This document shows, piece after piece, positions 1-64,000 of a stretch of 64,000 bases of DNA (positions are counted from its first letter, which is position 1; every line of letters begins with the position of its first letter). Location of the stretch: IMG/VR virus record IMGVR_UViG_3300032315_001715, positions 388,800 to 452,799 of that record. The stretch is one strand, 5' to 3'. The notes beneath the pieces are model-generated. The model was not told the DNA's origin and ran no database searches. It saw nothing but the letters and a program-made list of their open reading frames with translations. Source of the stretch: a virus. Both the position numbers and the translations under genes were made by a program.

Positions 1-1556
1 GTTGGTTCAAACGCCCAAACCCGTGCGTTGGTAAAAACACGGGCTAGGTTCTTGCTTTCATATCCGTGTGCAGCACCAACGTCGATTATGTTTTTTACCT
101 CGTTGAAATCAATGATATTTTCTAGGTGAGAAAGCCGTTCTGCCATCATATCCATGCTGAGACCGGTTGGGTTTCGCAGCAGTGCCGGGCCTCGATCGGG
201 TGGTGAATGGCCCTGTGATATTTCCGGAATCCTAACCACCAGCATGATGTCGTCGTATCTGTTCTTGATGCCGCGTAGATCGACGATTTCGGCATATGGC
301 TTGAGATGGAACGGTACCGCTGCTAGCAGCTGATCGGCCCAGTCTCGCCGGGCGATGTCCTCGATGACAAACAATCCACCGGGTCGCACCCTGGTTAGGA
401 AATGCTGCACGGCAAAAAGCTGGCTTTCCAGGGTGTGCGGACCGTCGTCGATGATGATGTCAGCTTGTGGAAAATGTGCCAGGCTTTCGAACATGTATGC
501 ATTGCCGAGGCTGAGCTGTATCCGTCCCTGGTATTTGGCGCAGTTACGCTCACAGTCACCCCTAAGCTGTAGATCAACCCCGATGATGTGGGCCTGTGGC
601 AAGGCCTCGGCCCACATCATGAGGCTACCGCCCTGATCAATGCCAATCTCGACAAGGGTCACCGGCTTGTCCCGGTAACGCCGGATCTCTCGTTCATAGA
701 AATGATCACAATAGGAGTGCAGGCTGTTCTTGTCGGTAACGAGCAAATGCCGTTCGATGATGTCGGCCAATCGGGTTTCAGAGGTCTCGCTTGCTAGAGC
801 AGGAATGAATCTATTGGCGGTGTTTTCCATGTGGTTCCAGAACTTGCTTTGGTCGATGCGATGGTAGGGGTCATAACACCAATCCCGATGCGAGCTTGTT
901 GGATTTCCGTACGGGGTTGGAAGATCGTGATCCTTTCCCCATTTTGCAGCAACGTAGCGCTCGTTCCTGGCCTGTGTTTCGCCATTGGCAGCACGGTAAG
1001 TGTCTGAACTGCGTATGGCCCAGCTACCATTATTAGCCTCACCGATGTCGCTGTTCAACGGCAATAGCTTAACGTTGCTCCTGCGCATGCGTATGATGTA
1101 ATCCAAATCCTCGCTGTAGATCGGCCAGATGTTCTCATCAAACAATCCAACCGTTGCGACCACCGCCGGTCCCATGGCAAAGCAGCTAAACGCACCGTTG
1201 GGTGCCGTGATGACCGAATCTTGGTTGGCTTGCCAGGATGCGTGTATCTTCATGAGATCTCCAGGAAGAAACAGGGTATCGTTGTTGGATATCAACCAAT
1301 ACTGGCATTCAGGAAAGCTCTTGATGATGGAGTTCCATGCCGGTGCCACACCTGTGTTGCGAAACGGTCGCTCGACATATACCGAGTTGATCCATTGGTT
1401 CTTAACGGTGGTAATCTGTTCAACCGCTGCGACCACATCTGGATCGCCGCTGTTTTGAACTATGCATAGCTTGTCAACTGGATGGTCAATCGAGCTGACC
1501 AATCTCAGCAAGAGGTCAGCTCGATTGAGCACCAGCACACCGAGGCATGGTATCAT
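1..1556 (-). CDS. Glycosyltransferase-methyltransferase fusion (C-terminus off window)
   Basis: One open frame runs from ATG at 1556 to the window edge (at least 518 codons). Residues 1-235 look like a GT2 glycosyltransferase: VLVLNRADLLLRL at the N-terminus, NNDTLF as a DxD-like site, and YSEDLDYIIRMRR near the end of the domain. Residues about 290-410 form a class I SAM methyltransferase with LVEIGIDQGG and FVIEDIARRD. From about residue 480 a second methyltransferase of FkbM type begins (IIDVGAAHGYES) and is cut by the window edge. The start overlaps the stop of the upstream gene by ATGA, so the two are translationally coupled. It probably builds and methylates a glycan, either a virion decoration or a host surface sugar; the substrate is unknown. 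I checked the frame by eye across both domain junctions and saw no stop. Confidence 0.75.
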   Translation of the reverse strand, partial: MIPCLGVLVLNRADLLLRLVSSIDHPVDKLCIVQNSGDPDVVAAVEQITTVKNQWINSVYVERPFRNTGVAPAWNSIIKSFPECQYWLISNNDTLFLPGDLMKIHASWQANQDSVITAPNGAFSCFAMGPAVVATVGLFDENIWPIYSEDLDYIIRMRRSNVKLLPLNSDIGEANNGSWAIRSSDTYRAANGETQARNERYVAAKWGKDHDLPTPYGNPTSSHRDWCYDPYHRIDQSKFWNHMENTANRFIPALASETSETRLADIIERHLLVTDKNSLHSYCDHFYEREIRRYRDKPVTLVEIGIDQGGSLMMWAEALPQAHIIGVDLQLRGDCERNCAKYQGRIQLSLGNAYMFESLAHFPQADIIIDDGPHTLESQLFAVQHFLTRVRPGGLFVIEDIARRDWADQLLAAVPFHLKPYAEIVDLRGIKNRYDDIMLVVRIPEISQGHSPPDRGPALLRNPTGLSMDMMAERLSHLENIIDFNEVKNIIDVGAAHGYESKNLARVFTNARVWAFEP

Positions 1557-2092
1557 GATTGCGTCCTTTCTAACACAGTGAGGCCGTTGTCGTGGTAAAA
1601 TCTGTTTCGTATGGACCAGTTGGGATGCTTGGCAACAAACTCCTCAACCGCGGGCCAAAGGCCGGATCCACCATCCTCGCCGCGCTGTCTAAATGTTTCG
1701 GTATCATGCAGAACGATGTATCGCCTGACCCGATGATGATGCAGCATCATCTCAGCGGATAGCTGCGCATAGGTATGCAGACTATCAATGAAGAGCAGAT
1801 CGGTTTCTTCCATGTCGTGTGCATCAAGACTGTTGGCTATGATGTATCGCACATCCCTGCCTTCGGATTCGGCGGCATAAAACAGTGATCGAGCTTGGTA
1901 TGTTGGTTCGATATCGTAGCCTCGAAAAACCGCACCGCTGTCTATGAATGCCGACGTGGATGAACCCCAGCGCACTCCGAACTCGGTGATGTGTGAGCAG
2001 GTTGCTGCCAGCTCTCGGAGAAACCCCAAATGGCCGCGTATGTCAGGCGACGTTTCAAGATGATGCAGATATATCTCTCTTACGGTTGCCAT
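1553..2092 (-). CDS. Class I SAM-dependent methyltransferase (Methyltransf_24-like)
   Basis: A 179-residue protein. It carries a SAM-binding motif I EFGVRWGSS (37-45), an acidic YDIEPTY after strand 2, FIDSLHTYAQ (101-110) typical of the CmcI/Methyltransf_24 group, and YIVLHDTE (125-132). The length is that of a minimal single-domain enzyme. The start ATG shares its A with the TGA of the epimerase gene upstream, and its own stop overlaps the start of the glycosyltransferase fusion, so the three form one operon. It probably methylates a sugar or glycan intermediate made by its neighbours. The acceptor cannot be read from the sequence. Confidence 0.75.
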   Translation of the reverse strand: MATVREIYLHHLETSPDIRGHLGFLRELAATCSHITEFGVRWGSSTSAFIDSGAVFRGYDIEPTYQARSLFYAAESEGRDVRYIIANSLDAHDMEETDLLFIDSLHTYAQLSAEMMLHHHRVRRYIVLHDTETFRQRGEDGGSGLWPAVEEFVAKHPNWSIRNRFYHDNGLTVLERTQS

Positions 2093-3093
2093 CAGAATAG
2101 CCTTTCGGTCCAGGTTCGTGGTATGAGATGATTCCGTATCTCAACATCAAAATGGTATTCAAAAGGTTTTGGCCCGCGAGAGCGTATGTTGTCGATCAAC
2201 AGCTTTAGCCCGTCATCGAGGAACACTCGTGTTTCGTAGCCTAGAAGCCTGCGTGCTTTGTCAGCTGAGCAGGTTGCTAGCTTGACCTCAGCCGGTCTTC
2301 CAGGCATGTAAATGGGATCAAGATTCATGCCGGTGATGTTGGCCAAGCGTTGTGCAAGGTCATTGATGGTGACGAATTCCTCATCGGGTCCGATGTTAAT
2401 GGTCTCGCCAACGACGTTGTCCTGCAGGGCCATGGCCTCGAGGCTGCCGATGCAATCGGTGATGTAGGAAAAGCAACGCTTTTGTTCTCCATCACCATAG
2501 ATGATGGGCTGCCGACCCTGCAACATGAGATTGGCCATGATGCTGACCACGTTGCGATATGGATCATCATATTTCTGCCTGGGACCGTATATGGAATGGG
2601 GAACGGCGATGACGTATTCAACTCCATGTGTATTACACAGGACCTTGAGAACCCGTTCGGCAGCCTCCTTGGCTATACCATAGGGATCCTGCGGAACGGG
2701 ACCGTAGCTTTCCAAAAACGGGGTCTGATTGGTACCATATCTTGCCATGCTTGAGCAGTAAACTATCCTCTTGGCACCTGCTTGTATCGCGGCGGTAAAA
2801 GTGTTGACTGACCCGGTGAAGATGTTCTCACAGATAAACGCAGGGGCAAACATGCTCACACCTTCATATGCGCATGCAGCAGCGTGTATGACCACGTCGC
2901 TACCTTCCATGATATCCTTGTAACCATCAATAACGGTAACATCATGCTTGTAAAATTTAACACGTGGATCGACATTATCCAGGGTACCTCCAAATAGATT
3001 ATCGCATCCTGCTACATTAAACCCTCGAGCCAGGAATCTATCAGCAAGATGGCTCCCGAGAAATCCGGCTACGCCGGTTATAAAAATTTGCAT
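2092..3093 (-). CDS. NAD-dependent sugar epimerase/dehydratase (extended SDR)
   Basis: A 333-residue extended short-chain dehydrogenase. It has the Rossmann motif GVAGFLGSH (7-15), the active-site pair Y138-x3-K142 in DPYGIAKEA, YCSSMA supplying the catalytic Ser/Thr, and VPHSIYGPRQ in the substrate domain. Members interconvert nucleotide sugars such as UDP-glucose and UDP-galactose, or act as 4,6-dehydratases. It is first in a three-gene operon with a methyltransferase and a glycosyltransferase fusion, which suggests it makes an activated sugar for them. The C-terminal region (PKPFEYHFDVEIRN) is not diagnostic, so the exact sugar is unknown. Confidence 0.85.
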   Translation of the reverse strand: MQIFITGVAGFLGSHLADRFLARGFNVAGCDNLFGGTLDNVDPRVKFYKHDVTVIDGYKDIMEGSDVVIHAAACAYEGVSMFAPAFICENIFTGSVNTFTAAIQAGAKRIVYCSSMARYGTNQTPFLESYGPVPQDPYGIAKEAAERVLKVLCNTHGVEYVIAVPHSIYGPRQKYDDPYRNVVSIMANLMLQGRQPIIYGDGEQKRCFSYITDCIGSLEAMALQDNVVGETINIGPDEEFVTINDLAQRLANITGMNLDPIYMPGRPAEVKLATCSADKARRLLGYETRVFLDDGLKLLIDNIRSRGPKPFEYHFDVEIRNHLIPRTWTERLF

Positions 3094-3096
3094 AAT

Positions 3097-3858
3097 TTAC
3101 ACCTTACCGTTTAATTTGCATCGATCAAAATGATGCCGTTTCATGACAGGTCCTTTACCGGTTTTTAGGCAATAGGGACATTGGTATATTTTACCATTAA
3201 CATGCCTTCCCGACTCAATCAAATTTTTGGTAAATTCTTTACCAAAATGATGAATACCTTTTGCTGTTCTTTGACAAGACGGGTTTCTTTCTCCTAGGAA
3301 GTTATGGGTACCTGCATCAATTCTACGCCTGTTGGATTCGGGCCCTAGGAAGTTATGGGTACCTGCATCAATTCTACGCCTGTTGGATTCAGGCCCTAGG
3401 AGATTATGGGTGCCTGCATCAATTCTGCGCCTGTTGGATTCAGGACCGAGAAAGTTATGGGTTCCGTCTTCTATACGTTTCATATTTGCAGATGGCCCAT
3501 TCCAGTGATGGTTACCGATTTTTGATTTTTTTCTTGATGGATTCTGTTCACCAAGAAAATTATGGGTTCCGTCAGCAACCCGTTTGTTTGCAGCAGATCT
3601 TGCAAGCTCTTTGATCTCGTCACCAGTTATATCCAGATACTGAGAAAGATATAGTGCCGCTGCCCAATCTCCTTGATTTAGATGAATTTGATAATGCTCT
3701 TCGGGACTAACGGCTAATAGGTTCGACGGATCATTTTTTGAATGATTACCGTCTATGTGATGTATATGATATGATCTACCTTTTTCATCAATTGGTCTTG
3801 GGCCAAAATTGTTTTCGTAGATCCGTATATGATCGTTATTAGATTTTTTGTCAGACAT
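3097..3858 (-). CDS. HNH homing endonuclease with NUMOD-type repeats and a zinc finger
   Basis: A 253-residue protein. The N-terminus has an HNH nuclease core (YHIHHIDGNHSKNDPSNL, about 30-47) followed by PEEHYQIH. The middle is an array of copies of GTHNFLGPESNRRRIDA, related to NUMOD3-type DNA-binding modules of intron-encoded endonucleases. The C-terminus has CPYCLKTGKGPVMKRHHFDRC, a probable C2H2 zinc finger. The start ATG follows AAAGGA by 9 nt. The gene stands alone between the sugar operon and a small membrane protein gene, as free-standing homing endonucleases do in phages. No split host gene is visible here. Confidence 0.85.
   Translation of the reverse strand: MSDKKSNNDHIRIYENNFGPRPIDEKGRSYHIHHIDGNHSKNDPSNLLAVSPEEHYQIHLNQGDWAAALYLSQYLDITGDEIKELARSAANKRVADGTHNFLGEQNPSRKKSKIGNHHWNGPSANMKRIEDGTHNFLGPESNRRRIDAGTHNLLGPESNRRRIDAGTHNFLGPESNRRRIDAGTHNFLGERNPSCQRTAKGIHHFGKEFTKNLIESGRHVNGKIYQCPYCLKTGKGPVMKRHHFDRCKLNGKV
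3293..3480. repeat. 51-bp tandem repeat inside the HNH gene
   Basis: Three near-perfect 51-bp units (3293-3343, 3344-3394, 3395-3445) and a diverged partial fourth encode repeated 17-residue modules ending in RRRIDA. The near-identity at DNA level suggests recent unit duplication, and so a variable number of DNA-binding modules between related phages. Confidence 0.85.
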
Positions 3859-4020
3859 GCTAGTAATCCTTTCATATCTAATATGTATTATCGCAATGCA
3901 GCAGCCGCATTATGCATCCTGACATGTGAGAGTATCCAAGATTATATACAATCATCACCGATGCTGCAATATGCCACGACGAAATGGAAGGATCAGGAAA
4001 CGATGCTGGCTAACAGGAAA

Positions 4021-4392
4021 TCAGCGATTTTCAAGCTCGCGGATTCTATCCCGATTCTTGGCAATGGTGTCTTGCAATCCTTGCCGATAATCCTGCAACC
4101 CATCAGGAACTGCAACGCTTCGGTGCAGGAGATCAGCTATCTCCTGCTCGACCTCGCGCAAGCTCCTGAGATCATTGCGAAGGCTGCGCTGACGATATTC
4201 AATCTCAAGATCAAAGACGTGATTCTTCAGTTCCTGATACTCGGAAATGAACACCGGTCTCGGAAGTCCCAGCCCATCATATACCGTGCGGAATCCCCAG
4301 ATGGTGCTAACGGCGCCGAGGATTGACGCTACCGTTAGAATTGTGGCTTTGATCTTGTTGGCCTTGGTCCGGGCTACCATTGTTGTCAGCAT
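4021..4392 (-). CDS. Small membrane protein with a coiled coil
   Basis: A 123-residue protein with one predicted membrane segment (about residues 15-34, ATILTVASILGAVSTIW) and a long charged helix after it (about 50-123) rich in E, R, Q and L heptads, likely a coiled coil. One N-terminal anchor plus a soluble helix is seen in spanins and in other phage envelope proteins, but there is no specific motif, so I do not assign lysis. A GTAAATA box at 4397-4403 leaves only 4 nt before the ATG and there is no Shine-Dalgarno site, so the mRNA may be leaderless. The 162 bp up to the HNH gene hold nothing I recognise. Confidence 0.6.
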   Translation of the reverse strand: MLTTMVARTKANKIKATILTVASILGAVSTIWGFRTVYDGLGLPRPVFISEYQELKNHVFDLEIEYRQRSLRNDLRSLREVEQEIADLLHRSVAVPDGLQDYRQGLQDTIAKNRDRIRELENR

Positions 4393-4396
4393 GCAT

Positions 4397-4403
4397 TATT
4401 TAC
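4397..4403 (-). promoter_or_regulatory. Late promoter box 4 nt before a start codon
   Basis: GTAAATA on the minus strand, then 4 nt, then the ATG at 4392. It belongs to the leaderless-type group described in the findings. Confidence 0.55.
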
Positions 4404-4432
4404 ATGTTGATCATCAGCAATATCTAGTGGGT

Positions 4433-5164
4433 TTAATAACCTTTGGTGATTTGAGTGTGTAGATCGAATGCTGTAACCGGATCAAATGGTATCTGGCATT
4501 CTATGCTAGCAGCAACGACAGCACCGACAGCGGCTAGCATTGGACCTTTGGTCGGTAATATCAATGCCATCTTGGTACCAGTTGGCATGATCACCGTTCG
4601 ACGATGATTTCTTTTGGCTGCGATCGTTGCATTAACGACATCGGGCCACCATGGGACGCAGTCGTCGATGACGATCAATGTTTCCGGATCGTCGATGAAC
4701 ATGTCTATGTCTTGTGTGGGTATGCCGTTGGTATGGTCACCATCAACCAATACCATGTTAACTGGATTGATTTTTTTGAATTCTCGACTGTTAGCAACCA
4801 ACACTTCAAAATCATCGTGATGTTCAATGGTCTTTAAAAATCCAGGCAACCAAGATTTGTGCGTGTCGGCCATCGATATGAGAGAATCGATCATCGATGG
4901 CTCGCCTTCGATATTACCAACGTTTAGATACTCTTTCGTATAAGGTGTTACATAGGAAAATGTGTCAACGACCGTGATCAATGTATCGGTCGTTCTATTA
5001 TGCAACAACGGGTAGGTCGATCTACCACACCATGCTCCGATTTCCACTATGTGGCCTCCGGAAGGAACTTGGCTTGATAGCATGGCCAACCAATATAGTT
5101 CCTTGGGATACATCCATCCGGGTGTGGACTTGTTGATTTTGTATGCGGACTTGTCCAAGATCAT
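4433..5164 (-). CDS. Class I SAM-dependent methyltransferase, copy 1
   Basis: A 243-residue Methyltransf_24-type protein with HIVEIGAWCGRST (38-50) as motif I, VNMVLVDGDHTNG in the middle and TLIVIDDCVPWWPDV as the post-motif acidic loop. It is clearly paralogous to the gene at 9435-10151, which shares HIVEIG(A/S)WCGRS and the WPDVxNA segment. It lies downstream of three tRNA-Ser genes and a B12-radical SAM gene, and the second copy sits in the same kind of neighbourhood, so the block was duplicated. The substrate is unknown; glycan or natural-product type acceptors are usual for this family. An AATAAATA box lies 6 nt before the ATG. Confidence 0.8.
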   Translation of the reverse strand: MILDKSAYKINKSTPGWMYPKELYWLAMLSSQVPSGGHIVEIGAWCGRSTYPLLHNRTTDTLITVVDTFSYVTPYTKEYLNVGNIEGEPSMIDSLISMADTHKSWLPGFLKTIEHHDDFEVLVANSREFKKINPVNMVLVDGDHTNGIPTQDIDMFIDDPETLIVIDDCVPWWPDVVNATIAAKRNHRRTVIMPTGTKMALILPTKGPMLAAVGAVVAASIECQIPFDPVTAFDLHTQITKGY

Positions 5165-5170
5165 TAATGA

Positions 5171-5178
5171 TATTTATT
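5171..5178 (-). promoter_or_regulatory. Late promoter box
   Basis: AATAAATA on the minus strand, 6 nt before the ATG of the methyltransferase gene. Confidence 0.5.
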
Positions 5179-5183
5179 GCATG

Positions 5184-5217
5184 TTATAATCGTGCCGACG
5201 TGTCGGCACGATTATAA
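5184..5217 (-). terminator. Perfect 16-bp inverted repeat
   Basis: The arms 5184-5199 and 5202-5217 are perfectly complementary with a 2-nt loop. The hairpin starts directly after the CCA of the tRNA-Ser gene and ends just before the next late promoter box. It probably terminates transcription or guides tRNA 3' processing. There is no run of U, so the intrinsic-terminator assignment is inferred. Confidence 0.6.
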
Positions 5218-5303
5218 TGGCGGATCCTAATCGCATCGAACGATTGACCTTGCGGTCACCACTGCTTTCGAAACAGTTTAGGGAGCCAACCCTGGTAGGA
5301 TCC
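5218..5303 (-). tRNA. tRNA-Ser (anticodon CGA)
   Basis: Class II cloverleaf: acceptor GGATCCT/AGGATCC, G73, encoded CCA, anticodon loop TTCGAAA on a 5-bp stem, long variable arm, T-loop TTCGATG. First of three tRNA-Ser genes in a row. Confidence 0.9.
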
Positions 5304-5309
5304 AAACAA

Positions 5310-5403
5310 TGGCGGAGAGCTGTGGTCTTGATCCACATACCAAATATTATTCGGTACCAACTGTTTTCCAAACAGTGCCATCCACCTGGATGGTTAACTC
5401 TCC
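5310..5403 (-). tRNA. tRNA-Ser (anticodon GGA)
   Basis: Acceptor GGAGAGT/GCTCTCC, G73, CCA. Anticodon loop TTGGAAA, long variable arm. The T-loop is ATCAAGA, where A54 replaces the usual T; tRNA-Ser(GCU) at 16423 has the same loop. Confidence 0.85.
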
Positions 5404-5526
5404 AATTTTTACCCCAGCCGGTCGTTACACCGGCAGCTATGCTTGATGGACCAAATCCTCCCGGAGCGCCAGGAAACGATCTTGTCAGCTTTGATCCAGG
5501 CTTCACTTGGCGAACCATGGGGAACT

Positions 5527-5612
5527 TGGAGGAGGGTGATGGCATCGAACCATTGACCTTTCGGTCACCACAGTTTTCAAGACTGCGCAAGGAGCCAACC
5601 TTGGCACCCTCC
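5527..5612 (-). tRNA. tRNA-Ser (anticodon TGA)
   Basis: Acceptor GGAGGGT/ACCCTCC, T73, CCA, anticodon loop CTTGAAA, long variable arm, T-loop TTCGATG. A TTAAATA box ends 7 nt before the 5' end. The 123 bp between this tRNA and the previous one hold no recognisable gene. Confidence 0.9.
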
Positions 5613-5699
5613 ATGCGGCTATTTAAGCATATTTTATCGTGATTGTCAAGGAGTGTTCATAGAGACTTCGTTTCGGGGGTATCATCTAGACCGGTATGA

Positions 5700-7190
5700 T
5701 CATATGCTATCAAGAAGTTGATTGTATTGCGTAACAAAAACCGCATGTCTATTTTTAATTTCCTCGGCGACGAACACATACTGTCCTGGTCTCTGTTGCG
5801 TTTTGTCAAAATCGGTTAATTTATAGCCTAGGCTCATTAGTGCTAATATATCCCAGCTTTTCAACCATGCGTTGTGTTTGTTCAACATTGGAGTTAGGAT
5901 ATTGATGTTGAATTCACTAGCTTCTTGTTGTGTCCAATAATCAGTTTCCCACATATCAATGTTGTCGTTAGGGAACCGAAATCCATACTTGGCATGGTTA
6001 CGTTCAAATTCGCTATGATTGCCTATCTTTCTATTGATGTTAAGGGTTTGCATGACCGCACTATACAGATCATTTTGTGCAAACCAGTACACGGTATCCA
6101 CGAGACTTTCTTTTGTATCTCCAGGGAGACCAACAATGAAACTGAGATGCTGGAGCACCTTCTTGCCCCAGATATCATGATAAAGCGTTGGGATCCACTC
6201 CCTGGCATGTTTTCCTGACCAGCCTTTTCCGACTATTTGGCTGGCTTCCACGCCGAGGCTTTCTATACCATGGTATGCAGTAGCTAGCCCGGTCTCTTTT
6301 AAAAGGTACGGAACATCCTGGAATCGATGTAGAAGATCAGCCCTTAGGTATGCGGTGTATTGTATCTTGAACGGCAATCGACTGACCATGCTGTGCCAGG
6401 CTTTCATCTTGGTTTCGGTATCATTAAATGTGTCGCAGATTACAAAATAGTTGGTGATACCCCACTTGGCGTGATTATGGCACATTTCGGCCTCCACGCA
6501 CTCGAAACTTCTCAGATAATCCAGTTTGCCTCTGCCCAACAGCAAATGATTGCAGAATTTGCAGCTGAATATGCAACCTCTGCTAATTTCGATCGGGAGG
6601 GTCTCTCCTGGAATGATGCAATCCTGATCAGTAAACAGATGATTGTCGGATTGTATGTTGTGCTTGATCGATAACGGTCTGAGATATGTTTTTCTTTTGT
6701 ATGTTGGATCATATCCTGTGGGCCGCATTTCGAACGGAGGCTCAGGAGTACCTTTCTTTAGATGGTTGATCACATCTACAAATATGTCTTCTCCGTACTG
6801 ATTCACGCTGGCATCAGCTACGGCTGATCTAGCAACAGCATCGCTCTGATATCCGCCTAAAATGATCATTATCGTTGGATGCTCTGCCTTGATCCTATTT
6901 AGAACCCTGTAAAGATGATAAGGTATCCTAGCTCGAGTTCCGTCGGGCCAGTACCACCACCGTTGGCAAAGAAATGTGGTGCTGATTGCCAGCACCACGG
7001 TGTCGTTGTTTATAAACTTGCAGGTTATCTGGTATAGTCGGTCCTCGTCCATGCTTGTAATAAAATCTATCACCTGGACCTGATAACCAGCGGTTCGGCA
7101 TGAATGTGCGATCTTATAAGGACCTAGATATCGATAAGGCACATAGTGATCGTCAACGGTCTGACCGCTGGTCCAGATGATAACATCCAT
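5700..7190 (-). CDS. B12-binding radical SAM protein, copy 1
   Basis: A 496-residue protein. The N-terminal 150 residues resemble a cobalamin-binding Rossmann domain (YLGPYKIAHSCRTAGYQVQVI; MIILGGYQSD). The radical SAM cluster motif is C206-x3-C210-x2-C213 in SRGCIFSCKFCNH. The ES/HGIESLG and SFIVGLPGDTKES segments are typical of SAM and substrate binding in the B12-radical SAM class. Such enzymes often methylate unreactive carbon or phosphorus atoms. The paralogue at 7778-9262 is similar throughout, so this is a tandem duplicate. Both copies sit by methyltransferase genes and tRNA-Ser genes. The target could be a glycan, a small molecule or RNA and is unknown. Confidence 0.85.
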   Translation of the reverse strand: MDVIIWTSGQTVDDHYVPYRYLGPYKIAHSCRTAGYQVQVIDFITSMDEDRLYQITCKFINNDTVVLAISTTFLCQRWWYWPDGTRARIPYHLYRVLNRIKAEHPTIMIILGGYQSDAVARSAVADASVNQYGEDIFVDVINHLKKGTPEPPFEMRPTGYDPTYKRKTYLRPLSIKHNIQSDNHLFTDQDCIIPGETLPIEISRGCIFSCKFCNHLLLGRGKLDYLRSFECVEAEMCHNHAKWGITNYFVICDTFNDTETKMKAWHSMVSRLPFKIQYTAYLRADLLHRFQDVPYLLKETGLATAYHGIESLGVEASQIVGKGWSGKHAREWIPTLYHDIWGKKVLQHLSFIVGLPGDTKESLVDTVYWFAQNDLYSAVMQTLNINRKIGNHSEFERNHAKYGFRFPNDNIDMWETDYWTQQEASEFNINILTPMLNKHNAWLKSWDILALMSLGYKLTDFDKTQQRPGQYVFVAEEIKNRHAVFVTQYNQLLDSI

Positions 7191-7312
7191 TTAAAATCGC
7201 TTCCGATGAAAACTCATATGTGTTGTTGATAACGCGGTTGCTACAGATATTTTGTAAGAAATTTCTATCTCACCGAGGTACAAACTCGTGTTCTTGTAAT
7301 CCAGCATATTAA

Positions 7313-7320
7313 TATTTATC
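7313..7320 (-). promoter_or_regulatory. Late promoter box
   Basis: GATAAATA on the minus strand about 120 nt before the radical SAM copy 1 start. It could give an untranslated leader for that gene. Confidence 0.45.
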
Positions 7321-7329
7321 TAGAGAAAC

Positions 7330-7499
7330 GACGCTCATCATATGAAGCTAACCCAGGTGTTGTCAGTGCCTGTTAATGTTGTGCCTGGAGAGCCACCCCT
7401 CACGGGATCTCCTTTAGCCCGGCATGGGCTGCTGCGTGGAATATATCCGCAGCGCTCACCGTCCATGCTATGGTGCAGACGGCCCCCCTGGACATTGGT
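7330..7499 (-). ncRNA. Candidate structured RNA
   Basis: On the minus strand this stretch is a chain of hairpins: CTGGAC-CAAT-GTCCAG, GCTGCG with CGCAGC around an 11-nt loop, AGCCC-ATGCC-GGGCT, and GGAGA/TCTCC enclosing CCC-GTGA-GGG. It has no reading frame of note. I do not recognise the family. Confidence 0.35.
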
Positions 7500-7556
7500 C
7501 CAGTGCCTCTGAGCATGCGCTCGGGCATTCCTAGTGGGATAAAATCATTTGATTGC
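7500..7556. repeat. 53-bp direct repeat, copy 1
   Basis: Near-identical to 9370-9423. Contains a GAGC-GCAT-GCTC hairpin. At both places it follows the 3' end of a methyltransferase reading frame (one intact, one a remnant), so it marks a duplication. Confidence 0.85.
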
Positions 7557-7564
7557 GGTGTTAA

Positions 7565-7685
7565 CACTCGTAATCCGTTGTCGGTCTAACCGCTATACTT
7601 CTTTCATGCGCTTTCGTAGATTTTCTACATGCCGGTTGTTGCAGGTGATGCGAATCAATACGGTAGCTGGTTCTACTCTAATCTC
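7565..7685 (-). pseudogene. Methyltransferase 3'-end remnant
   Basis: Closely resembles the last 60-90 bp of the methyltransferase gene at 9435-10151, including the segment encoding the C-terminal LRKRM region, but has no upstream coding region. It is a leftover of a duplication that also made the two radical SAM genes. Confidence 0.6.
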
Positions 7686-7746
7686 TGACCTTGCTGTCAC
7701 CACGCCTTTCCGGGTCGGTTAGGGTGCTAACCCAGTCACACCCTCT
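7686..7746 (-). pseudogene. tRNA-Ser remnant
   Basis: Looks like the 5' acceptor strand, D-arm, a GGA-like anticodon loop and the long variable arm of a tRNA-Ser. It then runs into the methyltransferase remnant without T-arm or 3' acceptor strand. Truncated and not functional as a tRNA. Confidence 0.5.
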
Positions 7747-7777
7747 ATTATGTAAAATTATACGACATTCTGCGTTC

Positions 7778-9262
7778 TCATGCGACCGAATTCAGCAGGG
7801 TTGTGTAGGTTTTCATGTACGAGCTCGCAATGTTATTGGTCATCTTGGAATATTCGGTCCTGCCGATGGATCGCAGATTGTTCTTGTCAAAAAATTCATG
7901 ATTGTGTCCACGTCCCATTAGGTTTGCGACATCCCACGGGCTACATGTTAGATCCTTCCCGAGCTGTTCCAGCCGAGGTTTAAACTCATCGGCAACAAAC
8001 TTGATGGCATCCTTGCGATGCCAATTAGGCAAATGCCAAACGGTCCTGTCATCGTCTGGAAATGTGTATCCATGTTTTTCAAGCTCGAAGCTTAGCCTGC
8101 TAGGAGAAAGCATGTCCTTGGCCAACCACAACGGTGCTATACCGATGTGATACAGATCATTTTCCATGAACCAGTCGGCCCACGTTAGTATGTCTTCCTT
8201 GGTATCTCCAGGCAAGCCTGCTATGAATCCGACCTGTTGTCGGATCTGTCCTTTCCATATATCATGATATAAGTGTGGGATGTAAGTTCGAGCGTGCTTA
8301 CCACTCCAGCCCTTACCGACTGCCATCGATGCTTCAAGCCCCAGGCTTTCGATGCCATGATATGTGGATACCAGCCCGGATTCTTGCAGCATTATCGGAA
8401 CGTCGGGCATGCTTTGTAATAGATCGGCCCTGAGGAATGCTGCATATCGTATCTTGAACGGCAAAGACATTACCATTTCGTGCCAGGCTTGCATTTTTAT
8501 CATGGTGTCATTAAAGGTATCGCATATTATGACGTAGCTTGTTGTTTGCCATTTTTCATGATTATATAGGAGTTCTTGCTTGATCATTTCCATGCTGCGA
8601 AGGTAATCAAGTTTCTTTCTCCCGAGTAATGGATGGTTGCAAAACTTGCAGCTGAATATGCACCCCCGGCTGACCTCCAAGGGCAAGGTTTCTTTTGGTA
8701 ATATAGCATCATGCTCAGTAAATCGAAAATCATCGCATTCTATGTTGTACCTTACCTGATTTGGTTTTTTCCAAGAGATTCTCGACGATACGGTTTCTCT
8801 GATACCGACTGGGGCCGGCGTACCGAGCTTGAGATGCTCAAGGAGGTCTAGGAATATGTCCTCAGCGTATTCCTTGATGCTGCTATCAACGATACCCCAA
8901 TCCGGAAGCCAATTTGAGTTGAATCCTCCGATGATCACGTGTATCAATGGGTAATGAGACTTTATCACACGCATCGCTAAGTAAACATGATATGGAAGTA
9001 GGTGTTTTTGGCCGTCAGGCCATTGGTGCATTCTTTGCGATATGAATGTTGCACTTAGACCGAGTATCTTGGTGCTCGGGGTGATGAATCGATTAATGGA
9101 TGCTATTAGTTGGTTAGGTTCCATTCGAGCAACATGATCGATGATCTGAATGGTATGTCCGTGTTTTCTAACGAAATGGGCCAGCTTGTATGGCCCTATG
9201 TATCGATGTATTATTCCCGGTACATCGCCTTCAGCACCATTCGATAGTATGATTGCATCCAT
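7778..9262 (-). CDS. B12-binding radical SAM protein, copy 2
   Basis: A 494-residue paralogue of the gene at 5700-7190. It has an N-terminal cobalamin-type domain (YIGPYKLAHFVRKHGHTIQII; VIIGGFNSN), the radical SAM motif C201-x3-C205-x2-C208 in SRGCIFSCKFCNH, then YHGIESLGLEAS and GFIAGLPGDTKED. Both copies keep the cluster cysteines and the W-P-D-G segment after residue 80, so both appear functional. A TTAAATA box lies 7 nt before the ATG. A damaged tRNA-Ser lies directly upstream, with the second methyltransferase beyond it. Confidence 0.85.
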   Translation of the reverse strand: MDAIILSNGAEGDVPGIIHRYIGPYKLAHFVRKHGHTIQIIDHVARMEPNQLIASINRFITPSTKILGLSATFISQRMHQWPDGQKHLLPYHVYLAMRVIKSHYPLIHVIIGGFNSNWLPDWGIVDSSIKEYAEDIFLDLLEHLKLGTPAPVGIRETVSSRISWKKPNQVRYNIECDDFRFTEHDAILPKETLPLEVSRGCIFSCKFCNHPLLGRKKLDYLRSMEMIKQELLYNHEKWQTTSYVIICDTFNDTMIKMQAWHEMVMSLPFKIRYAAFLRADLLQSMPDVPIMLQESGLVSTYHGIESLGLEASMAVGKGWSGKHARTYIPHLYHDIWKGQIRQQVGFIAGLPGDTKEDILTWADWFMENDLYHIGIAPLWLAKDMLSPSRLSFELEKHGYTFPDDDRTVWHLPNWHRKDAIKFVADEFKPRLEQLGKDLTCSPWDVANLMGRGHNHEFFDKNNLRSIGRTEYSKMTNNIASSYMKTYTTLLNSVA

Positions 9263-9276
9263 TATGTACTATTTAA

Positions 9277-9366
9277 TGGCGGAAGGTAACAGAATCGAAC
9301 TGTCAACTGTATTAAAGTTAAGACGGTTTTCAAGACCGCATCGTCACCTCGGTGATCTGATGATCC
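9277..9366 (-). pseudogene. tRNA-Ser(TGA)-like gene with broken acceptor stem
   Basis: Has CCA, a good T-arm (TTCGATT), a long variable arm and a CTTGAAA anticodon loop. The 5' strand GGATCAT pairs at only about 4 of 7 positions with the 3' strand ACCTTCC. Likely a decayed tRNA-Ser from the same duplication. Confidence 0.6.
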
Positions 9367-9369
9367 TCA

Positions 9370-9423
9370 AGTGCCTCTGAGCATGCGCTCGGGCATTCCT
9401 AGTGGGATAAAATCATTTGATTG
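9370..9423. repeat. 53-bp direct repeat, copy 2
   Basis: Matches 7500-7556 almost base for base. Sits just downstream of the methyltransferase stop. Confidence 0.85.
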
Positions 9424-9434
9424 CAATTTTAACG

Positions 9435-10151
9435 CTATACTTCTTTCATGCGCTTTCGTAGATGTTCTATGTGTCGATTGTTAGAGGTGATGCGCATCAA
9501 TGTTGTGGACGGTTCCATCATCGGACCGCGTTTTGGCACCACGATGGCAAATCTGCCCCAAGGAGGGCAATAAATCGCCCGATTGCTACCCATCCTGGCT
9601 AATACCGATGCATTAATAACATCAGGCCAACTACTATTCCAGTCGTCTAACACGATCAAGCATTCGTCGTCGCCGAGGAATTTTTCTAAATCTCGCTGAG
9701 GAACTCCACCGTCATGTTGACCGTCGATAAACACCATGTTGATCGGTTCGGTTGGTAGATAATCGCCGCTGTCCATTTCTAAGATCTCGAGATTGGGTCG
9801 TTTGACCGCGCTGATCATTTTTTCCAAACACGGCCTCCATGACCCATGTGTCTTGGCCAATAATAGCATGTCTTCTAGAACGGTTCGGCTACCTTCCATG
9901 TTTTTATAAAGTCTAGGATTTTCGACAATATACGGGGATTGGTATGTAAATCTGTCAATCAGGGTTACCTTGACATTGTTGTTGCGGTTTGCAACGATCG
10001 AAAACGAGGATCGACCACACCAAGACCCAATCTCAACTATGTGACCGTTTGCTGGTACCTTTGACGTCAACCAACCGAGAAGCGACAGATCATAATCAGT
10101 TGGCCATCCGGGAATGTCTGGATCAATGAAAGGAAATGTTCTGAGATCCAT
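9435..10151 (-). CDS. Class I SAM-dependent methyltransferase, copy 2
   Basis: A 238-residue paralogue of the gene at 4433-5164. It has HIVEIGSWCGRSS (37-49), INMVFIDGQHDGG, CLIVLDDWNSSWPDVINA and a basic C-terminus. AGAAGGA lies 10 nt before the ATG and a GATAAATA box at 10189-10196 gives a short leader. With the radical SAM gene downstream it repeats the layout of copy 1. The acceptor is unknown. Confidence 0.8.
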   Translation of the reverse strand: MDLRTFPFIDPDIPGWPTDYDLSLLGWLTSKVPANGHIVEIGSWCGRSSFSIVANRNNNVKVTLIDRFTYQSPYIVENPRLYKNMEGSRTVLEDMLLLAKTHGSWRPCLEKMISAVKRPNLEILEMDSGDYLPTEPINMVFIDGQHDGGVPQRDLEKFLGDDECLIVLDDWNSSWPDVINASVLARMGSNRAIYCPPWGRFAIVVPKRGPMMEPSTTLMRITSNNRHIEHLRKRMKEV

Positions 10152-10188
10152 TGTGATCGTGGTCCTTCTAATAAAAGCAGTTGTTAAT

Positions 10189-10196
10189 TATTTATC
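10189..10196 (-). promoter_or_regulatory. Late promoter box
   Basis: GATAAATA, minus strand, about 37 nt before the methyltransferase copy 2 start. Confidence 0.5.
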
Positions 10197-10204
10197 CGGT
10201 ATGA

Positions 10205-10930
10205 TCACACCTGGACGATCTTTGCTCGCTCCATTATCTCTGGCCAATGTTTGGAATGGGGTCGGTGATCGCGGCACGGCCATGATAGGGCATATTTTCT
10301 GATCGCCGACTTCCAAACATCGACGATCATTATCGTTCTTGGTTTTAACCCAACATGGGCAGTGCCATGGAGAACATTAGCGTCATCAAATCCAAAAATA
10401 TCGCCGTCTTTCCACTGGTGCTTCCACCCCTCTATGTCAAACACGCAGCCGTTTGCTTCATCGAGGCACAGATGTAGCCTGATGTAGTTGTGATTCAGCC
10501 CCCAATGGTGATTTAATATTGATCCTGGATGTGAGATATTGAAGGTTACTGAACCGATAAAATCCTTGACCATACCGATGTACGATGTCATGAACGGCAT
10601 GCTCTCCGTCCAATATGTTGGGTTCCATCTAAGAGTTTCTTCTTCTTTCCAAGAGCTTGATTGTTTTTCGTTATCGTCCAACAGTGAATTCCGGATAAAC
10701 ATGCTGATACCGTCAAATCTTCCGTGATAAAGAGGTTTTTGAAATCGATGGGTGATGCCATTTGGCTTTGATATCGTCTGATCCGTCCAGGTATTTTTGG
10801 TTCGAACACCTTTTTTAATCAAATAACTCCAAAGCTCATCGCGTATCCGCGTCCAATTTTCAGTCAAAGGATTGATAATGGGATTGTTGGTAAATCTAAT
10901 ATACGGCGATTCTGTCAAATGCATTGCCAT
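10205..10930 (-). CDS. Aspartyl/asparaginyl beta-hydroxylase-like 2OG-Fe(II) oxygenase
   Basis: About 241 residues from ATG at 10930 (the frame is open to 10984). It has the family signature HHWGLNHNYIRLHLCL, then WKDGDIFGFDDANVLHGTAH and R in KPRTIMIVD: the Fe-binding histidines and the Arg that holds 2-oxoglutarate in the Asp/Asn hydroxylase fold. I chose 10930 because a GATAAATA box lies at 10956-10963 inside the longer frame and AGAGGA precedes this ATG. These enzymes hydroxylate protein side chains; phage targets are unknown. It is one of four 2OG oxygenases among the tRNA genes. The longer start at 10984 remains possible. Confidence 0.75.
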   Translation of the reverse strand: MAMHLTESPYIRFTNNPIINPLTENWTRIRDELWSYLIKKGVRTKNTWTDQTISKPNGITHRFQKPLYHGRFDGISMFIRNSLLDDNEKQSSSWKEEETLRWNPTYWTESMPFMTSYIGMVKDFIGSVTFNISHPGSILNHHWGLNHNYIRLHLCLDEANGCVFDIEGWKHQWKDGDIFGFDDANVLHGTAHVGLKPRTIMIVDVWKSAIRKYALSWPCRDHRPHSKHWPEIMERAKIVQV

Positions 10931-10955
10931 CAGAACTGATCCTCTGTTATCATGA

Positions 10956-10963
10956 TATTTATC
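10956..10963 (-). promoter_or_regulatory. Late promoter box
   Basis: GATAAATA, minus strand. It lies between a tRNA 3' end and the preferred start at 10930, which is why that start was chosen. Confidence 0.5.
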
Positions 10964-10984
10964 TGACGGCTGCCCTAACTTCAT

Positions 10985-11060
10985 TGGTGCTCCCGCCCGG
11001 ACTCAAACTGGGTTCTGAGGTTTACGCAAACCCCTGCATCACCATATATGCTTTGAGAGC
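10985..11060 (-). tRNA. tRNA-Thr-like with an 8-nt anticodon loop
   Basis: Acceptor GCTCTCA/CGGGAGC (one A-C mismatch), A73, CCA, D-arm GCAT/ATGC, T-loop TTTGAGT. The only fully paired 5-bp anticodon stem, GGGGT/ACCTC, leaves an 8-nt loop TTGCGTAA. The body resembles the tRNA-Thr(GGU) at 11866. Read as CGT with one extra G it would be Thr(CGU); read as a four-base anticodon it would be GCGT. Confidence 0.6.
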
Positions 11061-11075
11061 TTGATCTGATTTTTC

Positions 11076-11843
11076 TTATAGGAGGCTTATCAGTGTATTA
11101 ATACCCTCAACGGCCGTGTGCGACATGCTAACATCATGTCTACGATTGACCTTGCTCTCATATGGATTGATCCGTATCAACGTTGACGTCCGTTCTTCGG
11201 CGATGTAACGTATGGATGGTATCACCGTGCCGGCACCTATCTCAATACCCAGCACGCTCATCCTGGGTTCCATCCATCTGCGGAAACGATCCTCTCCGAG
11301 ATCTATGTTGGTCCAAACCATGCTTGGATCGCTAAACATCAGAACGTTGGGCCTCAAGGACTGCTGGCACCGAGCGCACCTAGGGATCTCATCGATCGAT
11401 GACAGGGTTGCAGTAAATCTTGGCATCGGTTGCAGTTGTCTCGTGCATGGCTGCTTGCATTGTGCATGCCGTAGATCGCCGTGTATCTCGTAAATGCGAG
11501 CAGGATCATATCCGGCCATGTGGAAATGCCCGTCAACATTGCTGGTCACCACGAAATAATCCTTGCCATGCTGGTTCACGGCATCGAGCAACCTGGTGTA
11601 ACCAGCATGGGGTTTGGTGTGACCATAGGCCAGCATGCGGCTTATGTAAAAATTCCAGGAGGCCAATGGATCGTCGTCAAATCCCCTAGCGGTTGCCAGG
11701 GATATGAAATCCTCCTTGGCCTTGGTCCACATGCCATTGCTTCCACGGAAATCAGGCAATCCGCTATCAACGCTCATTCCGGCTCCGGCAAGTATGAGGA
11801 TACCATCTGCTGAATGGAACAAGCTTGAAATGTAATCTTGCAT
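11076..11843 (-). CDS. Sir2-family NAD-dependent protein deacylase (sirtuin)
   Basis: A 255-residue single-domain sirtuin. NAD-binding GAGMSVDSGLPDFRG (20-34; the usual Ile is Met), TSNVDGHFH (98-106, a variant of TQNxDxLH), catalytic His119 in YEIHG, and zinc cysteines C127, C131, C154 and C157. The C-terminal VLGIEIGAGTV and RINPYE fit the small domain and NAD pocket. Sirtuins remove acyl groups from lysine and consume NAD, giving O-acyl-ADP-ribose. In phages possible roles are control of host proteins or interference with NAD-based defence; this is inference. AAAGGT lies 9 nt before the ATG. A macro domain gene at 33954 could process its product. Confidence 0.9.
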   Translation of the reverse strand: MQDYISSLFHSADGILILAGAGMSVDSGLPDFRGSNGMWTKAKEDFISLATARGFDDDPLASWNFYISRMLAYGHTKPHAGYTRLLDAVNQHGKDYFVVTSNVDGHFHMAGYDPARIYEIHGDLRHAQCKQPCTRQLQPMPRFTATLSSIDEIPRCARCQQSLRPNVLMFSDPSMVWTNIDLGEDRFRRWMEPRMSVLGIEIGAGTVIPSIRYIAEERTSTLIRINPYESKVNRRHDVSMSHTAVEGINTLISLL

Positions 11844-11865
11844 TATCTCGACCTTTGCTTATCTA

Positions 11866-11940
11866 TGGTGCTCCCACCCGGACTTGCGCCGAGCTCAATC
11901 CCATACCAAGGGATCACATCGCTGTCTATGCTTTGGGAGC
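11866..11940 (-). tRNA. tRNA-Thr (anticodon GGT)
   Basis: Acceptor GCTCCCA/TGGGAGC, A73, CCA, anticodon loop TTGGTAT on ATCCC/GGGAT. The T-loop is CGCAAGT, lacking T54 and T55. Confidence 0.85.
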
Positions 11941-11944
11941 AAAC

Positions 11945-12114
11945 TGGTGCCGGATGAGGGATTTGAACCCCCGACCTTCGGTTTTTCTTGGACTTGCGGG
12001 CTTTAGGCCTTCTGTCCTTCATGGACGTACACAGAAGTAAATTCTCTGCACGGCTCCTGAGATGTTACCCATCACGGAAACAAAACCGCTGCACTACCAC
12101 TGTGCTAACCCGGC
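11945..12114 (-). tRNA. tRNA-Thr (anticodon TGT) interrupted by a 95-nt insertion
   Basis: Acceptor GCCGGGT/ATCCGGC, A73, CCA, good D-arm and canonical T-arm. The anticodon arm is split: 5' part GCGGT-TTTGT, 3' part AA-ACCGA, with 11985-12079 between them. Removal restores a 7-nt loop TTTGTAA (Thr). The insertion ends CCAAGAA, like the insertions in the Asn and Lys genes. Without RNA data, splicing is unproven; a Ser reading is disfavoured by the short variable loop. Confidence 0.65.
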
Positions 12115-12120
12115 ATATCC

Positions 12121-12196
12121 TGGTGGAGCATGTCGGATCTGCCCCGACGGCCTCTGCCATGCCATGACAGCGCTCTCCTAACTGAGCCAATGCCCC
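12121..12196 (-). tRNA. tRNA-Ala (anticodon GGC)
   Basis: Acceptor GGGGCAT/ATGCTCC, A73, CCA, anticodon loop ATGGCAT. T-stem GTCGG/CCGAC closes the non-canonical loop GGCAGAT (G54, C56, G58). Confidence 0.85.
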
Positions 12197-12219
12197 AAGA
12201 AACAATTATTGCAGGCTAC

Positions 12220-12804
12220 TTATCTCCTGTCAACCACAAATGGGTTGAATATGTCGATTGCTTGGTCCCACTGGACCAATTCGTTGGTGCTGCGGTGCTT
12301 GAGGACCAAGCTCATGCACCATCGTCCCTCGTCTGTATCATTAACGATGTTGTGTGGACCTCCAACGTTGACCAAGCTTGGCTGGCCGATGTTGGCCGAC
12401 CATGCCATGTCGCAATCAGCCGGATCCCAGCGGTAGTATTCCGTTCCTATCCGTGTCTTGGCCGTGGTGTATCCTAGACCACCTTTGTTATCATTGTACC
12501 AACACATGCGACTGCTGGCAGCACCGTAGGCCCAGTTCAGCTTGACATGCTCGTCAAGCCTGGAACCATCGGCATGTATGGCGGTTGACCATCTAGGCGC
12601 TGTGTAAAAGATCTCTGCATGATGAACCATGATACCACGCAGTGCAAGCCATCCGTGTATGCGAGGATCAATCTTCTCGACCGGTAGATTCCATATCGTG
12701 GATTTTTGTGGTAGTCCGAACGATTTGATGCCATCCATGGCGTACGTCGTTGCGGTAAATCCGATGCCGATGATCCGTTCATATCTGTTTTTTATCATCG
12801 GCAT
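12220..12804 (-). CDS. 2OG-Fe(II) oxygenase-like protein
   Basis: A 194-residue protein with the jelly-roll iron site IHADG (76-80), KLNWAYGAASSRMCWY, and SLVNVGGPHNIVN followed by RWCMSL, where the second His and the Arg bind iron and 2-oxoglutarate. It is a paralogue of the gene at 14930-15502, which shares the (H)xDG, NW(A/I)YGAxxSRM(C/V)W, NVGxPHxVxN and RWCxS blocks. The family is common in T4-like phages of aquatic bacteria; substrates are mostly unknown. It lies between tRNA-Ala(GGC) and tRNA-Ala(TGC). Confidence 0.75.
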   Translation of the reverse strand: MPMIKNRYERIIGIGFTATTYAMDGIKSFGLPQKSTIWNLPVEKIDPRIHGWLALRGIMVHHAEIFYTAPRWSTAIHADGSRLDEHVKLNWAYGAASSRMCWYNDNKGGLGYTTAKTRIGTEYYRWDPADCDMAWSANIGQPSLVNVGGPHNIVNDTDEGRWCMSLVLKHRSTNELVQWDQAIDIFNPFVVDRR

Positions 12805-12818
12805 CGGACATTTAAATT

Positions 12819-12894
12819 TGGTGGAGCCTATCGGGATCGAACCGATGACCTGAAGCTTGCAAAGCTACTGCTCTCCCATCTGAGCTAAGACCCC
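12819..12894 (-). tRNA. tRNA-Ala (anticodon TGC), canonical copy
   Basis: Acceptor GGGGTCT/AGGCTCC (one G-U and wobble positions), A73, CCA, anticodon loop TTTGCAA, T-loop TTCGATC. A GTTAAATA box ends 9 nt upstream. A second Ala(TGC) with an odd T-loop is at 25314. Confidence 0.88.
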
Positions 12895-12986
12895 ATTTGC
12901 TTTTATTTAACTTCGCTAGAAGTGTCTGTCAACCCCCTCCTGCGTGATTTCGTCCGGTAATCTGGCAATATTATTGAATCGACAGA

Positions 12987-13616
12987 TTATCTAGAGTCGG
13001 TAACCGTGTAGTTATTAATCAACAAATGCATTCTGGGTTTATCGCCGTCGTTTTTAAACGTATGGGCTATGCGATTAGCTTCAACCTTCCAAACGCGCCC
13101 GTCGGCAGGCATGTGCAGCTTGGTTTTGTTGCCATTGTGATCAAATACCCAATGGCAATCCGGATTGGTAAAAACAGCCACATGGTATCGTTCGGCCACA
13201 TGCAGATCCTTGTGCATGGGATATTGACGACGCGAACCTAACCAGGTTAGCTGGCATCTTCCAACAAACGGCTGCCGTAATCCGAACGTGGAAACATCAG
13301 TTAACACCTGTCCTAGATAGAGATCCTTGATCTCGTCGAGCATTTCGGTAAAATCAATCTCCTTGATACCGTGTTCACGTAATTCCGAGTGGCTTTTTTG
13401 CCATAGATGCCATCTATCTGACCCCTGCAATCCTGGTATATGGGTAAGATTGATGGAGTATCCAAACCATCGTTCAACACTGCAAACATGATTGATCCAA
13501 TCAAGGGATATGTCCAATCGATCAAGCAGGGTCATCACGCTATCGCACAATCTCTGATGGTCGACGACGTAATCAATCGGATAACAAAAGTTTGGTATTG
13601 AGGTGACGGTTTGCAT
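12987..13616 (-). CDS. Aspartyl/asparaginyl hydroxylase-like 2OG oxygenase
   Basis: A 209-residue protein. The C-terminal half has YPMHKDLHVAERYHVAVF (H-x-D iron site), a Trp/Phe-rich strand, MPADGRVWKVEANRIAHTFKN (distal His) and KPRMHLLIN (2OG-binding Arg). The N-terminal half (LDWINHVCSVERWFGYS) has no motif I know. It is related to the 10205 gene only at the level of the fold. AGGAGA lies 4 nt before the start region. The substrate is unknown. Confidence 0.7.
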   Translation of the reverse strand: MQTVTSIPNFCYPIDYVVDHQRLCDSVMTLLDRLDISLDWINHVCSVERWFGYSINLTHIPGLQGSDRWHLWQKSHSELREHGIKEIDFTEMLDEIKDLYLGQVLTDVSTFGLRQPFVGRCQLTWLGSRRQYPMHKDLHVAERYHVAVFTNPDCHWVFDHNGNKTKLHMPADGRVWKVEANRIAHTFKNDGDKPRMHLLINNYTVTDSR

Positions 13617-13634
13617 GCATGATTCTCCTAAAAA

Positions 13635-13724
13635 TGGCGGAACGGGTGGGATTCGAACCCACGGTACCTGTTAGGGTACGCACAGTTAGCAACCGTGTGC
13701 CTTCAGCCTCTCGGCCACCGTTCC
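13635..13724 (-). tRNA. tRNA-Ser (anticodon GCT), canonical copy
   Basis: Class II: acceptor GGAACGG/CCGTTCC, G73, CCA, anticodon stem CACGG/CTGTG with loop TTGCTAA, long variable arm, T-loop TTCGAAT. A TTAAATA box lies about 8 nt upstream. Confidence 0.93.
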
Positions 13725-13735
13725 GTATCACTTAT

Positions 13736-14356
13736 TTAATAAAGATCCTTGATCTTTTCAAGAATCGATTTCATCTCAACAACGTCGCTGTGCTTGGTGA
13801 TGCTCACGGCATTGTCCATGTGTCGGTGCATCTTGGCTCGACGCTCGTCCATGATCAAATCAAACAGCGCATTGTTGAGGTTAAATCGGTCATCAAGCAT
13901 GCGGATGATCCGTCCGTTTGGCAATAGTATGTCCCGCACGCTTTCAACGTAGCGATAAGCTGATTCAGCGTCCATGCCATGTTGTACCATGATGCCGATG
14001 GCAGCAGCGGTGCTGCGGCTGAGACCTTGATGGCAATGCACCAACAACCGATCGCCAGCTTGCAGGTTCTTGGAAAAATCAAGAATGGCATCAAGGTGTT
14101 GTTCATTTGGCAGCACCCACTCGTCCCTCAATTGGCTTTCAACATCATGGAGATGAATGACTAGATGGTTCTCGCAGGTAAACGGCAAGTTTACACCCGG
14201 ATCCACCATGCTGATGGTGTGCGTGGGCCAGCCATTGTGGGCCCACCTGCCCGCTTCGAATATACCGCCAATCTTTAATTCAAACATGCACGCCCCCGGT
14301 GAAATGATGCAGGGTATTACCAGCGTTAAGTCTGCGAGCTGGAGGAGTTTGACCAA
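13736..14356 (-). CDS. Dual-specificity-type protein phosphatase, copy 1
   Basis: A 206-residue protein with the CX5R signature LLVHCHQGLSRSTAA (Cys about 110, Arg about 116), an Asp-rich loop FSKNLQAGD before it and an AYRYVESVRDILLPN segment, all typical of tyrosine/dual-specificity phosphatases. Translation can start at TTG 14356, preceded by GGAGG at 4 nt, or at ATG 14287, which lacks a good ribosome site; I prefer TTG. A second phosphatase of similar design is at 18684-19184. Both lie between tRNA genes. The substrate could be a host phosphoprotein or an RNA or nucleotide phosphate; this is open. Confidence 0.8.
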   Translation of the reverse strand: MVKLLQLADLTLVIPCIISPGACMFELKIGGIFEAGRWAHNGWPTHTISMVDPGVNLPFTCENHLVIHLHDVESQLRDEWVLPNEQHLDAILDFSKNLQAGDRLLVHCHQGLSRSTAAAIGIMVQHGMDAESAYRYVESVRDILLPNGRIIRMLDDRFNLNNALFDLIMDERRAKMHRHMDNAVSITKHSDVVEMKSILEKIKDLY

Positions 14357-14377
14357 TGCACCTCCAAAGGTTCCTCG

Positions 14378-14563
14378 TTAGGCCTGGACGACCTTGAGCT
14401 GGTATCCACATGCAACCAGCCAGATGTTGAGATTTTCCATGACCTCTTCCGGGCTGCGGTTTTCCCAGTTCATGCTCACGCATCTAATATCCTCGCTGGA
14501 ACTGCGTTCCCGTGCGTTGTAGCTTACGTTCCAGCTTTCGTTTACTTGCTTGTTCTTGGCCAT
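14378..14563 (-). CDS. Small conserved-looking protein, unknown function
   Basis: A 61-residue protein starting at ATG 14563, with AAGGA 6 nt upstream; the longer frame overlaps a tRNA and is rejected. It is mostly polar at the N-terminus (MAKNKQVNESWNVSYNARER), ending ENLNIWLVACGYQLKVVQA. No membrane segment and no motif I recognise. It lies 21 nt upstream of the phosphatase and is probably cotranscribed with it. Confidence 0.6.
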   Translation of the reverse strand: MAKNKQVNESWNVSYNARERSSSEDIRCVSMNWENRSPEEVMENLNIWLVACGYQLKVVQA

Positions 14564-14589
14564 GTGTTTTCCTTGTTTTTTTTGAAAAT

Positions 14590-14707
14590 TGGCTCCTTCT
14601 GCTGGACTCGAACCAGCAACCACCTGATTAATCTTGGACCTGATGGAGTTGCACCATCCAATCTATTGATCCCACAGTCAGGGGCTCTACCATTGAGCTA
14701 AGAAGGA
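14590..14707 (-). tRNA. tRNA-Asn (anticodon GTT) interrupted by a 43-nt insertion
   Basis: Without 14631-14673 this is a perfect tRNA-Asn: acceptor TCCTTCT/AGAAGGA, G73, CCA, D-arm GCTC/GAGC, anticodon CCTGA-CTGTTAA-TCAGG, T-arm GCTGG-TTCGAGT-CCAGC. The insertion falls between anticodon bases 35 and 36, contains a T-arm-like hairpin (GATGG-TGCAACT-CCATC) and ends CCAAGAT. GGATC near its start pairs with GGTCC near its end. Confidence 0.8.
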
Positions 14708-14714
14708 ATAAAAC

Positions 14715-14791
14715 TGGAGTTGTGGGAGGCGCTCGCATCCTCGAATACCTGTTTTGCAGACAGGGCCATTACTATCTCTGGTCACCACAAC
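14715..14791 (-). tRNA. tRNA-Cys (anticodon GCA), divergent copy
   Basis: Acceptor GTTGTGG/CCACAAC, T73, CCA, anticodon CCTGT-CTGCAAA-ACAGG. T-loop TGCGAGC with a weak stem; D-arm irregular. Paired with a canonical tRNA-Cys next to it. Confidence 0.75.
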
Positions 14792-14797
14792 ATAACT

Positions 14798-14871
14798 TGG
14801 AGTTCGGAGAGGGAATTGAACCCCCGTGGCGGGTTTTGCAGACCCGTGCCTAACCACTCGGCCACCCGAAC
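14798..14871 (-). tRNA. tRNA-Cys (anticodon GCA), canonical copy
   Basis: Acceptor GTTCGGG/TCCGAAC, T73, CCA, anticodon CGGGT-CTGCAAA-ACCCG, T-loop TTCAATT. Confidence 0.93.
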
Positions 14872-14929
14872 ATTTAACTGATTCTAACATGACATTTATA
14901 GTGGTCTTTTTCCCATAAAGCAACCAACA

Positions 14930-15502
14930 TCATGATTCCTTAATCCACGGACCGAGTCGATCAATGGCATCGGCCCATTGCAGGATCTTACCTGTGCGTA
15001 GATTTCGTATGGTATAGCTGAAACACCACCTTCTATGTGGTGTATGGTTGATCACGGTGTGAGGTCGTCCGACGTTTAGCAAGCTTGGGCTTGCTGGTTC
15101 CATATCAAGCACCTTGCGTATCTTGTGCGGCTCAAAAACTCGGCTAACCGTGCCGGCCGAGGTCACATGATCCACTCCGGTATAGCCTTCCTCAACTGGT
15201 TCGAACCACACCATTCGGCTGCCCGGCGCACCATATATCCAGTTTATCTTGCATCTGGTTGCGTTTGGACCATCTCGACCATCGGTATGGATACCAAGCG
15301 TCATGCCCGGAGGGGTATAAAACGCTTCGCTGTAGGCAACGTCAAGTTCTATGGTTCTCAACCAAGAAGAAACGATGTTGTCCCCGGAAAACGGTATTAT
15401 ACCACGTTTGGTACAATCCGTCCATTTTGACATGCACTGCGCGATTATCTCCGGATCGGGCGATATTGGTATCGCTAACGGTTGGTGATATATGTTTTCC
15501 AT
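14930..15502 (-). CDS. 2OG-Fe(II) oxygenase-like protein
   Basis: A 190-residue paralogue of the 12220-12804 protein. Iron site IHTDG (70-74), KINWIYGAPGSRMVW, then LLNVGRPHTVINHTPHRRWCFSYT with the distal His and the 2OG-binding Arg. It differs from its paralogue in the N-terminal 60 residues. It lies between a tRNA-Cys pair and tRNA-Arg(TCT). The ribosome site is weak (AATGGTAATGAAACGGC before ATG). The substrate is unknown. Confidence 0.72.
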   Translation of the reverse strand: MENIYHQPLAIPISPDPEIIAQCMSKWTDCTKRGIIPFSGDNIVSSWLRTIELDVAYSEAFYTPPGMTLGIHTDGRDGPNATRCKINWIYGAPGSRMVWFEPVEEGYTGVDHVTSAGTVSRVFEPHKIRKVLDMEPASPSLLNVGRPHTVINHTPHRRWCFSYTIRNLRTGKILQWADAIDRLGPWIKES

Positions 15503-15537
15503 GCCGTTTCATTACCATTGATGTGATTTAATGTGTT

Positions 15538-15614
15538 TGGCGGACCCGGAGGGATTCGAACCCCCATCGAAGAGCTTAGAAGGCTCTTGCCTTATCCTGT
15601 TAGACCACGGATCC
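15538..15614 (-). tRNA. tRNA-Arg (anticodon TCT)
   Basis: Acceptor GGATCCG/CGGGTCC, G73, CCA, anticodon AGAGC-CTTCTAA-GCTCT, T-loop TTCGAAT. Confidence 0.95.
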
Positions 15615-15620
15615 AAATTT

Positions 15621-15696
15621 TGGAGCGGCGTGCGGGATTCGAACCCGCGTCATCAGCTTGGAAGGCTGGGGTAATTGGCCTTTATACGAACGCCGC
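15621..15696 (-). tRNA. tRNA-Gly (anticodon TCC)
   Basis: Acceptor GCGGCGT/ACGCCGC, T73, CCA, anticodon loop CTTCCAA, T-loop TTCGAAT. A perfect TATAAATA box ends 8 nt before the 5' end. Confidence 0.93.
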
Positions 15697-15704
15697 CTAT
15701 GAAG

Positions 15705-15712
15705 TATTTATA
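15705..15712 (-). promoter_or_regulatory. Consensus late promoter box before a tRNA
   Basis: TATAAATA, minus strand, 8 nt before tRNA-Gly(TCC). Transcription should begin almost at the tRNA 5' end. Confidence 0.65.
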
Positions 15713-15826
15713 CGCTATCTTACAGCGTCTGTCAAGCACTTCCATGATCCTTCGTGCCAGTTCCACCCACCTTCGAGCATTGCTACCCGGGACGTGCATC
15801 CCATGGGATAAACACCTTGGATTCCA

Positions 15827-15902
15827 TGGCCGTCCCGGAGGGACTCGAACCCCCAACCTTCGCGTTCGAAGCGCGCTGCTCTATCCATTGAGCTACGGAA
15901 CG
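15827..15902 (-). tRNA. tRNA-Arg (anticodon TCG), copy 1
   Basis: Acceptor CGTTCCG/CGGGACG, G73, CCA, anticodon loop CTTCGAA, T-loop TTCGAGT. A second Arg(TCG) gene is at 23923. Confidence 0.92.
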
Positions 15903-16397
15903 TTATCTGAAATACTGATACCTGTCCTCGAGGTTTGACCGGTCCTTGATCAATCCATCGAACTGGCCCTGACCATTTGGATAAAAACCGCTTGGATCAA
16001 GTATCTTGCCTCGGTTCTCTACCCAAGCATGTGGTATCCACCTCAGCTGATCCTCCATGTTTTCAGATCTAGCATACTTTGCACGATCCGTTTCCTTTCT
16101 TGGATTGAAGCCGTGCTGCTTCATCGCTGCCAGCTCCTCCTTAGTAAAGGCATCCAAGTCCAGATCCGGCACATCGGTCCGAAACCACCCCTTGGCCTTC
16201 TTGCCACCTCGCATGTGTCCAGCTGGTATGACCTCGGCGGTGACGATACCCCGGCTTTCTAAAAATTCTAGGAAATCAGACGCGGCACCGCCGCATCCGC
16301 CCCTGGTGGCATAGATGCTTAATCTCTTGTCTCCAGCGGTCTCCCAAAATTCCAGCAGCAACGGGTCAAAGCCTTGGGCTATTTCAATGAGTCTCAT
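15903..16397 (-). CDS. Unknown protein, possible papain-like or transglutaminase-like fold
   Basis: About 164 residues from ATG 16397; the longer frame runs through a tRNA and is rejected. Three spaced elements could make a Cys-His-Asp triad: RGGCGGAAS, WIPHAWVEN and ILDPSGFYP. This order is seen in papain-like and transglutaminase-like enzymes, but I cannot name a family, and the assignment is inference. A GATAAATA box is only 5 nt before the ATG with no ribosome site, so a leaderless mRNA is likely. The stop codon touches the 5' end of tRNA-Arg(TCG). Confidence 0.5.
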   Translation of the reverse strand: MRLIEIAQGFDPLLLEFWETAGDKRLSIYATRGGCGGAASDFLEFLESRGIVTAEVIPAGHMRGGKKAKGWFRTDVPDLDLDAFTKEELAAMKQHGFNPRKETDRAKYARSENMEDQLRWIPHAWVENRGKILDPSGFYPNGQGQFDGLIKDRSNLEDRYQYFR

Positions 16398-16402
16398 GCC
16401 GA

Positions 16403-16410
16403 TATTTATC
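16403..16410 (-). promoter_or_regulatory. Late promoter box 5 nt before a start codon
   Basis: GATAAATA, minus strand, inside a GCCGATA...TATCGGC palindrome directly before the ATG at 16397. Confidence 0.55.
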
Positions 16411-16422
16411 GGCAATGGAGCA

Positions 16423-16516
16423 TGGCGGAGAGCAGTGGTCTTGATCCACATGCCGGTTTCTAGCCGGCACCCACTCCTTAGCAGGGAGGGACGAACACTC
16501 GTTCGCTTTACTCTCC
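16423..16516 (-). tRNA. tRNA-Ser (anticodon GCT), divergent copy
   Basis: Acceptor GGAGAGT/GCTCTCC, G73, CCA, anticodon CTCC-CTGCTAA-GGAG, long variable arm, T-loop ATCAAGA. The T-arm resembles tRNA-Ser(GGA) at 5310. Confidence 0.85.
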
Positions 16517-16521
16517 AAAAT

Positions 16522-16597
16522 TGGCTGCCCACCCTCGGTTCGAACGAGGAACCTCCTGTTTCAGAGACAGGCGATCTGCCAGTTGATCTAGTGGGCA
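16522..16597 (-). tRNA. tRNA-Gln (anticodon CTG)
   Basis: Acceptor TGCCCAC/GTGGGCA, G73, CCA, anticodon CCTGT-CTCTGAA-ACAGG, T-loop TTCGAAC. An AATAAATA box ends 6 nt upstream. Confidence 0.95.
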
Positions 16598-16603
16598 ATA
16601 AAT

Positions 16604-16611
16604 TATTTATT
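16604..16611 (-). promoter_or_regulatory. Late promoter box before tRNA-Gln
   Basis: AATAAATA, minus strand, overlapping the stop of the endonuclease gene and 6 nt before tRNA-Gln(CTG). Confidence 0.5.
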
Positions 16612-17179
16612 TTTCGATAAAATACAGAGCTGTTTGAATGAATTGCTCTTTATCTTTGACACATTCTTTCCATTCTATTCGAAGTGTTTGCCATCCTTGC
16701 TCTAAAAGCCATGCATCTCGTTTTGCATCACTCTCTCTGGTGTTTTCGTGAGTGCCGCCGTCGATTTCAATGCATTTCTTTATTTCTGGCCAAGCAAAAT
16801 CAAGTGAATAAATTCCAAATGGGTATTCCGCAATGTAGTTTTTATTCTCAAATCTTTTATCAATCACAGATTCGAACCACTGCTCTGGATAACTTTTTGG
16901 ACGCCCTTTGAAATTTTTTCCCAAAGTAGGGTATGTCCCCTCCTTCAAACGTCTCAGCATGTGATGTCTGAGCTTGATTTTGGTTTCATCTGAGTGCTTC
17001 TGAGGAGGTCGATGTTTCCTGCTCATCTTTTGAGCTTCGCTTTTAGAACGAGGTGTGAACAATCCATTTTTGATTGCCTTGTTGATCGTGTTCAAGGTTG
17101 GTCCTAATTCTCGCATTGGGACCCCACTATCATATAGGCTCTGTAATTCTTTCCAATTAAACGGAGTTTTGTTTCTCAT
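16607..17179 (-). CDS. Homing endonuclease (DUF559/Vsr-like, with NUMOD-type region)
   Basis: A 190-residue protein. The C-terminal 90 residues have IYSLDFAWPEIKKCIEIDGG, then RDAWLLEQGWQTLRIEW, the D-x-E-x-D pattern and helix of DUF559/very-short-patch-repair-like nucleases. The middle has a basic DNA-binding stretch (SDETKIKLRHHMLRRLKEG). The gene sits in the tRNA array and is preceded by a 5' half-tRNA. A CATAAATA box is 4 nt before the ATG, so the gene carries its own leaderless-type late promoter. Mobile endonuclease is the best reading; its target was not identified. Confidence 0.8.
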   Translation of the reverse strand: MRNKTPFNWKELQSLYDSGVPMRELGPTLNTINKAIKNGLFTPRSKSEAQKMSRKHRPPQKHSDETKIKLRHHMLRRLKEGTYPTLGKNFKGRPKSYPEQWFESVIDKRFENKNYIAEYPFGIYSLDFAWPEIKKCIEIDGGTHENTRESDAKRDAWLLEQGWQTLRIEWKECVKDKEQFIQTALYFIEK

Positions 17180-17183
17180 GACT

Positions 17184-17191
17184 TATTTATG
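17184..17191 (-). promoter_or_regulatory. Late promoter box 4 nt before a start codon
   Basis: CATAAATA, minus strand, within a 7-bp inverted repeat, 4 nt before ATG 17179 of the endonuclease. Confidence 0.55.
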
Positions 17192-17225
17192 ATAAGTCGG
17201 TTGTTCTACCATTAAACTAATCCCC
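17191..17225 (-). pseudogene. 5' half of a tRNA gene
   Basis: GGGGATT, a normal D-arm (AGTT/GAAC) and ACCGA-CTTATCA up to the anticodon loop (TAT, Ile, if read normally). The sequence then becomes the promoter of the homing endonuclease; no 3' half follows. Likely the product of endonuclease insertion. Confidence 0.6.
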
Positions 17226-17233
17226 AAAATTAT

Positions 17234-17309
17234 TGGCTGCCCGTGATGGTTTCGAACCACCAACATCGAGATTCAAAGTCTCGCGTTCTGCCAATTGAAC
17301 TAACGGGCA
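17234..17309 (-). tRNA. tRNA-Gln (anticodon TTG)
   Basis: Acceptor TGCCCGT/ACGGGCA, G73, CCA, anticodon CGAGA-CTTTGAA-TCTCG, T-loop TTCGAAA. Confidence 0.95.
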
Positions 17310-17319
17310 ATAAACTCTT

Positions 17320-17396
17320 TGGTGTTCTCGACGGGATTCGAACCCATGACCTTCGGCTTAGGAGGCAGACGCTCTATCCAGCTGAGCTACGAGAAC
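17320..17396 (-). tRNA. tRNA-Arg (anticodon CCT)
   Basis: Acceptor GTTCTCG/CGAGAAC, A73, CCA, anticodon loop CTCCTAA, T-loop TTCGAAT. Confidence 0.93.
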
Positions 17397-17401
17397 AAGA
17401 T

Positions 17402-17476
17402 TGGTTGGACCGGTCAGGATCGAACTGACACTCTATCGGTTATCAACCGATTGCTTTACCATTAAGCTACGGTCCA
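17402..17476 (-). tRNA. tRNA-Ile (anticodon GAT), copy 1
   Basis: Acceptor TGGACCG/CGGTCCA, A73, CCA, anticodon ATCGG-TTGATAA-CCGAT, T-loop TTCGATC. A TATAAATA box ends 11 nt upstream. Confidence 0.93.
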
Positions 17477-17487
17477 ACAGCTAGTGA

Positions 17488-17495
17488 TATTTATA
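17488..17495 (-). promoter_or_regulatory. Consensus late promoter box before a tRNA
   Basis: TATAAATA, minus strand, 11 nt before tRNA-Ile(GAT). Confidence 0.6.
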
Positions 17496-17529
17496 GTCTA
17501 TCGCCGGCAAAAAAGCAAGCGATGATTTT

Positions 17530-17614
17530 TGGTGCCCAGGGCGAGATTTGAACCCGCATGACCTTGCGGCCGCCACCTTCTGAGGATGGAGTGTATGCAT
17601 TCCACCACCTGGGC
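17530..17614 (-). tRNA. tRNA-Leu (anticodon CAG), class II
   Basis: Acceptor GCCCAGG/CCTGGGC, A73, CCA, anticodon CCATC-CTCAGAA-GGTGG, long variable arm, T-loop TTCAAAT. The only Leu tRNA here with the normal bacterial class II body. Confidence 0.93.
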
Positions 17615-17744
17615 AATATCATGGGTCTTACGGTGCCAGGACACCCGCCCTTGTTATGGTTGCCGGATTCTGTTCCCGGGGCCGGCACCCCGGATCGTTC
17701 CCATGGCTTCTACTAAGCAGTCACTCCATGGGAACATCAATATT
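17615..17744 (-). other. Structured non-coding stretch between tRNAs
   Basis: Holds a perfect 10-bp inverted repeat (GTTCCCATGG with CCATGGGAAC) around a 19-nt loop that resembles a D-arm, and a TGCCGG/CCGGCA hairpin. I could not complete a cloverleaf; perhaps a decayed or rearranged tRNA. Confidence 0.4.
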
Positions 17745-17821
17745 TGGTGCATCCGGTGGGATTCGAACCCACACTGTATGATCTCTCAAACCATTGACTC
17801 TACCAGTTGGCCTACGGATGC
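17745..17821 (-). tRNA. tRNA with Leu anticodon (GAG) on a class I body
   Basis: Acceptor GCATCCG/CGGATGC, A73, CCA, anticodon ATGGT-TTGAGAG-ATCAT, T-loop TTCGAAT. The variable loop is about 5 nt, unlike normal bacterial tRNA-Leu, so the amino acid charged is uncertain. Confidence 0.75.
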
Positions 17822-17826
17822 AAAAT

Positions 17827-17901
17827 TGGTAGGTGAGGAGAATTTTGAAATCCCGTCCCTCGGTATGTAACACCGATGCTCTGCCTCTGAGCTACTCACC
17901 C
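17827..17901 (-). tRNA. tRNA-Val (anticodon TAC), divergent copy
   Basis: Acceptor GGGTGAG/CTCACCT, A73, CCA, anticodon TCGGT-GTTACAT-ACCGA, T-loop TTCAAAA with a weak T-stem. Confidence 0.8.
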
Positions 17902-17906
17902 ATGTT

Positions 17907-17982
17907 TGGTACCAACCGTGGGGATTGAACCCACCTAGATCTGCTTGTAAAGCAGACGCCCTCCCCAGATGGCTCGGTTGGC
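17907..17982 (-). tRNA. tRNA-Val (anticodon TAC), canonical copy a
   Basis: Acceptor GCCAACC/GGTTGGT, A73, CCA, anticodon TCTGC-TTTACAA-GCAGA, T-loop TTCAATC. Differs by one base within the gene from 18435-18510. Confidence 0.93.
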
Positions 17983-18011
17983 ATACAACTGATATCATGA
18001 TAGACGGGCTA

Positions 18012-18275
18012 TTAAGCCTCGCTTACTGCATCCGGGAATGGTGGATTTCCGCCGCTGCCAACTCCCGTGACTGACACGAAGCCGGTATATCCCGATAGTC
18101 CTGGTAGCTCCAGCACGCCGGTTGGTGCAGGCACTGCTGCATCGCCAACGCGCACGATGACGGTCATTTCAGAGTCATCCTTGCTGATAATCGCACGCGG
18201 AACGACGATCCATGATGATCCGTCAAATCCTAGGACGGTGTCACCGTCTAGTCTGTAATCTCCTGTATTTGCCAT
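18012..18275 (-). CDS. Small protein of unknown function
   Basis: About 87 residues starting at ATG 18275, where AAAGGAG sits 8 nt upstream; an upstream in-frame ATG at 18302 overlaps that ribosome site and is less likely. The sequence is rich in beta-type residues (SWIVVPRAII, TVIVRVGDAAVPAPTG) and ends in a Gly-Pro tail. It may be a small virion or decoration protein, but nothing in it proves this. A CATAAATA box at 18318-18325 gives it its own late promoter, which favours a structural role. Confidence 0.55.
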   Translation of the reverse strand: MANTGDYRLDGDTVLGFDGSSWIVVPRAIISKDDSEMTVIVRVGDAAVPAPTGVLELPGLSGYTGFVSVTGVGSGGNPPFPDAVSEA

Positions 18276-18317
18276 TTTCTTGGCTCCTTTCTCTTGATCC
18301 ATGTTGGATTCAATGCA

Positions 18318-18325
18318 TATTTATG
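18318..18325 (-). promoter_or_regulatory. Late promoter box
   Basis: CATAAATA, minus strand, about 42 nt before ATG 18275. Confidence 0.5.
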
Positions 18326-18354
18326 TTCTAACATGGACAAAAAGCAATAAATGA

Positions 18355-18430
18355 TGGTACCTACTGTGGGGATCGAACCCACCTCTAACAGCGTGTCGAG
18401 CTGTCGCCATCCCCAGATGACAAAGCAGGC
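18355..18430 (-). tRNA. tRNA-Val (anticodon GAC) with C33
   Basis: Acceptor GCCTGCT/AGTAGGT, A73, CCA, anticodon ACAGC-TCGACAC-GCTGT. Position 33 is C in place of the near-invariant U. T-loop TTCGATC. Confidence 0.85.
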
Positions 18431-18434
18431 ATAT

Positions 18435-18510
18435 TGGTACCAACCGTGGGGATTGAACCCACCTAGATCTGCTTGTAAAACAGACGCCCTCCCCAGATGG
18501 CTCGGTTGGC
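18435..18510 (-). tRNA. tRNA-Val (anticodon TAC), canonical copy b
   Basis: Near-identical duplicate of 17907-17982 with one change in the anticodon stem (T-G pair). Confidence 0.93.
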
Positions 18511-18519
18511 ATGTAAAAC

Positions 18520-18596
18520 TGGTGCCCGTGGAGGGATTCGAACCCCCAACATCCTGGTTCTAAACCAGGCGCCTCTTCCAGTTGCGCTACACGGGC
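18520..18596 (-). tRNA. tRNA with Leu anticodon (TAG) on a class I body
   Basis: Acceptor GCCCGTG/CACGGGC, A73, CCA, anticodon CCTGG-TTTAGAA-CCAGG, short variable loop, T-loop TTCGAAT. Same class mismatch as the GAG gene at 17745. Confidence 0.8.
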
Positions 18597-18602
18597 AAAA
18601 CT

Positions 18603-18676
18603 TGGCGACCATACGGGGAATCGAACTCCGGCGACCTGCTAGACAGGCAAGCGTTCTACCATTAAACTATATGGCC
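18603..18676 (-). tRNA. tRNA-Asp (anticodon GTC), copy 1
   Basis: Acceptor GGCCATA/TATGGTC, G73, CCA, anticodon loop CTGTCTA, T-loop TTCGATT. Confidence 0.92.
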
Positions 18677-18683
18677 ATAAAAT

Positions 18684-19184
18684 TCAAGGATTGTTGAGTT
18701 TCCACCAACGATTAATGGAATCAGCACCAATCTCATCACACACCTCAACAAGCTTGCCGCCGAGGCCAAGGATATCATCAAAGTGTTGGGCTAACAGCAT
18801 GTTCGGGCATGCTCGCGGACGATCCGCTTTTAGCCATTCCACACCTTCCTCAAGCCTATCAACACCGTTGGCCTGCAACCACAGCGCCAGCGCCGACGCC
18901 GTTGAGCGGCATGCACCAGCAAAGCAATGCACCACCACCCGGGCATCTCCGGGCAAACGCTGGCCAAACTCTAGGATCGATTCTGCGTGCTCTCTCGTCG
19001 GTGCATACAGCTTGGCAGGATCCTCTTCGTCATCAAAGTTGATGGCAAAGTGATTCTTGGCATCGATGCGTGGCGGACGGAATACCCGATCACCAACATC
19101 CAGCATGGTGATGAGATGCGTGGCAGCAAACCGCTTGGCGGTCTTTTTGACCTCGCTCTTTCCACAAACGGTAAACTCGGGCAC
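18684..19184 (-). CDS. Dual-specificity-type protein phosphatase, copy 2
   Basis: A 166-residue protein with the CX5R site VVVHCFAGACRSTAS (Cys about 86, Arg about 92). The start is GTG 19184, with AGGAGG 6 nt upstream, a strong ribosome site. Compared with copy 1 (13736-14356) the N-terminus is shorter (KRFAATHLITMLDVGDRVF), and the DRPRACPNMLLAQHFDDIL segment after the site matches the role of copy 1's DILLPNGRIIRMLDDRF. It lies between tRNA-Asp and tRNA-Glu. The substrate is unknown. Confidence 0.8.
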   Translation of the reverse strand: MPEFTVCGKSEVKKTAKRFAATHLITMLDVGDRVFRPPRIDAKNHFAINFDDEEDPAKLYAPTREHAESILEFGQRLPGDARVVVHCFAGACRSTASALALWLQANGVDRLEEGVEWLKADRPRACPNMLLAQHFDDILGLGGKLVEVCDEIGADSINRWWKLNNP

Positions 19185-19206
19185 GTTACACCTCCTTGTT
19201 AGAAAA

Positions 19207-19281
19207 TGGTCTCGCGTGCGGGTGCCGGCCCCGCTACTCCGGGATGAAAGCCCGGTGTTTTAGCTGGTAAACTAACGCGAG
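19207..19281 (-). tRNA. tRNA-Glu (anticodon TTC), copy 1, alternative T-loop
   Basis: Acceptor CTCGCGT/ACGCGAG, A73, CCA, anticodon CCGGG-CTTTCAT-CCCGG. T-stem GCGGG/CCCGC closes loop GCCGGCA (G54, C56, G58). Confidence 0.88.
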
Positions 19282-19425
19282 TTACGATTCCGCATGCGCT
19301 GGCCCCCCAATCCCGCCGCGCTGCACGACACCACCTGCCTTGCTTCTTTCGTCGCGTAACATGGCATCTTACCGGTCCATGACATGCTAACCTGTCCGCA
19401 GACAGGGAACCATGCACGGATGATT

Positions 19426-19510
19426 TGGCTCAACCGGCAGGCTTCGAACCTGCACGCCTTGCGGCGCCTGATTAACAGTCAGGTGGGTCTACCAGTTCCC
19501 CCACAGTTGA
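19426..19510 (-). tRNA. tRNA with Asn anticodon (GTT) on a Leu-like class II body
   Basis: Acceptor TCAACTG/CGGTTGA, G73, CCA, anticodon CCTGA-CTGTTAA-TCAGG, T-loop TTCGAAG. It has a long variable arm (GCGCC-GCAA-GGCGT) and a D-region GGGGGAACTGGTAGACC typical of tRNA-Leu. G73 fits Asn. About 140 nt upstream (19282-19425) hold only a CCTGTC/GACAGG hairpin. Confidence 0.82.
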
Positions 19511-19569
19511 ATAAAACCCAGTAGTTGTTGTTCTTGTTGCATGCTTTATAGCACGCACCGTATTTGGTG

Positions 19570-20238
19570 TCAACGCCTATTTTTTATCGTTCTTCCTTTG
19601 ATCCATCCGACTGGTATAGGATCAGATTTTTTAATTTTTACAGATTTTTGACCATCTGTTATCCACATTGTGTCAAACTGACTATTGGATTTGCCAAATC
19701 CTCGCCCTTTTGATGATTCGGACATTTTAGATCTAGTTTCAGCCGAATGTGTCTTTCCTTTGAAAGATGCAAATATGTCAGGCGTATATTTTGATTTAAT
19801 GGTTTCTTGCCATTTTTTTGAACGATTTGCAACTCTTTCTGTATCTAATAGAAAAAGTCTTAGACCCTCCTTGGCTTTTTCTTCTATCCCTCTAGATTTT
19901 GCTACTTTCATAGCCTTTTGATTTTTTTCTTTTCTTAACGATTCATTTGAATTGATATAACCAAATCCGCCATGTCCTCCTGGACATAAATTATATGTAT
20001 CTGGTCTTGCACACATTTCTTCTGTCACAAGTTCTTTTTCTTTGTCGTTCATTTCTTTTTCACAAGAAAAGACGTGTAAGATTTCTTTGGAAAAATTTTC
20101 AATACCATATTTGTCAATTGCAAGTTTTATGAGCTTGCCAGATCCAAAATATTCATCATTAAGGTCAGCAGTTTTATGCTTTCCTATATAAATCTTGCTG
20201 TTAAGGAGATTAGTAATTTTGTATATTATGAAGAACAT
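19570..20238 (-). CDS. GIY-YIG homing endonuclease
   Basis: About 222 residues from ATG 20238 (a GTG at 20244 is also in frame). N-terminal GIY-YIG core: FIIYKITNLLNSKIYIGKH, with Arg replaced by Lys after YIG, a Glu-containing NFSKEIL and LCPGGHGGFG. The C-terminal half has NUMOD3-like modules (KSKYTPDIFASFKGKTHSAE; SSKGRGFGKSNS). It lies in the tRNA array with its own CATAAATA box at 20257-20264 and a G-rich ribosome site. It is a free-standing mobile endonuclease. Confidence 0.88.
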   Translation of the reverse strand: MFFIIYKITNLLNSKIYIGKHKTADLNDEYFGSGKLIKLAIDKYGIENFSKEILHVFSCEKEMNDKEKELVTEEMCARPDTYNLCPGGHGGFGYINSNESLRKEKNQKAMKVAKSRGIEEKAKEGLRLFLLDTERVANRSKKWQETIKSKYTPDIFASFKGKTHSAETRSKMSESSKGRGFGKSNSQFDTMWITDGQKSVKIKKSDPIPVGWIKGRTIKNRR

Positions 20239-20256
20239 AAACACCCCCGTTTGGAG

Positions 20257-20264
20257 TATTTATG
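20257..20264 (-). promoter_or_regulatory. Late promoter box
   Basis: CATAAATA, minus strand, 18 nt before the GIY-YIG start. It follows the T-run after tRNA-Gly(GCC). Confidence 0.5.
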
Positions 20265-20272
20265 AAAAAATG

Positions 20273-20343
20273 AGCGGGTAGCGAGAATCGAACTCGCGCG
20301 TCCACCATGGCAAGGTGGCAGGCTACCTCTACATCATACCCGC
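20273..20343 (-). tRNA. tRNA-Gly (anticodon GCC), no encoded CCA
   Basis: Acceptor GCGGGTA/TACCCGC, anticodon CCACC-TTGCCAT-GGTGG, T-loop TTCGATT. The 3' end reads TCA then six T, so CCA must be added after transcription. Confidence 0.93.
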
Positions 20344-20581
20344 ATTATATGGTTAGTTATCCATGCAAGGCGCGTCTAATCCAGTTCTGTCCAAGAGGAC
20401 GACCTTCATGTGGGGTCGCGTCGTTCAATGCACCTTGCCTTGGTGCACCTTGCAAGATTGAAATCCCGTGTTCTACGATACTCGGCTGTAGGTGACTAGC
20501 CCACTATATCCTGGACGGTTGAGTCCAGGCCACCGAATGCTACCATGTCACGGGGTCTTTGGTGGGGGTAAGTCCCAGATT
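20344..20581 (-). ncRNA. Candidate structured RNA of about 235 nt
   Basis: No reading frame. On the minus strand it has a perfect CCTGGAC-TCAACC-GTCCAGG hairpin, CCACC/GGTGG, and a long-range pairing CCCGTG with CACGGG that crosses them, so a pseudoknotted fold is possible. It contains tRNA-like pieces but no closed cloverleaf. I cannot name a family. Confidence 0.4.
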
Positions 20582-21169
20582 CTATATCAACCCTAAACTT
20601 TTGAGCTTGGTTTTATCCCATACCTCGCAGACGACATCTGGATATAACTGGCGCCAAAGCTCGAACTTTTCTTTGTTTGCTTTTCGCCAATAACCCTTGA
20701 CCTCTATGATTTTTCCGCAGGATAAAACAAAGTCAGGTCTGTATGACCTATTTTTTGATAACAGGAAAACCTTCTTGCTGTAATCCCATTTGATACCTTG
20801 GCTATCGAGGTAAGACGCAACTTTCACCTCCCAGGATGAATCCATCCTGATGCCATTATAATAACTTTGTCTATCTCCTCTATGTTTGGCGTTATTGTTA
20901 CCTCTCATAGATTCGGATATTTTAGCTTTGGTGTCATCGGTATGTTTCACCAACGAATTGAGCTTTCTGCCTTTTATCTTTAAGGCATGCCCTAGAATCC
21001 TTGAATCTGTTTCCTTGCTAAGTCCTTTGTTCCAGCTAACATGCGCTGTCTTGAGACGTGCTCGATAACCGGGACATTTGTAATAAACTGGTTGGCAGCA
21101 CCACCCGCTCCATTTAGAGCGAGGTGGATACGAAGCGGTGTCTCCGCAATACTTGCATGTGTTGTTCAT
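20582..21169 (-). CDS. Homing endonuclease (NUMOD3 plus PD-(D/E)XK-like nuclease)
   Basis: About 195 residues from ATG 21169; a CATAAATA box lies 5 nt upstream, which rules against the longer frame to 21199. The N-terminus has a zinc-ribbon-like CKYCGDTASY...CCQP. The middle has NUMOD3-type KISESMRGNNNAKHRG. The C-terminus has SYRPDFVLSCGKIIEVKGYW, a PD-(D/E)XK catalytic motif. It sits beside tRNA-Lys(CTT) and belongs to the same mobile class as the genes at 16607 and 21653. Confidence 0.8.
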   Translation of the reverse strand: MNNTCKYCGDTASYPPRSKWSGWCCQPVYYKCPGYRARLKTAHVSWNKGLSKETDSRILGHALKIKGRKLNSLVKHTDDTKAKISESMRGNNNAKHRGDRQSYYNGIRMDSSWEVKVASYLDSQGIKWDYSKKVFLLSKNRSYRPDFVLSCGKIIEVKGYWRKANKEKFELWRQLYPDVVCEVWDKTKLKSLGLI

Positions 21170-21174
21170 GAAAG

Positions 21175-21182
21175 TATTTATG
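21175..21182 (-). promoter_or_regulatory. Late promoter box 5 nt before a start codon
   Basis: CATAAATA, minus strand, 5 nt before ATG 21169. Confidence 0.55.
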
Positions 21183-21227
21183 CAAACAGTCTGCTCCAAC
21201 CCTCCAACGTTGGCGCTTCCCCAAATT

Positions 21228-21306
21228 TGGTAGACCAGGTGGGACTCGAACCCACGGTTTTTACTGATTAAGAATCAGCTGCCTTGGCCGCTCGGCGCAC
21301 TGGTCT
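21228..21306 (-). tRNA. tRNA-Lys (anticodon CTT), canonical copy
   Basis: Acceptor AGACCAG/CTGGTCT, A73, CCA, anticodon GCTGA-TTCTTAA-TCAGT, T-loop TTCGAGT. The variable loop is slightly long (AAAAACC). Confidence 0.9.
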
Positions 21307-21315
21307 GTGGTATAA

Positions 21316-21426
21316 TGGCCTTAGAACACTCCGCCGGTGCTGCCCTAACCCTTGTTTGCGCTCAAGTCCCCGGTCTACGGCTGCATCTCAACCAGGGAGG
21401 GCTATCTGCTCTCGTCGTGCTCTAAC
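21316..21426 (-). tRNA. tRNA-like element with extended middle, anticodon unclear
   Basis: CCA with G73, acceptor GTTAGAG/TTCTAAG (6 of 7 paired), a CAC-CGGCGGA-GTG T-like hairpin, and about 45 extra nt around the expected anticodon arm. Could be another interrupted tRNA or a decayed one. Confidence 0.35.
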
Positions 21427-21427
21427 T

Positions 21428-21502
21428 TGGTCTCGCGTGCGGGTGCCGGCCCCGCTACTCCGGGATGAAAGCCCAGTATTTTAGCTGGTAAACTAACGCG
21501 AG
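21428..21502 (-). tRNA. tRNA-Glu (anticodon TTC), copy 2, alternative T-loop
   Basis: Near-identical to 19207-19281: same acceptor, CTTTCAT anticodon loop and GCCGGCA T-loop. Confidence 0.88.
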
Positions 21503-21518
21503 AAATCTCATTCTAACT

Positions 21519-21598
21519 TGGAGGACCACCAGGGAATCGAACCCTGCTTGTTGCTGCTTCCGCGGTGGGTTTTAGCGCAACAAGAGCCATCGTGGCCC
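21519..21598 (-). tRNA. tRNA-like element without a normal anticodon arm
   Basis: Acceptor GGGCCAC/GTGGTCC, T73, CCA and a canonical T-arm (CAGGG-TTCGATT-CCCTG). The rest is an 8-bp stem CTTGTTGC/GCAACAAG with a 22-nt interior; no D-arm or U33-containing loop can be drawn. Confidence 0.5.
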
Positions 21599-21608
21599 GT
21601 AAATTTGG

Positions 21609-21616
21609 TATAAATA
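21609..21616 (+). promoter_or_regulatory. Consensus late promoter box, plus strand
   Basis: TATAAATA 36 nt before the ATG at 21653. The only plus-strand promoter box I see within the tRNA array. Confidence 0.6.
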
Positions 21617-21652
21617 GATTAAATAGTTTTTTAAGCAACAGGAGAATGTCGC

Positions 21653-22282
21653 ATGTCTTATGAAATTTTCATTAAAAGTCAGTCATACACTCGACAATCA
21701 CCTAATCTTTCTAAGCTTGGGTTTGATTTTGTAAACCATGATAGCAAAGCTGAATATCAAAAAATTCAGAACCTTCTTAGCACTGAATATTTAATTCTTG
21801 GCGAAAGTATGATAACCTTGCAAGAAAAATACAGCATCCCAAGTTCACGGACCTTACATGATTTGTTCAAACTATTTGATATTGAAGCACGATCATTTAG
21901 TAATGCTAATAGGTTAGCATTGACAACGGAGCGATCCACAATGCCGTGTTGTTACAAATACAAGACAGGATGGCATACAACTTGGGATCAAAAACAAGTC
22001 TTCTTGCGAAGTTCGTATGAATTTGATTATGCGAAAATTCTCGATGAGTCAAAAATACCGTATGAGGTGGAAGCACTTCGAATCAAATACTATTCCTCAA
22101 CCGAGGAGAAATATCGTATAGCTATACCCGATTTTTTACTACCTTGCAGTCATACCATAGTTGAGATCAAATCTCAATTTACCTACGATAGTCAACAAAT
22201 GAAAGACAAGTTCTGTGCATATCAAGCACTCGGATATAAAGCGATTTTGATTCTAGAGGGCAAAGAAACCTCTCTAGAATGA
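21653..22282 (+). CDS. PD-(D/E)XK-type homing endonuclease, opposite strand
   Basis: A 209-residue protein, the only gene on the plus strand in this region. ATG 21653 has AGGAGA upstream and a TATAAATA box at 21609-21616. The C-terminal half reads YEVEALRIKYYSSTEEKYR, then AIPDFLLPCSHTIVEIKSQF, a PD-x(n)-(D/E)-x-K nuclease core; the N-terminal half is likely DNA-binding (ITLQEKYSIPSSRTLHDLFK looks helix-turn-helix-like). Its AT-rich composition differs from the neighbours, fitting recent transfer. The 3' end abuts the interrupted tRNA-Lys. Confidence 0.75.
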   Translation: MSYEIFIKSQSYTRQSPNLSKLGFDFVNHDSKAEYQKIQNLLSTEYLILGESMITLQEKYSIPSSRTLHDLFKLFDIEARSFSNANRLALTTERSTMPCCYKYKTGWHTTWDQKQVFLRSSYEFDYAKILDESKIPYEVEALRIKYYSSTEEKYRIAIPDFLLPCSHTIVEIKSQFTYDSQQMKDKFCAYQALGYKAILILEGKETSLE

Positions 22283-22285
22283 AGT

Positions 22286-22419
22286 TGGAGGACCCCGGTG
22301 GTAACGATCCACTTGCGGGCGGGTTAATCTTGGCATAGAGGACTTGCACCTCATGTGACCTGGTTGTCATCTGCCTAAAGTCCGCTGCCGGCACCTGCCT
22401 GGCTATACGCTCGGGGTCC
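22286..22419 (-). tRNA. tRNA-Lys (anticodon TTT) interrupted by a 50-nt insertion
   Basis: Acceptor GGACCCC/GGGGTCC, T73, CCA. The anticodon arm GCGGA-CTTT | TAA-CCCGC is split by 22327-22376. The insertion has a T-arm-like hairpin GAGG-TGCAAGT-CCTC and ends CCAAGAT; GGCA near its start pairs with TGCC before CCAAGAT. T-loop ATCGTTA, D-region irregular. Confidence 0.6.
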
Positions 22420-22472
22420 TTGTTATCTATTGTTTAATGGGATTTCCTTGGTAATGCAAGGAAAAACTTGGA

Positions 22473-22547
22473 GGACCGTGTGGGAATCAAACCTTCCCGG
22501 CCGGATTAAGAGCCCAGCTGAGCCTCAGGCTGCAATGGTCCATCTAA
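22473..22547 (-). tRNA. tRNA-Lys (anticodon CTT), divergent copy
   Basis: Acceptor GGACCAT/ACGGTCC (one mismatch), T73, CCA, anticodon CTGGG-CTCTTAA-TCCGG, T-loop TTTGATT with a weak stem. A diverged relative of 21228-21306. Confidence 0.6.
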
Positions 22548-22638
22548 CTCTCGGAAGAGCCGCACGCTCTCCATTCCCGTGTCGCCCAGGGACCCTTATC
22601 GGACCCTTCTGGTGCGGTTAGGCAACGCGGGGTATTCT

Positions 22639-22715
22639 TGGTAGCCCCACCGGGATTTGAACCCGGATTTCCCGCTTGAGAGGCGAGTGTTCTAGACCGC
22701 TTAAACTATGGGGCC
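22639..22715 (-). tRNA. tRNA-Glu (anticodon CTC)
   Basis: Acceptor GGCCCCA/TGGGGCT, A73, CCA, anticodon CTCGC-CTCTCAA-GCGGG, T-loop TTCAAAT. Confidence 0.93.
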
Positions 22716-22763
22716 GTATGGTTGGTTCACAAACTACCGTGCTTGTGAATGTGTTTGATCTGT

Positions 22764-23351
22764 TTAACGAGGAGCAAACGGATCTATTATCACCGGGCAA
22801 TCGCCTCGTTGCATGATGTTTTCATCATGTAGATCAAAATCAATTGCTGAATTGGTACTAACAACATTAGCCAGTAGCTCGATTGCATGTAAGAAATCCG
22901 GCCATTTTTTAATGAAATGCTCGATGTGAGATTTGAGTTTCTCGTCAGTCATGTTGCTGAGATAGTCTCGCCATTTAGGCTCGTCGATGTATCTCAAAAA
23001 CCAATCAGTTGCTATATGATCAGGGTCGGTTCGAACATATTCCCAGGGTGACAGCATTTCTAATCTCAATGCACGGATACCTGGGACCAAAGTAACCGGT
23101 AATCCTCTAAACTTTGGAAAATGTGGATTATCCTGATGTTTTCGGGCTAGTTCGACAAATTTAGCGTAACCTATATCTGCCTCGTCGTACAGCTTTAGAA
23201 CATAATTCAAGTTCGGATGTTGCCAAACACTGCCAAATGTGCCGTCTCCCAGCATTTCGAATCCATGCTTGAGAAGCTTTTTCTTCGCGCTGTCTGTGTT
23301 TGTGATGTCTTGTCGCAGGCTATCTGCGCCCACAAGTTCATTGAGTTTCAT
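22764..23351 (-). CDS. Kinase-like protein (protein-kinase fold)
   Basis: A 195-residue protein with elements of a minimal protein kinase: a glycine-rich loop MLGDGTFGSVW (33-43), Lys53 in YVLKLYDEAD, a catalytic loop IDFDLHDENIM (170-180, HxxN-like) and CPVIIDPF in place of the DFG segment. It is shorter than typical kinases (about 250-280), with a reduced C-lobe. An AATAAATA box is 5 nt before ATG 23351. Targets are unknown; a phage kinase or kinase-like antagonist is possible, and activity is not certain because the metal-binding motif is DPF. Confidence 0.7.
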   Translation of the reverse strand: MKLNELVGADSLRQDITNTDSAKKKLLKHGFEMLGDGTFGSVWQHPNLNYVLKLYDEADIGYAKFVELARKHQDNPHFPKFRGLPVTLVPGIRALRLEMLSPWEYVRTDPDHIATDWFLRYIDEPKWRDYLSNMTDEKLKSHIEHFIKKWPDFLHAIELLANVVSTNSAIDFDLHDENIMQRGDCPVIIDPFAPR

Positions 23352-23356
23352 GATGC

Positions 23357-23364
23357 TATTTATT
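23357..23364 (-). promoter_or_regulatory. Late promoter box 5 nt before a start codon
   Basis: AATAAATA, minus strand, 5 nt before ATG 23351; it begins right at the CCA of tRNA-Pro(GGG). Confidence 0.55.
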
Positions 23365-23438
23365 GGTCAGCGTGGGGAATTTTGCGATCCCGGCCTCCAG
23401 GCTCCCGACCTGGCACTCTTCTCCTGAGCTACACGCTG
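23364..23438 (-). tRNA. tRNA-Pro (anticodon GGG) with C33
   Basis: Acceptor CAGCGTG/CACGCTG, A73, CCA, anticodon CCAGG-TCGGGAG-CCTGG with C33. T-loop CGCAAAA. Confidence 0.85.
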
Positions 23439-23445
23439 TTGTAAA

Positions 23446-23520
23446 TGGTCAGGGAGGGGAATTTCGAAATCCCGGCTTCCAGGTTCCAGGCCTGGCACTC
23501 TGCCTCTGAGCTACTCCCTG
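23446..23520 (-). tRNA. tRNA-Pro (anticodon TGG) with C33
   Basis: Acceptor CAGGGAG/CTCCCTG, A73, CCA, anticodon CCAGG-CCTGGAA-CCTGG with C33. T-loop TTCGAAA. Confidence 0.88.
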
Positions 23521-23530
23521 ATGTTGTTAG

Positions 23531-23604
23531 ATGCGGAGGATGGATTCGCACCATCGACCTCTTGGTTATGAGCCAAGCGAGCTACTAGACTGCTCCACTC
23601 CGCA
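23531..23604 (-). tRNA. Initiator-type tRNA-Met (anticodon CAT)
   Basis: Body matches bacterial tRNA-fMet (GGAGCAG...TAGCTCG, anticodon CTTGG-CTCATAA-CCAAG). Acceptor TGCGGAG/CTCCGCA gives a T1-A72 pair. CCA is not encoded (TCTA). T-loop TGCGAAT. Confidence 0.85.
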
Positions 23605-23611
23605 ATAAACT

Positions 23612-23688
23612 TGGCGATCCTAGAGGGATTCGAACCCCCATTCTCCGGTTTCGTAGACCAGCGCTCTATCCAGTTGAGCCATAGGATC
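23612..23688 (-). tRNA. tRNA-Arg (anticodon ACG)
   Basis: Acceptor GATCCTA/TAGGATC, G73, CCA, anticodon CTGGT-CTACGAA-ACCGG, T-loop TTCGAAT. A34 needs inosine editing to read all CGN. Confidence 0.93.
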
Positions 23689-23695
23689 AAATAAT

Positions 23696-23772
23696 TGGTG
23701 GACGCGTCTGGATTCGAACCAGATGGGGTAGCGAACCCCGTCGCCATAGCTTGATACCTACCAAGGAAGCCC
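23696..23772 (-). tRNA. tRNA-like element, anticodon unclear
   Basis: CCA, A73, canonical T-arm (TCTGG-TTCGAAT-CCAGA) and D-arm CTTG/CAAG, but acceptor GGGCTTC/CGCGTCC is only partly paired. Two anticodon readings are possible (GGG in an 8-nt loop, or CGC). Confidence 0.45.
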
Positions 23773-23776
23773 ATAT

Positions 23777-23847
23777 TGGTGGACCCGACGGGAATCGAAC
23801 CCGCCTGCATCACGCCCGTGATTGGCTTAGCGTTTTACCCCATGTCC
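23777..23847 (-). tRNA. tRNA-like element, possibly Pro
   Basis: Acceptor GGACATG/CGGGTCC (6 of 7), A73, CCA, T-arm GCGGG-TTCGATT-CCCGT. The anticodon region ATCAC-GGGC-GTGAT closes a 4-nt loop, or opens to a 7-nt loop with weak pairing. Confidence 0.45.
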
Positions 23848-23922
23848 ACACCATGTTGTGCGTGGTACTCGATCTCCCAACAGCTTTGAACTGAGAGATT
23901 GGAAGCATGGGCAACGCTAACC

Positions 23923-23999
23923 TGGCGATCCTGGAGAGATTCGAACTCCCAACCTGCGGCTTCGAAGGCCGACACTCTGTCCAGTTGAGCTACAGGACC
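23923..23999 (-). tRNA. tRNA-Arg (anticodon TCG), copy 2
   Basis: Acceptor GGTCCTG/CAGGATC, G73, CCA, anticodon loop CTTCGAA, T-loop TTCGAAT. Confidence 0.9.
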
Positions 24000-24004
24000 A
24001 ATAT

Positions 24005-24080
24005 TGGCGCACATGACGGGAATTGAACCCGCCTAAACCTGTTAGACAGACAGGTGTTCTCACCAGAGAACTACATGTGC
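24005..24080 (-). tRNA. tRNA-Asp (anticodon GTC), copy 2
   Basis: Acceptor GCACATG/CATGTGC, G73, CCA, anticodon CCTGT-CTGTCTA-ACAGG, T-loop TTCAATT. Confidence 0.93.
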
Positions 24081-24087
24081 ATATCAG

Positions 24088-24163
24088 TGGTGCCGGCGGT
24101 TGGTTCCGCCCCAACTCCTCCTGCTCTTCAGGCAGGCGCTTCTACTAAGTTAGCTTCACCGGC
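24088..24163 (-). tRNA. tRNA-Phe (anticodon GAA), alternative T-loop
   Basis: Acceptor GCCGGTG/CGCCGGC, A73, CCA, anticodon CCTGC-CTGAAGA-GCAGG. T-stem GTTGG/CCAAC closes GGCGGAA (G54, C56, G58). Confidence 0.88.
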
Positions 24164-24168
24164 AAAAA

Positions 24169-24240
24169 TGGAAGCGGGAGAATGAGTCGAACATTCGTAG
24201 GAAAGTTTATGAGACTTTCTGGACACCGTGTCTTCCCGCT
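24169..24240 (-). tRNA. tRNA with CAT anticodon (Met or Ile2)
   Basis: Acceptor AGCGGGA/TCCCGCT, T73, CCA, anticodon AAAGT-CTCATAA-ACTTT, T-loop TTCGACT. The D-arm is tiny (GACA-CGG-TGTC). If C34 is lysidine-modified it would read AUA (Ile). Confidence 0.82.
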
Positions 24241-24247
24241 GTAAACT

Positions 24248-24338
24248 TGGTGTGTAAGGTGGGATTCGAACCCTTCGCCCAGCGCGCGTTTTACAGCATC
24301 AGGGTTACTGCCATCCAGCTGCTGCTGGAGCCTCACAC
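24248..24338 (-). tRNA. tRNA-Tyr-like (anticodon GTA), degenerate
   Basis: Acceptor GTGTGAG/CTTACAC, A73, CCA, loop CTGTAAA, T-loop TTCGAAT. The anticodon and T stems pair poorly; the D region is a strong CCAGC/GCTGG hairpin. The canonical Tyr gene is at 25614. Confidence 0.5.
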
Positions 24339-24350
24339 ATAAAACTAAAT

Positions 24351-24449
24351 TGGCTCTTTGTGATGGGTGCTGCCCCCACGTTGTCTGGGCCCTTGCATGG
24401 GACCTCTCCATACCTACCGGGTCGCGAACGCCAGCGATACACACAAAGA
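24351..24449 (-). tRNA. tRNA-like element with alternative T-loop, anticodon unclear
   Basis: Perfect acceptor TCTTTGT/ACAAAGA, G73, CCA, D-arm TCGC/GCGA, T-arm GTGGG-GGCAGCA-CCCAT. The best anticodon arm GGTCC-CATGCAA-GGGCC would give TGC with A33. About 16 extra nt lie between D and anticodon arms. Confidence 0.5.
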
Positions 24450-24456
24450 TCAAAAC

Positions 24457-24530
24457 TGGTACCGGCTGCAGGTAACGCTCCTGCCTCGAACATCGTTATG
24501 AGCAATGTCGGGTCGCTTGACCAAACCGGC
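24457..24530 (-). tRNA. tRNA with CAT anticodon (Met or Ile2), second gene
   Basis: Acceptor GCCGGTT/AGCCGGT, A73, CCA, D-arm GGTC-AAGC-GACC, anticodon CATTG-CTCATAA-CGATG, T-arm GCAGG-AGCGTTA-CCTGC (A54, T58). Confidence 0.82.
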
Positions 24531-24671
24531 TTAGCAACAACGTGGCCCAACAGAACTACACCGTCTGGGGGTGCCTCTTGGAGGACTCTATGTCCTTGCA
24601 TTTTTTGCCATGTCATGCCAGCGTTCTGCGCCTTATCGTTGCCGCTGCGTATGCATGCTCTATGGCTTATT
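24531..24671. other. 141-bp spacer between tRNAs
   Basis: No reading frame or full cloverleaf found. It contains short tRNA-like pieces, including TGG-rich ends matching CCA on the minus strand, but no acceptor partner that pairs. Confidence 0.4.
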
Positions 24672-24747
24672 TGGGGTGACCGACGGGTACTGCCCCCGCT
24701 TGGATGGTTTCACAGACCACCGTCCATACTTACTGACTCCGGCCACC
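24672..24747 (-). tRNA. tRNA-His (anticodon GTG), alternative T-loop
   Basis: Has the His hallmarks G-1 and C73, acceptor GTGGCCG/CGGTCAC, CCA, anticodon GTGGT-CTGTGAA-ACCAT. T-stem GCGGG/CCCGT closes GGCAGTA. Confidence 0.85.
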
Positions 24748-24889
24748 ATGTTAATGTACCCTGCCCGGGCTGTACCCAACAATAGGTGGGGCCTTGGCTT
24801 CTCGGTGCTAGGGTTATTTGTTTTCCTTGACCACGCTGGCCATTGGCCTTTCCCTACTTTTGTCATATCGGTAGTGGTTCTAAGGAACT
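24748..24889. other. 142-bp spacer between tRNAs
   Basis: No gene recognised. A palindromic stretch around GTACAGCCCGGGC and several GGCC repeats may fold; not assignable. Confidence 0.4.
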
Positions 24890-24963
24890 TGGTTGGCCTG
24901 GATGGGATTGAACCATCATCGGTCGATTATCGGTCGACTGCTCTACCATTGAGCTACAAGCCA
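24890..24963 (-). tRNA. tRNA-Ile (anticodon GAT) with C33, copy 2
   Basis: Acceptor TGGCTTG/CAGGCCA, A73, CCA, anticodon GTCGA-CCGATAA-TCGAC with C33, T-loop TTCAATC. Confidence 0.87.
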
Positions 24964-24967
24964 GCAT

Positions 24968-25039
24968 TGGTTACGATTGGCGCTCACCGACCTAACCCGG
25001 GTTCACAGCCCAGCGAAGCGATGCGGCACTCTAATCGCA
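24968..25039 (-). tRNA. tRNA-His-like (anticodon GTG), degenerate copy
   Basis: Acceptor TGCGATT/AATCGTA, A73 (not the C73 expected for His), CCA, anticodon CTGGG-CTGTGAA-CCCGG. The T-arm is shortened and weak. Confidence 0.6.
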
Positions 25040-25042
25040 TAT

Positions 25043-25130
25043 TGGCAGAAGTGACAGGGTTCGAACCTGCTCAGGCGTTAGCTCACTGGTTTTGGAGACC
25101 AGCCCGTCTCTCCATCTACGGCGCACTTCC
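25043..25130 (-). tRNA. tRNA-Trp (anticodon CCA) with long variable region
   Basis: Acceptor GGAAGTG/CACTTCT, G73, CCA, anticodon CTGGT-CTCCAAA-ACCAG, T-loop TTCGAAC. The variable region is about 15 nt, unusual for Trp. Confidence 0.85.
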
Positions 25131-25138
25131 ATAAAACT

Positions 25139-25210
25139 TGGTGGGATGCGGTGGAGTTTAACCACCCTCGACACTGCTACCAGTGCTCAGCCACCCGGCT
25201 GTTCCATCCC
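25139..25210 (-). tRNA. tRNA-like element with a 4-nt anticodon loop
   Basis: Acceptor GGGATGG/GCATCCC (6 of 7), A73, CCA, D-arm CAGCC/GGCTG, T-arm GGTGG-TTAAACT-CCACC. The anticodon position is a perfect 5-bp hairpin CACTG-GTAG-CAGTG that leaves no triplet plus U33. Confidence 0.5.
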
Positions 25211-25216
25211 ATAAAC

Positions 25217-25307
25217 TGGTGGAGGGCTTTGGAGTCGAACCAAACAATGTGTTTTGCCGTAAACATTCATGGCTGGATGATGCCCGCACCACGCGAGCAA
25301 GCCCTCC
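25217..25307 (-). tRNA. tRNA-like element, anticodon unclear
   Basis: Perfect acceptor GGAGGGC/GCCCTCC, A73, CCA, D-arm GCTC/GGGC, T-arm TTTGG-TTCGACT-CCAAA. The middle folds as AATGT/ACATT with a 12-nt loop and 19 unpaired nt before it. Confidence 0.5.
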
Positions 25308-25313
25308 GTAAAT

Positions 25314-25389
25314 TGGTGGAGCATGTCGGTTCTGCCCCGACTACCTCCGCATTGCAAATGCGGCGCTCTCCTGATTGAGCTAATGCCCC
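25314..25389 (-). tRNA. tRNA-Ala (anticodon TGC), alternative T-loop copy
   Basis: Acceptor GGGGCAT/ATGCTCC, A73, CCA, anticodon CCGCA-TTTGCAA-TGCGG, T-arm GTCGG-GGCAGAA-CCGAC. Same isoacceptor as the canonical gene at 12819. Confidence 0.88.
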
Positions 25390-25397
25390 AGTTAACC

Positions 25398-25495
25398 TGG
25401 CACCGGATCATGGATTCGAACCATGCAAGCGACTGTCCGTACTTCATCTGAGTCGCGCGCTTTTTGGATTGGGTTCACCAGCTCCCTCATCCGGT
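25398..25495 (-). tRNA. tRNA-like element with a 16-nt loop arm
   Basis: Perfect acceptor ACCGGAT/ATCCGGT, G73, CCA, D-arm GGG/CCC, T-arm CATGG-TTCGAAT-CCATG. The middle is a perfect 6-bp stem GCGACT/AGTCGC with a 16-nt loop; no anticodon assigned. Confidence 0.5.
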
Positions 25496-25504
25496 ATGTT
25501 ATTT

Positions 25505-25600
25505 TGGTGCATCGCCCGATGTCCGACTCGGCTCTTCCAACAACACCTTGCCTAGGCAACGTCGTTGGACGTTTTATCCGCTACTAAACTAGCCCGATGC
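25505..25600 (-). tRNA. tRNA-like element with a large structured insert
   Basis: Acceptor GCATCGG/GCGATGC (6 of 7), A73, CCA, D-arm GCTA/TAGC. The middle is an 8-bp stem CCAACGAC/GTTGTTGG enclosing TTGCC-TA-GGCAA. T-arm irregular. Confidence 0.45.
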
Positions 25601-25613
25601 ATATACAATATAT

Positions 25614-25698
25614 TGGTGGGAGTGGTAGGATTCGAACCTACTCACCCAAAGGAACGGATTTACAGTCCGCCGCCGCTCTCCAACTCAGCCGCACTCCC
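25614..25698 (-). tRNA. tRNA-Tyr (anticodon GTA), canonical
   Basis: Class II as in bacteria: acceptor GGGAGTG/CACTCCC, A73, CCA, anticodon loop CTGTAAA on GCGGA/TCCGT, variable arm, T-loop TTCGAAT. The first tRNA transcribed in the array. Confidence 0.95.
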
Positions 25699-25700
25699 AT

Positions 25701-25785
25701 GAAACCATCTGCGAAACAGCGCAACACGCTGCTTGGCGGATGGTTCCTAACTCGGGGGTGTTGCGCTTACATAACGCAACACCCC
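25701..25785. ncRNA. Two strong hairpins upstream of the tRNA array
   Basis: 25701-25721 pairs with 25727-25747 at 18 of 21 positions around a 5-nt loop. 25755-25765 pairs perfectly with 25775-25785 around a 9-nt loop. There is no T-run on either strand. They may be RNA processing sites or part of a larger structured RNA (25700-25960). Confidence 0.5.
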
Positions 25786-25964
25786 GTCATTTCTTCTTAC
25801 ATGCCGGGACCTAAGTGGATGCTTGGCCCAGTTGCGCCGTGGTTCCTGTGCCGCGATGCGGACAGTCAGCACGAAACTCCTGGAGTTCCAAACGATCCGC
25901 ATGGTTTCCCAGCAACTTATCGTTTCCTGATTCGATTTTTAAACAGCACAACTTTGAAAACAAT

Positions 25965-25996
25965 AAAAAACCCCGGTAAGCTGTTGCTTCCGGGGC
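25965..25996 (-). terminator. Rho-independent terminator
   Basis: On the minus strand CCCCGG...CCGGGG then TTTTTTATT (hairpin 25971-25995). It ends the mini transcription unit that starts at the promoter at 26139. Confidence 0.85.
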
Positions 25997-26026
25997 CTGT
26001 CCACTTGTTTTGATCCAATGATCAAT

Positions 26027-26104
26027 CTAGGTGGCAGACCCTCGTGTATCAGGCTTTTGGGCCCAATGGCTAAACAGTTCGACGCGATAATTCATTGTAA
26101 TCAT
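26027..26104 (-). CDS. Possible 25-residue small protein
   Basis: ATG 26104 to TAG encodes 25 residues beginning MITMNYRVEL; a second in-frame ATG is at 26095. AAAGGA lies about 13 nt upstream, which is long. The frame sits alone between a consensus TATAAATA box and an intrinsic terminator. No motif. The transcript could instead be a small RNA. Confidence 0.4.
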   Translation of the reverse strand: MITMNYRVELFSHWAQKPDTRGSAT

Positions 26105-26138
26105 TGTTGAAGAGAAAATCCTTTTTGTCTCGTGCAGT

Positions 26139-26146
26139 TATTTATA
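26139..26146 (-). promoter_or_regulatory. Consensus late promoter of an orphan transcription unit
   Basis: TATAAATA, minus strand, with an ACACGC/GCGTGT hairpin just upstream (about 26145-26165) that may insulate it. Confidence 0.6.
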
Positions 26147-26165
26147 CACGCTTTATTTAGCGTGT

Positions 26166-26293
26166 CAACCACTTTCTGCCGTTGAATTGGTATTATTTCA
26201 ACCTTTTCCGTGCAAAGCGTGATCAACTCCGCCGTGCCATGTGTTTACAACGGTATGGCAAAGCTGTCAACCGTGTTTTTTGGCGTTTGATCG
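26166..26293. other. Intergenic stretch, no gene seen
   Basis: 128 bp without a reading frame. A TTGACA occurs on the minus strand, but no matching -10 at good spacing, so I do not call a promoter. Confidence 0.4.
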
Positions 26294-26497
26294 TTAGCAA
26301 CGATAGTAGCAGCGTCCACCGTAATATGGACGTGGTGCATAATAGGACCGAGGTGCGTAATAGGGCCGAGGTGCCACATAAACTGGCGGCCTATGGACGA
26401 TCACCGGTGCAGGCGCCACATAGTACGGATCGGCCGGATAAACCGCACATCCGGGGAGGGCAACGATCAAGCATGCTGCTAACAGGAACTTTTTCAT
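26294..26497 (-). CDS. Small lipoprotein, Tyr/Pro/Arg-rich
   Basis: A 67-residue protein from ATG 26497: MKKFLLAACLIVALPGCAV is a lipoprotein signal with lipobox LPGC. The mature part is repeated YYAPRP/YVAPRP with many Tyr, Pro and Arg. It should be lipid-anchored on the host envelope. Phage lipoproteins of this size can block superinfection or aid lysis; which applies here is unknown. A GGTAAATA box lies 5 nt before the ATG, so the mRNA may be leaderless and late. Its 3' end faces the orphan unit. Confidence 0.75.
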   Translation of the reverse strand: MKKFLLAACLIVALPGCAVYPADPYYVAPAPVIVHRPPVYVAPRPYYAPRSYYAPRPYYGGRCYYRC

Positions 26498-26502
26498 GCA
26501 AT

Positions 26503-26510
26503 TATTTACC
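26503..26510 (-). promoter_or_regulatory. Late promoter box 5 nt before a start codon
   Basis: GGTAAATA, minus strand, 5 nt before ATG 26497. Confidence 0.5.
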
Positions 26511-26775
26511 GACACACGCGATACGATACATATTGTTTCAGATAGTGGTCGTATCTGTTTTCCCAATAGCACGTTGGACGATACCGATGTGGTTCATAAT
26601 GGTATCTCGGCGGGGCATAATATCGCGGAGGCTCGTGATATCTATGTTGATAGTGGTGATGATGGGGACGATCGTATCGCCGACGGTGATCATGATATTG
26701 GGCAGCGGCATCCGCCGTTCCCAATCCTAGAGTGATCACCGTTGCTGTGATCAGCAGCTTGCCCAAACGGTTCAT
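26506..26775 (-). CDS. Small secreted His/Tyr/Arg-rich protein
   Basis: An 89-residue protein with an N-terminal signal peptide (KLLITATVITLGLGTADAAA) and a mature part very rich in His, Tyr, Arg and Pro (HHHHYQHRYHEPPRYYAPP). A C-terminal YRVCR and an upstream Cys could form a disulfide. Such tracts can bind metals or polyanions. It precedes the lipoprotein gene, and the shared PRYYAP motifs suggest the two are related or act together at the cell envelope. GGAAAGGG gives the ribosome site. Confidence 0.7.
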   Translation of the reverse strand: MNRLGKLLITATVITLGLGTADAAAQYHDHRRRYDRPHHHHYQHRYHEPPRYYAPPRYHYEPHRYRPTCYWENRYDHYLKQYVSYRVCR

Positions 26776-26817
26776 GCCGTGCCCTTTCCGTGCGATCCTC
26801 AGACCGCAATACTTATA

Positions 26818-27357
26818 TTATAGCATCGTCGACGGATTGGTCAAGCCGATTTCTTGCAATATTCGTGTCACGGCCCATTCACCGCCGACGACGGTCTTGA
26901 ACGGTATGTCACGTGCGTCCAACAGGGCTGCGACCTTTTGATCATAGATCTCGGCTGCTTCTAGATCCTTTTGATTTCGCCCAATGGGATTGTACTCAAA
27001 ATTCCGCTGCAAGAGGAAGTTATGATTTTCAAAGGAGTCAAACACCTCCATGACGAGATCACGAAAGTTGTTGCTCAGGGAGCCTTCCCTGAGATATACC
27101 AATCCAAGTGCAATTGGGCTATCGGTAATGACCCAGTCTATGCGGTGATCGCGAAGCCTGGAAATCCGGCGTTGCTGCTTGGCAAAGATATAGATCTGAT
27201 CCTCGAGGATGTTGTGCCGACCTTCCCATACCATGTCCTTGGCGTATTCGGTAACCAGCTCAACTTCCAGCCGCATTTTTTTCATTTCATAGAACAAACC
27301 AGCCGCCGTGGTGCTCTTACCAGCGCCGGGACCGCCGAACAAATTGATTACCTGCAT
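26818..27357 (-). CDS. P-loop ATPase (AAA_28-like)
   Basis: 179 residues from ATG 27357, preceded by GGGGAGAA; the longer frame to 27414 overlaps the upstream gene's end and lacks a ribosome site. Walker A GGPGAGKST (8-16) and a Walker-B-like DWVITDSPIAL. The family resembles small kinases and NadR/Ttd14-like nucleotide-binding proteins. A role in nucleotide or NAD metabolism is possible but not shown. It lies downstream of the exonuclease gene, 25 bp apart. Confidence 0.75.
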   Translation of the reverse strand: MQVINLFGGPGAGKSTTAAGLFYEMKKMRLEVELVTEYAKDMVWEGRHNILEDQIYIFAKQQRRISRLRDHRIDWVITDSPIALGLVYLREGSLSNNFRDLVMEVFDSFENHNFLLQRNFEYNPIGRNQKDLEAAEIYDQKVAALLDARDIPFKTVVGGEWAVTRILQEIGLTNPSTML

Positions 27358-27382
27358 GGTATTCTCCCCTGAGAATTGTGTT

Positions 27383-28183
27383 TTACAAGCGGCGTTCAAG
27401 CTCTGCCGCAACACTAGCGGCTAGATCAGCGTCATACCCATCCTTGTCCTCGTTGAGGGCATCCATGTTCTCCATGGCCCACATGTAGTAATCCGTTTCA
27501 ATTTCGGACAACAGCTTGCCACGATTCTTGCCAAATGGCCATGTTACCACGATCAACGGTTTCCAACACAAGGCATGTATCTGCTCACCTAGATCCGGGC
27601 CCTCGGTAACCTGGTTGGTAGCAAGGGCGTAGTCAACCAGGAACTCAAAAAGCAAGGCACATGTTATGGTATCGGCTCCCGCCCTGTGGGCACCTAGCTC
27701 GTCGGGAACCGGCAGATCAAGCTTGTAGCGAAGATAGCTGAGATTATATTGTAAATCAGGGAAATCAACGTTGAGAAGCTGCTTGCTTAGCCGGTGCGTG
27801 CAAATCCACTTGGATCTGTCAGCGGCAATCTCAGCATCCTCGATTGAACCTGCGTTGGCCCATGCATACATCAGCACGTCTTGATCGTACTTGCAGTTGT
27901 GGGCTACCAAATATGGTTGCGTCCACCCGAGGATATGCTTGGCCTGATCTGGTGCATCGAGCATGGTTGGCAAACCCTCGATCATTCGATTGCTGATGTG
28001 ATTCTTGGCGGATGCTTCCGGAGGTATGCCGTTTTCGGCGCCGAACAACATGTCAGAAACCTGCCATCTCTGCCCGTCGTAGCGAGCCCCGGCGATTTCA
28101 ACTATTTCTGCTTGTGCTGGGTGTAGATTTGTGGTTTCGGTATCAAGCACCGATACGGTGCTGAGAAATGTGTCTCTGTTCAT
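27383..28183 (-). CDS. DEDD 3'-5' exonuclease (ExoX-like with DUF3820-type tail)
   Basis: A 266-residue protein. ExoI D14-x-E16 in VLDTETTN, ExoII HNCKYD (95-100), ExoIII GAHRAGADT (His, Asp), together the DEDDh active site of DnaQ/ExoX-type exonucleases. The C-terminus VTWPFGKNRGKLLSEIETDYYMWALE-like segment (Trp-Pro-Phe-Gly-Lys) is the DUF3820 module often fused to ExoX. It acts on DNA 3' ends in replication or repair. Its start overlaps the stop of the upstream virion gene by ATGA. Confidence 0.85.
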   Translation of the reverse strand: MNRDTFLSTVSVLDTETTNLHPAQAEIVEIAGARYDGQRWQVSDMLFGAENGIPPEASAKNHISNRMIEGLPTMLDAPDQAKHILGWTQPYLVAHNCKYDQDVLMYAWANAGSIEDAEIAADRSKWICTHRLSKQLLNVDFPDLQYNLSYLRYKLDLPVPDELGAHRAGADTITCALLFEFLVDYALATNQVTEGPDLGEQIHALCWKPLIVVTWPFGKNRGKLLSEIETDYYMWAMENMDALNEDKDGYDADLAASVAAELERRL

Positions 28184-28644
28184 TCCACATGTGTAATACC
28201 GTTACCGTGGAATGTAAATCTCAGAAAGAAAAAGGCCTGCTTGTTTTGCAGGTTTTGGACCATGAACCAGTAGGTGTCATTTTGATAGATCCATTGATAG
28301 AGATCAGCTTCTTGCAGGTTGTTTTCGTCGGCTTGATCCAACACCCAAAAGTTCCATTTGCATCCATTTGGTCCAAGATTTATGGTACCCTGGGATGACA
28401 CCGGTGCGGCCGTCATGCTGATACCAACCGGTTCTCGTGACGGCCAACAGCGTATCACCGGAACGAAACAGCTTTCAAATGGTGTGGTGTCAGCCGCGTC
28501 AACAACCACCTGGTTGTAGTACCTGCGCATCTTGAACGGGAAACACAGCGTGGTTGACGGTGGAAGAACGTAATAGTGTTCTTTTTCCAGGGTAGTAACG
28601 ATCTTTGACCCTTGTGGAAGGCCGCCGGAATAGTAGGTGCTCAT
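28180..28644 (-). CDS. Probable structural protein, unknown function
   Basis: A 154-residue protein starting MSTYYSGGLPQGSKIV, rich in aromatic beta-type segments (FWVLDQADENN; YQWIYQNDTYWFMVQNLQN). No motif known to me. It starts 47 bp from the divergent collagen-like gene and has a GATAAATA box 4 nt before its ATG, so it is late expressed and probably leaderless, which fits a virion or assembly role (inference). Confidence 0.55.
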   Translation of the reverse strand: MSTYYSGGLPQGSKIVTTLEKEHYYVLPPSTTLCFPFKMRRYYNQVVVDAADTTPFESCFVPVIRCWPSREPVGISMTAAPVSSQGTINLGPNGCKWNFWVLDQADENNLQEADLYQWIYQNDTYWFMVQNLQNKQAFFFLRFTFHGNGITHVE

Positions 28645-28691
28645 GATATATTTATCGCTAAATAACCCAAAGCAATTGGTGGTCTTGAGAA
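28645..28691. promoter_or_regulatory. Divergent late promoter region
   Basis: 47 bp between divergent genes. Minus strand GATAAATA at 28649-28656, 4 nt before ATG 28644. Plus strand GCTAAATA about 28 nt before ATG 28692. Confidence 0.55.
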
Positions 28692-30047
28692 ATGAGCATT
28701 TACAACTATCCTGTCACTGGATTACCTGGTCCAACTGGTATCACGGGTGCGATCGGTCCAACCGGAAATACCGGACCAACCGGAAATACTGGACCAAGTG
28801 GCATCAGCTTCACCGGGCCTACCGGTGCAACTGGCGCCGATTCCACGATAACCGGGCCTACCGGTGCAACCGGTGATTCTTTCACCGGACCAACCGGCGC
28901 GACCGGATCTGATTCAATGGTAACCGGTCCTACCGGCGCGACGGTTACTGGTCCCACGGGAGAACGCGGTCCAACCGGTGCGACCGGCCGAGCTAGCACG
29001 GTTGCTGGTCCCAGCGGTCCGACCGGACAGCGAGGTTTCACCGGCCCGATCGGGCTGCGTGGTGCAACAGGTCCGTCGGGCGTAACGGGTTCGACCGGAC
29101 CATTTGGTGAGGGCAGCACGGGTCCGCAGGGTGAGGTTGGTCCAGAAGGACCGACGGGTCCCAGCGGTGCAGGCAGCACGGGACCTTCGGGTGCCACCGG
29201 ACCAGCTGGGGGTCCTACTGGATCCCCAGGATCGACCGGTACTACCGGACCGACAGGTCGAGCAGGTACCAGTTTCACCGGTCCAACAGGTTCACAGGGC
29301 ACCATTGGAGCACAGGGACCAACCGGTGCGACCGGTGCCCAGGGAGTGCAGGGCCTGACCGGGTCACCATCGACCACACCAGGACCAACCGGTCCGCAAG
29401 GATCGCAGGGCAATGCCGGTGCAACAGGACCAACTGGGGCAAGTGGTGCTACTGGTCCGCAGGGATTGATCGGAAATACCGGTCCACAGGGTGTGCAAGG
29501 CCCACAGGGCAATGTTGGTGCCACGGGCGCTATCGGTACAACAGGTGCCACGGGCGCTACCGGTACAACCGGACCGCAGGGTGTGCAGGGGTCACAAGGC
29601 AATCTAGGATCAACCGGGACCACGGGTGCTACCGGTGCTACCGGTGCTACCGGCCCAACAGGGCTGCTAGGATCAACAGGTCCACGGGGGTCACAGGGTA
29701 ATCTAGGTGCCACTGGATCAACCGGATCGACCGGGCCAACCGGCGTGTCAAGCTATCCAACATCTAGATCCCAGGTAACCACATCGACATGGAATGCGGT
29801 GATCACCGATCAATACCTCGGCGTGACCTACTCTGGTAACGTAACCATTAATCTTCCCACGGGAGTTGATCAAAAGGGATTGATAATCAAGGATGAAAAC
29901 GGGTCTGCTAACAGCAATCCCATCACCTTGGTGCCGAACGGTTCCCAGACCATTGACGGTCAATCGTCGGTCAGCATTAACAACAGCCACGGTGCCGCAA
30001 CGTTATGGTTCCACAGCGGTGTTTGGCATGTGATAAGCAAGGCATGA
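28692..30047 (+). CDS. Collagen-like fibre protein
   Basis: A 451-residue protein. Residues about 10-355 are Gly-x-y repeats dominated by [10 protein letters not shown], with [10 protein letters not shown] blocks toward the end. The last 95 residues form a globular cap ([20 protein letters not shown]...GVWHVISKA) that should drive trimerisation. Collagen-like fibres occur on phage tails and capsids as host-contact or spacing elements. It starts the plus-strand unit that continues with structural proteins. The long antisense frame in this region is an artefact of the repeats. Confidence 0.88.
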
Positions 30048-30054
30048 TGCACCA

Positions 30055-30062
30055 CATAAATA
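30055..30062 (+). promoter_or_regulatory. Late promoter box
   Basis: CATAAATA, plus strand, 22 nt before ATG 30085. Confidence 0.5.
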
Positions 30063-30084
30063 TCATGAGATTGGATGACAAGAA

Positions 30085-31038
30085 ATGACCGTAGGTAGCC
30101 GAGTAAATCCCAACTTTCCGATACCTGGCATCGACCAAAGCAGCCGCGGTTTCCGCGATAACTTTGCCACGATCAAACAGGAAATCGAAAACATACAAAG
30201 CAAGCACATACAGCTGACTGGGGCGTTCATCAGCGATCCGATTGAAATTGGCAATGGCGAGAGCGACGTAATAATACCTGTCAACGTTAGCCTTACCAAC
30301 ATACAAGCGGCTGGGGCTAATCTCAGCGTTCAATACAATCTAAACAACACCATCACCGGTTCAGAGATGTATTATAATTCCGGCCGTGTTGGTATCAACA
30401 CCAGCCTACCAACCGAAGCGCTGGATGTGGTGGGTAACATCAAGATCGTCAACGGTGAATCCACCACCATGCAGCTTGGTAGCAATCTACGCATCAAGGC
30501 TGGTCAGGCATCAACCGTATTTTCGATCAACAATTCAAATATCATCGTCATTGACAACGCCAACAGTTATGTAGGCATTGGTACCAATCCAATGACCACC
30601 CTTGACATGGTGTCGGCCAACTCTGATGCCATGATGATACGATACACCAAAAACAACAGTGATAGCGGTGTTCGTTTGACGACAACCCAGACCAACACCA
30701 CCCTGGCCACGGTATTTGAGCAGAGAAACACCAACAAGGTCGGCGGCATGCGATTGGATCAGCAAGGCAATCTAAGCCTGCATGTCAACGAAAGCATGGA
30801 TGCTAATCTCAGTGATGCCAGCCGTGTCGTGGTGATATTGCCAAACAACAACGTTGGTATCGGTTCAATGGTACCAAAAAATCAGCTGGATGTGCAAGGC
30901 AATGCGCATGTCAGCGGTATGCTGTCGGTCGGATCAGTGCCAAGCATAACCGGATCAAGGGGTGGTAACGCTGCCTTGGCCAGCTTGCTGACCGCCCTGG
31001 TTGGCATGGGACTCATAGTAGACAACACAACAGCATGA
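30085..31038 (+). CDS. Fibre-like structural protein
   Basis: A 317-residue protein. The N-terminal segment NPNFPIPGIDQSSRGFRDNF followed by TIKQEIENIQ is a module I associate with T4-like phage structural proteins, probably a virion attachment region. The rest consists of beta-type repeats VGINTSLPTEALDVVGNIKI and VGIGTNPMTTLDMVS, the same repeat style as the large tail fibres at 41-60 kb. It ends with a hydrophobic AALASLLTALVGMGLIV. Likely a fibre or a fibre-associated protein. Confidence 0.75.
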   Translation: MTVGSRVNPNFPIPGIDQSSRGFRDNFATIKQEIENIQSKHIQLTGAFISDPIEIGNGESDVIIPVNVSLTNIQAAGANLSVQYNLNNTITGSEMYYNSGRVGINTSLPTEALDVVGNIKIVNGESTTMQLGSNLRIKAGQASTVFSINNSNIIVIDNANSYVGIGTNPMTTLDMVSANSDAMMIRYTKNNSDSGVRLTTTQTNTTLATVFEQRNTNKVGGMRLDQQGNLSLHVNESMDANLSDASRVVVILPNNNVGIGSMVPKNQLDVQGNAHVSGMLSVGSVPSITGSRGGNAALASLLTALVGMGLIVDNTTA

Positions 31039-31052
31039 TCTGGAGCAGATAG

Positions 31053-31382
31053 ATGGTCACCCAAACACCAAAAATATTCGGACAAAACAAACCCGACGCT
31101 GGTATCAACACCAATCTGTTCACGGTGTCGACCGGTAACAACGCACAGATCAGCATCTTTGTTGCCAACCAGCTGGAAGATTACGATCGGTTTAACATCG
31201 CGTTGGTCCCAGCATCGACCAGCCAACAACCGGAAAACTATCTTGCATATTCAACCCCGTTAAGCGCCAACGGAGTGCTGGCATTTAGCGGTATCTATCT
31301 AAATTCAGGGGACAAGGTATTCGTGTCGTCTGAGCTAGGCAACTGTTCGTTTACCGCAACTGGTATTGATTTTAGCGCATGA
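31053..31382 (+). CDS. Small structural-type protein, unknown
   Basis: A 109-residue beta-rich protein (GNNAQISIFVANQLEDYDRF; NGVLAFSGIYLNSGDKVFVSS), lying 14 bp after the fibre-like gene and probably cotranscribed. The style resembles small neck or fibre-associated proteins, but no motif fixes a role. The start ATG has a weak GGAGCAGATAG ribosome site. Confidence 0.6.
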   Translation: MVTQTPKIFGQNKPDAGINTNLFTVSTGNNAQISIFVANQLEDYDRFNIALVPASTSQQPENYLAYSTPLSANGVLAFSGIYLNSGDKVFVSSELGNCSFTATGIDFSA

Positions 31383-31422
31383 TCAGCTCAGTTTGGCCTG
31401 TTGTTACGTAAATATGCCGGCA

Positions 31423-31689
31423 ATGGGCAAACTGATAAGATTCCCTGGCAAGAAAACACCATCCAAGATCCGCTTGGAGGATTTCTTCCTCCAACGGCTT
31501 CCAGACCATCAACAATATTGCGATCTTGGTAACGTGCAGTTTACCTGTGCATCATGCGGAAACGTTTCCAAGTTCTCATTCACCGGCGTGGTGTTTAGGG
31601 AATGCCATTTTTATTGCAGCCAGTGTGGCGTCGGATATAAGCTTAACAATCCACTATTTGGTCGCAAACGCGGCTCTGGGAGCCAGTAA
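31423..31689 (+). CDS. Zinc-ribbon protein
   Basis: About 88 residues from ATG 31423 (ATG 31414 is also in frame but overlaps the GTAAATA box at 31407-31413). Two CxxC pairs, CASC and CSQC, about 27 residues apart form a zinc ribbon after a basic N-terminus (GKLIRFPGKKTPSKIR). Small zinc-ribbon proteins in T4-like phages bind nucleic acid or RNA polymerase; no closer identity. Overlaps the next gene by one base (TAATG). Confidence 0.6.
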   Translation: MGKLIRFPGKKTPSKIRLEDFFLQRLPDHQQYCDLGNVQFTCASCGNVSKFSFTGVVFRECHFYCSQCGVGYKLNNPLFGRKRGSGSQ

Positions 31690-31955
31690 TGTTTGGCGGA
31701 GATCATCCATTTTCAATACCACTGGGAGAGCTAACATCAGAAGAGCTCGACCAACGCTACTCCACGCTGATGAATCGCTGGCACATTGCCCGACGCATGA
31801 ACATGGATCAGGGAGTCATGCATCAGCTTGATCTGCTGCTGTCATCGATCGACATGGAAAAAGAAAAGCGTGCTGCCGTTGACGATCGCATCAACGGTGT
31901 AGTATTAGATACAGACCCGATCCAAATGAACGGATCCAAAGAAAAGAGAACTTAA
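31689..31955 (+). CDS. Small helical protein, unknown
   Basis: An 88-residue protein with a helical centre (LTSEELDQRYSTLMNRWHIA; MHQLDLLLSSIDMEKEKRA) and a charged C-terminus. It is coupled to the zinc-ribbon gene by TAATG and to the next gene with almost no gap. No motif recognised; perhaps an assembly or DNA-metabolism accessory. Confidence 0.6.
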   Translation: MFGGDHPFSIPLGELTSEELDQRYSTLMNRWHIARRMNMDQGVMHQLDLLLSSIDMEKEKRAAVDDRINGVVLDTDPIQMNGSKEKRT

Positions 31956-31956
31956 A

Positions 31957-32616
31957 TTGCCTTTGATCCTGGAAACCAAGATGCATGCGGCATTTCGCAT
32001 CATCAGGTTATTGGATAATCAATTGATCGCTAGCAACTGCATCATTGATTGTTCCATTGATATCTTGCCAACATCTAACCCGTCAAATGCCAAGGATCGC
32101 ATAAAAGCCATGCGTTTATGGATCGAGGAATACCTCGACGGTGCGTTAGCATTTGGCATCAATACCAATGCTAATACTGAAACCTTTGAATCCATCGGAA
32201 ATCAGATCATGATGTGCCCTGATGATCCGCACGATTATCTGTTGCTGTTGTTGATACACAGCAAGCTGGATGCCATCGGCGGCAGTGGGATCGTGGTATC
32301 AAAAACCAATCTAATCTCGGATACCGGAGAAGGATTTTCCAATTCCGTTGAAGGAACTGCGGAGGATTGGTTACCAGTGAATTCCCAATGGATCGGAGAG
32401 CCTGCATATCACGATCGCCCTTGGTGGCACCGAGACGACAGCAGCACGGTTGATATGAAATATGAGGAAGGTGAGGACATCACCGATGTTCCAGAGCTTG
32501 GTATCAATCTCATTGAGCTCGTTGGCCAAAAGCAGCCATCTCCCGATAATGAACAACCGTTGGCCGAAATCGTCAAGCCGGCATTTAAACCTCGAGTGCT
32601 AACACTGGATGATTGA
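31957..32616 (+). CDS. Protein of unknown function
   Basis: 219 residues if started at TTG 31957; ATG 31981 is an alternative that removes eight residues. The N-terminal half is helical and hydrophobic (AAFRIIRLLDNQLIASNCII), the C-terminal half acidic (YEEGEDITDVPELG) with a Pro-rich tail. It overlaps the start of the Pol III-like gene by 8 bp. No family assigned. The operon position before replication-type genes hints at DNA metabolism. Confidence 0.6.
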   Translation: MPLILETKMHAAFRIIRLLDNQLIASNCIIDCSIDILPTSNPSNAKDRIKAMRLWIEEYLDGALAFGINTNANTETFESIGNQIMMCPDDPHDYLLLLLIHSKLDAIGGSGIVVSKTNLISDTGEGFSNSVEGTAEDWLPVNSQWIGEPAYHDRPWWHRDDSSTVDMKYEEGEDITDVPELGINLIELVGQKQPSPDNEQPLAEIVKPAFKPRVLTLDD

Positions 32617-33130
32617 TCTAGGTAATCGCCGTATATTGGACGACGGCACCGTGATTTGTACCAGCGACGCCGTGATGGAAATGCTGTACTCCGGAAAAAG
32701 CATTGCCGGAGTTTTGTGTGAGGATTGGAGAGATGCCGACGAATGGGCCACGGCTTCCAAGGTTTGCGACAACGAATGGCCTGGACCGGTACATGCAACA
32801 GGGAAATACTACCAAGACATTGATTGGTTCCAGCACTGGTTGACCCCAGAGCCATATACCCTCATTGATCTAGGCAGCTGGTGCAGGGAAAGATGCCGCA
32901 CGCCCGACGAACTCAGTCGGGTAGATTTGGAAATCCGTGAGTTTGAAACTCGCGGCATGATTCCCATAATGAAACACCTAATATATTGCGTCGATGTTTG
33001 GCGGCAACACGGCGTCGTATGGGGTGTTGGCCGCGGTAGCTCGGTGTGCTCGTTTGTTTTGCATTTAATTGGCATAAATCGCATAAATCCCATCGAACAC
33101 GGTCTTGATATCGGCGAATGGTTGAAATAA
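32609..33130 (+). CDS. DNA polymerase III alpha-like fragment
   Basis: A 173-residue protein whose last 45 residues, VVWGVGRGSSVCSFVLHLIG plus INRINPIEHGL, match the bacterial Pol III alpha motif GxGRGSaagSlvay.LgIt.idPl. The N-terminal 125 residues show no polymerase motif, and the catalytic aspartates of the palm lie beyond the matched region, so it cannot be a polymerase by itself. Proteins of this type are known in T4-like phages. It may bind DNA or compete within the host replisome (inference). Confidence 0.7.
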   Translation: MIDLGNRRILDDGTVICTSDAVMEMLYSGKSIAGVLCEDWRDADEWATASKVCDNEWPGPVHATGKYYQDIDWFQHWLTPEPYTLIDLGSWCRERCRTPDELSRVDLEIREFETRGMIPIMKHLIYCVDVWRQHGVVWGVGRGSSVCSFVLHLIGINRINPIEHGLDIGEWLK

Positions 33131-33133
33131 ATA
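33126..33133 (+). promoter_or_regulatory. Late promoter box
   Basis: AATAAATA, plus strand, 25 nt before ATG 33158; it overlaps the previous stop codon. Confidence 0.5.
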
Positions 33134-33157
33134 CCCACATATAACAAGGAGCCCAAC

Positions 33158-33595
33158 ATGGCAAAAAAGCACTACACGTCATTGGGAGAGCAGATCGACA
33201 TGTCGGCACTCGCCATCAAGCATTCACAAACGGTTGCACTTGGTAACGCTAGGATGAACGCCAGGGGAGACATTCTCGGCAACGGCGGGGTCGTTCTTCG
33301 CACGCAGGAACAGATCGAATCAGAATGGAAGCGCACACAGACCGAGAATCGGGACCTTTCAGGTATTTCCGCAAACATCAAGGATCCGCTGCCAGCGTCG
33401 ATGACCAAGGGTAAAAGGCTCACCGAAGATCGGGATTTTGATCCGGCGGTTGCTGATTCGTCGGTGCCAGCGGCAGCCACACATACCGCTGTTGAAGACC
33501 AAGCAACCAATGGTGCAATCCTCAAGGAATTGGTGGAAAAGCAAGCAACCGGCAACGTTCCCCCACGTCGTCGCAAGATAGTGGATTCAGACTAA
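33158..33595 (+). CDS. Protein of unknown function
   Basis: A 145-residue polar, probably flexible protein (KGKRLTEDRDFDPAVADSS; NVPPRRRKIVDSD). AAGGAG lies 9 nt before the ATG and it has its own AATAAATA box. TAATG couples it to the GroES-like gene, so expression of the two is linked. No motif seen. Confidence 0.6.
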   Translation: MAKKHYTSLGEQIDMSALAIKHSQTVALGNARMNARGDILGNGGVVLRTQEQIESEWKRTQTENRDLSGISANIKDPLPASMTKGKRLTEDRDFDPAVADSSVPAAATHTAVEDQATNGAILKELVEKQATGNVPPRRRKIVDSD

Positions 33596-33909
33596 TGGGA
33601 AAAACCATCAAGGCCTTGCATGACAAGGTGCTGGTCGTCAACATCGAAAACGGCGGTAAGATCACCTCCGGAGGCATCATCATCCCCGATGACAATGGCA
33701 AGGAGCGAGGCATCCGCCCTAGATGGGCTGAGATCTATGCCGTCGGATCTGACATCACGGATCTAACCCCGGGGCAGTGGATACTGATCAGCCACGGTCG
33801 ATGGAGCCGAGGAGTTGACTTTGTTACGGATGCCGGAAAGATCACCCTTCGCCAGGTCGATTATCCCGAGGCCGTGCTGCTGGTTTCCGACACTGATCCT
33901 CTAGCCTAA
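33595..33909 (+). CDS. GroES/gp31-like co-chaperonin
   Basis: A 104-residue protein. ALHDKVLVVNIENGGKITSGGIIIPD is the GroES N-terminal strand plus a mobile loop with GGIIIP, and IRPRWAEIYAVGSDITDLTPGQWIL matches the beta-barrel core. It should cap host GroEL to fold phage capsid proteins, as gp31 of T4 does. Length is near that of GroES (97) and T4 gp31 (111). Coupled to the preceding gene by TAATG. Confidence 0.9.
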   Translation: MGKTIKALHDKVLVVNIENGGKITSGGIIIPDDNGKERGIRPRWAEIYAVGSDITDLTPGQWILISHGRWSRGVDFVTDAGKITLRQVDYPEAVLLVSDTDPLA

Positions 33910-33953
33910 ACAAACACCTTGACACAACCGAGAGGTTGTTACATAGTTGATGT

Positions 33954-34409
33954 ATGATCACCTATGTTCAAGGCGACCTTCTAGGAGCCACCCAAAAGGT
34001 AATAGTCCATGGTACCAATAACCGTGGCGTAATGGGATCTGGCGTGGCCCGCCAGATCCGAGCTAGATGGCCAAACGTCTATGAGGTATATGCACTCAAG
34101 CACAAGGTCTTTGGCCTTGATCTGGGAGACGTGATACCGGTAGCAACGCTGGATGGCAAGGTCATCGTCAATGCCGTGACGCAGGACGGATTTGGTCGGG
34201 ATGGTCAACGATATGTTGACTATGCTGCCATCGAGCGATGCTTTGAGATCATCAACGATAAGGTACATGCCTGGGAGGTCACCGAGGTGGCATTTCCTTT
34301 TATCGGTGCAGGCCTCGGAGGAGGAGACTGGAAGATCATAGAAGAGATTCTCACCCGAACTGCAACGTTTTATACACCGGTGGTCTATGATTTCCAGGTA
34401 GATCCGTGA
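33954..34409 (+). CDS. Macro domain protein (ADP-ribose binding or hydrolysis)
   Basis: A 151-residue single macro domain: MITYVQGDLL, IVHGTNNRGVMGSGVARQIR (the Asn and Gly-rich loop that holds ADP-ribose), IVNAVTQDGFG and VAFPFIGAGLGGGDW. Family members remove ADP-ribose from proteins or process ADP-ribose-1''-phosphate. With the sirtuin at 11076 it gives this phage two NAD/ADP-ribose enzymes, which could counter ADP-ribosylation or NAD-based host defence (inference). Confidence 0.88.
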   Translation: MITYVQGDLLGATQKVIVHGTNNRGVMGSGVARQIRARWPNVYEVYALKHKVFGLDLGDVIPVATLDGKVIVNAVTQDGFGRDGQRYVDYAAIERCFEIINDKVHAWEVTEVAFPFIGAGLGGGDWKIIEEILTRTATFYTPVVYDFQVDP

Positions 34410-34437
34410 TATGCTTGCGTTCAAACAGGGGATTTAG

Positions 34438-35370
34438 ATGAGCATCAAAAATAATTTATGGACTGAGCGCTATCGCCCAATCAAGCTAGACGACTATGTA
34501 TGGATCGATGACGATCAGAAGCGAGAAGTTGAAGGCTGGGTTGCTGAAAAAGAAATCCCACATATCCTATTAAGTGGTGGTCCGGGCTGCGGTAAGACCA
34601 GCCTTGCTAAAATGGTCCTCAAGGAAATGGGAGTGGATGACAGCGACGTCAAGTATGTCAACGCATCGATGATGACCGGTATCGATGGCATGCGCGACCT
34701 CGTTGGATTCTGTGAAACCATGCCTAGCGGTGATTTTCGATATGTGTTGCTTGACGAAGCTGATCGTCTGAGCCCACAGGCACAGGACTCACTCAAGAAC
34801 ATGATAGAGGAATACAGCTCAATATGCCGCTGGATCCTTACCACCAATCGACCACACAAGATATTTGGTCCGATACATTCTCGTGTGCAGGGCTTCCATG
34901 TCGAGGCATTGGACCGGGAACAGTTCGTTACACGGGTGGGAACAATTCTTCTCACCGAGGGCGTTGATCTCAATGAACAAAATCTCGAAATACTTGATGA
35001 ATATGTCACGGTCACATACCCTGATCTTCGCAAGTGTCTCAACATGCTACAGCAAAATTGCAAGGATGGCGAGCTGCGTCGACCCAAGAAATCCGGCGGC
35101 GGTGTGGCTGAATACATGATCGAGGCCGTTTCCCTGTTCAAGAACGGTAAGATCCATGAGGCTCGCAAATTGGTATGCGCTAATGCAAGCGATGCTGATT
35201 ACGAGGAGATTTATCGGCTGCTGTATCGCAATCTCGAATGGTGGGGTCGTGATGACGATACACAAAATCGTGCGGTGGTGATCATTGCCAACCGGCTAAA
35301 GGATCATGCACTGGTAGCAGATCCTGAAATTGCCATGGCAGCATGCTTGATTGAATTATCGATGCTGTGA
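34438..35370 (+). CDS. Clamp-loader large subunit (gp44/RFC-like AAA+ ATPase)
   Basis: A 310-residue AAA+ protein: WTERYRPIKLDDY at the N-terminus, Walker A GGPGCGKTS (47-55), Walker B VLLDEADR (103-110), sensor 1 ILTTNRP and box VII PIHSRVQGF (arginine finger; SRVQ where SRC is usual). The C-terminal helices fit the collar of gp44/RFC. It loads the sliding clamp for the phage DNA polymerase. It is the last gene of the plus-strand unit and is followed by a perfect inverted repeat. Confidence 0.92.
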   Translation: MSIKNNLWTERYRPIKLDDYVWIDDDQKREVEGWVAEKEIPHILLSGGPGCGKTSLAKMVLKEMGVDDSDVKYVNASMMTGIDGMRDLVGFCETMPSGDFRYVLLDEADRLSPQAQDSLKNMIEEYSSICRWILTTNRPHKIFGPIHSRVQGFHVEALDREQFVTRVGTILLTEGVDLNEQNLEILDEYVTVTYPDLRKCLNMLQQNCKDGELRRPKKSGGGVAEYMIEAVSLFKNGKIHEARKLVCANASDADYEEIYRLLYRNLEWWGRDDDTQNRAVVIIANRLKDHALVADPEIAMAACLIELSML

Positions 35371-35388
35371 TGATTTATTAAAAATCCA

Positions 35389-35419
35389 TGTGCTGTATGT
35401 GGATATCACATACAGCACA
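35389..35419. terminator. Perfect 13-bp inverted repeat between convergent units
   Basis: 35389-35401 is fully complementary to 35407-35419 with a 5-nt loop, located between the plus-strand and minus-strand operons. Likely a two-way terminator; the flanks are A/T-rich. Confidence 0.75.
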
Positions 35420-35424
35420 ATATG

Positions 35425-35520
35425 AAATGATTATTGTGGTATCTCTAGCCAAATGACTTCCCAGGGAAAACCAGATTAGGCGGTGATATCACGCAATGCT
35501 TGGCGATAAACGGTTCGAAG
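35425..35520 (-). pseudogene. Remnant of a tail-assembly chaperone C-terminus
   Basis: Minus-strand translation gives RTVYRQALRDITA, a TAA stop, then SGFPWEVIWLEIPQ and a stop. This matches YRQALRDLPDQPEFPLNIMW of the next gene and HYRQSLRDLPGQPGFPWDITW of the gene at 48226. A third, decayed copy. Confidence 0.7.
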
Positions 35521-35529
35521 GCTGACCAG

Positions 35530-36006
35530 TTATAAACTACTGTCACTGTGGGGAGCCTCCGGCCACATAATGTTTAGGGGGAATTCGGGCTGGTCAGGAA
35601 GGTCTCTAAGGGCTTGACGATAAGCTGCCCAAGCAGCTTTGTCCACTGGTGCATCCGCTACTTGTGTCCAATCACAAGCGGTGAGCCTAGCGTTGCGTTG
35701 GTTGCGGATCAATGTTGCAATGTTTATATCTACCGTGCTTTTCTCTTGGTCAGTCATAGGCACAACTGCAAAAGTCTGCCTCCAGATTCCGTATTCATTT
35801 CGAACAGGAGCAACCTCTACCGTTTTTTCGTAGCGTCCTGTATCGGGCGTATTGGAAAAATCGTAAATGCCATAACCCAACGATTCTACTGTATCTGCTG
35901 TGAAATAGTTTGGAAACGATGTGTATGGAAAGAGTTGCCGGAAATTTTCCTCTGCAATTGGATAACCCACAGGTTGCCCGTCTAGTAACTGAATGAATAA
36001 TGTCAT
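35530..36006 (-). CDS. Tail-fibre assembly chaperone (Phage_tail_APC-like), copy 1
   Basis: 158 residues from ATG 36006, which overlaps the stop of the glycine-rich gene (TGATG). The C-terminus RNARLTACDWTQVADAP...AAYRQALRDLPDQPEFP is the signature of the Phage_tail_APC family. These proteins help fibres fold or trimerise and are usually encoded just after the fibre they serve, as here. The N-terminal half (MTLFIQLLDGQPVGYPI) is variable and probably fibre-specific. Confidence 0.82.
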   Translation of the reverse strand: MTLFIQLLDGQPVGYPIAEENFRQLFPYTSFPNYFTADTVESLGYGIYDFSNTPDTGRYEKTVEVAPVRNEYGIWRQTFAVVPMTDQEKSTVDINIATLIRNQRNARLTACDWTQVADAPVDKAAWAAYRQALRDLPDQPEFPLNIMWPEAPHSDSSL

Positions 36007-36977
36007 CACACATTCCCCGTGTTGGTTGATGGAAATTGCCGTGTGGTTCCTGGCCAAATTATGCGTACTGCGCCCACACCGCCATTTCCACCTACAGATG
36101 TACCCGAACTAGCGTTTCCAGATCCGCCGCCTCCACCATATGATCCACCGTCGCCACCAAACTGACTTCCCAAGTTTACAGGTACAAATCCGTTGGTGCC
36201 GCCTGAACCTGCTTGTCCCACCATTGTGGCATCAGGAGATGCTGATGTAAGATCCGTAGTGCCTGCCGCCCCGTTTGAGCCTGATCCTAATATACCCACA
36301 CCTCCTCCACCGGCGCCACCATAGTTGATGGTACCGGTTGAAGTTGCCATACCAGCACCGCCACCACCGCCACCTCCGGAGCCTGCAGTGGGTTGAACAT
36401 ATGTACCGTTACTTGCTAGACTTCCGGCTCCTGCACCGCCGGTGCCGCTATACCCTCCGGCACCTCCACCCCCCGATGACATATAACTTGAATCACCACC
36501 AGCATTGGCAGAATAATTACCTGCACTGATTCCACCTGTGCCACCACCATCAAAAGTCCCAGAAGCTACCCCACCTGAGGGGGCTGTGGCAGATGAGTTT
36601 CCCGAACCGTGCTGCCCACCTGTTGCGCTCACCGTGATAACACCATTAGAGAATGAACTAGTTCCACCAGTATAGGGTGTGCCCAAACTACCTGCTGCTG
36701 TAGCCTGTGATGTGCCGGCAGGCAGTCCTGTGCCGCGTGCACCTACAATTACCGTATAAGATTGGTTGGGAACCACCGCGATATTATTTTTATATGCCAG
36801 GCCTCCCCCTGCTCCACCAGAACCAAAGTAGTTTCCCCCACCCCCGCCGCCCCCAACAACCACCACAGAAACGGAAGTTACTCCTGCGGGTGCAGTCCAG
36901 CTAAATGTGCCTGCAGTTGTGTATGCCTGCTGTCCACTTACAATACTGGTGACTCCAGATGTACTAGCGCCAAACAT
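36006..36977 (-). CDS. Glycine-rich tail-fibre/receptor-binding protein
   Basis: About 323 residues from ATG 36977. It is dominated by poly-Gly motifs (VVVVGGGGGGGNYFGSGGAG, GGGGGAGMAT) in an antifreeze-like or polyglycine-sandwich pattern, ending GGVGAVRIIWPGTTRQFPST. Similar domains at phage fibre tips bind host surface molecules. The same closing block (GAVRIVWSG..RQFPST) occurs in the 1315-residue protein at 48701, so the domain is shared between fibres. The start overlaps the stop of the preceding gene. Confidence 0.8.
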   Translation of the reverse strand: MFGASTSGVTSIVSGQQAYTTAGTFSWTAPAGVTSVSVVVVGGGGGGGNYFGSGGAGGGLAYKNNIAVVPNQSYTVIVGARGTGLPAGTSQATAAGSLGTPYTGGTSSFSNGVITVSATGGQHGSGNSSATAPSGGVASGTFDGGGTGGISAGNYSANAGGDSSYMSSGGGGAGGYSGTGGAGAGSLASNGTYVQPTAGSGGGGGGGAGMATSTGTINYGGAGGGGVGILGSGSNGAAGTTDLTSASPDATMVGQAGSGGTNGFVPVNLGSQFGGDGGSYGGGGGSGNASSGTSVGGNGGVGAVRIIWPGTTRQFPSTNTGNV

Positions 36978-37501
36978 TATAGATAATTCTGCCCTGCGTT
37001 TGATCCCCACCAATATAGACCATCAGCAGTGAACACAAACTTGTCTCCTTTGCTGGCAGTAGCAGTGATTGTGGGTGCTGAGGAACTGGGCCACTTGACT
37101 GATGCTGGCCAAGTAGCGCTGCGGCTACCAGTGGCGTCTTGTTGCAAGAACAAGGTAAACGACTTTCCCACCGTGGGTGTGGGGAAAGTGAATGTGCAGT
37201 TGCCTGTCAATGTCAAAATTTGTAGTGTGCCAGTGGTCAAATCAATGGTATAAGCAGTGCCAGTGTTGGCAGCCAAGGTTTTTTCCGTGTATCCACCGTT
37301 CACATCTAGATTACCTGATATGGTCAATCCGCCTGTGGAGGTGAAAACTGGTATCTCCTGGTATGACAGACTAGTGCCAGATGACACCAACCTTTTATAC
37401 AACTTGTTGGTGGTGGTGTTAAAATATTCATCTCCCACATCGCCAGTGACTGGAGCAGAAGTGGATGGCAAATGTTTCACATAATCCTTGGATGACATCA
37501 A
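36977..37501 (-). CDS. Small tail-fibre protein
   Basis: A 174-residue protein. The N-terminus DYVKHLPSTSAPVTGDVGDEYFN followed by TTTNKLYKRL is a common virion-proximal fibre module. The C-terminus (TFTFPTPTVGKSFTLFLQQD; WPASVKWPSSSAP; YWWGSNAG) is a beta-rich tip domain seen in many phage fibres. Coupled to the glycine-rich gene. Likely a short fibre or a connector to the next fibre. Confidence 0.75.
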   Translation of the reverse strand: MMSSKDYVKHLPSTSAPVTGDVGDEYFNTTTNKLYKRLVSSGTSLSYQEIPVFTSTGGLTISGNLDVNGGYTEKTLAANTGTAYTIDLTTGTLQILTLTGNCTFTFPTPTVGKSFTLFLQQDATGSRSATWPASVKWPSSSAPTITATASKGDKFVFTADGLYWWGSNAGQNYL

Positions 37502-37520
37502 TCGTTCCTATGGGTTAGCA

Positions 37521-40403
37521 TTAAGCCTGTGCTTCTTTCCAGGCCAAGCGGGCTGCAACTGATGCGTTAGTCGCCAACGGAGTCACGCATACTGTGATGA
37601 TATCCGGGCCGTCTGGAAAGATGTTTGCAGGAGTGGTGGGAGCAGTCAGGGTGTTTCCTCCGCCCAAAATACTGTTACCAATATCACGAATCTCACTTAA
37701 ACTCGATGTAGTAACAGAATTAATTGGCACAATAGATGTGTAGATTGATTCACCACCTGAGATTGTGGCAGTATTTCCGTGTGTTGCAAATTGTGCCAGA
37801 CTGGAGCCACCCACGGCAGCAAATGTGCCTGTGCTCACCCTACCATTTAAAAGCAATTCCACACGCACAGCAGCAGTGGTTGTATAAACACCAATACTGG
37901 CGGGTGCCAATTGCATGCGATTGATGATTTCTCTTGCACCCAGCAAACCGGTACTACCATTGTCCACAGTGGGTGCTAGTCGGATACTGAACACGGGATA
38001 ACGGGTGCCTGCTGTGGCATAGATAGACTGTGTGTTTTGACCATAGTTGAACAAGAATGATTTATCATCGTCATAGCGTCCGTCCATGATCACCGAACTA
38101 CCCCAGTGACTGATTGTGCTGGCAACCTGTGGACTGTACAATTCCACCATCACAGGTGCTGTGCCACCCGGGTTGCCCGCAGTGGCACCAGTCACAGTGA
38201 ATGTGGTGGCTGTGGTACCGCCTGTTTGTGCTCTAGCCGCAATGGTCAAAGTGGTGGCAGTTTTGGCACTATATGTTATGTATTCAATTGCACCAGCTGT
38301 GGCGGCGGGTGTGTACAATACTGCTGTGCCACTGGGAGGCCAGCCTGTGGTGTCTGCCACACTGATGGTTCCACCCGTGCTGGTGGCACTGGACAAGGTG
38401 GCTGTCAGGTATGTGTAATAGGACAAGTGATTTACTTCGTATCGTGCGGGCAGGTTACCTGACCGCATGTATGCTTCTGTGTTCACGTTGTTGTTGGGAA
38501 TTCTGTGGCAATATATGACCTCGCCACGATTATTTTTAAATCCAAATCGCACCGCGCCCGCACCATACCAGGTATAGTCTGCATAGAACATCTGCATCTT
38601 GGTCAGGTCCAAATTGAATTGACTTGCACCAGTTCCGTCGCATTTATCAATATTCCATGCACTTTGTGGATATCTGGTGTTAATAGTTTTGCTTAAAATA
38701 CCAGCGGCTAGGGTGGTTCCGCGGTATTCGGGATAGATATACATCTGTGTGTCGCTGGTGATTCCAGTAACCAAATAACTCATTCCACGGATAACAACAA
38801 AATCTCCTTGTTTTAGCTGCTGGCTAAATTTTGTAGCAGTGCCAACCACAGATTGTACACCGTTGCTGACTGCGATTTTTCCAGCCAGCTGGGTGGTGCT
38901 GGATCGTTCAACTGCAAACAGTGTCTGCCCATCGTATTCAAAATAGAATCCATTTTGACTGTCAAACATACCCAAGCGGTTGGATGCACCATACCATGTG
39001 AAGGGGCCCACAATGATGTTGGTGCCAGTGGCAGGTGAAGCACTGGGCGTGGATCCAGCAGTGTAGGTGAATGTCAATTGAGTGGCTGCAGATACAACTG
39101 TAAAGGTTCCATTATAGGCTGTTTCGTTACAGCCAGACACTCTGACCACTGCGCCAGCGAATAAACCATGGGGGTATTTTGTGGTCACGGTGACAGTTGC
39201 GCCTGAGCTGGTTACGTTATCCAGTGCCAGTGTGGGCTTGACAATGCTGCCAGTGGAGAATTGAATGCCTTTGCCACTCTGATAACGGAATTGGCGACGG
39301 GTTTGACGCATGACCTGATAACCATGGTAGGGGATCACGTTGGTGAATTGCACACCACCATCGAACGGTCTGTGTTCCACATAACCCAGTGCTCGGGGGT
39401 ACAAGCTGGCATTTGCACCTGCTGCTAGTGTTACTGTGCCTGTGGCAGTTGTGGCAAATGTGAACACGCTGTTGGACGGGGTTGTGGCCACAATCCAGCT
39501 GGAGTTGATGGTGCCTGCTGCGGTGCCTGATCCACTGGTGCCCGTGGTGCCGTTGATGTAAACTGAATCACCCACCCTCAAGCCGTGCGCATATGTGGTG
39601 GTCACAGTGCCCACTGAGCCGCTGAGTGAGATGCTGGTACAGGGAATACCTGCACCGGTGTAGAAAAATGCAGGATAAAAGTATGTTTTTGTTGCATCAT
39701 ATAATGCTGCGGCTGGGGCGGTGGTGCATGTAAACTGAATGTTGGTGTTGGAGTTCACCACCTCAATTATCCACCATCCATCTGCGTTGGCCACATCCAA
39801 AGTACCAAAAATGAAAAATGGAGTGCCCACTGTGAGGCCAGTGGTGTTGGGCATGGCCACGGTGACGGTTCTACCGCTTGCGGTCACGTTGGTGATGCTG
39901 TAGTTGCTGGCATTTGAGCCATTGAATACTACTGGCTGTGCTGTGCTGGTTATTGGTTGGGTGGGATCATAAAATGCACTGGGACGATTGTTTAGCAGGT
40001 TTAGGCTTTCCCATTTAGTGCTTTGTAAACCATATTCAAAGTCCGTGTCAATCAATGACTGTGGTGTGGACACACGCAATTTATCCACCGGGTCACGCAA
40101 CACCTCTGAGGGCGTGATTTCCTGATAAGTTTCTTCCACCAATATAGAAATCTTGTCAGTTGAGTTCATTGAACCAGTGGCATAACTTAGAACAATTGTG
40201 GCAGTTTCCTGCCCTGTGGTTGCGTCCACAGTGTTGGTGACAGTTCCCATCAGACTGGGATCACTGAAGTTATAGATGACTGTGCCTGTGGTCACGTTGG
40301 TGATCAACAACAACTGTTCCTTGCGGATGTTTTTACCTGTGACCACCACGGTTTTTGTGCTGGGGGTAAATGTATAGCTTTCCAGTATTACGTGCTTTGC
40401 CAT
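37521..40403 (-). CDS. Large virion structural/tail-fibre protein
   Basis: A 960-residue protein with many Ig-like or fibronectin-like beta repeats: four segments of the type TVTTTYAHGLRVGDSVYINGT, and RDPVDKLRVSTPQSLIDTDF followed by EYGLQSTKWE, a block I associate with T4-like phage baseplate or tail structural proteins. It has no catalytic motif. The start has AGGAGA 10 nt upstream. It is probably a baseplate-attached fibre or wedge component. Confidence 0.75.
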   Translation of the reverse strand: MAKHVILESYTFTPSTKTVVVTGKNIRKEQLLLITNVTTGTVIYNFSDPSLMGTVTNTVDATTGQETATIVLSYATGSMNSTDKISILVEETYQEITPSEVLRDPVDKLRVSTPQSLIDTDFEYGLQSTKWESLNLLNNRPSAFYDPTQPITSTAQPVVFNGSNASNYSITNVTASGRTVTVAMPNTTGLTVGTPFFIFGTLDVANADGWWIIEVVNSNTNIQFTCTTAPAAALYDATKTYFYPAFFYTGAGIPCTSISLSGSVGTVTTTYAHGLRVGDSVYINGTTGTSGSGTAAGTINSSWIVATTPSNSVFTFATTATGTVTLAAGANASLYPRALGYVEHRPFDGGVQFTNVIPYHGYQVMRQTRRQFRYQSGKGIQFSTGSIVKPTLALDNVTSSGATVTVTTKYPHGLFAGAVVRVSGCNETAYNGTFTVVSAATQLTFTYTAGSTPSASPATGTNIIVGPFTWYGASNRLGMFDSQNGFYFEYDGQTLFAVERSSTTQLAGKIAVSNGVQSVVGTATKFSQQLKQGDFVVIRGMSYLVTGITSDTQMYIYPEYRGTTLAAGILSKTINTRYPQSAWNIDKCDGTGASQFNLDLTKMQMFYADYTWYGAGAVRFGFKNNRGEVIYCHRIPNNNVNTEAYMRSGNLPARYEVNHLSYYTYLTATLSSATSTGGTISVADTTGWPPSGTAVLYTPAATAGAIEYITYSAKTATTLTIAARAQTGGTTATTFTVTGATAGNPGGTAPVMVELYSPQVASTISHWGSSVIMDGRYDDDKSFLFNYGQNTQSIYATAGTRYPVFSIRLAPTVDNGSTGLLGAREIINRMQLAPASIGVYTTTAAVRVELLLNGRVSTGTFAAVGGSSLAQFATHGNTATISGGESIYTSIVPINSVTTSSLSEIRDIGNSILGGGNTLTAPTTPANIFPDGPDIITVCVTPLATNASVAARLAWKEAQA

Positions 40404-40409
40404 TTTAAA

Positions 40410-41018
40410 TTAATCTCCTAACGCGATCGTTGTTGCTGAATATGGATACGATCTTGTTTGTTTGCTTGCTGATATACTTAGCTGTGTTACTGATATCTGA
40501 GATCCAACATCTGGCGCATTGTAAATAACCAACTGATTTGCCGTTGTCCCCGTGGTAACCACGGCAAATCCTTTGTTATTAATGAACGTGTTAATCCAAG
40601 GATACGTTCTTTCCGTCACATATGGAGGGATCATTCTTCCGTTTACAACAACCTGTAAATCCTTGTTATCAACTATTCCGGTTACGGCGGTTTGATCGAT
40701 CAATAACGGGAACACCGCTTTTAGGCCGTCTGCCTGATTGGAAATATCGTTGAGTACCAGCGGTAATCCTGTTCGTAGGATTATTGTACCGCCAACATAC
40801 AGGTTTCCGCTGATGCTAGCGTCGCCAAATGCTGATAGCGTGTTACCAGTGGTGATGGTGGTGGCGGTTCCAATGCCTACGTTGCCGGTAGAACTGATGA
40901 TGATTGACCCAACAGCACGAACGTTACTGCCGTCACCAACCGACAACACTGATCCCTGCGCATACGTGACGTTGCCGTCCGATGCATATAGGCTCGATAG
41001 TGGTACGTTATATGCCAT
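40410..41018 (-). CDS. Fibre-like protein
   Basis: A 202-residue protein with an N-terminal repeat module (SVLSVGDGSNVRAVGSIIIS; VGIGTATTITTGNTLSAFGD) like those in the giant fibres, and a distinct C-terminal half (FPLLIDQTAVTGIVDNKDLQVVVNG). A TAAATATA box is present at about 41042. Role likely structural; it may link the giant fibre to the 960-residue protein. Confidence 0.65.
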   Translation of the reverse strand: MAYNVPLSSLYASDGNVTYAQGSVLSVGDGSNVRAVGSIIISSTGNVGIGTATTITTGNTLSAFGDASISGNLYVGGTIILRTGLPLVLNDISNQADGLKAVFPLLIDQTAVTGIVDNKDLQVVVNGRMIPPYVTERTYPWINTFINNKGFAVVTTGTTANQLVIYNAPDVGSQISVTQLSISASKQTRSYPYSATTIALGD

Positions 41019-41073
41019 GGCTGTTTTCCAGATGTATTGATATATTTACCAGCATAAACTCCCGATGATCATT

Positions 41074-48093
<7,020 letters not shown>

Positions 48094-48225
48094 GAACTTC
48101 CCTTTCCATCCTTGGCGATGTGTTAATTAGTATTTATGAGATAACACTTGCCGTGGCAAGCTCAGTCGTGGTTATATGAATCGGATCTGCCGAGATTTAA
48201 AATGGACCGTTGATGAGGGTCCTGG
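48094..48225. other. Intergenic region
   Basis: 132 bp. Holds a CATAAATA box at 48131-48138 and an AAGG ribosome site for the giant fibre; otherwise nothing recognised. Confidence 0.5.
48131..48138 (-). promoter_or_regulatory. Late promoter box of the giant fibre
   Basis: CATAAATA, minus strand, 38 nt before GTG 48093. Confidence 0.5.
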
Positions 48226-48687
48226 TTAACCTTGTTCAGGTTTGGCGGGCCATGTGATATCCCAGGGAAATCCTGGTTGGCCCGGAAGGTCTCTCAGAGA
48301 TTGTCGATAGTGTTTCCACGTCGGATCGATCGCTGCATCGTTTTCCAATGCTTTCAGCACCACCCAGTCCGTGTTGGTTAGCAAAAGGTCTCGGTTTTGT
48401 CTCACGGCTTGTGCATGGGTTTGATCAAGAATAGCTCTAGCTTCCGTGGATAAATCAATCGCTACCCAGTTTGTGTACCATTTACCTTCAGCTTGTATCA
48501 CACCCTGCATCGCTGCTGTTTGATATCTAGAAAGTGTTGGCTGAGGTCCTTCAAACACCGGATCCGCGTTGAGAAGTTCCAGGATCTCTGGTGTGAGCTG
48601 ATCAAATGATGGACCACCGTTGGACAGAATCCATCTACGCCACTCGTCATCATAAAATACTTGACCAGTTTGTCTGTCTCTAATCAT
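48226..48687 (-). CDS. Tail-fibre assembly chaperone (Phage_tail_APC-like), copy 2
   Basis: A 153-residue protein. The C-terminal half (RQNRDLLLTNTDWVVLKALE; HYRQSLRDLPGQPGFPWDITW) is the Phage_tail_APC domain. The N-terminal half starts MIRDRQTGQVFYDDEWRRWI and contains a Phe/Trp-rich segment absent from copy 1. It directly follows the 1315-residue fibre gene and probably serves that fibre. Confidence 0.82.
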   Translation of the reverse strand: MIRDRQTGQVFYDDEWRRWILSNGGPSFDQLTPEILELLNADPVFEGPQPTLSRYQTAAMQGVIQAEGKWYTNWVAIDLSTEARAILDQTHAQAVRQNRDLLLTNTDWVVLKALENDAAIDPTWKHYRQSLRDLPGQPGFPWDITWPAKPEQG

Positions 48688-48700
48688 TGGATGTATCCTT

Positions 48701-51700
48701 TTATGCGATTGCTAGGAAAATATATGTGCCACCTGTGGCGTTTAATGCTGCTGGAGCCAAACCGCTGATTGTAAATCCGGTCGCAGATGGTTCAATATAT
48801 GTTGTGCTGGTGTTTTCCGCACTAGTGCTGTTTAATAACAAAAATGGATCAAGCCCGCCAGTAGCTGTGATACTGGTGCTAGGGAACTGCCTGGATGATC
48901 CGGACCAAACTATTCTGACTGCGCCTGATCCGCCATTACCACCACCACGTTGAGTTGGGTTACCAGAATTTTGACCTAGACCTCCTGCGCCAACCTGAAC
49001 CGTATAGGTTTGTCCTGCTGTCACAGAGACATTGTTGATGTAGGCTATGGCTCCACCACCACCACCTGTTCCGTCTCTGCCGCCACCAGCACCACCGCCA
49101 TGACCTCCACCCAGACCACCTTTGGCTTCTCCAGTTTCACTTTCTGCTCCCCCAGCATTCGAAGACGTTCCATACAAATAAGCGCCACCGCCACCGCCAC
49201 CACCCCAACTAGACTCAGCCCCATTTGTTGCTGCTAGTCCGCTCAATGTGCCGGCACCGCCACCGCCCACAGCTTGATAAACAGTAACACGTGCAGGTCC
49301 ACTTGCTCCATTTGTTCCTGTACCTGCTAGAACAGTACCACCGGCTCCCCCAACACTCCCGGCTCCGTTAGTATTTGTCCCAGCACCCCCGCCGCCTGCA
49401 GCAACAGTGCTTGTATTATTAAAAAAACTTGTCCCGCCAGCCGTTACAGCGGCACCGCCACCACTACCACCACCGCCACCACCGCCACCAACACATACAA
49501 CAGACACACTGGTAACACCAGCTGGCACTGTCCATGTGTAAGTTCCTGGTGTACTAAAAACCGCCTCGTTTTGTATAGCAACTATACCACGTGCACTGTC
49601 CCATACATACCAGTCACCAGTGCTGTCGGTACGCTTGATGAGAACAAACCTTGCTCCTGCCGTGAAGCCGCAATTGATGTCCTGGGTTGCGCCTGTGCCG
49701 GTGTAGGAACCAACCTTGCTGACGCCTGCAACGGTGGCAAAAAGATAGGCGACGTAGTTGCTGGAAATGCCATCATTAACAGCTACGTTTGTTCCGACTG
49801 AAAACACTGATGCGGTTGGATTAGTACTATTCCAATATGTTGATCCGCTTACATTTGATTTTGCTGCTGTAGAAGCAAGATCGAGAAATTCGGTATTTAG
49901 CAATGACGCCGAATAGGCAGCCCATAAACGGGCAGCAGATCTGTTTTTTACAATCATCAATTCAGGAGCAACTCCTAAATTGTGGTTAATTGTTCTAGCG
50001 ATTCCGGTTGCGGTATAACACACCACATCAAAGAAGCCAGGAGCACGGCGAAACAGGTAATTAATAAATGTATTGGCGGATGAGTTGGTGATGGTAGATG
50101 TCGTGCCTACTTTAACACCATCCATTACATCCCAAGGATTTGCTTGCAAGATGGTTGTGCCCGCCGCCACTTCTGCGGCGGTAGTAGATGTGTCCAGATA
50201 GCCAGTGCCGGTAAGCCTTGAAGAAAATAGACTTCCAACAACAGCGCCACGATTTTTAATCAATACTGCATCATCTGTTTGCCCGCCTGTAACGGTAGCG
50301 TTAACACCCGTACCGGTACTGGCATTAATGCCAAACACGCTCGTTCCGCTTGTCGGCGTCTTCATGGGACCGCGACGGATGGCGATGTAGATGTAGGTAG
50401 CTCCCGAACCACCTATAGGATCATGAGAGTTGAATGCGCTATCTGTCCCCGCAATACGAAACCCCGTTGAGAGCAATTGAATGGATGAAGCCCCCGCCAC
50501 TCCTTCCGCAGAACTGCCATCAGGAGCCACCGTTTGCGCTGCGCCACTCATGGGCATGCCGCGCATATTATCAACAACCCTCCAGCTAGAAGCAACAGGA
50601 GTGCCTCCACCAGCCGATTTAATTAACACCCACTGAGGTTCCCAACCAAGCGTTACAGTTACTCCATTGGTGTCTGCTGCGTACAATCCACAGCTAATCA
50701 CATTATCCGCGCCAGCATTACCAAACCCGCCTGCGTCGTGGGCAAAGAGGTAGGCGACGTAAGTTTCGCCCGAACTGTTTACGCTGCCATCTGTGCCCAC
50801 GCTGAACACGGTGCTTGAGGGCGCTGTGCTATTCCAAATTGATGGCTGGCTGGACTGTATGTTGGGTTGATTTAATTGCAAAGTAAATGCAGCAGAGGTG
50901 AGGCTCCTGTGATAAACACGCCAATTAAATCCAGCAGTTCCAGCGGACGTGCCTTTAACAATAATGCAGCCCGGCACTGAGCCGAGATTGTGCGCGATTG
51001 TTCTGGCAGAACCTGTGCCTGTGTAGGTTACAACGTCAAAGAACTTCGGCTGCTTGCGGAAGGTCCAAGAGGCGTATGTTGCGGCGCTGGTGTTGATCTT
51101 GGCGAGAGAGCCAATGCTAAAGCCATTTGAAAGGAAGGCGGTCAGACCCGTCGATTGCGTTGTCTGCGCCGCTGTTGAATTAGAAACGATGTCAAAAGTT
51201 GCTCCGCGCGCGGTATCATAGATAGCATGATCGGTCGCAGCGCTGCGACTTTTCATCCACACCATGCCGGTAGAGCTAACTTGATTTAGTGTGGCCAAAT
51301 AAGGTGTGAGAGAACTTGTCGAATTGGTTAGAGAGGTCGTAGAACTTGTGAAAGACGGTGTAGAGTCCGTCAAAGTTCCTGCCGCATCGGTGTTTGTGCT
51401 CGTGGCCGGTGTGAAAGAAGACTGGTTGTAAGAGAAGCTGCCAGATCCAAGAATGTAGGTTCCTATACCAGTGCCGTCTGCAGGAATTTTACCAAAAAAC
51501 ACCCTAACAGCAAACAACTGATCTTGAAAGCCTCCGCTAAAATAAATATTGGAACTAGAGTCAACTTTGATAGACCAAGAAGTTCCATAAGTATAAACAC
51601 TTGTAGCACTTAAAATGCTACGTTGCCACTGAAGCGTGCCATTTGTGTCATATCTAGCTAAAAGTATGCCACTCCCTAGATTGTTTGTTGTCTGACCGCA

Positions 51701-52648
51701 TACAAAAGAATCGCCGCTAGAATTGACAGCTATCGAATTAAAACTGGCACCAATTGAAGAAGGGTTTGTTAGAGATCGCTGCCATTGAATAACGCCGCTA
51801 GTGTTATACTTTGCAATAAACGCCGCAACGTCATTGTTGCCAGCCACATAAACATTAGAACTGGTATCAAAAGAGACCGCGTTAAATGTGCCGCTGTTTA
51901 TAGTGCGCTGCCATTGAAGAGTACCGCTGCTGTTATATTTTGCAACCACGGCAAGCCCGTTTGAATAACCACAGACAAGGGGGTTATTGCCCGAATCAAC
52001 CGCTACACCATAACCTAACGTAGTAAAATTTCTAAGCCGCCGTTGCCACTGAAGGACGCCGTCAGTATCATATTTTATAAGTGTAATACTAGGCTGGTTC
52101 CCTTGGTCAGTAGTACCACAAACGTACACAGCGCCAGTAGAATCTGTAGCAATTGAATATGCTATGTCAAAACTTAAAGAACTGGTGTAAACCCGTTGCC
52201 AAAGAAGCGTACCATTTGTATCGTATTTAATAATACGCCAGCCTGCAGGGTTATTGCTCGCAGTAACATAAACATTTGCACTAGAATCAAGAGCAATTCG
52301 AGTAACATTGCTACCACCAACAGATAGACCGCGCTGCCAAATAAGCTGCCCTGACGAATTGTACTTTAAAACTTGCATAGAGTTATCGGTAGAAATGTAA
52401 ACATTTCCAGAAGCATCTACGGCATTACCGTATCCCGTCGTTTGACCCCCCAAATCAACTAGTGAAAACCAGCCGGAAGTCGTAGCACCCGGAGCAAGAT
52501 TAATCCCGTTGTTGATCGTCTGCGTGCTGCCGTTGCCTGTGTAAAGCCACGTTGAGAATACGTCTTCTATATAAACAGGTGAGGAACTCGATCCAGTAAA
52601 TCCAAGATTTCTAGCACTGGCTGCACCTAGTGTTTCAATCACAGGCAT
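48701..52648 (-). CDS. Large fibre with beta-propeller and glycine-rich domains
   Basis: A 1315-residue protein. Residues about 60-390 contain regularly spaced YDTNGTLLWQR-type repeats with VDSSGNVYV strands, the pattern of SBBP-type beta-propellers. Residues about 400-1000 hold at least four similar modules of type TYTGTGSARTIAHNLGSVPG plus VAYLFAHDAGGFG, a repeated beta domain. Residues about 1040-1240 are poly-Gly and end GAVRIVWSGSSRQFPST, as in the protein at 36006. The C-terminus repeats the end module GTYIFLAIA. Likely a receptor-binding or enzymatic adhesin. Confidence 0.8.
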   Translation of the reverse strand: MPVIETLGAASARNLGFTGSSSSPVYIEDVFSTWLYTGNGSTQTINNGINLAPGATTSGWFSLVDLGGQTTGYGNAVDASGNVYISTDNSMQVLKYNSSGQLIWQRGLSVGGSNVTRIALDSSANVYVTASNNPAGWRIIKYDTNGTLLWQRVYTSSLSFDIAYSIATDSTGAVYVCGTTDQGNQPSITLIKYDTDGVLQWQRRLRNFTTLGYGVAVDSGNNPLVCGYSNGLAVVAKYNSSGTLQWQRTINSGTFNAVSFDTSSNVYVAGNNDVAAFIAKYNTSGVIQWQRSLTNPSSIGASFNSIAVNSSGDSFVCGQTTNNLGSGILLARYDTNGTLQWQRSILSATSVYTYGTSWSIKVDSSSNIYFSGGFQDQLFAVRVFFGKIPADGTGIGTYILGSGSFSYNQSSFTPATSTNTDAAGTLTDSTPSFTSSTTSLTNSTSSLTPYLATLNQVSSTGMVWMKSRSAATDHAIYDTARGATFDIVSNSTAAQTTQSTGLTAFLSNGFSIGSLAKINTSAATYASWTFRKQPKFFDVVTYTGTGSARTIAHNLGSVPGCIIVKGTSAGTAGFNWRVYHRSLTSAAFTLQLNQPNIQSSQPSIWNSTAPSSTVFSVGTDGSVNSSGETYVAYLFAHDAGGFGNAGADNVISCGLYAADTNGVTVTLGWEPQWVLIKSAGGGTPVASSWRVVDNMRGMPMSGAAQTVAPDGSSAEGVAGASSIQLLSTGFRIAGTDSAFNSHDPIGGSGATYIYIAIRRGPMKTPTSGTSVFGINASTGTGVNATVTGGQTDDAVLIKNRGAVVGSLFSSRLTGTGYLDTSTTAAEVAAGTTILQANPWDVMDGVKVGTTSTITNSSANTFINYLFRRAPGFFDVVCYTATGIARTINHNLGVAPELMIVKNRSAARLWAAYSASLLNTEFLDLASTAAKSNVSGSTYWNSTNPTASVFSVGTNVAVNDGISSNYVAYLFATVAGVSKVGSYTGTGATQDINCGFTAGARFVLIKRTDSTGDWYVWDSARGIVAIQNEAVFSTPGTYTWTVPAGVTSVSVVCVGGGGGGGGSGGGAAVTAGGTSFFNNTSTVAAGGGGAGTNTNGAGSVGGAGGTVLAGTGTNGASGPARVTVYQAVGGGGAGTLSGLAATNGAESSWGGGGGGGAYLYGTSSNAGGAESETGEAKGGLGGGHGGGAGGGRDGTGGGGGAIAYINNVSVTAGQTYTVQVGAGGLGQNSGNPTQRGGGNGGSGAVRIVWSGSSRQFPSTSITATGGLDPFLLLNSTSAENTSTTYIEPSATGFTISGLAPAALNATGGTYIFLAIA

Positions 52649-52659
52649 ATGTTGTATCC

Positions 52660-53403
52660 TTATGCAAACCTGGTCTGGCTTTCAAATGCCGAAAATGTGG
52701 CCGAACCGGTTTTGATGATGGTGATCGAATAGATATCAACGCTACTGGCATTTCCAGAGGTCGGAGCAGAGCCTCCTTGCCATTTTGGTGTAACGGGCGT
52801 GCCATCTACTTGCAATGCTGTCTGATAGTATGCCGTGACACCGTTGGTGACCATGAATGCAGCCGATACCGAATCACCAATATTTAACAAGCTATCAAGT
52901 GTGTTGGTTACATTTCCTCGGATATTAATGCTGAAATTCGCAGACGAATTGACAGTATAATATAATACCTGCTGGGTTAGCACATCAAAATTGACGGTTC
53001 CGGATGTTGCTGTTGCAGAAACCGTGGTCTTTTCCTTTAGGTTACCATTTAGCAGGGTAGTTGTAAGGGTTTTGTTGGTCAGGGTTTGTGTGGTGGTCGT
53101 TCCAACCACCTGCCCGGACGACGGCAGCGCCGTGGTTCCCTGGAAGGTTCCATCCGAGAATAAAATACCGTTGGATACCGTGGAGGTGTTGCCCATGCGT
53201 AGGTTGCCGGCAACAAAGACATTGCCACCGTAAACGGCCATCACGTTGCCGGCAACTATGGCGGAGGTTCCGACACCTATGTTGCCACTGCTGTTGATTC
53301 GCATTCGTTCAGTATTGCTGGTGCTAAACACCGTCGTGTTGCTGACGATGTTGGCATTCACCGAATAAATCGAATCACCAAGAAGACGAATGGTTCCGGA
53401 CAT
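52660..53403 (-). CDS. Fibre-like protein
   Basis: A 247-residue protein with an N-terminal fibre repeat ([31 protein letters not shown]), a hinge TQTLTNKTLTTTLLNGNLKE, and a C-terminal beta domain (YTVNSSANFSINIRGNVTN; AYYQTALQVDGTPVTPKW) of a type found at fibre ends. No chaperone domain of its own. Probably a shorter fibre in the same assembly as its neighbours. Confidence 0.72.
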   Translation of the reverse strand: MSGTIRLLGDSIYSVNANIVSNTTVFSTSNTERMRINSSGNIGVGTSAIVAGNVMAVYGGNVFVAGNLRMGNTSTVSNGILFSDGTFQGTTALPSSGQVVGTTTTQTLTNKTLTTTLLNGNLKEKTTVSATATSGTVNFDVLTQQVLYYTVNSSANFSINIRGNVTNTLDSLLNIGDSVSAAFMVTNGVTAYYQTALQVDGTPVTPKWQGGSAPTSGNASSVDIYSITIIKTGSATFSAFESQTRFA

Positions 53404-53421
53404 GTATGCTTGATCCCCTTA

Positions 53422-56400
53422 TTATACGTCTATGGCGGTTCTGAGTACCTTGACGGTCTTGTTGGTAGCTGCACTTGGTGTGAACTGTAGCTGCACCGTT
53501 CCCGCTGCTATGGTCGAGTCAAAGGTTCCCAACACCGCATTTGAGTAGATGAGGTTGTATTCGCTTTGGAACACCGTTGATCCGTTGTGTATCAGCATGA
53601 TCTGCGTGGAGTGGTACTGGCTGTTGGTATTGTCAGTGACCTGCACCAAGTAGTGTGCCGTTCGATAGCTAGCCGTTGCAAAGCTGTCCAGTGTCAGCGC
53701 ACCGGTTGTGGAGGTCGAGCTGACGTTGCCGTTCATGATGAACGCATTGCCCTGCACGGTAGTGTTGCTGACGACCCTGTTAACCGTTGCCGTTCCGCTG
53801 GCGGTTAGCGTGGCGGTTGTTACGCTGGTGTTGGCGATAAACGTGCCGGTGAGCATGCTGGTCGAACCCTGCACGGTGGTACCAACCACCGCTGCATTGC
53901 TGTACAGATTTGCACCGGTGATGTTGGAAACGGCACTGATCGCACCCGAACTGTAAACGCTTGCACCATTAACGAAGCCGTTGCTGGTGATGTTGGCACC
54001 AATGATCGCACCGCTTGAGTTAAGAGCGGTGGTCTGTACAAAGCCGTTGCTGGTGATGTTGGCACCAATGATCGCACCGCTTGAGTTAAGAGCGGTGGTC
54101 TGTACAAAGCCGTTGCTGGTGATGTTGGCAAAGCTGGCATTACCGCCGGCATTTATCGCACCGGTTGCATAGAAGTTAACGGTTTGTATGCCCGCGTTGC
54201 TGACAAGGTTTGCGCCGGTTATGGTACCAACCGCTGATATCGGACCCGAACTGTAGAGGCTTGTTCCATTGATGAAACTGTTAGATACCAGAGCATTGAC
54301 CGTTGCGGTGTTTTGCGTGATCAGCGTGGTGAACTGGCCGGTGCTGGGTGTTATGTTACCCACCGCCGTGGTATTGAGGCTTTGTGCATCGAGCACACCA
54401 CCAACATGTACGTCGCCTGCAATACCTGCACCGCCGGCGACCACCAATGCTCCACTGAATGCATTGGTTGATGCTGTTGTGTTGGTTACCGAGATGTTGC
54501 CGGTCCACGTGGCACCGGAAACAAACAGGTTGTTTCCGGTTGCTATACCACCGGTAACCACCAATGCACCCGTGGTAGAGCTTGTCGTGGTGTTGGCAGA
54601 TGTAAAGCGTACCGAACCGGTTGCGTTTAGCGATAGCGTGCTGATCGCGCTGTTGGAAGTGATGGCGTTGCCGGTGATGGTGCTGTTGCTGACGATGCTG
54701 CCGCCGGTTATCTGACCCGGTGCTGAGATCGTCGTTGCTGCGCTGATACCAGCGTTGGATACCAACAATGCACCTGTTATGGTTCCGCCGGTTATGCCGC
54801 CGTTGGTGCTGATGCTGGTGCCGCTGACCACGCCGTTGCTGATGACGCTAGCACCGATGATCTGTCCACTGCTGTTTAACGCGGTGGTTTGCACGAACCC
54901 GTTGCTGGTAACGTTGGCAAACGTGCCATTGCCGGCAGCCGATATCGCACCACTGGAGCTGATGCTGGTTCCGATTATAAAGCTGTTGCTGGTTACACCG
55001 TTGAATATCGCCGAGCCAGCTCCGTTTACGCTACCGCTGGCATAAAACGTGCTGGTCGATGTCAAGCCGTTGGATGTCAGCGATGCTCCGGTAATAGCAC
55101 CTGCTGCACTGAGCGGACCACTGGAGTTGATGCTGGTTCCATTTATGAAGCTGTTGCTGACAACGCTAGCACCGGTGATGGCACCGGCTGCGCTGAGAGG
55201 ACCGCTGGAATTGATGCTGGTACCATTGATGTAGCTGTTGGAAACAAGCGCCCCGCCAAACACCGTGTTGACGGCGTTGATGTTGCCTCCGCTGTAAACT
55301 CCAATGTTACCAATTAGAATGTTACCACTGATGGTACCGCTTGCGCTGATGTTGCTAAAAGTAACCGCGGTGTTAAGCACCAATCCGGCTGCGGTAATGG
55401 TACCGCCTACGTTTAGGGATCCACCAATGTATGCACCGGCGTTGACATTTAGCGTGTTGCTGAAAACACCGCTGTTGCTGAGGATGTTACCGCCGGTGAT
55501 CTGGCCCGGTGCGGATATTGTAGTGCCGGCAACGATCGCCGTGTTGCTGACCAATCTGTTGACGGTTGCGGTTCCACCGGTGTTGAAACCAGACGCTACA
55601 TATGCAAATGTTCCGACATGCAATGCACCGCCTATTCCTGCCCCGCCGGCACCTTCAATGACCAATGCACCCGTGGACGAGCTTGTGGATATTGAATTAG
55701 CCCCTGCGCTCAGTATCAGGTTACCAAAATTTGCTGTGCCCCATACAAACCCCGGGCTGTTGGCAAGTATTGGATTTGCGATGTTTGTTGCACCGGGTTG
55801 CACGTTAGTAACAAACAACAGCCTTCCGGTGTCATCAGCACGTCCCAGATAGCTATGAGCATCTCCGCTGCCTGTTGTATAATAGTGCATGATCATGCCG
55901 CGATCGAGACCGTCATCCGTCGTGAGCGGTGCTCCGTTTGGTCCGGTGCCAATCTGTATCAGCGGATCCTCGATGCTGAGCTGATCGGTGTTGATCGTGG
56001 TTAGATTACCTTGGATGTTCAGGTTGCCGGAAATCAGCACATTGCCCGTGAGGTGCGTGGATCCGCCAACGTTTAGGTTGCCGCCGATTCCCACGCCACC
56101 AGCAACCACCAGCGCACCCGTGGTTGTGTTGGCGCTGATGTTGGTACCATTAATGGCCACGGTGAGATTAGAAACTATGGTTCTTGCTGTGACCGAGCTG
56201 TTGCTTTGTATGGCACCGCCTGTTATGGTGCTGTTGCTGATCAGAGAACCAACGGATACCGCACCGCCGGCACTTACCGTGGTATTGCTGATGATGCTGG
56301 CAAAGGATGCGGATCCTGCTCCGTTAATACCCCCAGTAGCATAGAAGTTGGCAGTTTGTATGCCTGCGTTGCTGACCAGGTTTGCACCGGTTATGGTACC

Positions 56401-58464
56401 GACTGCGGAGATGGAACCTGAGCTGTACAGGCTGGTACCCTGCACGTAGCCGTTGCTGATGATATTGGCAAAGATCGCATTACCACCGGTATTGATGGTG
56501 CCGCTGGCGTACAGGGTAGCACCCTGTACATAGCCATTGCTTTGTATGTTTGCGCCGGTTATGGTGCCAACGGCAGAGATCGGACCAGTGCTGTAAACGC
56601 TAGCACCCTGTACCGCACCGTTGCTGGTAACGGTAGCAGCGATGACTGATCCAACGAAGTTGCCCGTGCCCGCCTGCACATACAATCCACCAGCAACAAT
56701 GTTACCACCGTTGCGCATGGTAGCAACGCCGTTAACATCCAATGTCGTGGTCGGGGTTGTGGTGCCTAGACCAAGTCGATTGTTGGAGTTATCCCAGAAA
56801 AACTGTGCGTTGTTTTGTGCAAGGGATGATGCACCTGCGAATATGATGGAACCCTGTGTCCAGCTGGTGCTAGCATTGGTACCACCGTTGGCATACGGTA
56901 GTATGCCCGATACGTCCGTGGCCAGCGCCACCTGGCTGAAGGTTATGCTGGTACCGTTTGATCGCAGAACGGTGTTACCACTAGCACCGGATACCCATTG
57001 TGGTGCACCTGTTAGGCTTGTTACCAGCGCCGAGGTAGACGCCGTGAGCAAGGTGCTCATTACTGCGGTGTTACCGCTACCATACAGCAATGCATATTGA
57101 GGAACTGATGCCATTCCAGATCCACCATTTGCTATGGTCAGCGTGCCTGTAACACCATTTGCAAGATCAACCTTGCTAAAGCTTAGGTTTCCTCCTGGAC
57201 CACCCGGGGATAGGTATGTATAAGGACCGCCGCTCAGGGACGATGGAACGCCGGTGTTATCAAACACCACCACGGCGTTGGTTGCACTGATAACGCTGGT
57301 CATTGACAGCCCATTAGCTGCCGTTACAACAAACGCATTACCAGAGAACGACGACGCGTTGGTACCGCCCTTGGATATCGGCAACACACCGGATGTGGAG
57401 TTGCTGTTAAGACTTATGTTACCCCAGTAGGGCGATGTACCATTGCTGAGCAGCACGTTGCCAATGTTAGCAGCGGACATTCCCAGCTTGCTCAGCGTCG
57501 TGGTGCTGGCGGTGGCAAAAAGCATGTCACCGGCCGCGTATGTGGTTAGGCCCGTTCCGCCGTAGTTTGCGGCGATGACGTTGCCTTGCCAGCCACCAAC
57601 GGTAACGTTACCACTTGGATTGATCGTAAATTTCTGTTGCGACGCGGCATCCACGGCTTGTAGGAAGAAATAACCGGTTGAAACTGGGCCTAGTTCCAGC
57701 GCCGTTTGGTTGACCGACGGCGCAACATTCAGTCGTACGATCGACGACGTTGTTCCGATTCCAACATTTCCCTGCACCAGCATGCCGTTGATCGGGGCCG
57801 TGGTTACACCTGCGTATCCTGATCCAACCGCAACGGTACCTGCAACATCAAGCTTGTTGACCGGTGAGATCACACGGATGCCAATGTTGCCCGTGCCGGT
57901 TATGGTGACGTTCTGCGTGGTGGATCCGTTGGTGCTGACGTATGCGCTTTGGGAAACAACGTTATATCCGATGATGGCATTACCGGTAGCAGATCCGATG
58001 CCGACTTGGTAATGGTCCGCATTACCGGCGTTGCGGGTAGCAAACAGTGCTGGCCCGTCGGTGGCAGAAACCACCAGGGCAAAGTCTGCCTTGTTGGTTC
58101 CGATGCCAACATGGGTATTACCGGTATGGAAAACAAAGTTTGAAGAACCACCAAATGTGCCGCCTGCGTTAAACTGCACGCTATTGGTGCTACCTCCGGG
58201 AGGGGTTGAAAAGCTAGCCGCACTGGTCGCTTGGTACGTACCGTCGGCAAATCTTATACCACTTATCGCAGCCGCGGTGTTGGTTATTTGTATGTTACCA
58301 CGAACTTCCAGCTGCGAAGTAGGACTTGCTGTGCCAATACCAACATTACCGCTTACTATCATTCCGTAAAGCGGAGCAGCGTTTGTCATTGCATAGGTAC
58401 CAACCACCACGTTCGTGGTGGCCTGCAACCCTTGCCTTACTATGAAATCTATCTGGTTGGCCAT
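53422..58464 (-). CDS. Very large tail fibre
   Basis: A 1680-residue protein. Its N-terminus (IDFIVRQGLQATTNVVVGTY) is paralogous to the 2339-residue fibre. Residues about 640-1600 are a long run of short repeats such as SNGYVQGTSLYSSGSISAVG, two of them identical at DNA level (66-bp units near 53987-54118). The C-terminal 110 residues (SYRTAHYLVQVTDNTNSQYH; TQIMLIHNGSTVFQSEYNLI) form a tip domain also found in the 236-residue neighbour at 58561. It has no S74 domain, so folding must be helped differently. Confidence 0.85.
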   Translation of the reverse strand: MANQIDFIVRQGLQATTNVVVGTYAMTNAAPLYGMIVSGNVGIGTASPTSQLEVRGNIQITNTAAAISGIRFADGTYQATSAASFSTPPGGSTNSVQFNAGGTFGGSSNFVFHTGNTHVGIGTNKADFALVVSATDGPALFATRNAGNADHYQVGIGSATGNAIIGYNVVSQSAYVSTNGSTTQNVTITGTGNIGIRVISPVNKLDVAGTVAVGSGYAGVTTAPINGMLVQGNVGIGTTSSIVRLNVAPSVNQTALELGPVSTGYFFLQAVDAASQQKFTINPSGNVTVGGWQGNVIAANYGGTGLTTYAAGDMLFATASTTTLSKLGMSAANIGNVLLSNGTSPYWGNISLNSNSTSGVLPISKGGTNASSFSGNAFVVTAANGLSMTSVISATNAVVVFDNTGVPSSLSGGPYTYLSPGGPGGNLSFSKVDLANGVTGTLTIANGGSGMASVPQYALLYGSGNTAVMSTLLTASTSALVTSLTGAPQWVSGASGNTVLRSNGTSITFSQVALATDVSGILPYANGGTNASTSWTQGSIIFAGASSLAQNNAQFFWDNSNNRLGLGTTTPTTTLDVNGVATMRNGGNIVAGGLYVQAGTGNFVGSVIAATVTSNGAVQGASVYSTGPISAVGTITGANIQSNGYVQGATLYASGTINTGGNAIFANIISNGYVQGTSLYSSGSISAVGTITGANLVSNAGIQTANFYATGGINGAGSASFASIISNTTVSAGGAVSVGSLISNSTITGGAIQSNSSVTARTIVSNLTVAINGTNISANTTTGALVVAGGVGIGGNLNVGGSTHLTGNVLISGNLNIQGNLTTINTDQLSIEDPLIQIGTGPNGAPLTTDDGLDRGMIMHYYTTGSGDAHSYLGRADDTGRLLFVTNVQPGATNIANPILANSPGFVWGTANFGNLILSAGANSISTSSSTGALVIEGAGGAGIGGALHVGTFAYVASGFNTGGTATVNRLVSNTAIVAGTTISAPGQITGGNILSNSGVFSNTLNVNAGAYIGGSLNVGGTITAAGLVLNTAVTFSNISASGTISGNILIGNIGVYSGGNINAVNTVFGGALVSNSYINGTSINSSGPLSAAGAITGASVVSNSFINGTSINSSGPLSAAGAITGASLTSNGLTSTSTFYASGSVNGAGSAIFNGVTSNSFIIGTSISSSGAISAAGNGTFANVTSNGFVQTTALNSSGQIIGASVISNGVVSGTSISTNGGITGGTITGALLVSNAGISAATTISAPGQITGGSIVSNSTITGNAITSNSAISTLSLNATGSVRFTSANTTTSSTTGALVVTGGIATGNNLFVSGATWTGNISVTNTTASTNAFSGALVVAGGAGIAGDVHVGGVLDAQSLNTTAVGNITPSTGQFTTLITQNTATVNALVSNSFINGTSLYSSGPISAVGTITGANLVSNAGIQTVNFYATGAINAGGNASFANITSNGFVQTTALNSSGAIIGANITSNGFVQTTALNSSGAIIGANITSNGFVNGASVYSSGAISAVSNITGANLYSNAAVVGTTVQGSTSMLTGTFIANTSVTTATLTASGTATVNRVVSNTTVQGNAFIMNGNVSSTSTTGALTLDSFATASYRTAHYLVQVTDNTNSQYHSTQIMLIHNGSTVFQSEYNLIYSNAVLGTFDSTIAAGTVQLQFTPSAATNKTVKVLRTAIDV
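53987..54118. repeat. Two 66-bp direct repeats inside the fibre gene
   Basis: Tandem units encode the 22-residue block SNGFVQTTALNSSGAIIGAN plus IT twice. Boundaries are approximate. Confidence 0.75.
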
Positions 58465-58560
58465 CGTTGATATTTCCCTGCTCGAATTTCCGGGCGGAGT
58501 CGTACCGCCAGCACTGTTATGATATTTAGCCTAACCGGTACTTAACGATGCTGTCTTCGT

Positions 58561-59271
58561 TCAAGGCTCGATGCTGGTTCGAATTACCTTGATGTTTTTA
58601 TCGCTGGTATAAAACGGCGTAAATGTCAGCAATACATTGCCAGTTTCAACCGTGCAGTCAAAAATTCCAATCCGTTCATGGGTGGTCACTATGTTATATT
58701 CGCTCTTGAATGCGTTGAGACCATCGTGTATCAGCATGATCTGCGTGGTATGGAACCAGCTATTATTGGTATCAGTTACCTGCACGATGTAATGGCATGA
58801 TCGATAGTTGGGAACCGGGAATGAATCCAATGTTACCGTTGATAGATCATCGACCGAGGTGTTGGTACTTTCGTATCCAACATCCTTGATCTGCAGGGTT
58901 GAAAGGGGATTATCATTTCCAACACCAAGACGTCCGGTCGATGAGATCCAACAAAACGTGTTGATGCCGCCGAAACTACCGGAATCGTTAAACTGTACCG
59001 CACCCGGGGTACCGCCTGGTAACATGGTTACCGCAGCGGTGCTCTGGAGCGATCCGTCGGAAAAATAATATCCGGACGACCCAAACACCGCAACATTACC
59101 AGCAACGCTGAGTGTCTGTGATGGATTGGATGATCCAATGCCAACCCGTCCATTTCGAACCACCAAGCTTGGGGTGATTTCAACTCCCAGGCTGGATCCG
59201 GTCACCAAGACCTGGCCAGCCGAGGTGTTCTGCGCCCTGAGATATTGCAGATCTAAAAGCTTTAAGGTCAT
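58561..59271 (-). CDS. Fibre protein sharing the tip of the 1680-residue fibre
   Basis: A 236-residue protein. N-terminal TLKLLDLQYLRAQNTSAGQV, a central repeat (VGIGSSNPSQTLSVAGNVAV), then a C-terminal domain (NYRSCHYIVQVTDTNNSWFH; TTQIMLIHDGLNAFKSEYNI) nearly the same as the tip of the 53422 fibre. The shared tip suggests a common receptor, or an exchange between fibres by recombination. Start and stop overlap the S74 fibre gene by TAATG. Confidence 0.78.
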   Translation of the reverse strand: MTLKLLDLQYLRAQNTSAGQVLVTGSSLGVEITPSLVVRNGRVGIGSSNPSQTLSVAGNVAVFGSSGYYFSDGSLQSTAAVTMLPGGTPGAVQFNDSGSFGGINTFCWISSTGRLGVGNDNPLSTLQIKDVGYESTNTSVDDLSTVTLDSFPVPNYRSCHYIVQVTDTNNSWFHTTQIMLIHDGLNAFKSEYNIVTTHERIGIFDCTVETGNVLLTFTPFYTSDKNIKVIRTSIEP

Positions 59272-60833
59272 TATTTCTGATCCTGCATGGTCTTGATCTC
59301 GTTTTCAAGGCAGGTAACCTTGGTGTTTAGTTCCTTGACAGCTTCTATCAGCAGTGCCGTGAGCTTTTCATACTGCACCGTGAGATAGTTTTCTCCGCTT
59401 TTGCTCTTGGACGGGTCTTGCAGGTCTCGATCAAACGGCGCCGGTCGAACCGCTTCTGGTAGCACCAGTTCAAGCTCCTGGGCTATGACACCGATGTCAT
59501 GCTGCTGTTCCGGTGAAAAACCAAATTCCTCAGCGGTATCGTTCCAATCAAATGACACGCCCCTAAGCATGATGACCTTTTCCAGTGCATCGGTTATAAC
59601 GGTGACGTTGTCCTTGAGCCGAGCATCAGAGGAGTATGCGGTTATTTCGCCGGGTACTGATAACGCACCGGCATCCGTTAGAGTTAGGATTACCGTGGTG
59701 TTGAGATGGTTTGAGATCTCAAACACTCCGCTCTTAGCCCTGAGATGCTTGGTGGGTGTTGTTGCGCCGTTTCCATAAAGATAGATGGATGCACCCTGCG
59801 CGGTATTTGACTGTGCTGATATCCAAAGTGCCGCTGTTGTATTGCCTGCATCATTTAGATATACCAGCGGGAATGTGCTGCTGGTGCCGTTTACATATAG
59901 CTTGGCCAGGGAAGTTGTTGTGCTACCGATAGCGACGTTGCCTACCGAATCGACGCGCATTTTCTCACTGCTGTTGGTAGAAAATCCCAGCGTGTTTGCA
60001 GCGGGAAGGAACATGCCGTTGCTTGTGGCGGTTGAACTGGATGGTATGAAAGCGCCTGCTGTTAGATATTCGGTGCTGGGATTGAAGGTAAATCCGGTGT
60101 CAACCCTTACCCCGAGATTGCCACTGGTTGCTTCAACGAATGTTGGATAAAACGTAGCATTTGTTGTCGTTGCGGTAATACCAACGTTGCTGGCAGATCC
60201 TGCCGTTATTCCGTTGGTGCTTGCTATAAACGTGCCGTCCGAAAATCGTATGCCGCTTATTGTAGCTGCTGCATTGGTTATTTGTATGTTACCTCGAACC
60301 TCTAGCTGCGATGTTGGGCTTGACGTTCCGATACCAACACTTCCGGTTGAATTGATGCGAATGCGCTCAGATCCCGCCGTGGCAAATCCCAATGTAGACG
60401 TGGTTGGTAACCATAGCCCGTTTGGAGGTATCGACGACCCGGTAACGTTGATGTTTGCTCCGTTGATTCGACCATTGGCATTTAATGCACCGGTTGCCAC
60501 TTGAACGTTGCCATAAACATCCAAGGCAGCCCGGGGAGAAGCTGTTCCAATACCCACGTTAGCACCGCCAAGCGGGATCAGTGAAACATTGCCGCTGGCG
60601 TTGACCGAAACAAACGGTATCCCGGATATGTCGTTGACAGAGAATATGGTACCAGATGTTACGTTGTTGGTGATGCTGAACAGCTGGCCAGAGAAATTCT
60701 CAAAGCTAAGGCTATTGTCATCTGCCACCCTCAGCGTCATGGCAACGTTAGCGTTGCCGGTGAACACTATGTTTGGTTGGTTCAGTGACCCGCGATTGGG
60801 TGTTATGACTATGTTTTTGTTGGTATCAGCCAT
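59271..60833 (-). CDS. Tail fibre with S74 chaperone domain
   Basis: A 520-residue protein. Beta-type fibre repeats (VGIGTASPRAALDVYGNVQV; LRVDTGFTFNPSTEYLTAGA) are followed by a C-terminal Peptidase_S74 chaperone: AYSSDARLKDNV holds the Ser-Lys pair, then [41 protein letters not shown] and a coiled-coil tail. The same chaperone type is in the 2339-residue fibre. A TATAAATA box at 60858-60865 lies 25 nt before the ATG and AAGGAAA gives the ribosome site. Confidence 0.88.
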   Translation of the reverse strand: MADTNKNIVITPNRGSLNQPNIVFTGNANVAMTLRVADDNSLSFENFSGQLFSITNNVTSGTIFSVNDISGIPFVSVNASGNVSLIPLGGANVGIGTASPRAALDVYGNVQVATGALNANGRINGANINVTGSSIPPNGLWLPTTSTLGFATAGSERIRINSTGSVGIGTSSPTSQLEVRGNIQITNAAATISGIRFSDGTFIASTNGITAGSASNVGITATTTNATFYPTFVEATSGNLGVRVDTGFTFNPSTEYLTAGAFIPSSSTATSNGMFLPAANTLGFSTNSSEKMRVDSVGNVAIGSTTTSLAKLYVNGTSSTFPLVYLNDAGNTTAALWISAQSNTAQGASIYLYGNGATTPTKHLRAKSGVFEISNHLNTTVILTLTDAGALSVPGEITAYSSDARLKDNVTVITDALEKVIMLRGVSFDWNDTAEEFGFSPEQQHDIGVIAQELELVLPEAVRPAPFDRDLQDPSKSKSGENYLTVQYEKLTALLIEAVKELNTKVTCLENEIKTMQDQK

Positions 60834-60857
60834 TTTGGATGTTTCCTTGCGATGACA

Positions 60858-60865
60858 TATTTATA
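60858..60865 (-). promoter_or_regulatory. Consensus late promoter box
   Basis: TATAAATA, minus strand, overlapping the end of the upstream LamG gene and 25 nt before ATG 60833. Confidence 0.65.
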
Positions 60866-61532
60866 GACCGTACCTTCCGCGATAGGCGTTGAAGTTTTGT
60901 TGTATCTCTGACCGTGACAATGCTCGGTTATAGACTTGGGCAGAGGAAATCCTGCCATTGAAATATCTACCTCCGCCGATGGGGTCCTCTGCTAATGAAA
61001 GTCCGGGAAAGGTAAACGATGATGCTGCGTGAGAATTGGTAGCAAAATTATTATTTAGGTATAATGTTGCAGATGTCGTTGTTGTGCTAATTGCCACCAT
61101 GCTCCATTGGTTGTTCGGAACTATCAGTCCAGAAATCCAATTGTATGTTGTGAGCGATGACCAATTGTATCCCAATTGATTTGATGTACCGGCAAATCCA
61201 AGTCCAACACCGTATGCTGCGGCACCGCTCCTAGACATGCAGATCCCGTTGACGCCACCGTGAAATACCGCGCTGTATATCCAACAGATCATGGAATACT
61301 GAGAAACGGTAGGAGTAAAGCTGGCTATGCTGGTGGATTGCGTAGAGCCGTTAAAGGTGAAATATCCACCCGTGGTGCTATACGTTGGCGTACCTACCAG
61401 TGTTCCATTGCGGCCATTACCACTCAAATCCGCCCAGGTGGTGCCAGATCCCGGATAGCTACGAGGATTTGCAGCATCCGCCAACATCAACAGGTCGTTG
61501 TTTACAACACTGGCTCCGTGTGCAAGGGTCAT
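60861..61532 (-). CDS. LamG/concanavalin-like protein, copy 1
   Basis: A 223-residue jelly-roll protein: LADAANPRSYPGSGTTWADL at the N-terminus, GGYFTFNGSTQST, WSMVAISTTTTSATLYLNNN, FNGRISSAQVYNRALSRSEI near the end. This is the LamG-like glucanase/lectin fold that binds sugars, found in many phage baseplate and fibre proteins. It is paralogous to the next gene and coupled to it by ATGA. Likely a carbohydrate-binding adhesin. Confidence 0.85.
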   Translation of the reverse strand: MTLAHGASVVNNDLLMLADAANPRSYPGSGTTWADLSGNGRNGTLVGTPTYSTTGGYFTFNGSTQSTSIASFTPTVSQYSMICWIYSAVFHGGVNGICMSRSGAAAYGVGLGFAGTSNQLGYNWSSLTTYNWISGLIVPNNQWSMVAISTTTTSATLYLNNNFATNSHAASSFTFPGLSLAEDPIGGGRYFNGRISSAQVYNRALSRSEIQQNFNAYRGRYGL

Positions 61533-62194
61533 ATTCCATACCTTCCGACATATGCATTGTAGTTCTGTTGTATCTCGGACGGTGACAATCCTCGGTTATA
61601 GATCTGGGCAGCGGAAAATCTACCATCGAAATTAGATAACCACGGTGTATTATATGCCATCGTGACCCCGGCAGTGTTGGTAAACGATGCCACGGATTGC
61701 GATTGGGTTACGGAACTTTGGTTCAAATACAACGTTGCCGAGGTTTCCCCAACGCTAACTGCCACCATGCACCACTGGTTGTTTGGTATTATCAGTCCTG
61801 AGCTCGTGAGACTACCTCCAGGGGTGGTGTATGCCAATTCATTGATAACACTGCCAAATCTGCAACTGATACCATATGGGACTGTTCCCCCACCATTATC
61901 CCACGAACAAATGCCAGCATTAGCTGTCTGGTTTCCATTGCTGTATATCCAGCAGACTATTGAAAACGTAGAAAACGTTCCTCGAAGGTCGCCAAAGTTT
62001 GCGCGCCGATTAAAACCAAACATGAAATATCCAGCCGTGCTATACGACACCGAAAGGAACAGTGATCCATTGCGGTTATTACCGCTTAAATCCGCCCAGG
62101 TGGTGTCAGATCCCGGATAGCTACGAGGATTTGCAGCATCCGCCAACATCAACAAGCCGTTGGTCACCACCGATGCACCGTAGTTAACCGCCAT
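61529..62194 (-). CDS. LamG/concanavalin-like protein, copy 2
   Basis: About 221 residues from ATG 62194, with GGAGG 7 nt upstream; the longer frame lies inside the preceding fibre gene. It keeps the same framework as copy 1 (LADAANPRSYPGSDTTWADL; WCMVAVSVGETSATLYLNQS; FDGRFSAAQIYNRGLSPSEI), but the loops between strands differ. A tandem duplication that has diverged in the presumed sugar-binding loops. Confidence 0.85.
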   Translation of the reverse strand: MAVNYGASVVTNGLLMLADAANPRSYPGSDTTWADLSGNNRNGSLFLSVSYSTAGYFMFGFNRRANFGDLRGTFSTFSIVCWIYSNGNQTANAGICSWDNGGGTVPYGISCRFGSVINELAYTTPGGSLTSSGLIIPNNQWCMVAVSVGETSATLYLNQSSVTQSQSVASFTNTAGVTMAYNTPWLSNFDGRFSAAQIYNRGLSPSEIQQNYNAYVGRYGI

Positions 62195-62196
62195 CG

Positions 62197-63456
62197 TCAG
62201 ACCTCCACCATCAGCCTTGGCACGTCCCTGCGTTCGGCATATACCGTGTAGTAGCAGTTGATCACCGACGTACCAAACCAACCATCAACACCTATGGCGA
62301 TGTGTTCATCGGTTATCTCGCCAACATACAGCTTCTGGTATTGACCAAACGGTGTTAAGGTTACCGTCACGGTGTCCATGTCAACCAACGAGCTCCAGTA
62401 TTCTGGCAGCATGATTTTGCCATGTCCGGCCAGCTTGCCCCGCAGATAAACACCGTTCTCAGGCCCTTCAAGGCTGGCATATTGTAGCTTCTTACCGTCC
62501 TTTGTCGGGTGAGGTATGACGAAGCTCTTGGTTGTAGCAGCTATGCCACCATTGACGCTGAGGATGTATCCAGCGGTGGCAGTTGTTGTACCTATACCAA
62601 CGTTACCGGCAAAGGTCGATATTCCTGCCGCATTGCTCACCGTGAGATTTCCACCAACCGCAACGTTGCCTGTTAGTGGATAGTAGACCAGCTTGGTTGA
62701 GCTGACATTAATATTGCCGGCAGTACCTGAAGTGGCGGACGTAAAGTTGATGTACCTTGCCGCAGCCGTTGTTGTATCATCGACAATTGTCACGTTAGAA
62801 CCGGACGACGCAGTTGTTTGGAAGGTACCGTCAGGGAAGCGTATGCCGCCGATGAATGCTGCGTTGTTGCTGACCCAGATGTTGCCCATGACATGCAGAT
62901 TGCCTAGGGGAGTTGCGGTTCCAATTCCGACGTTTCCGGAATTGCCAATTCGAATGCGTTCAATGTTGGTAGTCGATAATCCCAGGGTGTTTGCCGCGGG
63001 CAGGAACATACCAGTTGTGGGAACCGTGGTCTGGCTTGGTATGAACGCCCCGGCAGACAGTGCGTCTGTGGAAGGATTATAGGTAATACCAGAATCTGTT
63101 CTAATTCCTAGATTACCGGTCGTTGCTTCAACAAATGTCGGATAGAAGGCTGCATTCGTTGATGTTAGGGTTAGATTAACATTGCTCGTTGTTACCGCAG
63201 TTGGATTTGACGGTCCTGTCGCGCCTGTCGCACCTGTCGCACCAGTTAGTCCGGTTGCACCAATATTACCCTGCGAGCCCTGCACACCTGTTGGTCCGGT
63301 AACACCCGTGCTGCCAGTGGTTCCGGCTGCACCTGTTGGACCAGTTGCACCTACATTACCCTGTGATCCTTGGGTACCGGTTGGACCAGTTAGACCAGTT
63401 CCGCCTACCGTACCTGCTGCACCAGTTGCACCAGTTGCACCGGTGCTACCGGATGG
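62197..63456 (-). CDS. Collagen-like tail fibre, part after an internal TGA
   Basis: The frame continues without shift from the collagen-like region at 63457-64000 but is separated from it by one TGA. It begins with Gly-x-y repeats, passes through fibre repeats ([40 protein letters not shown]) and ends with a 110-residue domain ([40 protein letters not shown]) found at the C-terminus of some phage fibres, probably a folding domain. It could be made by readthrough, by restart at GTG 63285, or be inactive. Confidence 0.7.
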
Positions 63457-64000
63457 TCAAGTTCGGCCAGTCGGGCCAGTAACACCGCTTGCACCAGCTA
63501 AACCAGTTGCTCCTGTTGCACCAGTTGGACCTGTGGTTCCGCTTGCACCAGCTAAACCAGTTGCTCCTGTTGCACCAGTAGTCCCAGTTGGACCCGTGCG
63601 GCCAGTTGGACCGGTTAGACCAGTTCCGCCTGCCGTACCTGCCGCACCGGTTGCACCTGTCGGACCGGTTGCGCCCACTGTACCCTGTGATCCCTGGGTA
63701 CCGGTTGGGCCAGTTAGACCAGTTCCGCCTACCGTACCTGCTGCACCAGTTGCACCAGTTGCACCAGTTGGACCCGCGGTGCCCTGAATACCCTGCGATC
63801 CGGTTGGACCGGTTAAGCCCGTTCCGCCTGCCGTCCCTGCCGCACCAGTTGCACCGGTTGGACCAGTTGCACCGGCATTACCCTGTGATCCCTGGGTACC
63901 CGTTGGACCGGTTAAGCCCGTTCCGCCTGCCGTCCCTGCCGCACCAGTTGCACCGGTTGGACCAGTTGCACCGGCATTACCCTGTGATCCCTGGGTACCC
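63457..64000 (-). CDS. Collagen-like fibre, N-terminal side (partial at window edge)
   Basis: Open minus-strand frame from the window edge to a TGA at 63457-63459, all Gly-x-y repeats ([27 protein letters not shown]). The TGA replaces a Gly codon in GPTGRT-stop-PSGSTG, and the repeat pattern continues in frame on the other side, so a single GGA-to-TGA change explains it. The start lies outside the window. Confidence 0.75.

Follow-up and report, generated by a model that had tools for sequence, protein, structure and literature searches.

Insert-bearing tRNA genes in the window

The window, the whole stretch of 64,000 nucleotides of DNA from a giant phage that was analysed, carries on its minus strand an array of tRNA genes with endonuclease and other open reading frames interleaved (12819-25698), and on the same strand the anticodon loops of three genes are interrupted by short inserts. 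tRNA-Thr(UGU) (11945-12114; exons 12114-12080 and 11984-11945) contains 95 nt at site 36/37 (11985-12079), tRNA-Asn(GUU) (14590-14707; exons 14707-14674 and 14630-14590) contains a tRNA-like insert of 43 nt at site 35/36 (14631-14673), and a degenerate tRNA-Lys(UUU)-like gene (22286-22419; exons 22419-22377 and 22326-22286) contains a tRNA-like insert of 50 nt (22327-22376). An earlier note had proposed inserts of these three lengths from the letters alone, and they are real: matches to the Rfam tRNA family (RF00005) span the insert on the minus strand in Thr (12114-11948, 49.6 bits) and in Asn (14707-14593, 56.5 bits), and ARAGORN, with introns allowed, places inserts of 93 nt (Thr) and 43 nt (Asn). 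Without its 95-nt insert the Thr gene matches the annotated tRNA-Thr(tgt) of Rhizobium phages (91% over 100% of the length, and identical through the anticodon loop), and the Asn gene without its 43 nt matches a Bacillus-phage tRNA-Asn (83% over 100%), which bears out the claim that removal restores a 7-nt loop. ARAGORN names the Thr gene 'Tyr' and gives the Asn anticodon as 'att'.

The pairings and hairpins described in the note are likewise present, as are the CCAAGA(A/T) ends common to the three inserts. In the Asn insert, helix P1 joins GGATC (14672-14668) to GGTCC (14640-14636), with a T-arm, GATGG-TGCAACT-CCATC (14658-14642), and then a 5-nt tail, AAGAT; in the Lys insert, P1 joins GGCA (22375-22372) to TGCC (22335-22332), with a middle hairpin (TGAC/GTCA), a T-arm, GAGG-TGCAAGT-CCTC (22352-22338), and the same tail. 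These elements are rarer in dinucleotide shuffles of each insert, both for the end helix (P = 0.008 for Asn, 0.05 for Lys) and for the T-arm (P < 0.001 for Asn, < 0.001 for Lys), and a T-arm in the register of the family described below arose in 0 of 20,000 shuffles of either insert. The Thr insert begins with a leader-like hairpin, GATG-GGTAA-CATC, and has a GGAC...GTCC-AAGA helix at its 3' end; no T-arm was found in it.

The window Asn insert is a good member of a family of tRNA-like inserts. Its register is that of nt 1-76 of a tRNA, with 16 nt from T-loop to exon, and its end, GGTCCAAGAT followed by TAA, is common to L299. In the Lys insert this distance is 15 nt, the same as in the tRNA-Lys of L310, and we count it within the family. 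The Lys host makes a poor tRNA, with a 7-bp acceptor and an encoded CCA, a non-standard T-loop and 4 of 5 bp in the anticodon stem. RF00005 does not match it even at E<=10, and its spliced form has no phage match. In another phage, L310, an insert of the same design occupies the same site of a tRNA-Lys that is sound, and the window Lys is a homologous insert inside a decayed-looking host. The Thr insert falls outside the family definition (13 or 16 nt from T-loop to exon, with an acceptor helix closing the unit), and in position and layout it resembles the leader-type inserts of Lak tRNA-Thr and L421; its assignment is the weakest of the three. Two scans for Thr inserts like it gave matches only in L421 and an identical contig.

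Register, recurrence and covariation of the inserts

We scanned the collection with a pattern that specified only the outer D-arm, CTK, TAA and the outer T-arm, leaving insert content unselected. The same kind of insertion recurs in other phages, where the outer tRNA remains intact: of the 55 viral stretches recovered, 50 have as their insert either a tRNA or a minihelix derived from one, made up of acceptor helix and T-arm. The distance from the inner T-loop to the 3' anticodon stem is 16 nt in 10 inserts and 19-20 nt in 20, together 30 of 33 distinct inserts; these are the values to be expected of inserts that span nt 1-73 or nt 1-76, respectively, of a mature tRNA. Complete inner tRNAs are placed exactly. 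In L094, CTGT is followed by tRNA-Gly(UCC) ending in TCCA and then TAA; inner tRNAs with CCA also occur in L248 (CTT before, TCCA then TTAA after), in L220 (CTT before, ACCA then TTAA after) and in L056. New members mostly lack a leader, measure 43-75 nt, lie at 34/35 or 35/36 and are for the most part reduced to acceptor plus T-arm, and most short inserts have AAGAT, AAAAG or AACCG in place of the tRNA CCA, plus a 1-72 mismatch. Leader-type inserts occur in Lak phages, L063, L421 and probably the window Thr gene, while L249 and L251 have a 6-nt leader. The cultured Agrobacterium phage Atu_ph07 (L307) carries a clear member in its tRNA-Asn (record MF403008, near 323.94 kb), unannotated in that record; excision there would release a 46-nt RNA and join CTGT to TAA. 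Scanning bacterial and archaeal genomes returned mostly tandem tRNAs and archaeal introns, although two MAG contigs (L331, L332) look like a tRNA within a tRNA. Two other patterns were discarded: GCAASTCC..CCAAGATTAA, for the common 3' end, found no tRNA insert beyond the same phage's identical contig, and CTKT...AGATTAA matched mostly tandem tRNAs.

Across 16 distinct insert-tRNAs, 95.5% of cells are paired and the covariation score is 0.935, against 0.239 in shuffles (0 of 500 reach the score) and 0.05-0.21 with slid partners. The outer anticodon stem, which must pair across the insert, is paired in 98.8% of cells, and 4 of its 5 pairs show changes on both sides; the end helix of 13 leaderless inserts has 83 contiguous pairs vs 42 +/- 5 in permutations. 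Comparison of related genomes gives the same picture at single loci: Lak A1 and C1 differ by the precise presence or absence of a tRNA-containing insert, a second such tRNA in this pair shows two compensatory double changes in the anticodon stem, and L273 and L276 carry nearly the same insert in hosts whose anticodon stem and T-stem have changed with pairing retained. Because inner helix and outer anticodon stem both covary strongly, the inserts are not random pseudogenes.

This bears directly on the idea that tRNA fragments were inserted through recombination or homing-endonuclease activity and are now decaying. Endonuclease genes do lie between the tRNAs of the window, the Lys gene and its neighbours are degenerate, and the Thr insert has no clear T-arm; but with compensatory outer-stem changes across the inserts, recurrence in more than 50 contigs and an exact register, we consider this reading very unlikely. 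Judged from sequence, the inserts are a widespread, structurally defined family in phages.

Comparison with known introns

This family extends a precedent, and is not the first phage tRNA intron. In 2019 Devoto et al. (PMC6784885) reported tRNA introns in Lak phages and noted that one of them 'may encode a tRNA'; the main text, as searched, gives no class, mechanism or wide distribution. The likeness to what that report describes is considerable: inserts in the anticodon loop of phage tRNAs, a tRNA-Thr UGU insert that could encode a tRNA, and plus/minus alleles. Our re-analysis of the Lak insert finds an inner 7-bp acceptor, a T-arm, a single 3' nt and then exon AA. The window genes share with it the 7-nt loop restored by removal, and the Asn and Lys inserts also share the acceptor helix and T-arm in register, forming a tRNA-like unit that ends at the 3' junction. 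The Lak inserts differ in lying at 36/37 with a 5' leader hairpin, both of which are absent in window Asn and Lys, as the leader is from most new members; the window Thr insert is compatible with both. The suggestion of a new phage tRNA intron class thus holds insofar as the inserts are precise, non-random and recurrent with the outer tRNA intact, and gives way to the Lak report on priority.

The earlier note's likening of the junctions to a relaxed bulge-helix-bulge did not survive. Archaeal and eukaryal tRNA introns are also short and lie in or next to the anticodon, and their bulge-helix-bulge consists of a 4-bp helix between two 3-nt bulges that hold the splice sites, canonically at 37/38. 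Here the helix, of 4-7 bp, is internal to the intron, where it is the acceptor stem of a unit that is itself tRNA-like; there is no 4-bp exon-intron helix with two 3-nt bulges, the window-type helix being flanked by single strands of 5 nt (CTGT+N) and 8 nt (5+TAA), and the sites are 34/35 or 35/36 (36/37 in window Thr and in leader types). A search of 24 insert-bearing records found the splicing endonuclease family PF01974 in none of them, and matched all four archaea used as control. To our knowledge, protein-dependent tRNA splicing belongs to archaea and eukaryotes and is not known from bacteria or their viruses.

The note's statement that these are not known self-splicing introns stands. 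Group I introns occur in the same region of tRNA anticodon loops, but those introns are considerably larger ribozymes built on a conserved core, and none was found here: of the Rfam families, only tRNA families match in the window. Very small self-splicing ribozymes would accord with the conserved fold and precise site, yet the window has no Rfam ribozyme or intron match, inserts of 43-50 nt comprise only an acceptor/T-arm minihelix with no recognisable catalytic core, and group I and group II introns are far larger; we give this explanation hardly any weight.

RNA ligases and a proposed route of excision

The search for sealing and cutting enzymes that the note had proposed yielded ligases and, in the 24 insert-bearing records, no PF01974 protein. 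The virus's own genome encodes an Rnl1-like ligase (in a split gene, within which an intron was searched for and not found), an Rnl2-like ligase and a homologue of the Pnkp phosphatase; Rnl1 is also present in Atu_ph07, L310, L295 and L279. RNA ligases occur in 15 of 17 insert records and in 9 of the 17 records used for comparison; the difference is weak and takes no account of relatedness, and their being common in large phages counts against co-occurrence as support. RtcB, considered as a sealing enzyme, is absent from this genome and 40 other records (41 in all). The homologues found here could supply the anticodon-loop sealing of the T4 Pnkp/Rnl1 system, which is known for repairing the damage done by host nucleases and not for splicing. 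The T4 tRNA cluster examined lists no insert-bearing tRNA, and T4 RNA C and RNA D, which were compared with other unusual tRNA-like genes as possible relatives, show no clear likeness.

The inserts occupy the very loop attacked by host anticodon nucleases, and jumbo phages have many tRNA-repair genes (PMC7824862), so that retained inserts might serve as decoys or shields, as stable tRNA-like RNAs or blocked tRNAs. We find this unlikely: the outer tRNAs keep full cloverleaf pairing, removal leaves a loop of exactly 7 nt and a sensible anticodon, and the spliced forms align contiguously with intronless tRNAs. Deliberate blocking, the note's other suggestion, also explains less well why the register is exactly that of a tRNA and why the outer stems covary.

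On the evidence of sequence and structure, we lean towards reading the inserts as tRNA-derived introns, a tRNA within a tRNA. Enzymes that process tRNA ends would cut them out, and a phage RNA ligase would join the host halves; that the inserts are excised, by which nucleases, and that the exons are ligated are the steps that we infer. In the precursor, the insert would form a separate acceptor and T-arm unit, in some cases an entire cloverleaf, that projects from the host anticodon loop. RNase P would cut the 5' end of this inner unit and RNase Z or an equivalent its 3' end, both cuts would leave a 3'-OH and a 5'-phosphate within the host loop, and an Rnl1-type ligase would seal the break to give the mature host tRNA. 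T4 Rnl1-type RNA ligases seal 3'-OH/5'-phosphate ends when repairing anticodon-loop breaks. The non-CCA tails and 1-72 mismatch of most short inserts count against this scheme as regards a cut at nt 76, as do the interrupted Rnl1 gene and the decayed-looking window Lys host, and in leader types, where extra sequence precedes the inner tRNA, the 5' splice site cannot be the work of RNase P by itself.

Leader types and non-CCA tails would also be handled by a dedicated phage or host endonuclease that recognised the anticodon stem, the 5-nt/8-nt internal loop and the intron helix, with Pnkp healing and ligation to follow. The junction geometry is constant in short inserts, and the genome holds the Pnkp homologue and RNA ligases. 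We nevertheless judge such an enzyme rather unlikely, since neither PF01974 nor RtcB appeared in the records searched and since it leaves unexplained the tRNA nature of the insert and its fixed T-loop-to-junction distance.

Excision by end processing is the reading that we retain, and it may, at a little short of an even chance, define a new intron class: a tRNA or minihelix nested in the anticodon loop of another tRNA, excised by the universal enzymes of tRNA end processing, with a phage ligase to seal the host. If so, full-length members would yield two tRNAs per gene, as with tRNA-Gly inside tRNA-Asn in L094; phage RNA ligases would gain a role beyond repair; RNA splicing would have a new, simple route needing only tRNA end-trimming enzymes and an RNA ligase; and the 'enigmatic' Lak introns would be explained. 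For annotation, standard tRNA finders miss or misname insert-bearing phage tRNAs.

Split tRNA genes of the window and their viral relatives

The 64-kb window is the final stretch of a 452,799-base virus record and carries a dense tRNA array on the minus strand. The earlier note described three anticodon-loop splits in this array, and these were borne out in tRNA or tRNA-like genes: tRNA-Thr(UGU) (12114-11945, minus strand; 95-nt insert at 12079-11985, site 36/37), tRNA-Asn(GUU) (14707-14590, minus strand; 43-nt insert at 14673-14631, site 35/36 or, given a one-base ambiguity, 34/35) and a Lys(UUU)-like gene (22419-22286, minus strand; 50-nt insert at 22376-22327). The Thr and Asn genes have good Rfam scores with their inserts in place, and without them give full-length one-piece matches to annotated phage tRNA-Thr(tgt) and tRNA-Asn, respectively; the Lys(UUU)-like gene is a weak tRNA. 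The Asn insert runs [G]-GGATC-...-GATGG-TGCAACT-CCATC-A-GGTCC-AAGAT, so that the T-arm-like hairpin and GGATC/GGTCC pairing noted earlier are indeed present, the latter as a short helix of acceptor type that stacks on the T-arm. The Lys insert follows this design with an added middle hairpin. In shuffled copies of each of these two inserts the helix was rare, and a T-arm in the family's register never occurred.

Pattern scans for the same insertions in other phages showed them to be common (>50 contigs when all scans are combined; L-numbers denote stretches returned by scans). The first viral scan looked for an outer D-arm and outer T-arm with abnormally wide spacing; later scans used the inner T-loop or, separately, CTK...TAA junctions with insert content left free, and in the latter 50 of 55 stretches, by our count, hold a tRNA-like insert. 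Because the scans detect a host tRNA only when its D and T arms match the consensus, the true number of members is larger. In full-length members the insert is an entire tRNA, encoded CCA included, placed to the exact base (^, insert boundary): L094 (CTGT^GTAGATG...CATCTAC-TCCA^TAA; inner anticodon UCC (Gly), host tRNA-Asn), L248 (CTT^GATGAAA...TTTCATC-TCCA^TTAA; host tRNA-Lys), L220 (CTT^GGGGACT...GGTCTCC-ACCA^TTAA; host tRNA-Lys) and L056 (Thr). The inserts of L218, L228, L236 and L237 stop at the discriminator position. The short type, which includes the window Asn insert, retains the acceptor and T-arm, and its subgroup L279, L295, L307 (Atu_ph07) and L310 keeps a AAAGGTAA/AAAGGTCA stretch that, in our reading, resembles a D-loop. 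L299, L291 and L288 share the window Asn ending, GGTCC(A/G)AGAT^TAA, and L310 has one Asn and one Lys insert, both of the window's kind.

Register and pairing of the inner tRNA

In 33 distinct inserts we counted the nucleotides lying between the inner T-loop and the 3' anticodon stem, and obtained 16 nt in 10 and 19-20 nt in 20. Subtracting 2-4 loop exon bases leaves about 13 or 16 nt, which is how far nt 73 or nt 76 of a tRNA lies beyond the T-loop. In leader types (Lak phages, L063; two exon bases), which have extra 5' sequence, the distance is 14 nt because one additional base lies between T-stem and acceptor. The exceptions are L221 (34), L214 (17) and the L310 Lys type (18).

Across 16 distinct sequences, 95.5% of the cells of the structure are paired, and its covariation score reaches 0.935, versus 0.239 in shuffles and ≤0.21 with slid partners, values biased in its favour by its derivation from those same sequences. 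Such a bias does not, however, account for changes at both positions in 12 of 14 pairs. In the outer anticodon stem, which the insert divides into two halves, 98.8% of cells are paired. L273 and L276 have an insert in common, with one base different; their host anticodon stems are TGCGG/CCGCA versus TTCGG/CCGAA and the T-stem is also changed, with pairing retained. In the Lak megaphages, tRNA-Gly(UCC) has an insert in C1 and none in A1, and two compensatory double changes separate their anticodon stems; tRNA-Thr(UGU) has an insert in A1 and none in C1, with identical flanks, a case already published in the Lak report (PMC6784885). Part of this signal could be mimicked if the flanks were converted together with an arriving insert, but both sides match.

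Candidate routes of excision and origin

RNase P and RNase Z read the T-loop, ~12-bp stack and acceptor end of tRNA precursors, and the inner unit has these features. Their cuts give 3'-OH and 5'-P ends, the substrate of T4 Rnl1-type ligases. Excision of the insert, which we infer from comparative evidence, could proceed by RNase P and RNase Z cutting out the inner tRNA-like unit to leave such ends, and a T4 Rnl1-type ligase would then join the host tRNA. Two types do not fit simply: the short type, with non-CCA tails at nt 74-76 and a 1-72 mismatch, and the 36/37 type, with 5' leaders. These features would call for another nuclease or extra trimming.

Of the RNA ligase and splicing nuclease envisaged in the earlier note, the first was found in the phage's own genome, as a T4 Rnl1 homologue and an Rnl2-family ligase, but no archaeal-type splicing endonuclease was found in 24 insert-bearing records. 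The Rnl1 homologue (L263 269-2118, near 264-266 kb of the genome) consists of an N-half of 206 aa (motif EKLDGS) and a C-half of 201 aa, between which an ORF for a GIY-YIG endonuclease lies on the opposite strand; Rfam detected no intron at this locus. A short N-terminal Rnl1 frame of about 205 aa also occurs in the L310 and L295 records. About 5 kb from the split gene lies a homologue of the T4 Pnkp phosphatase domain (L203 about 15843-16286); a search of the genome for RtcB found none.

Because the inserts correspond to mature tRNA nt 1 to 73 or 76, at anticodon-loop positions, they suggest, speculatively, that repair of a cut anticodon loop may have ligated a mature tRNA into it, the product being copied into DNA afterwards. 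On bacterial and archaeal genomes the same pattern returned mostly tandem tRNAs or archaeal introns; two tRNA-in-tRNA-like inserts lie in MAG contigs (L332, Planctomycetota; L331, Armatimonadetes), perhaps phage contigs inside bacterial bins. Among the open-access papers searched, no description of such inserts outside Lak phages was found.

Other inserts and contents of the array

A second recurrent insert type lies within the anticodon arm in tRNA-like genes of viruses; it has indistinct boundaries and no T-arm, and its hairpin precedes a conserved (A)CAGCAA or similar motif (L046, L072, L075, L077, L093, L097, L111, L118, L122, L126, L139, L146). A third, with the core ACTTT-CGCT..AGCA-AAAGT-TCCTA, occurs in otherwise sound viral tRNA genes (L059, L086, L096, L108, L117, L142, L143, L145, L152, L282, L293). 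Two neighbouring CTA-anticodon tRNAs (L206 7752-7907, near 321 kb of the phage genome) are possible amber suppressors. Within the window, the gene at 19426-19510 places an Asn anticodon, GUU, on a Leu-like body with a long variable arm. The array also encodes two dual-specificity phosphatase-like proteins (13736-14356 and 18684-19184) and, among the tRNAs, endonucleases of the DUF559 (16607-17179), SegE-type GIY-YIG (19570-20244) and Phage_endo_I with NUMOD3 motif (20582-21199) kinds. Two copies of a tRNA-Glu-like gene (19207-19281 and 21428-21502) are 97% identical (73/75 bases), and both are detected by Rfam and missed by ARAGORN.
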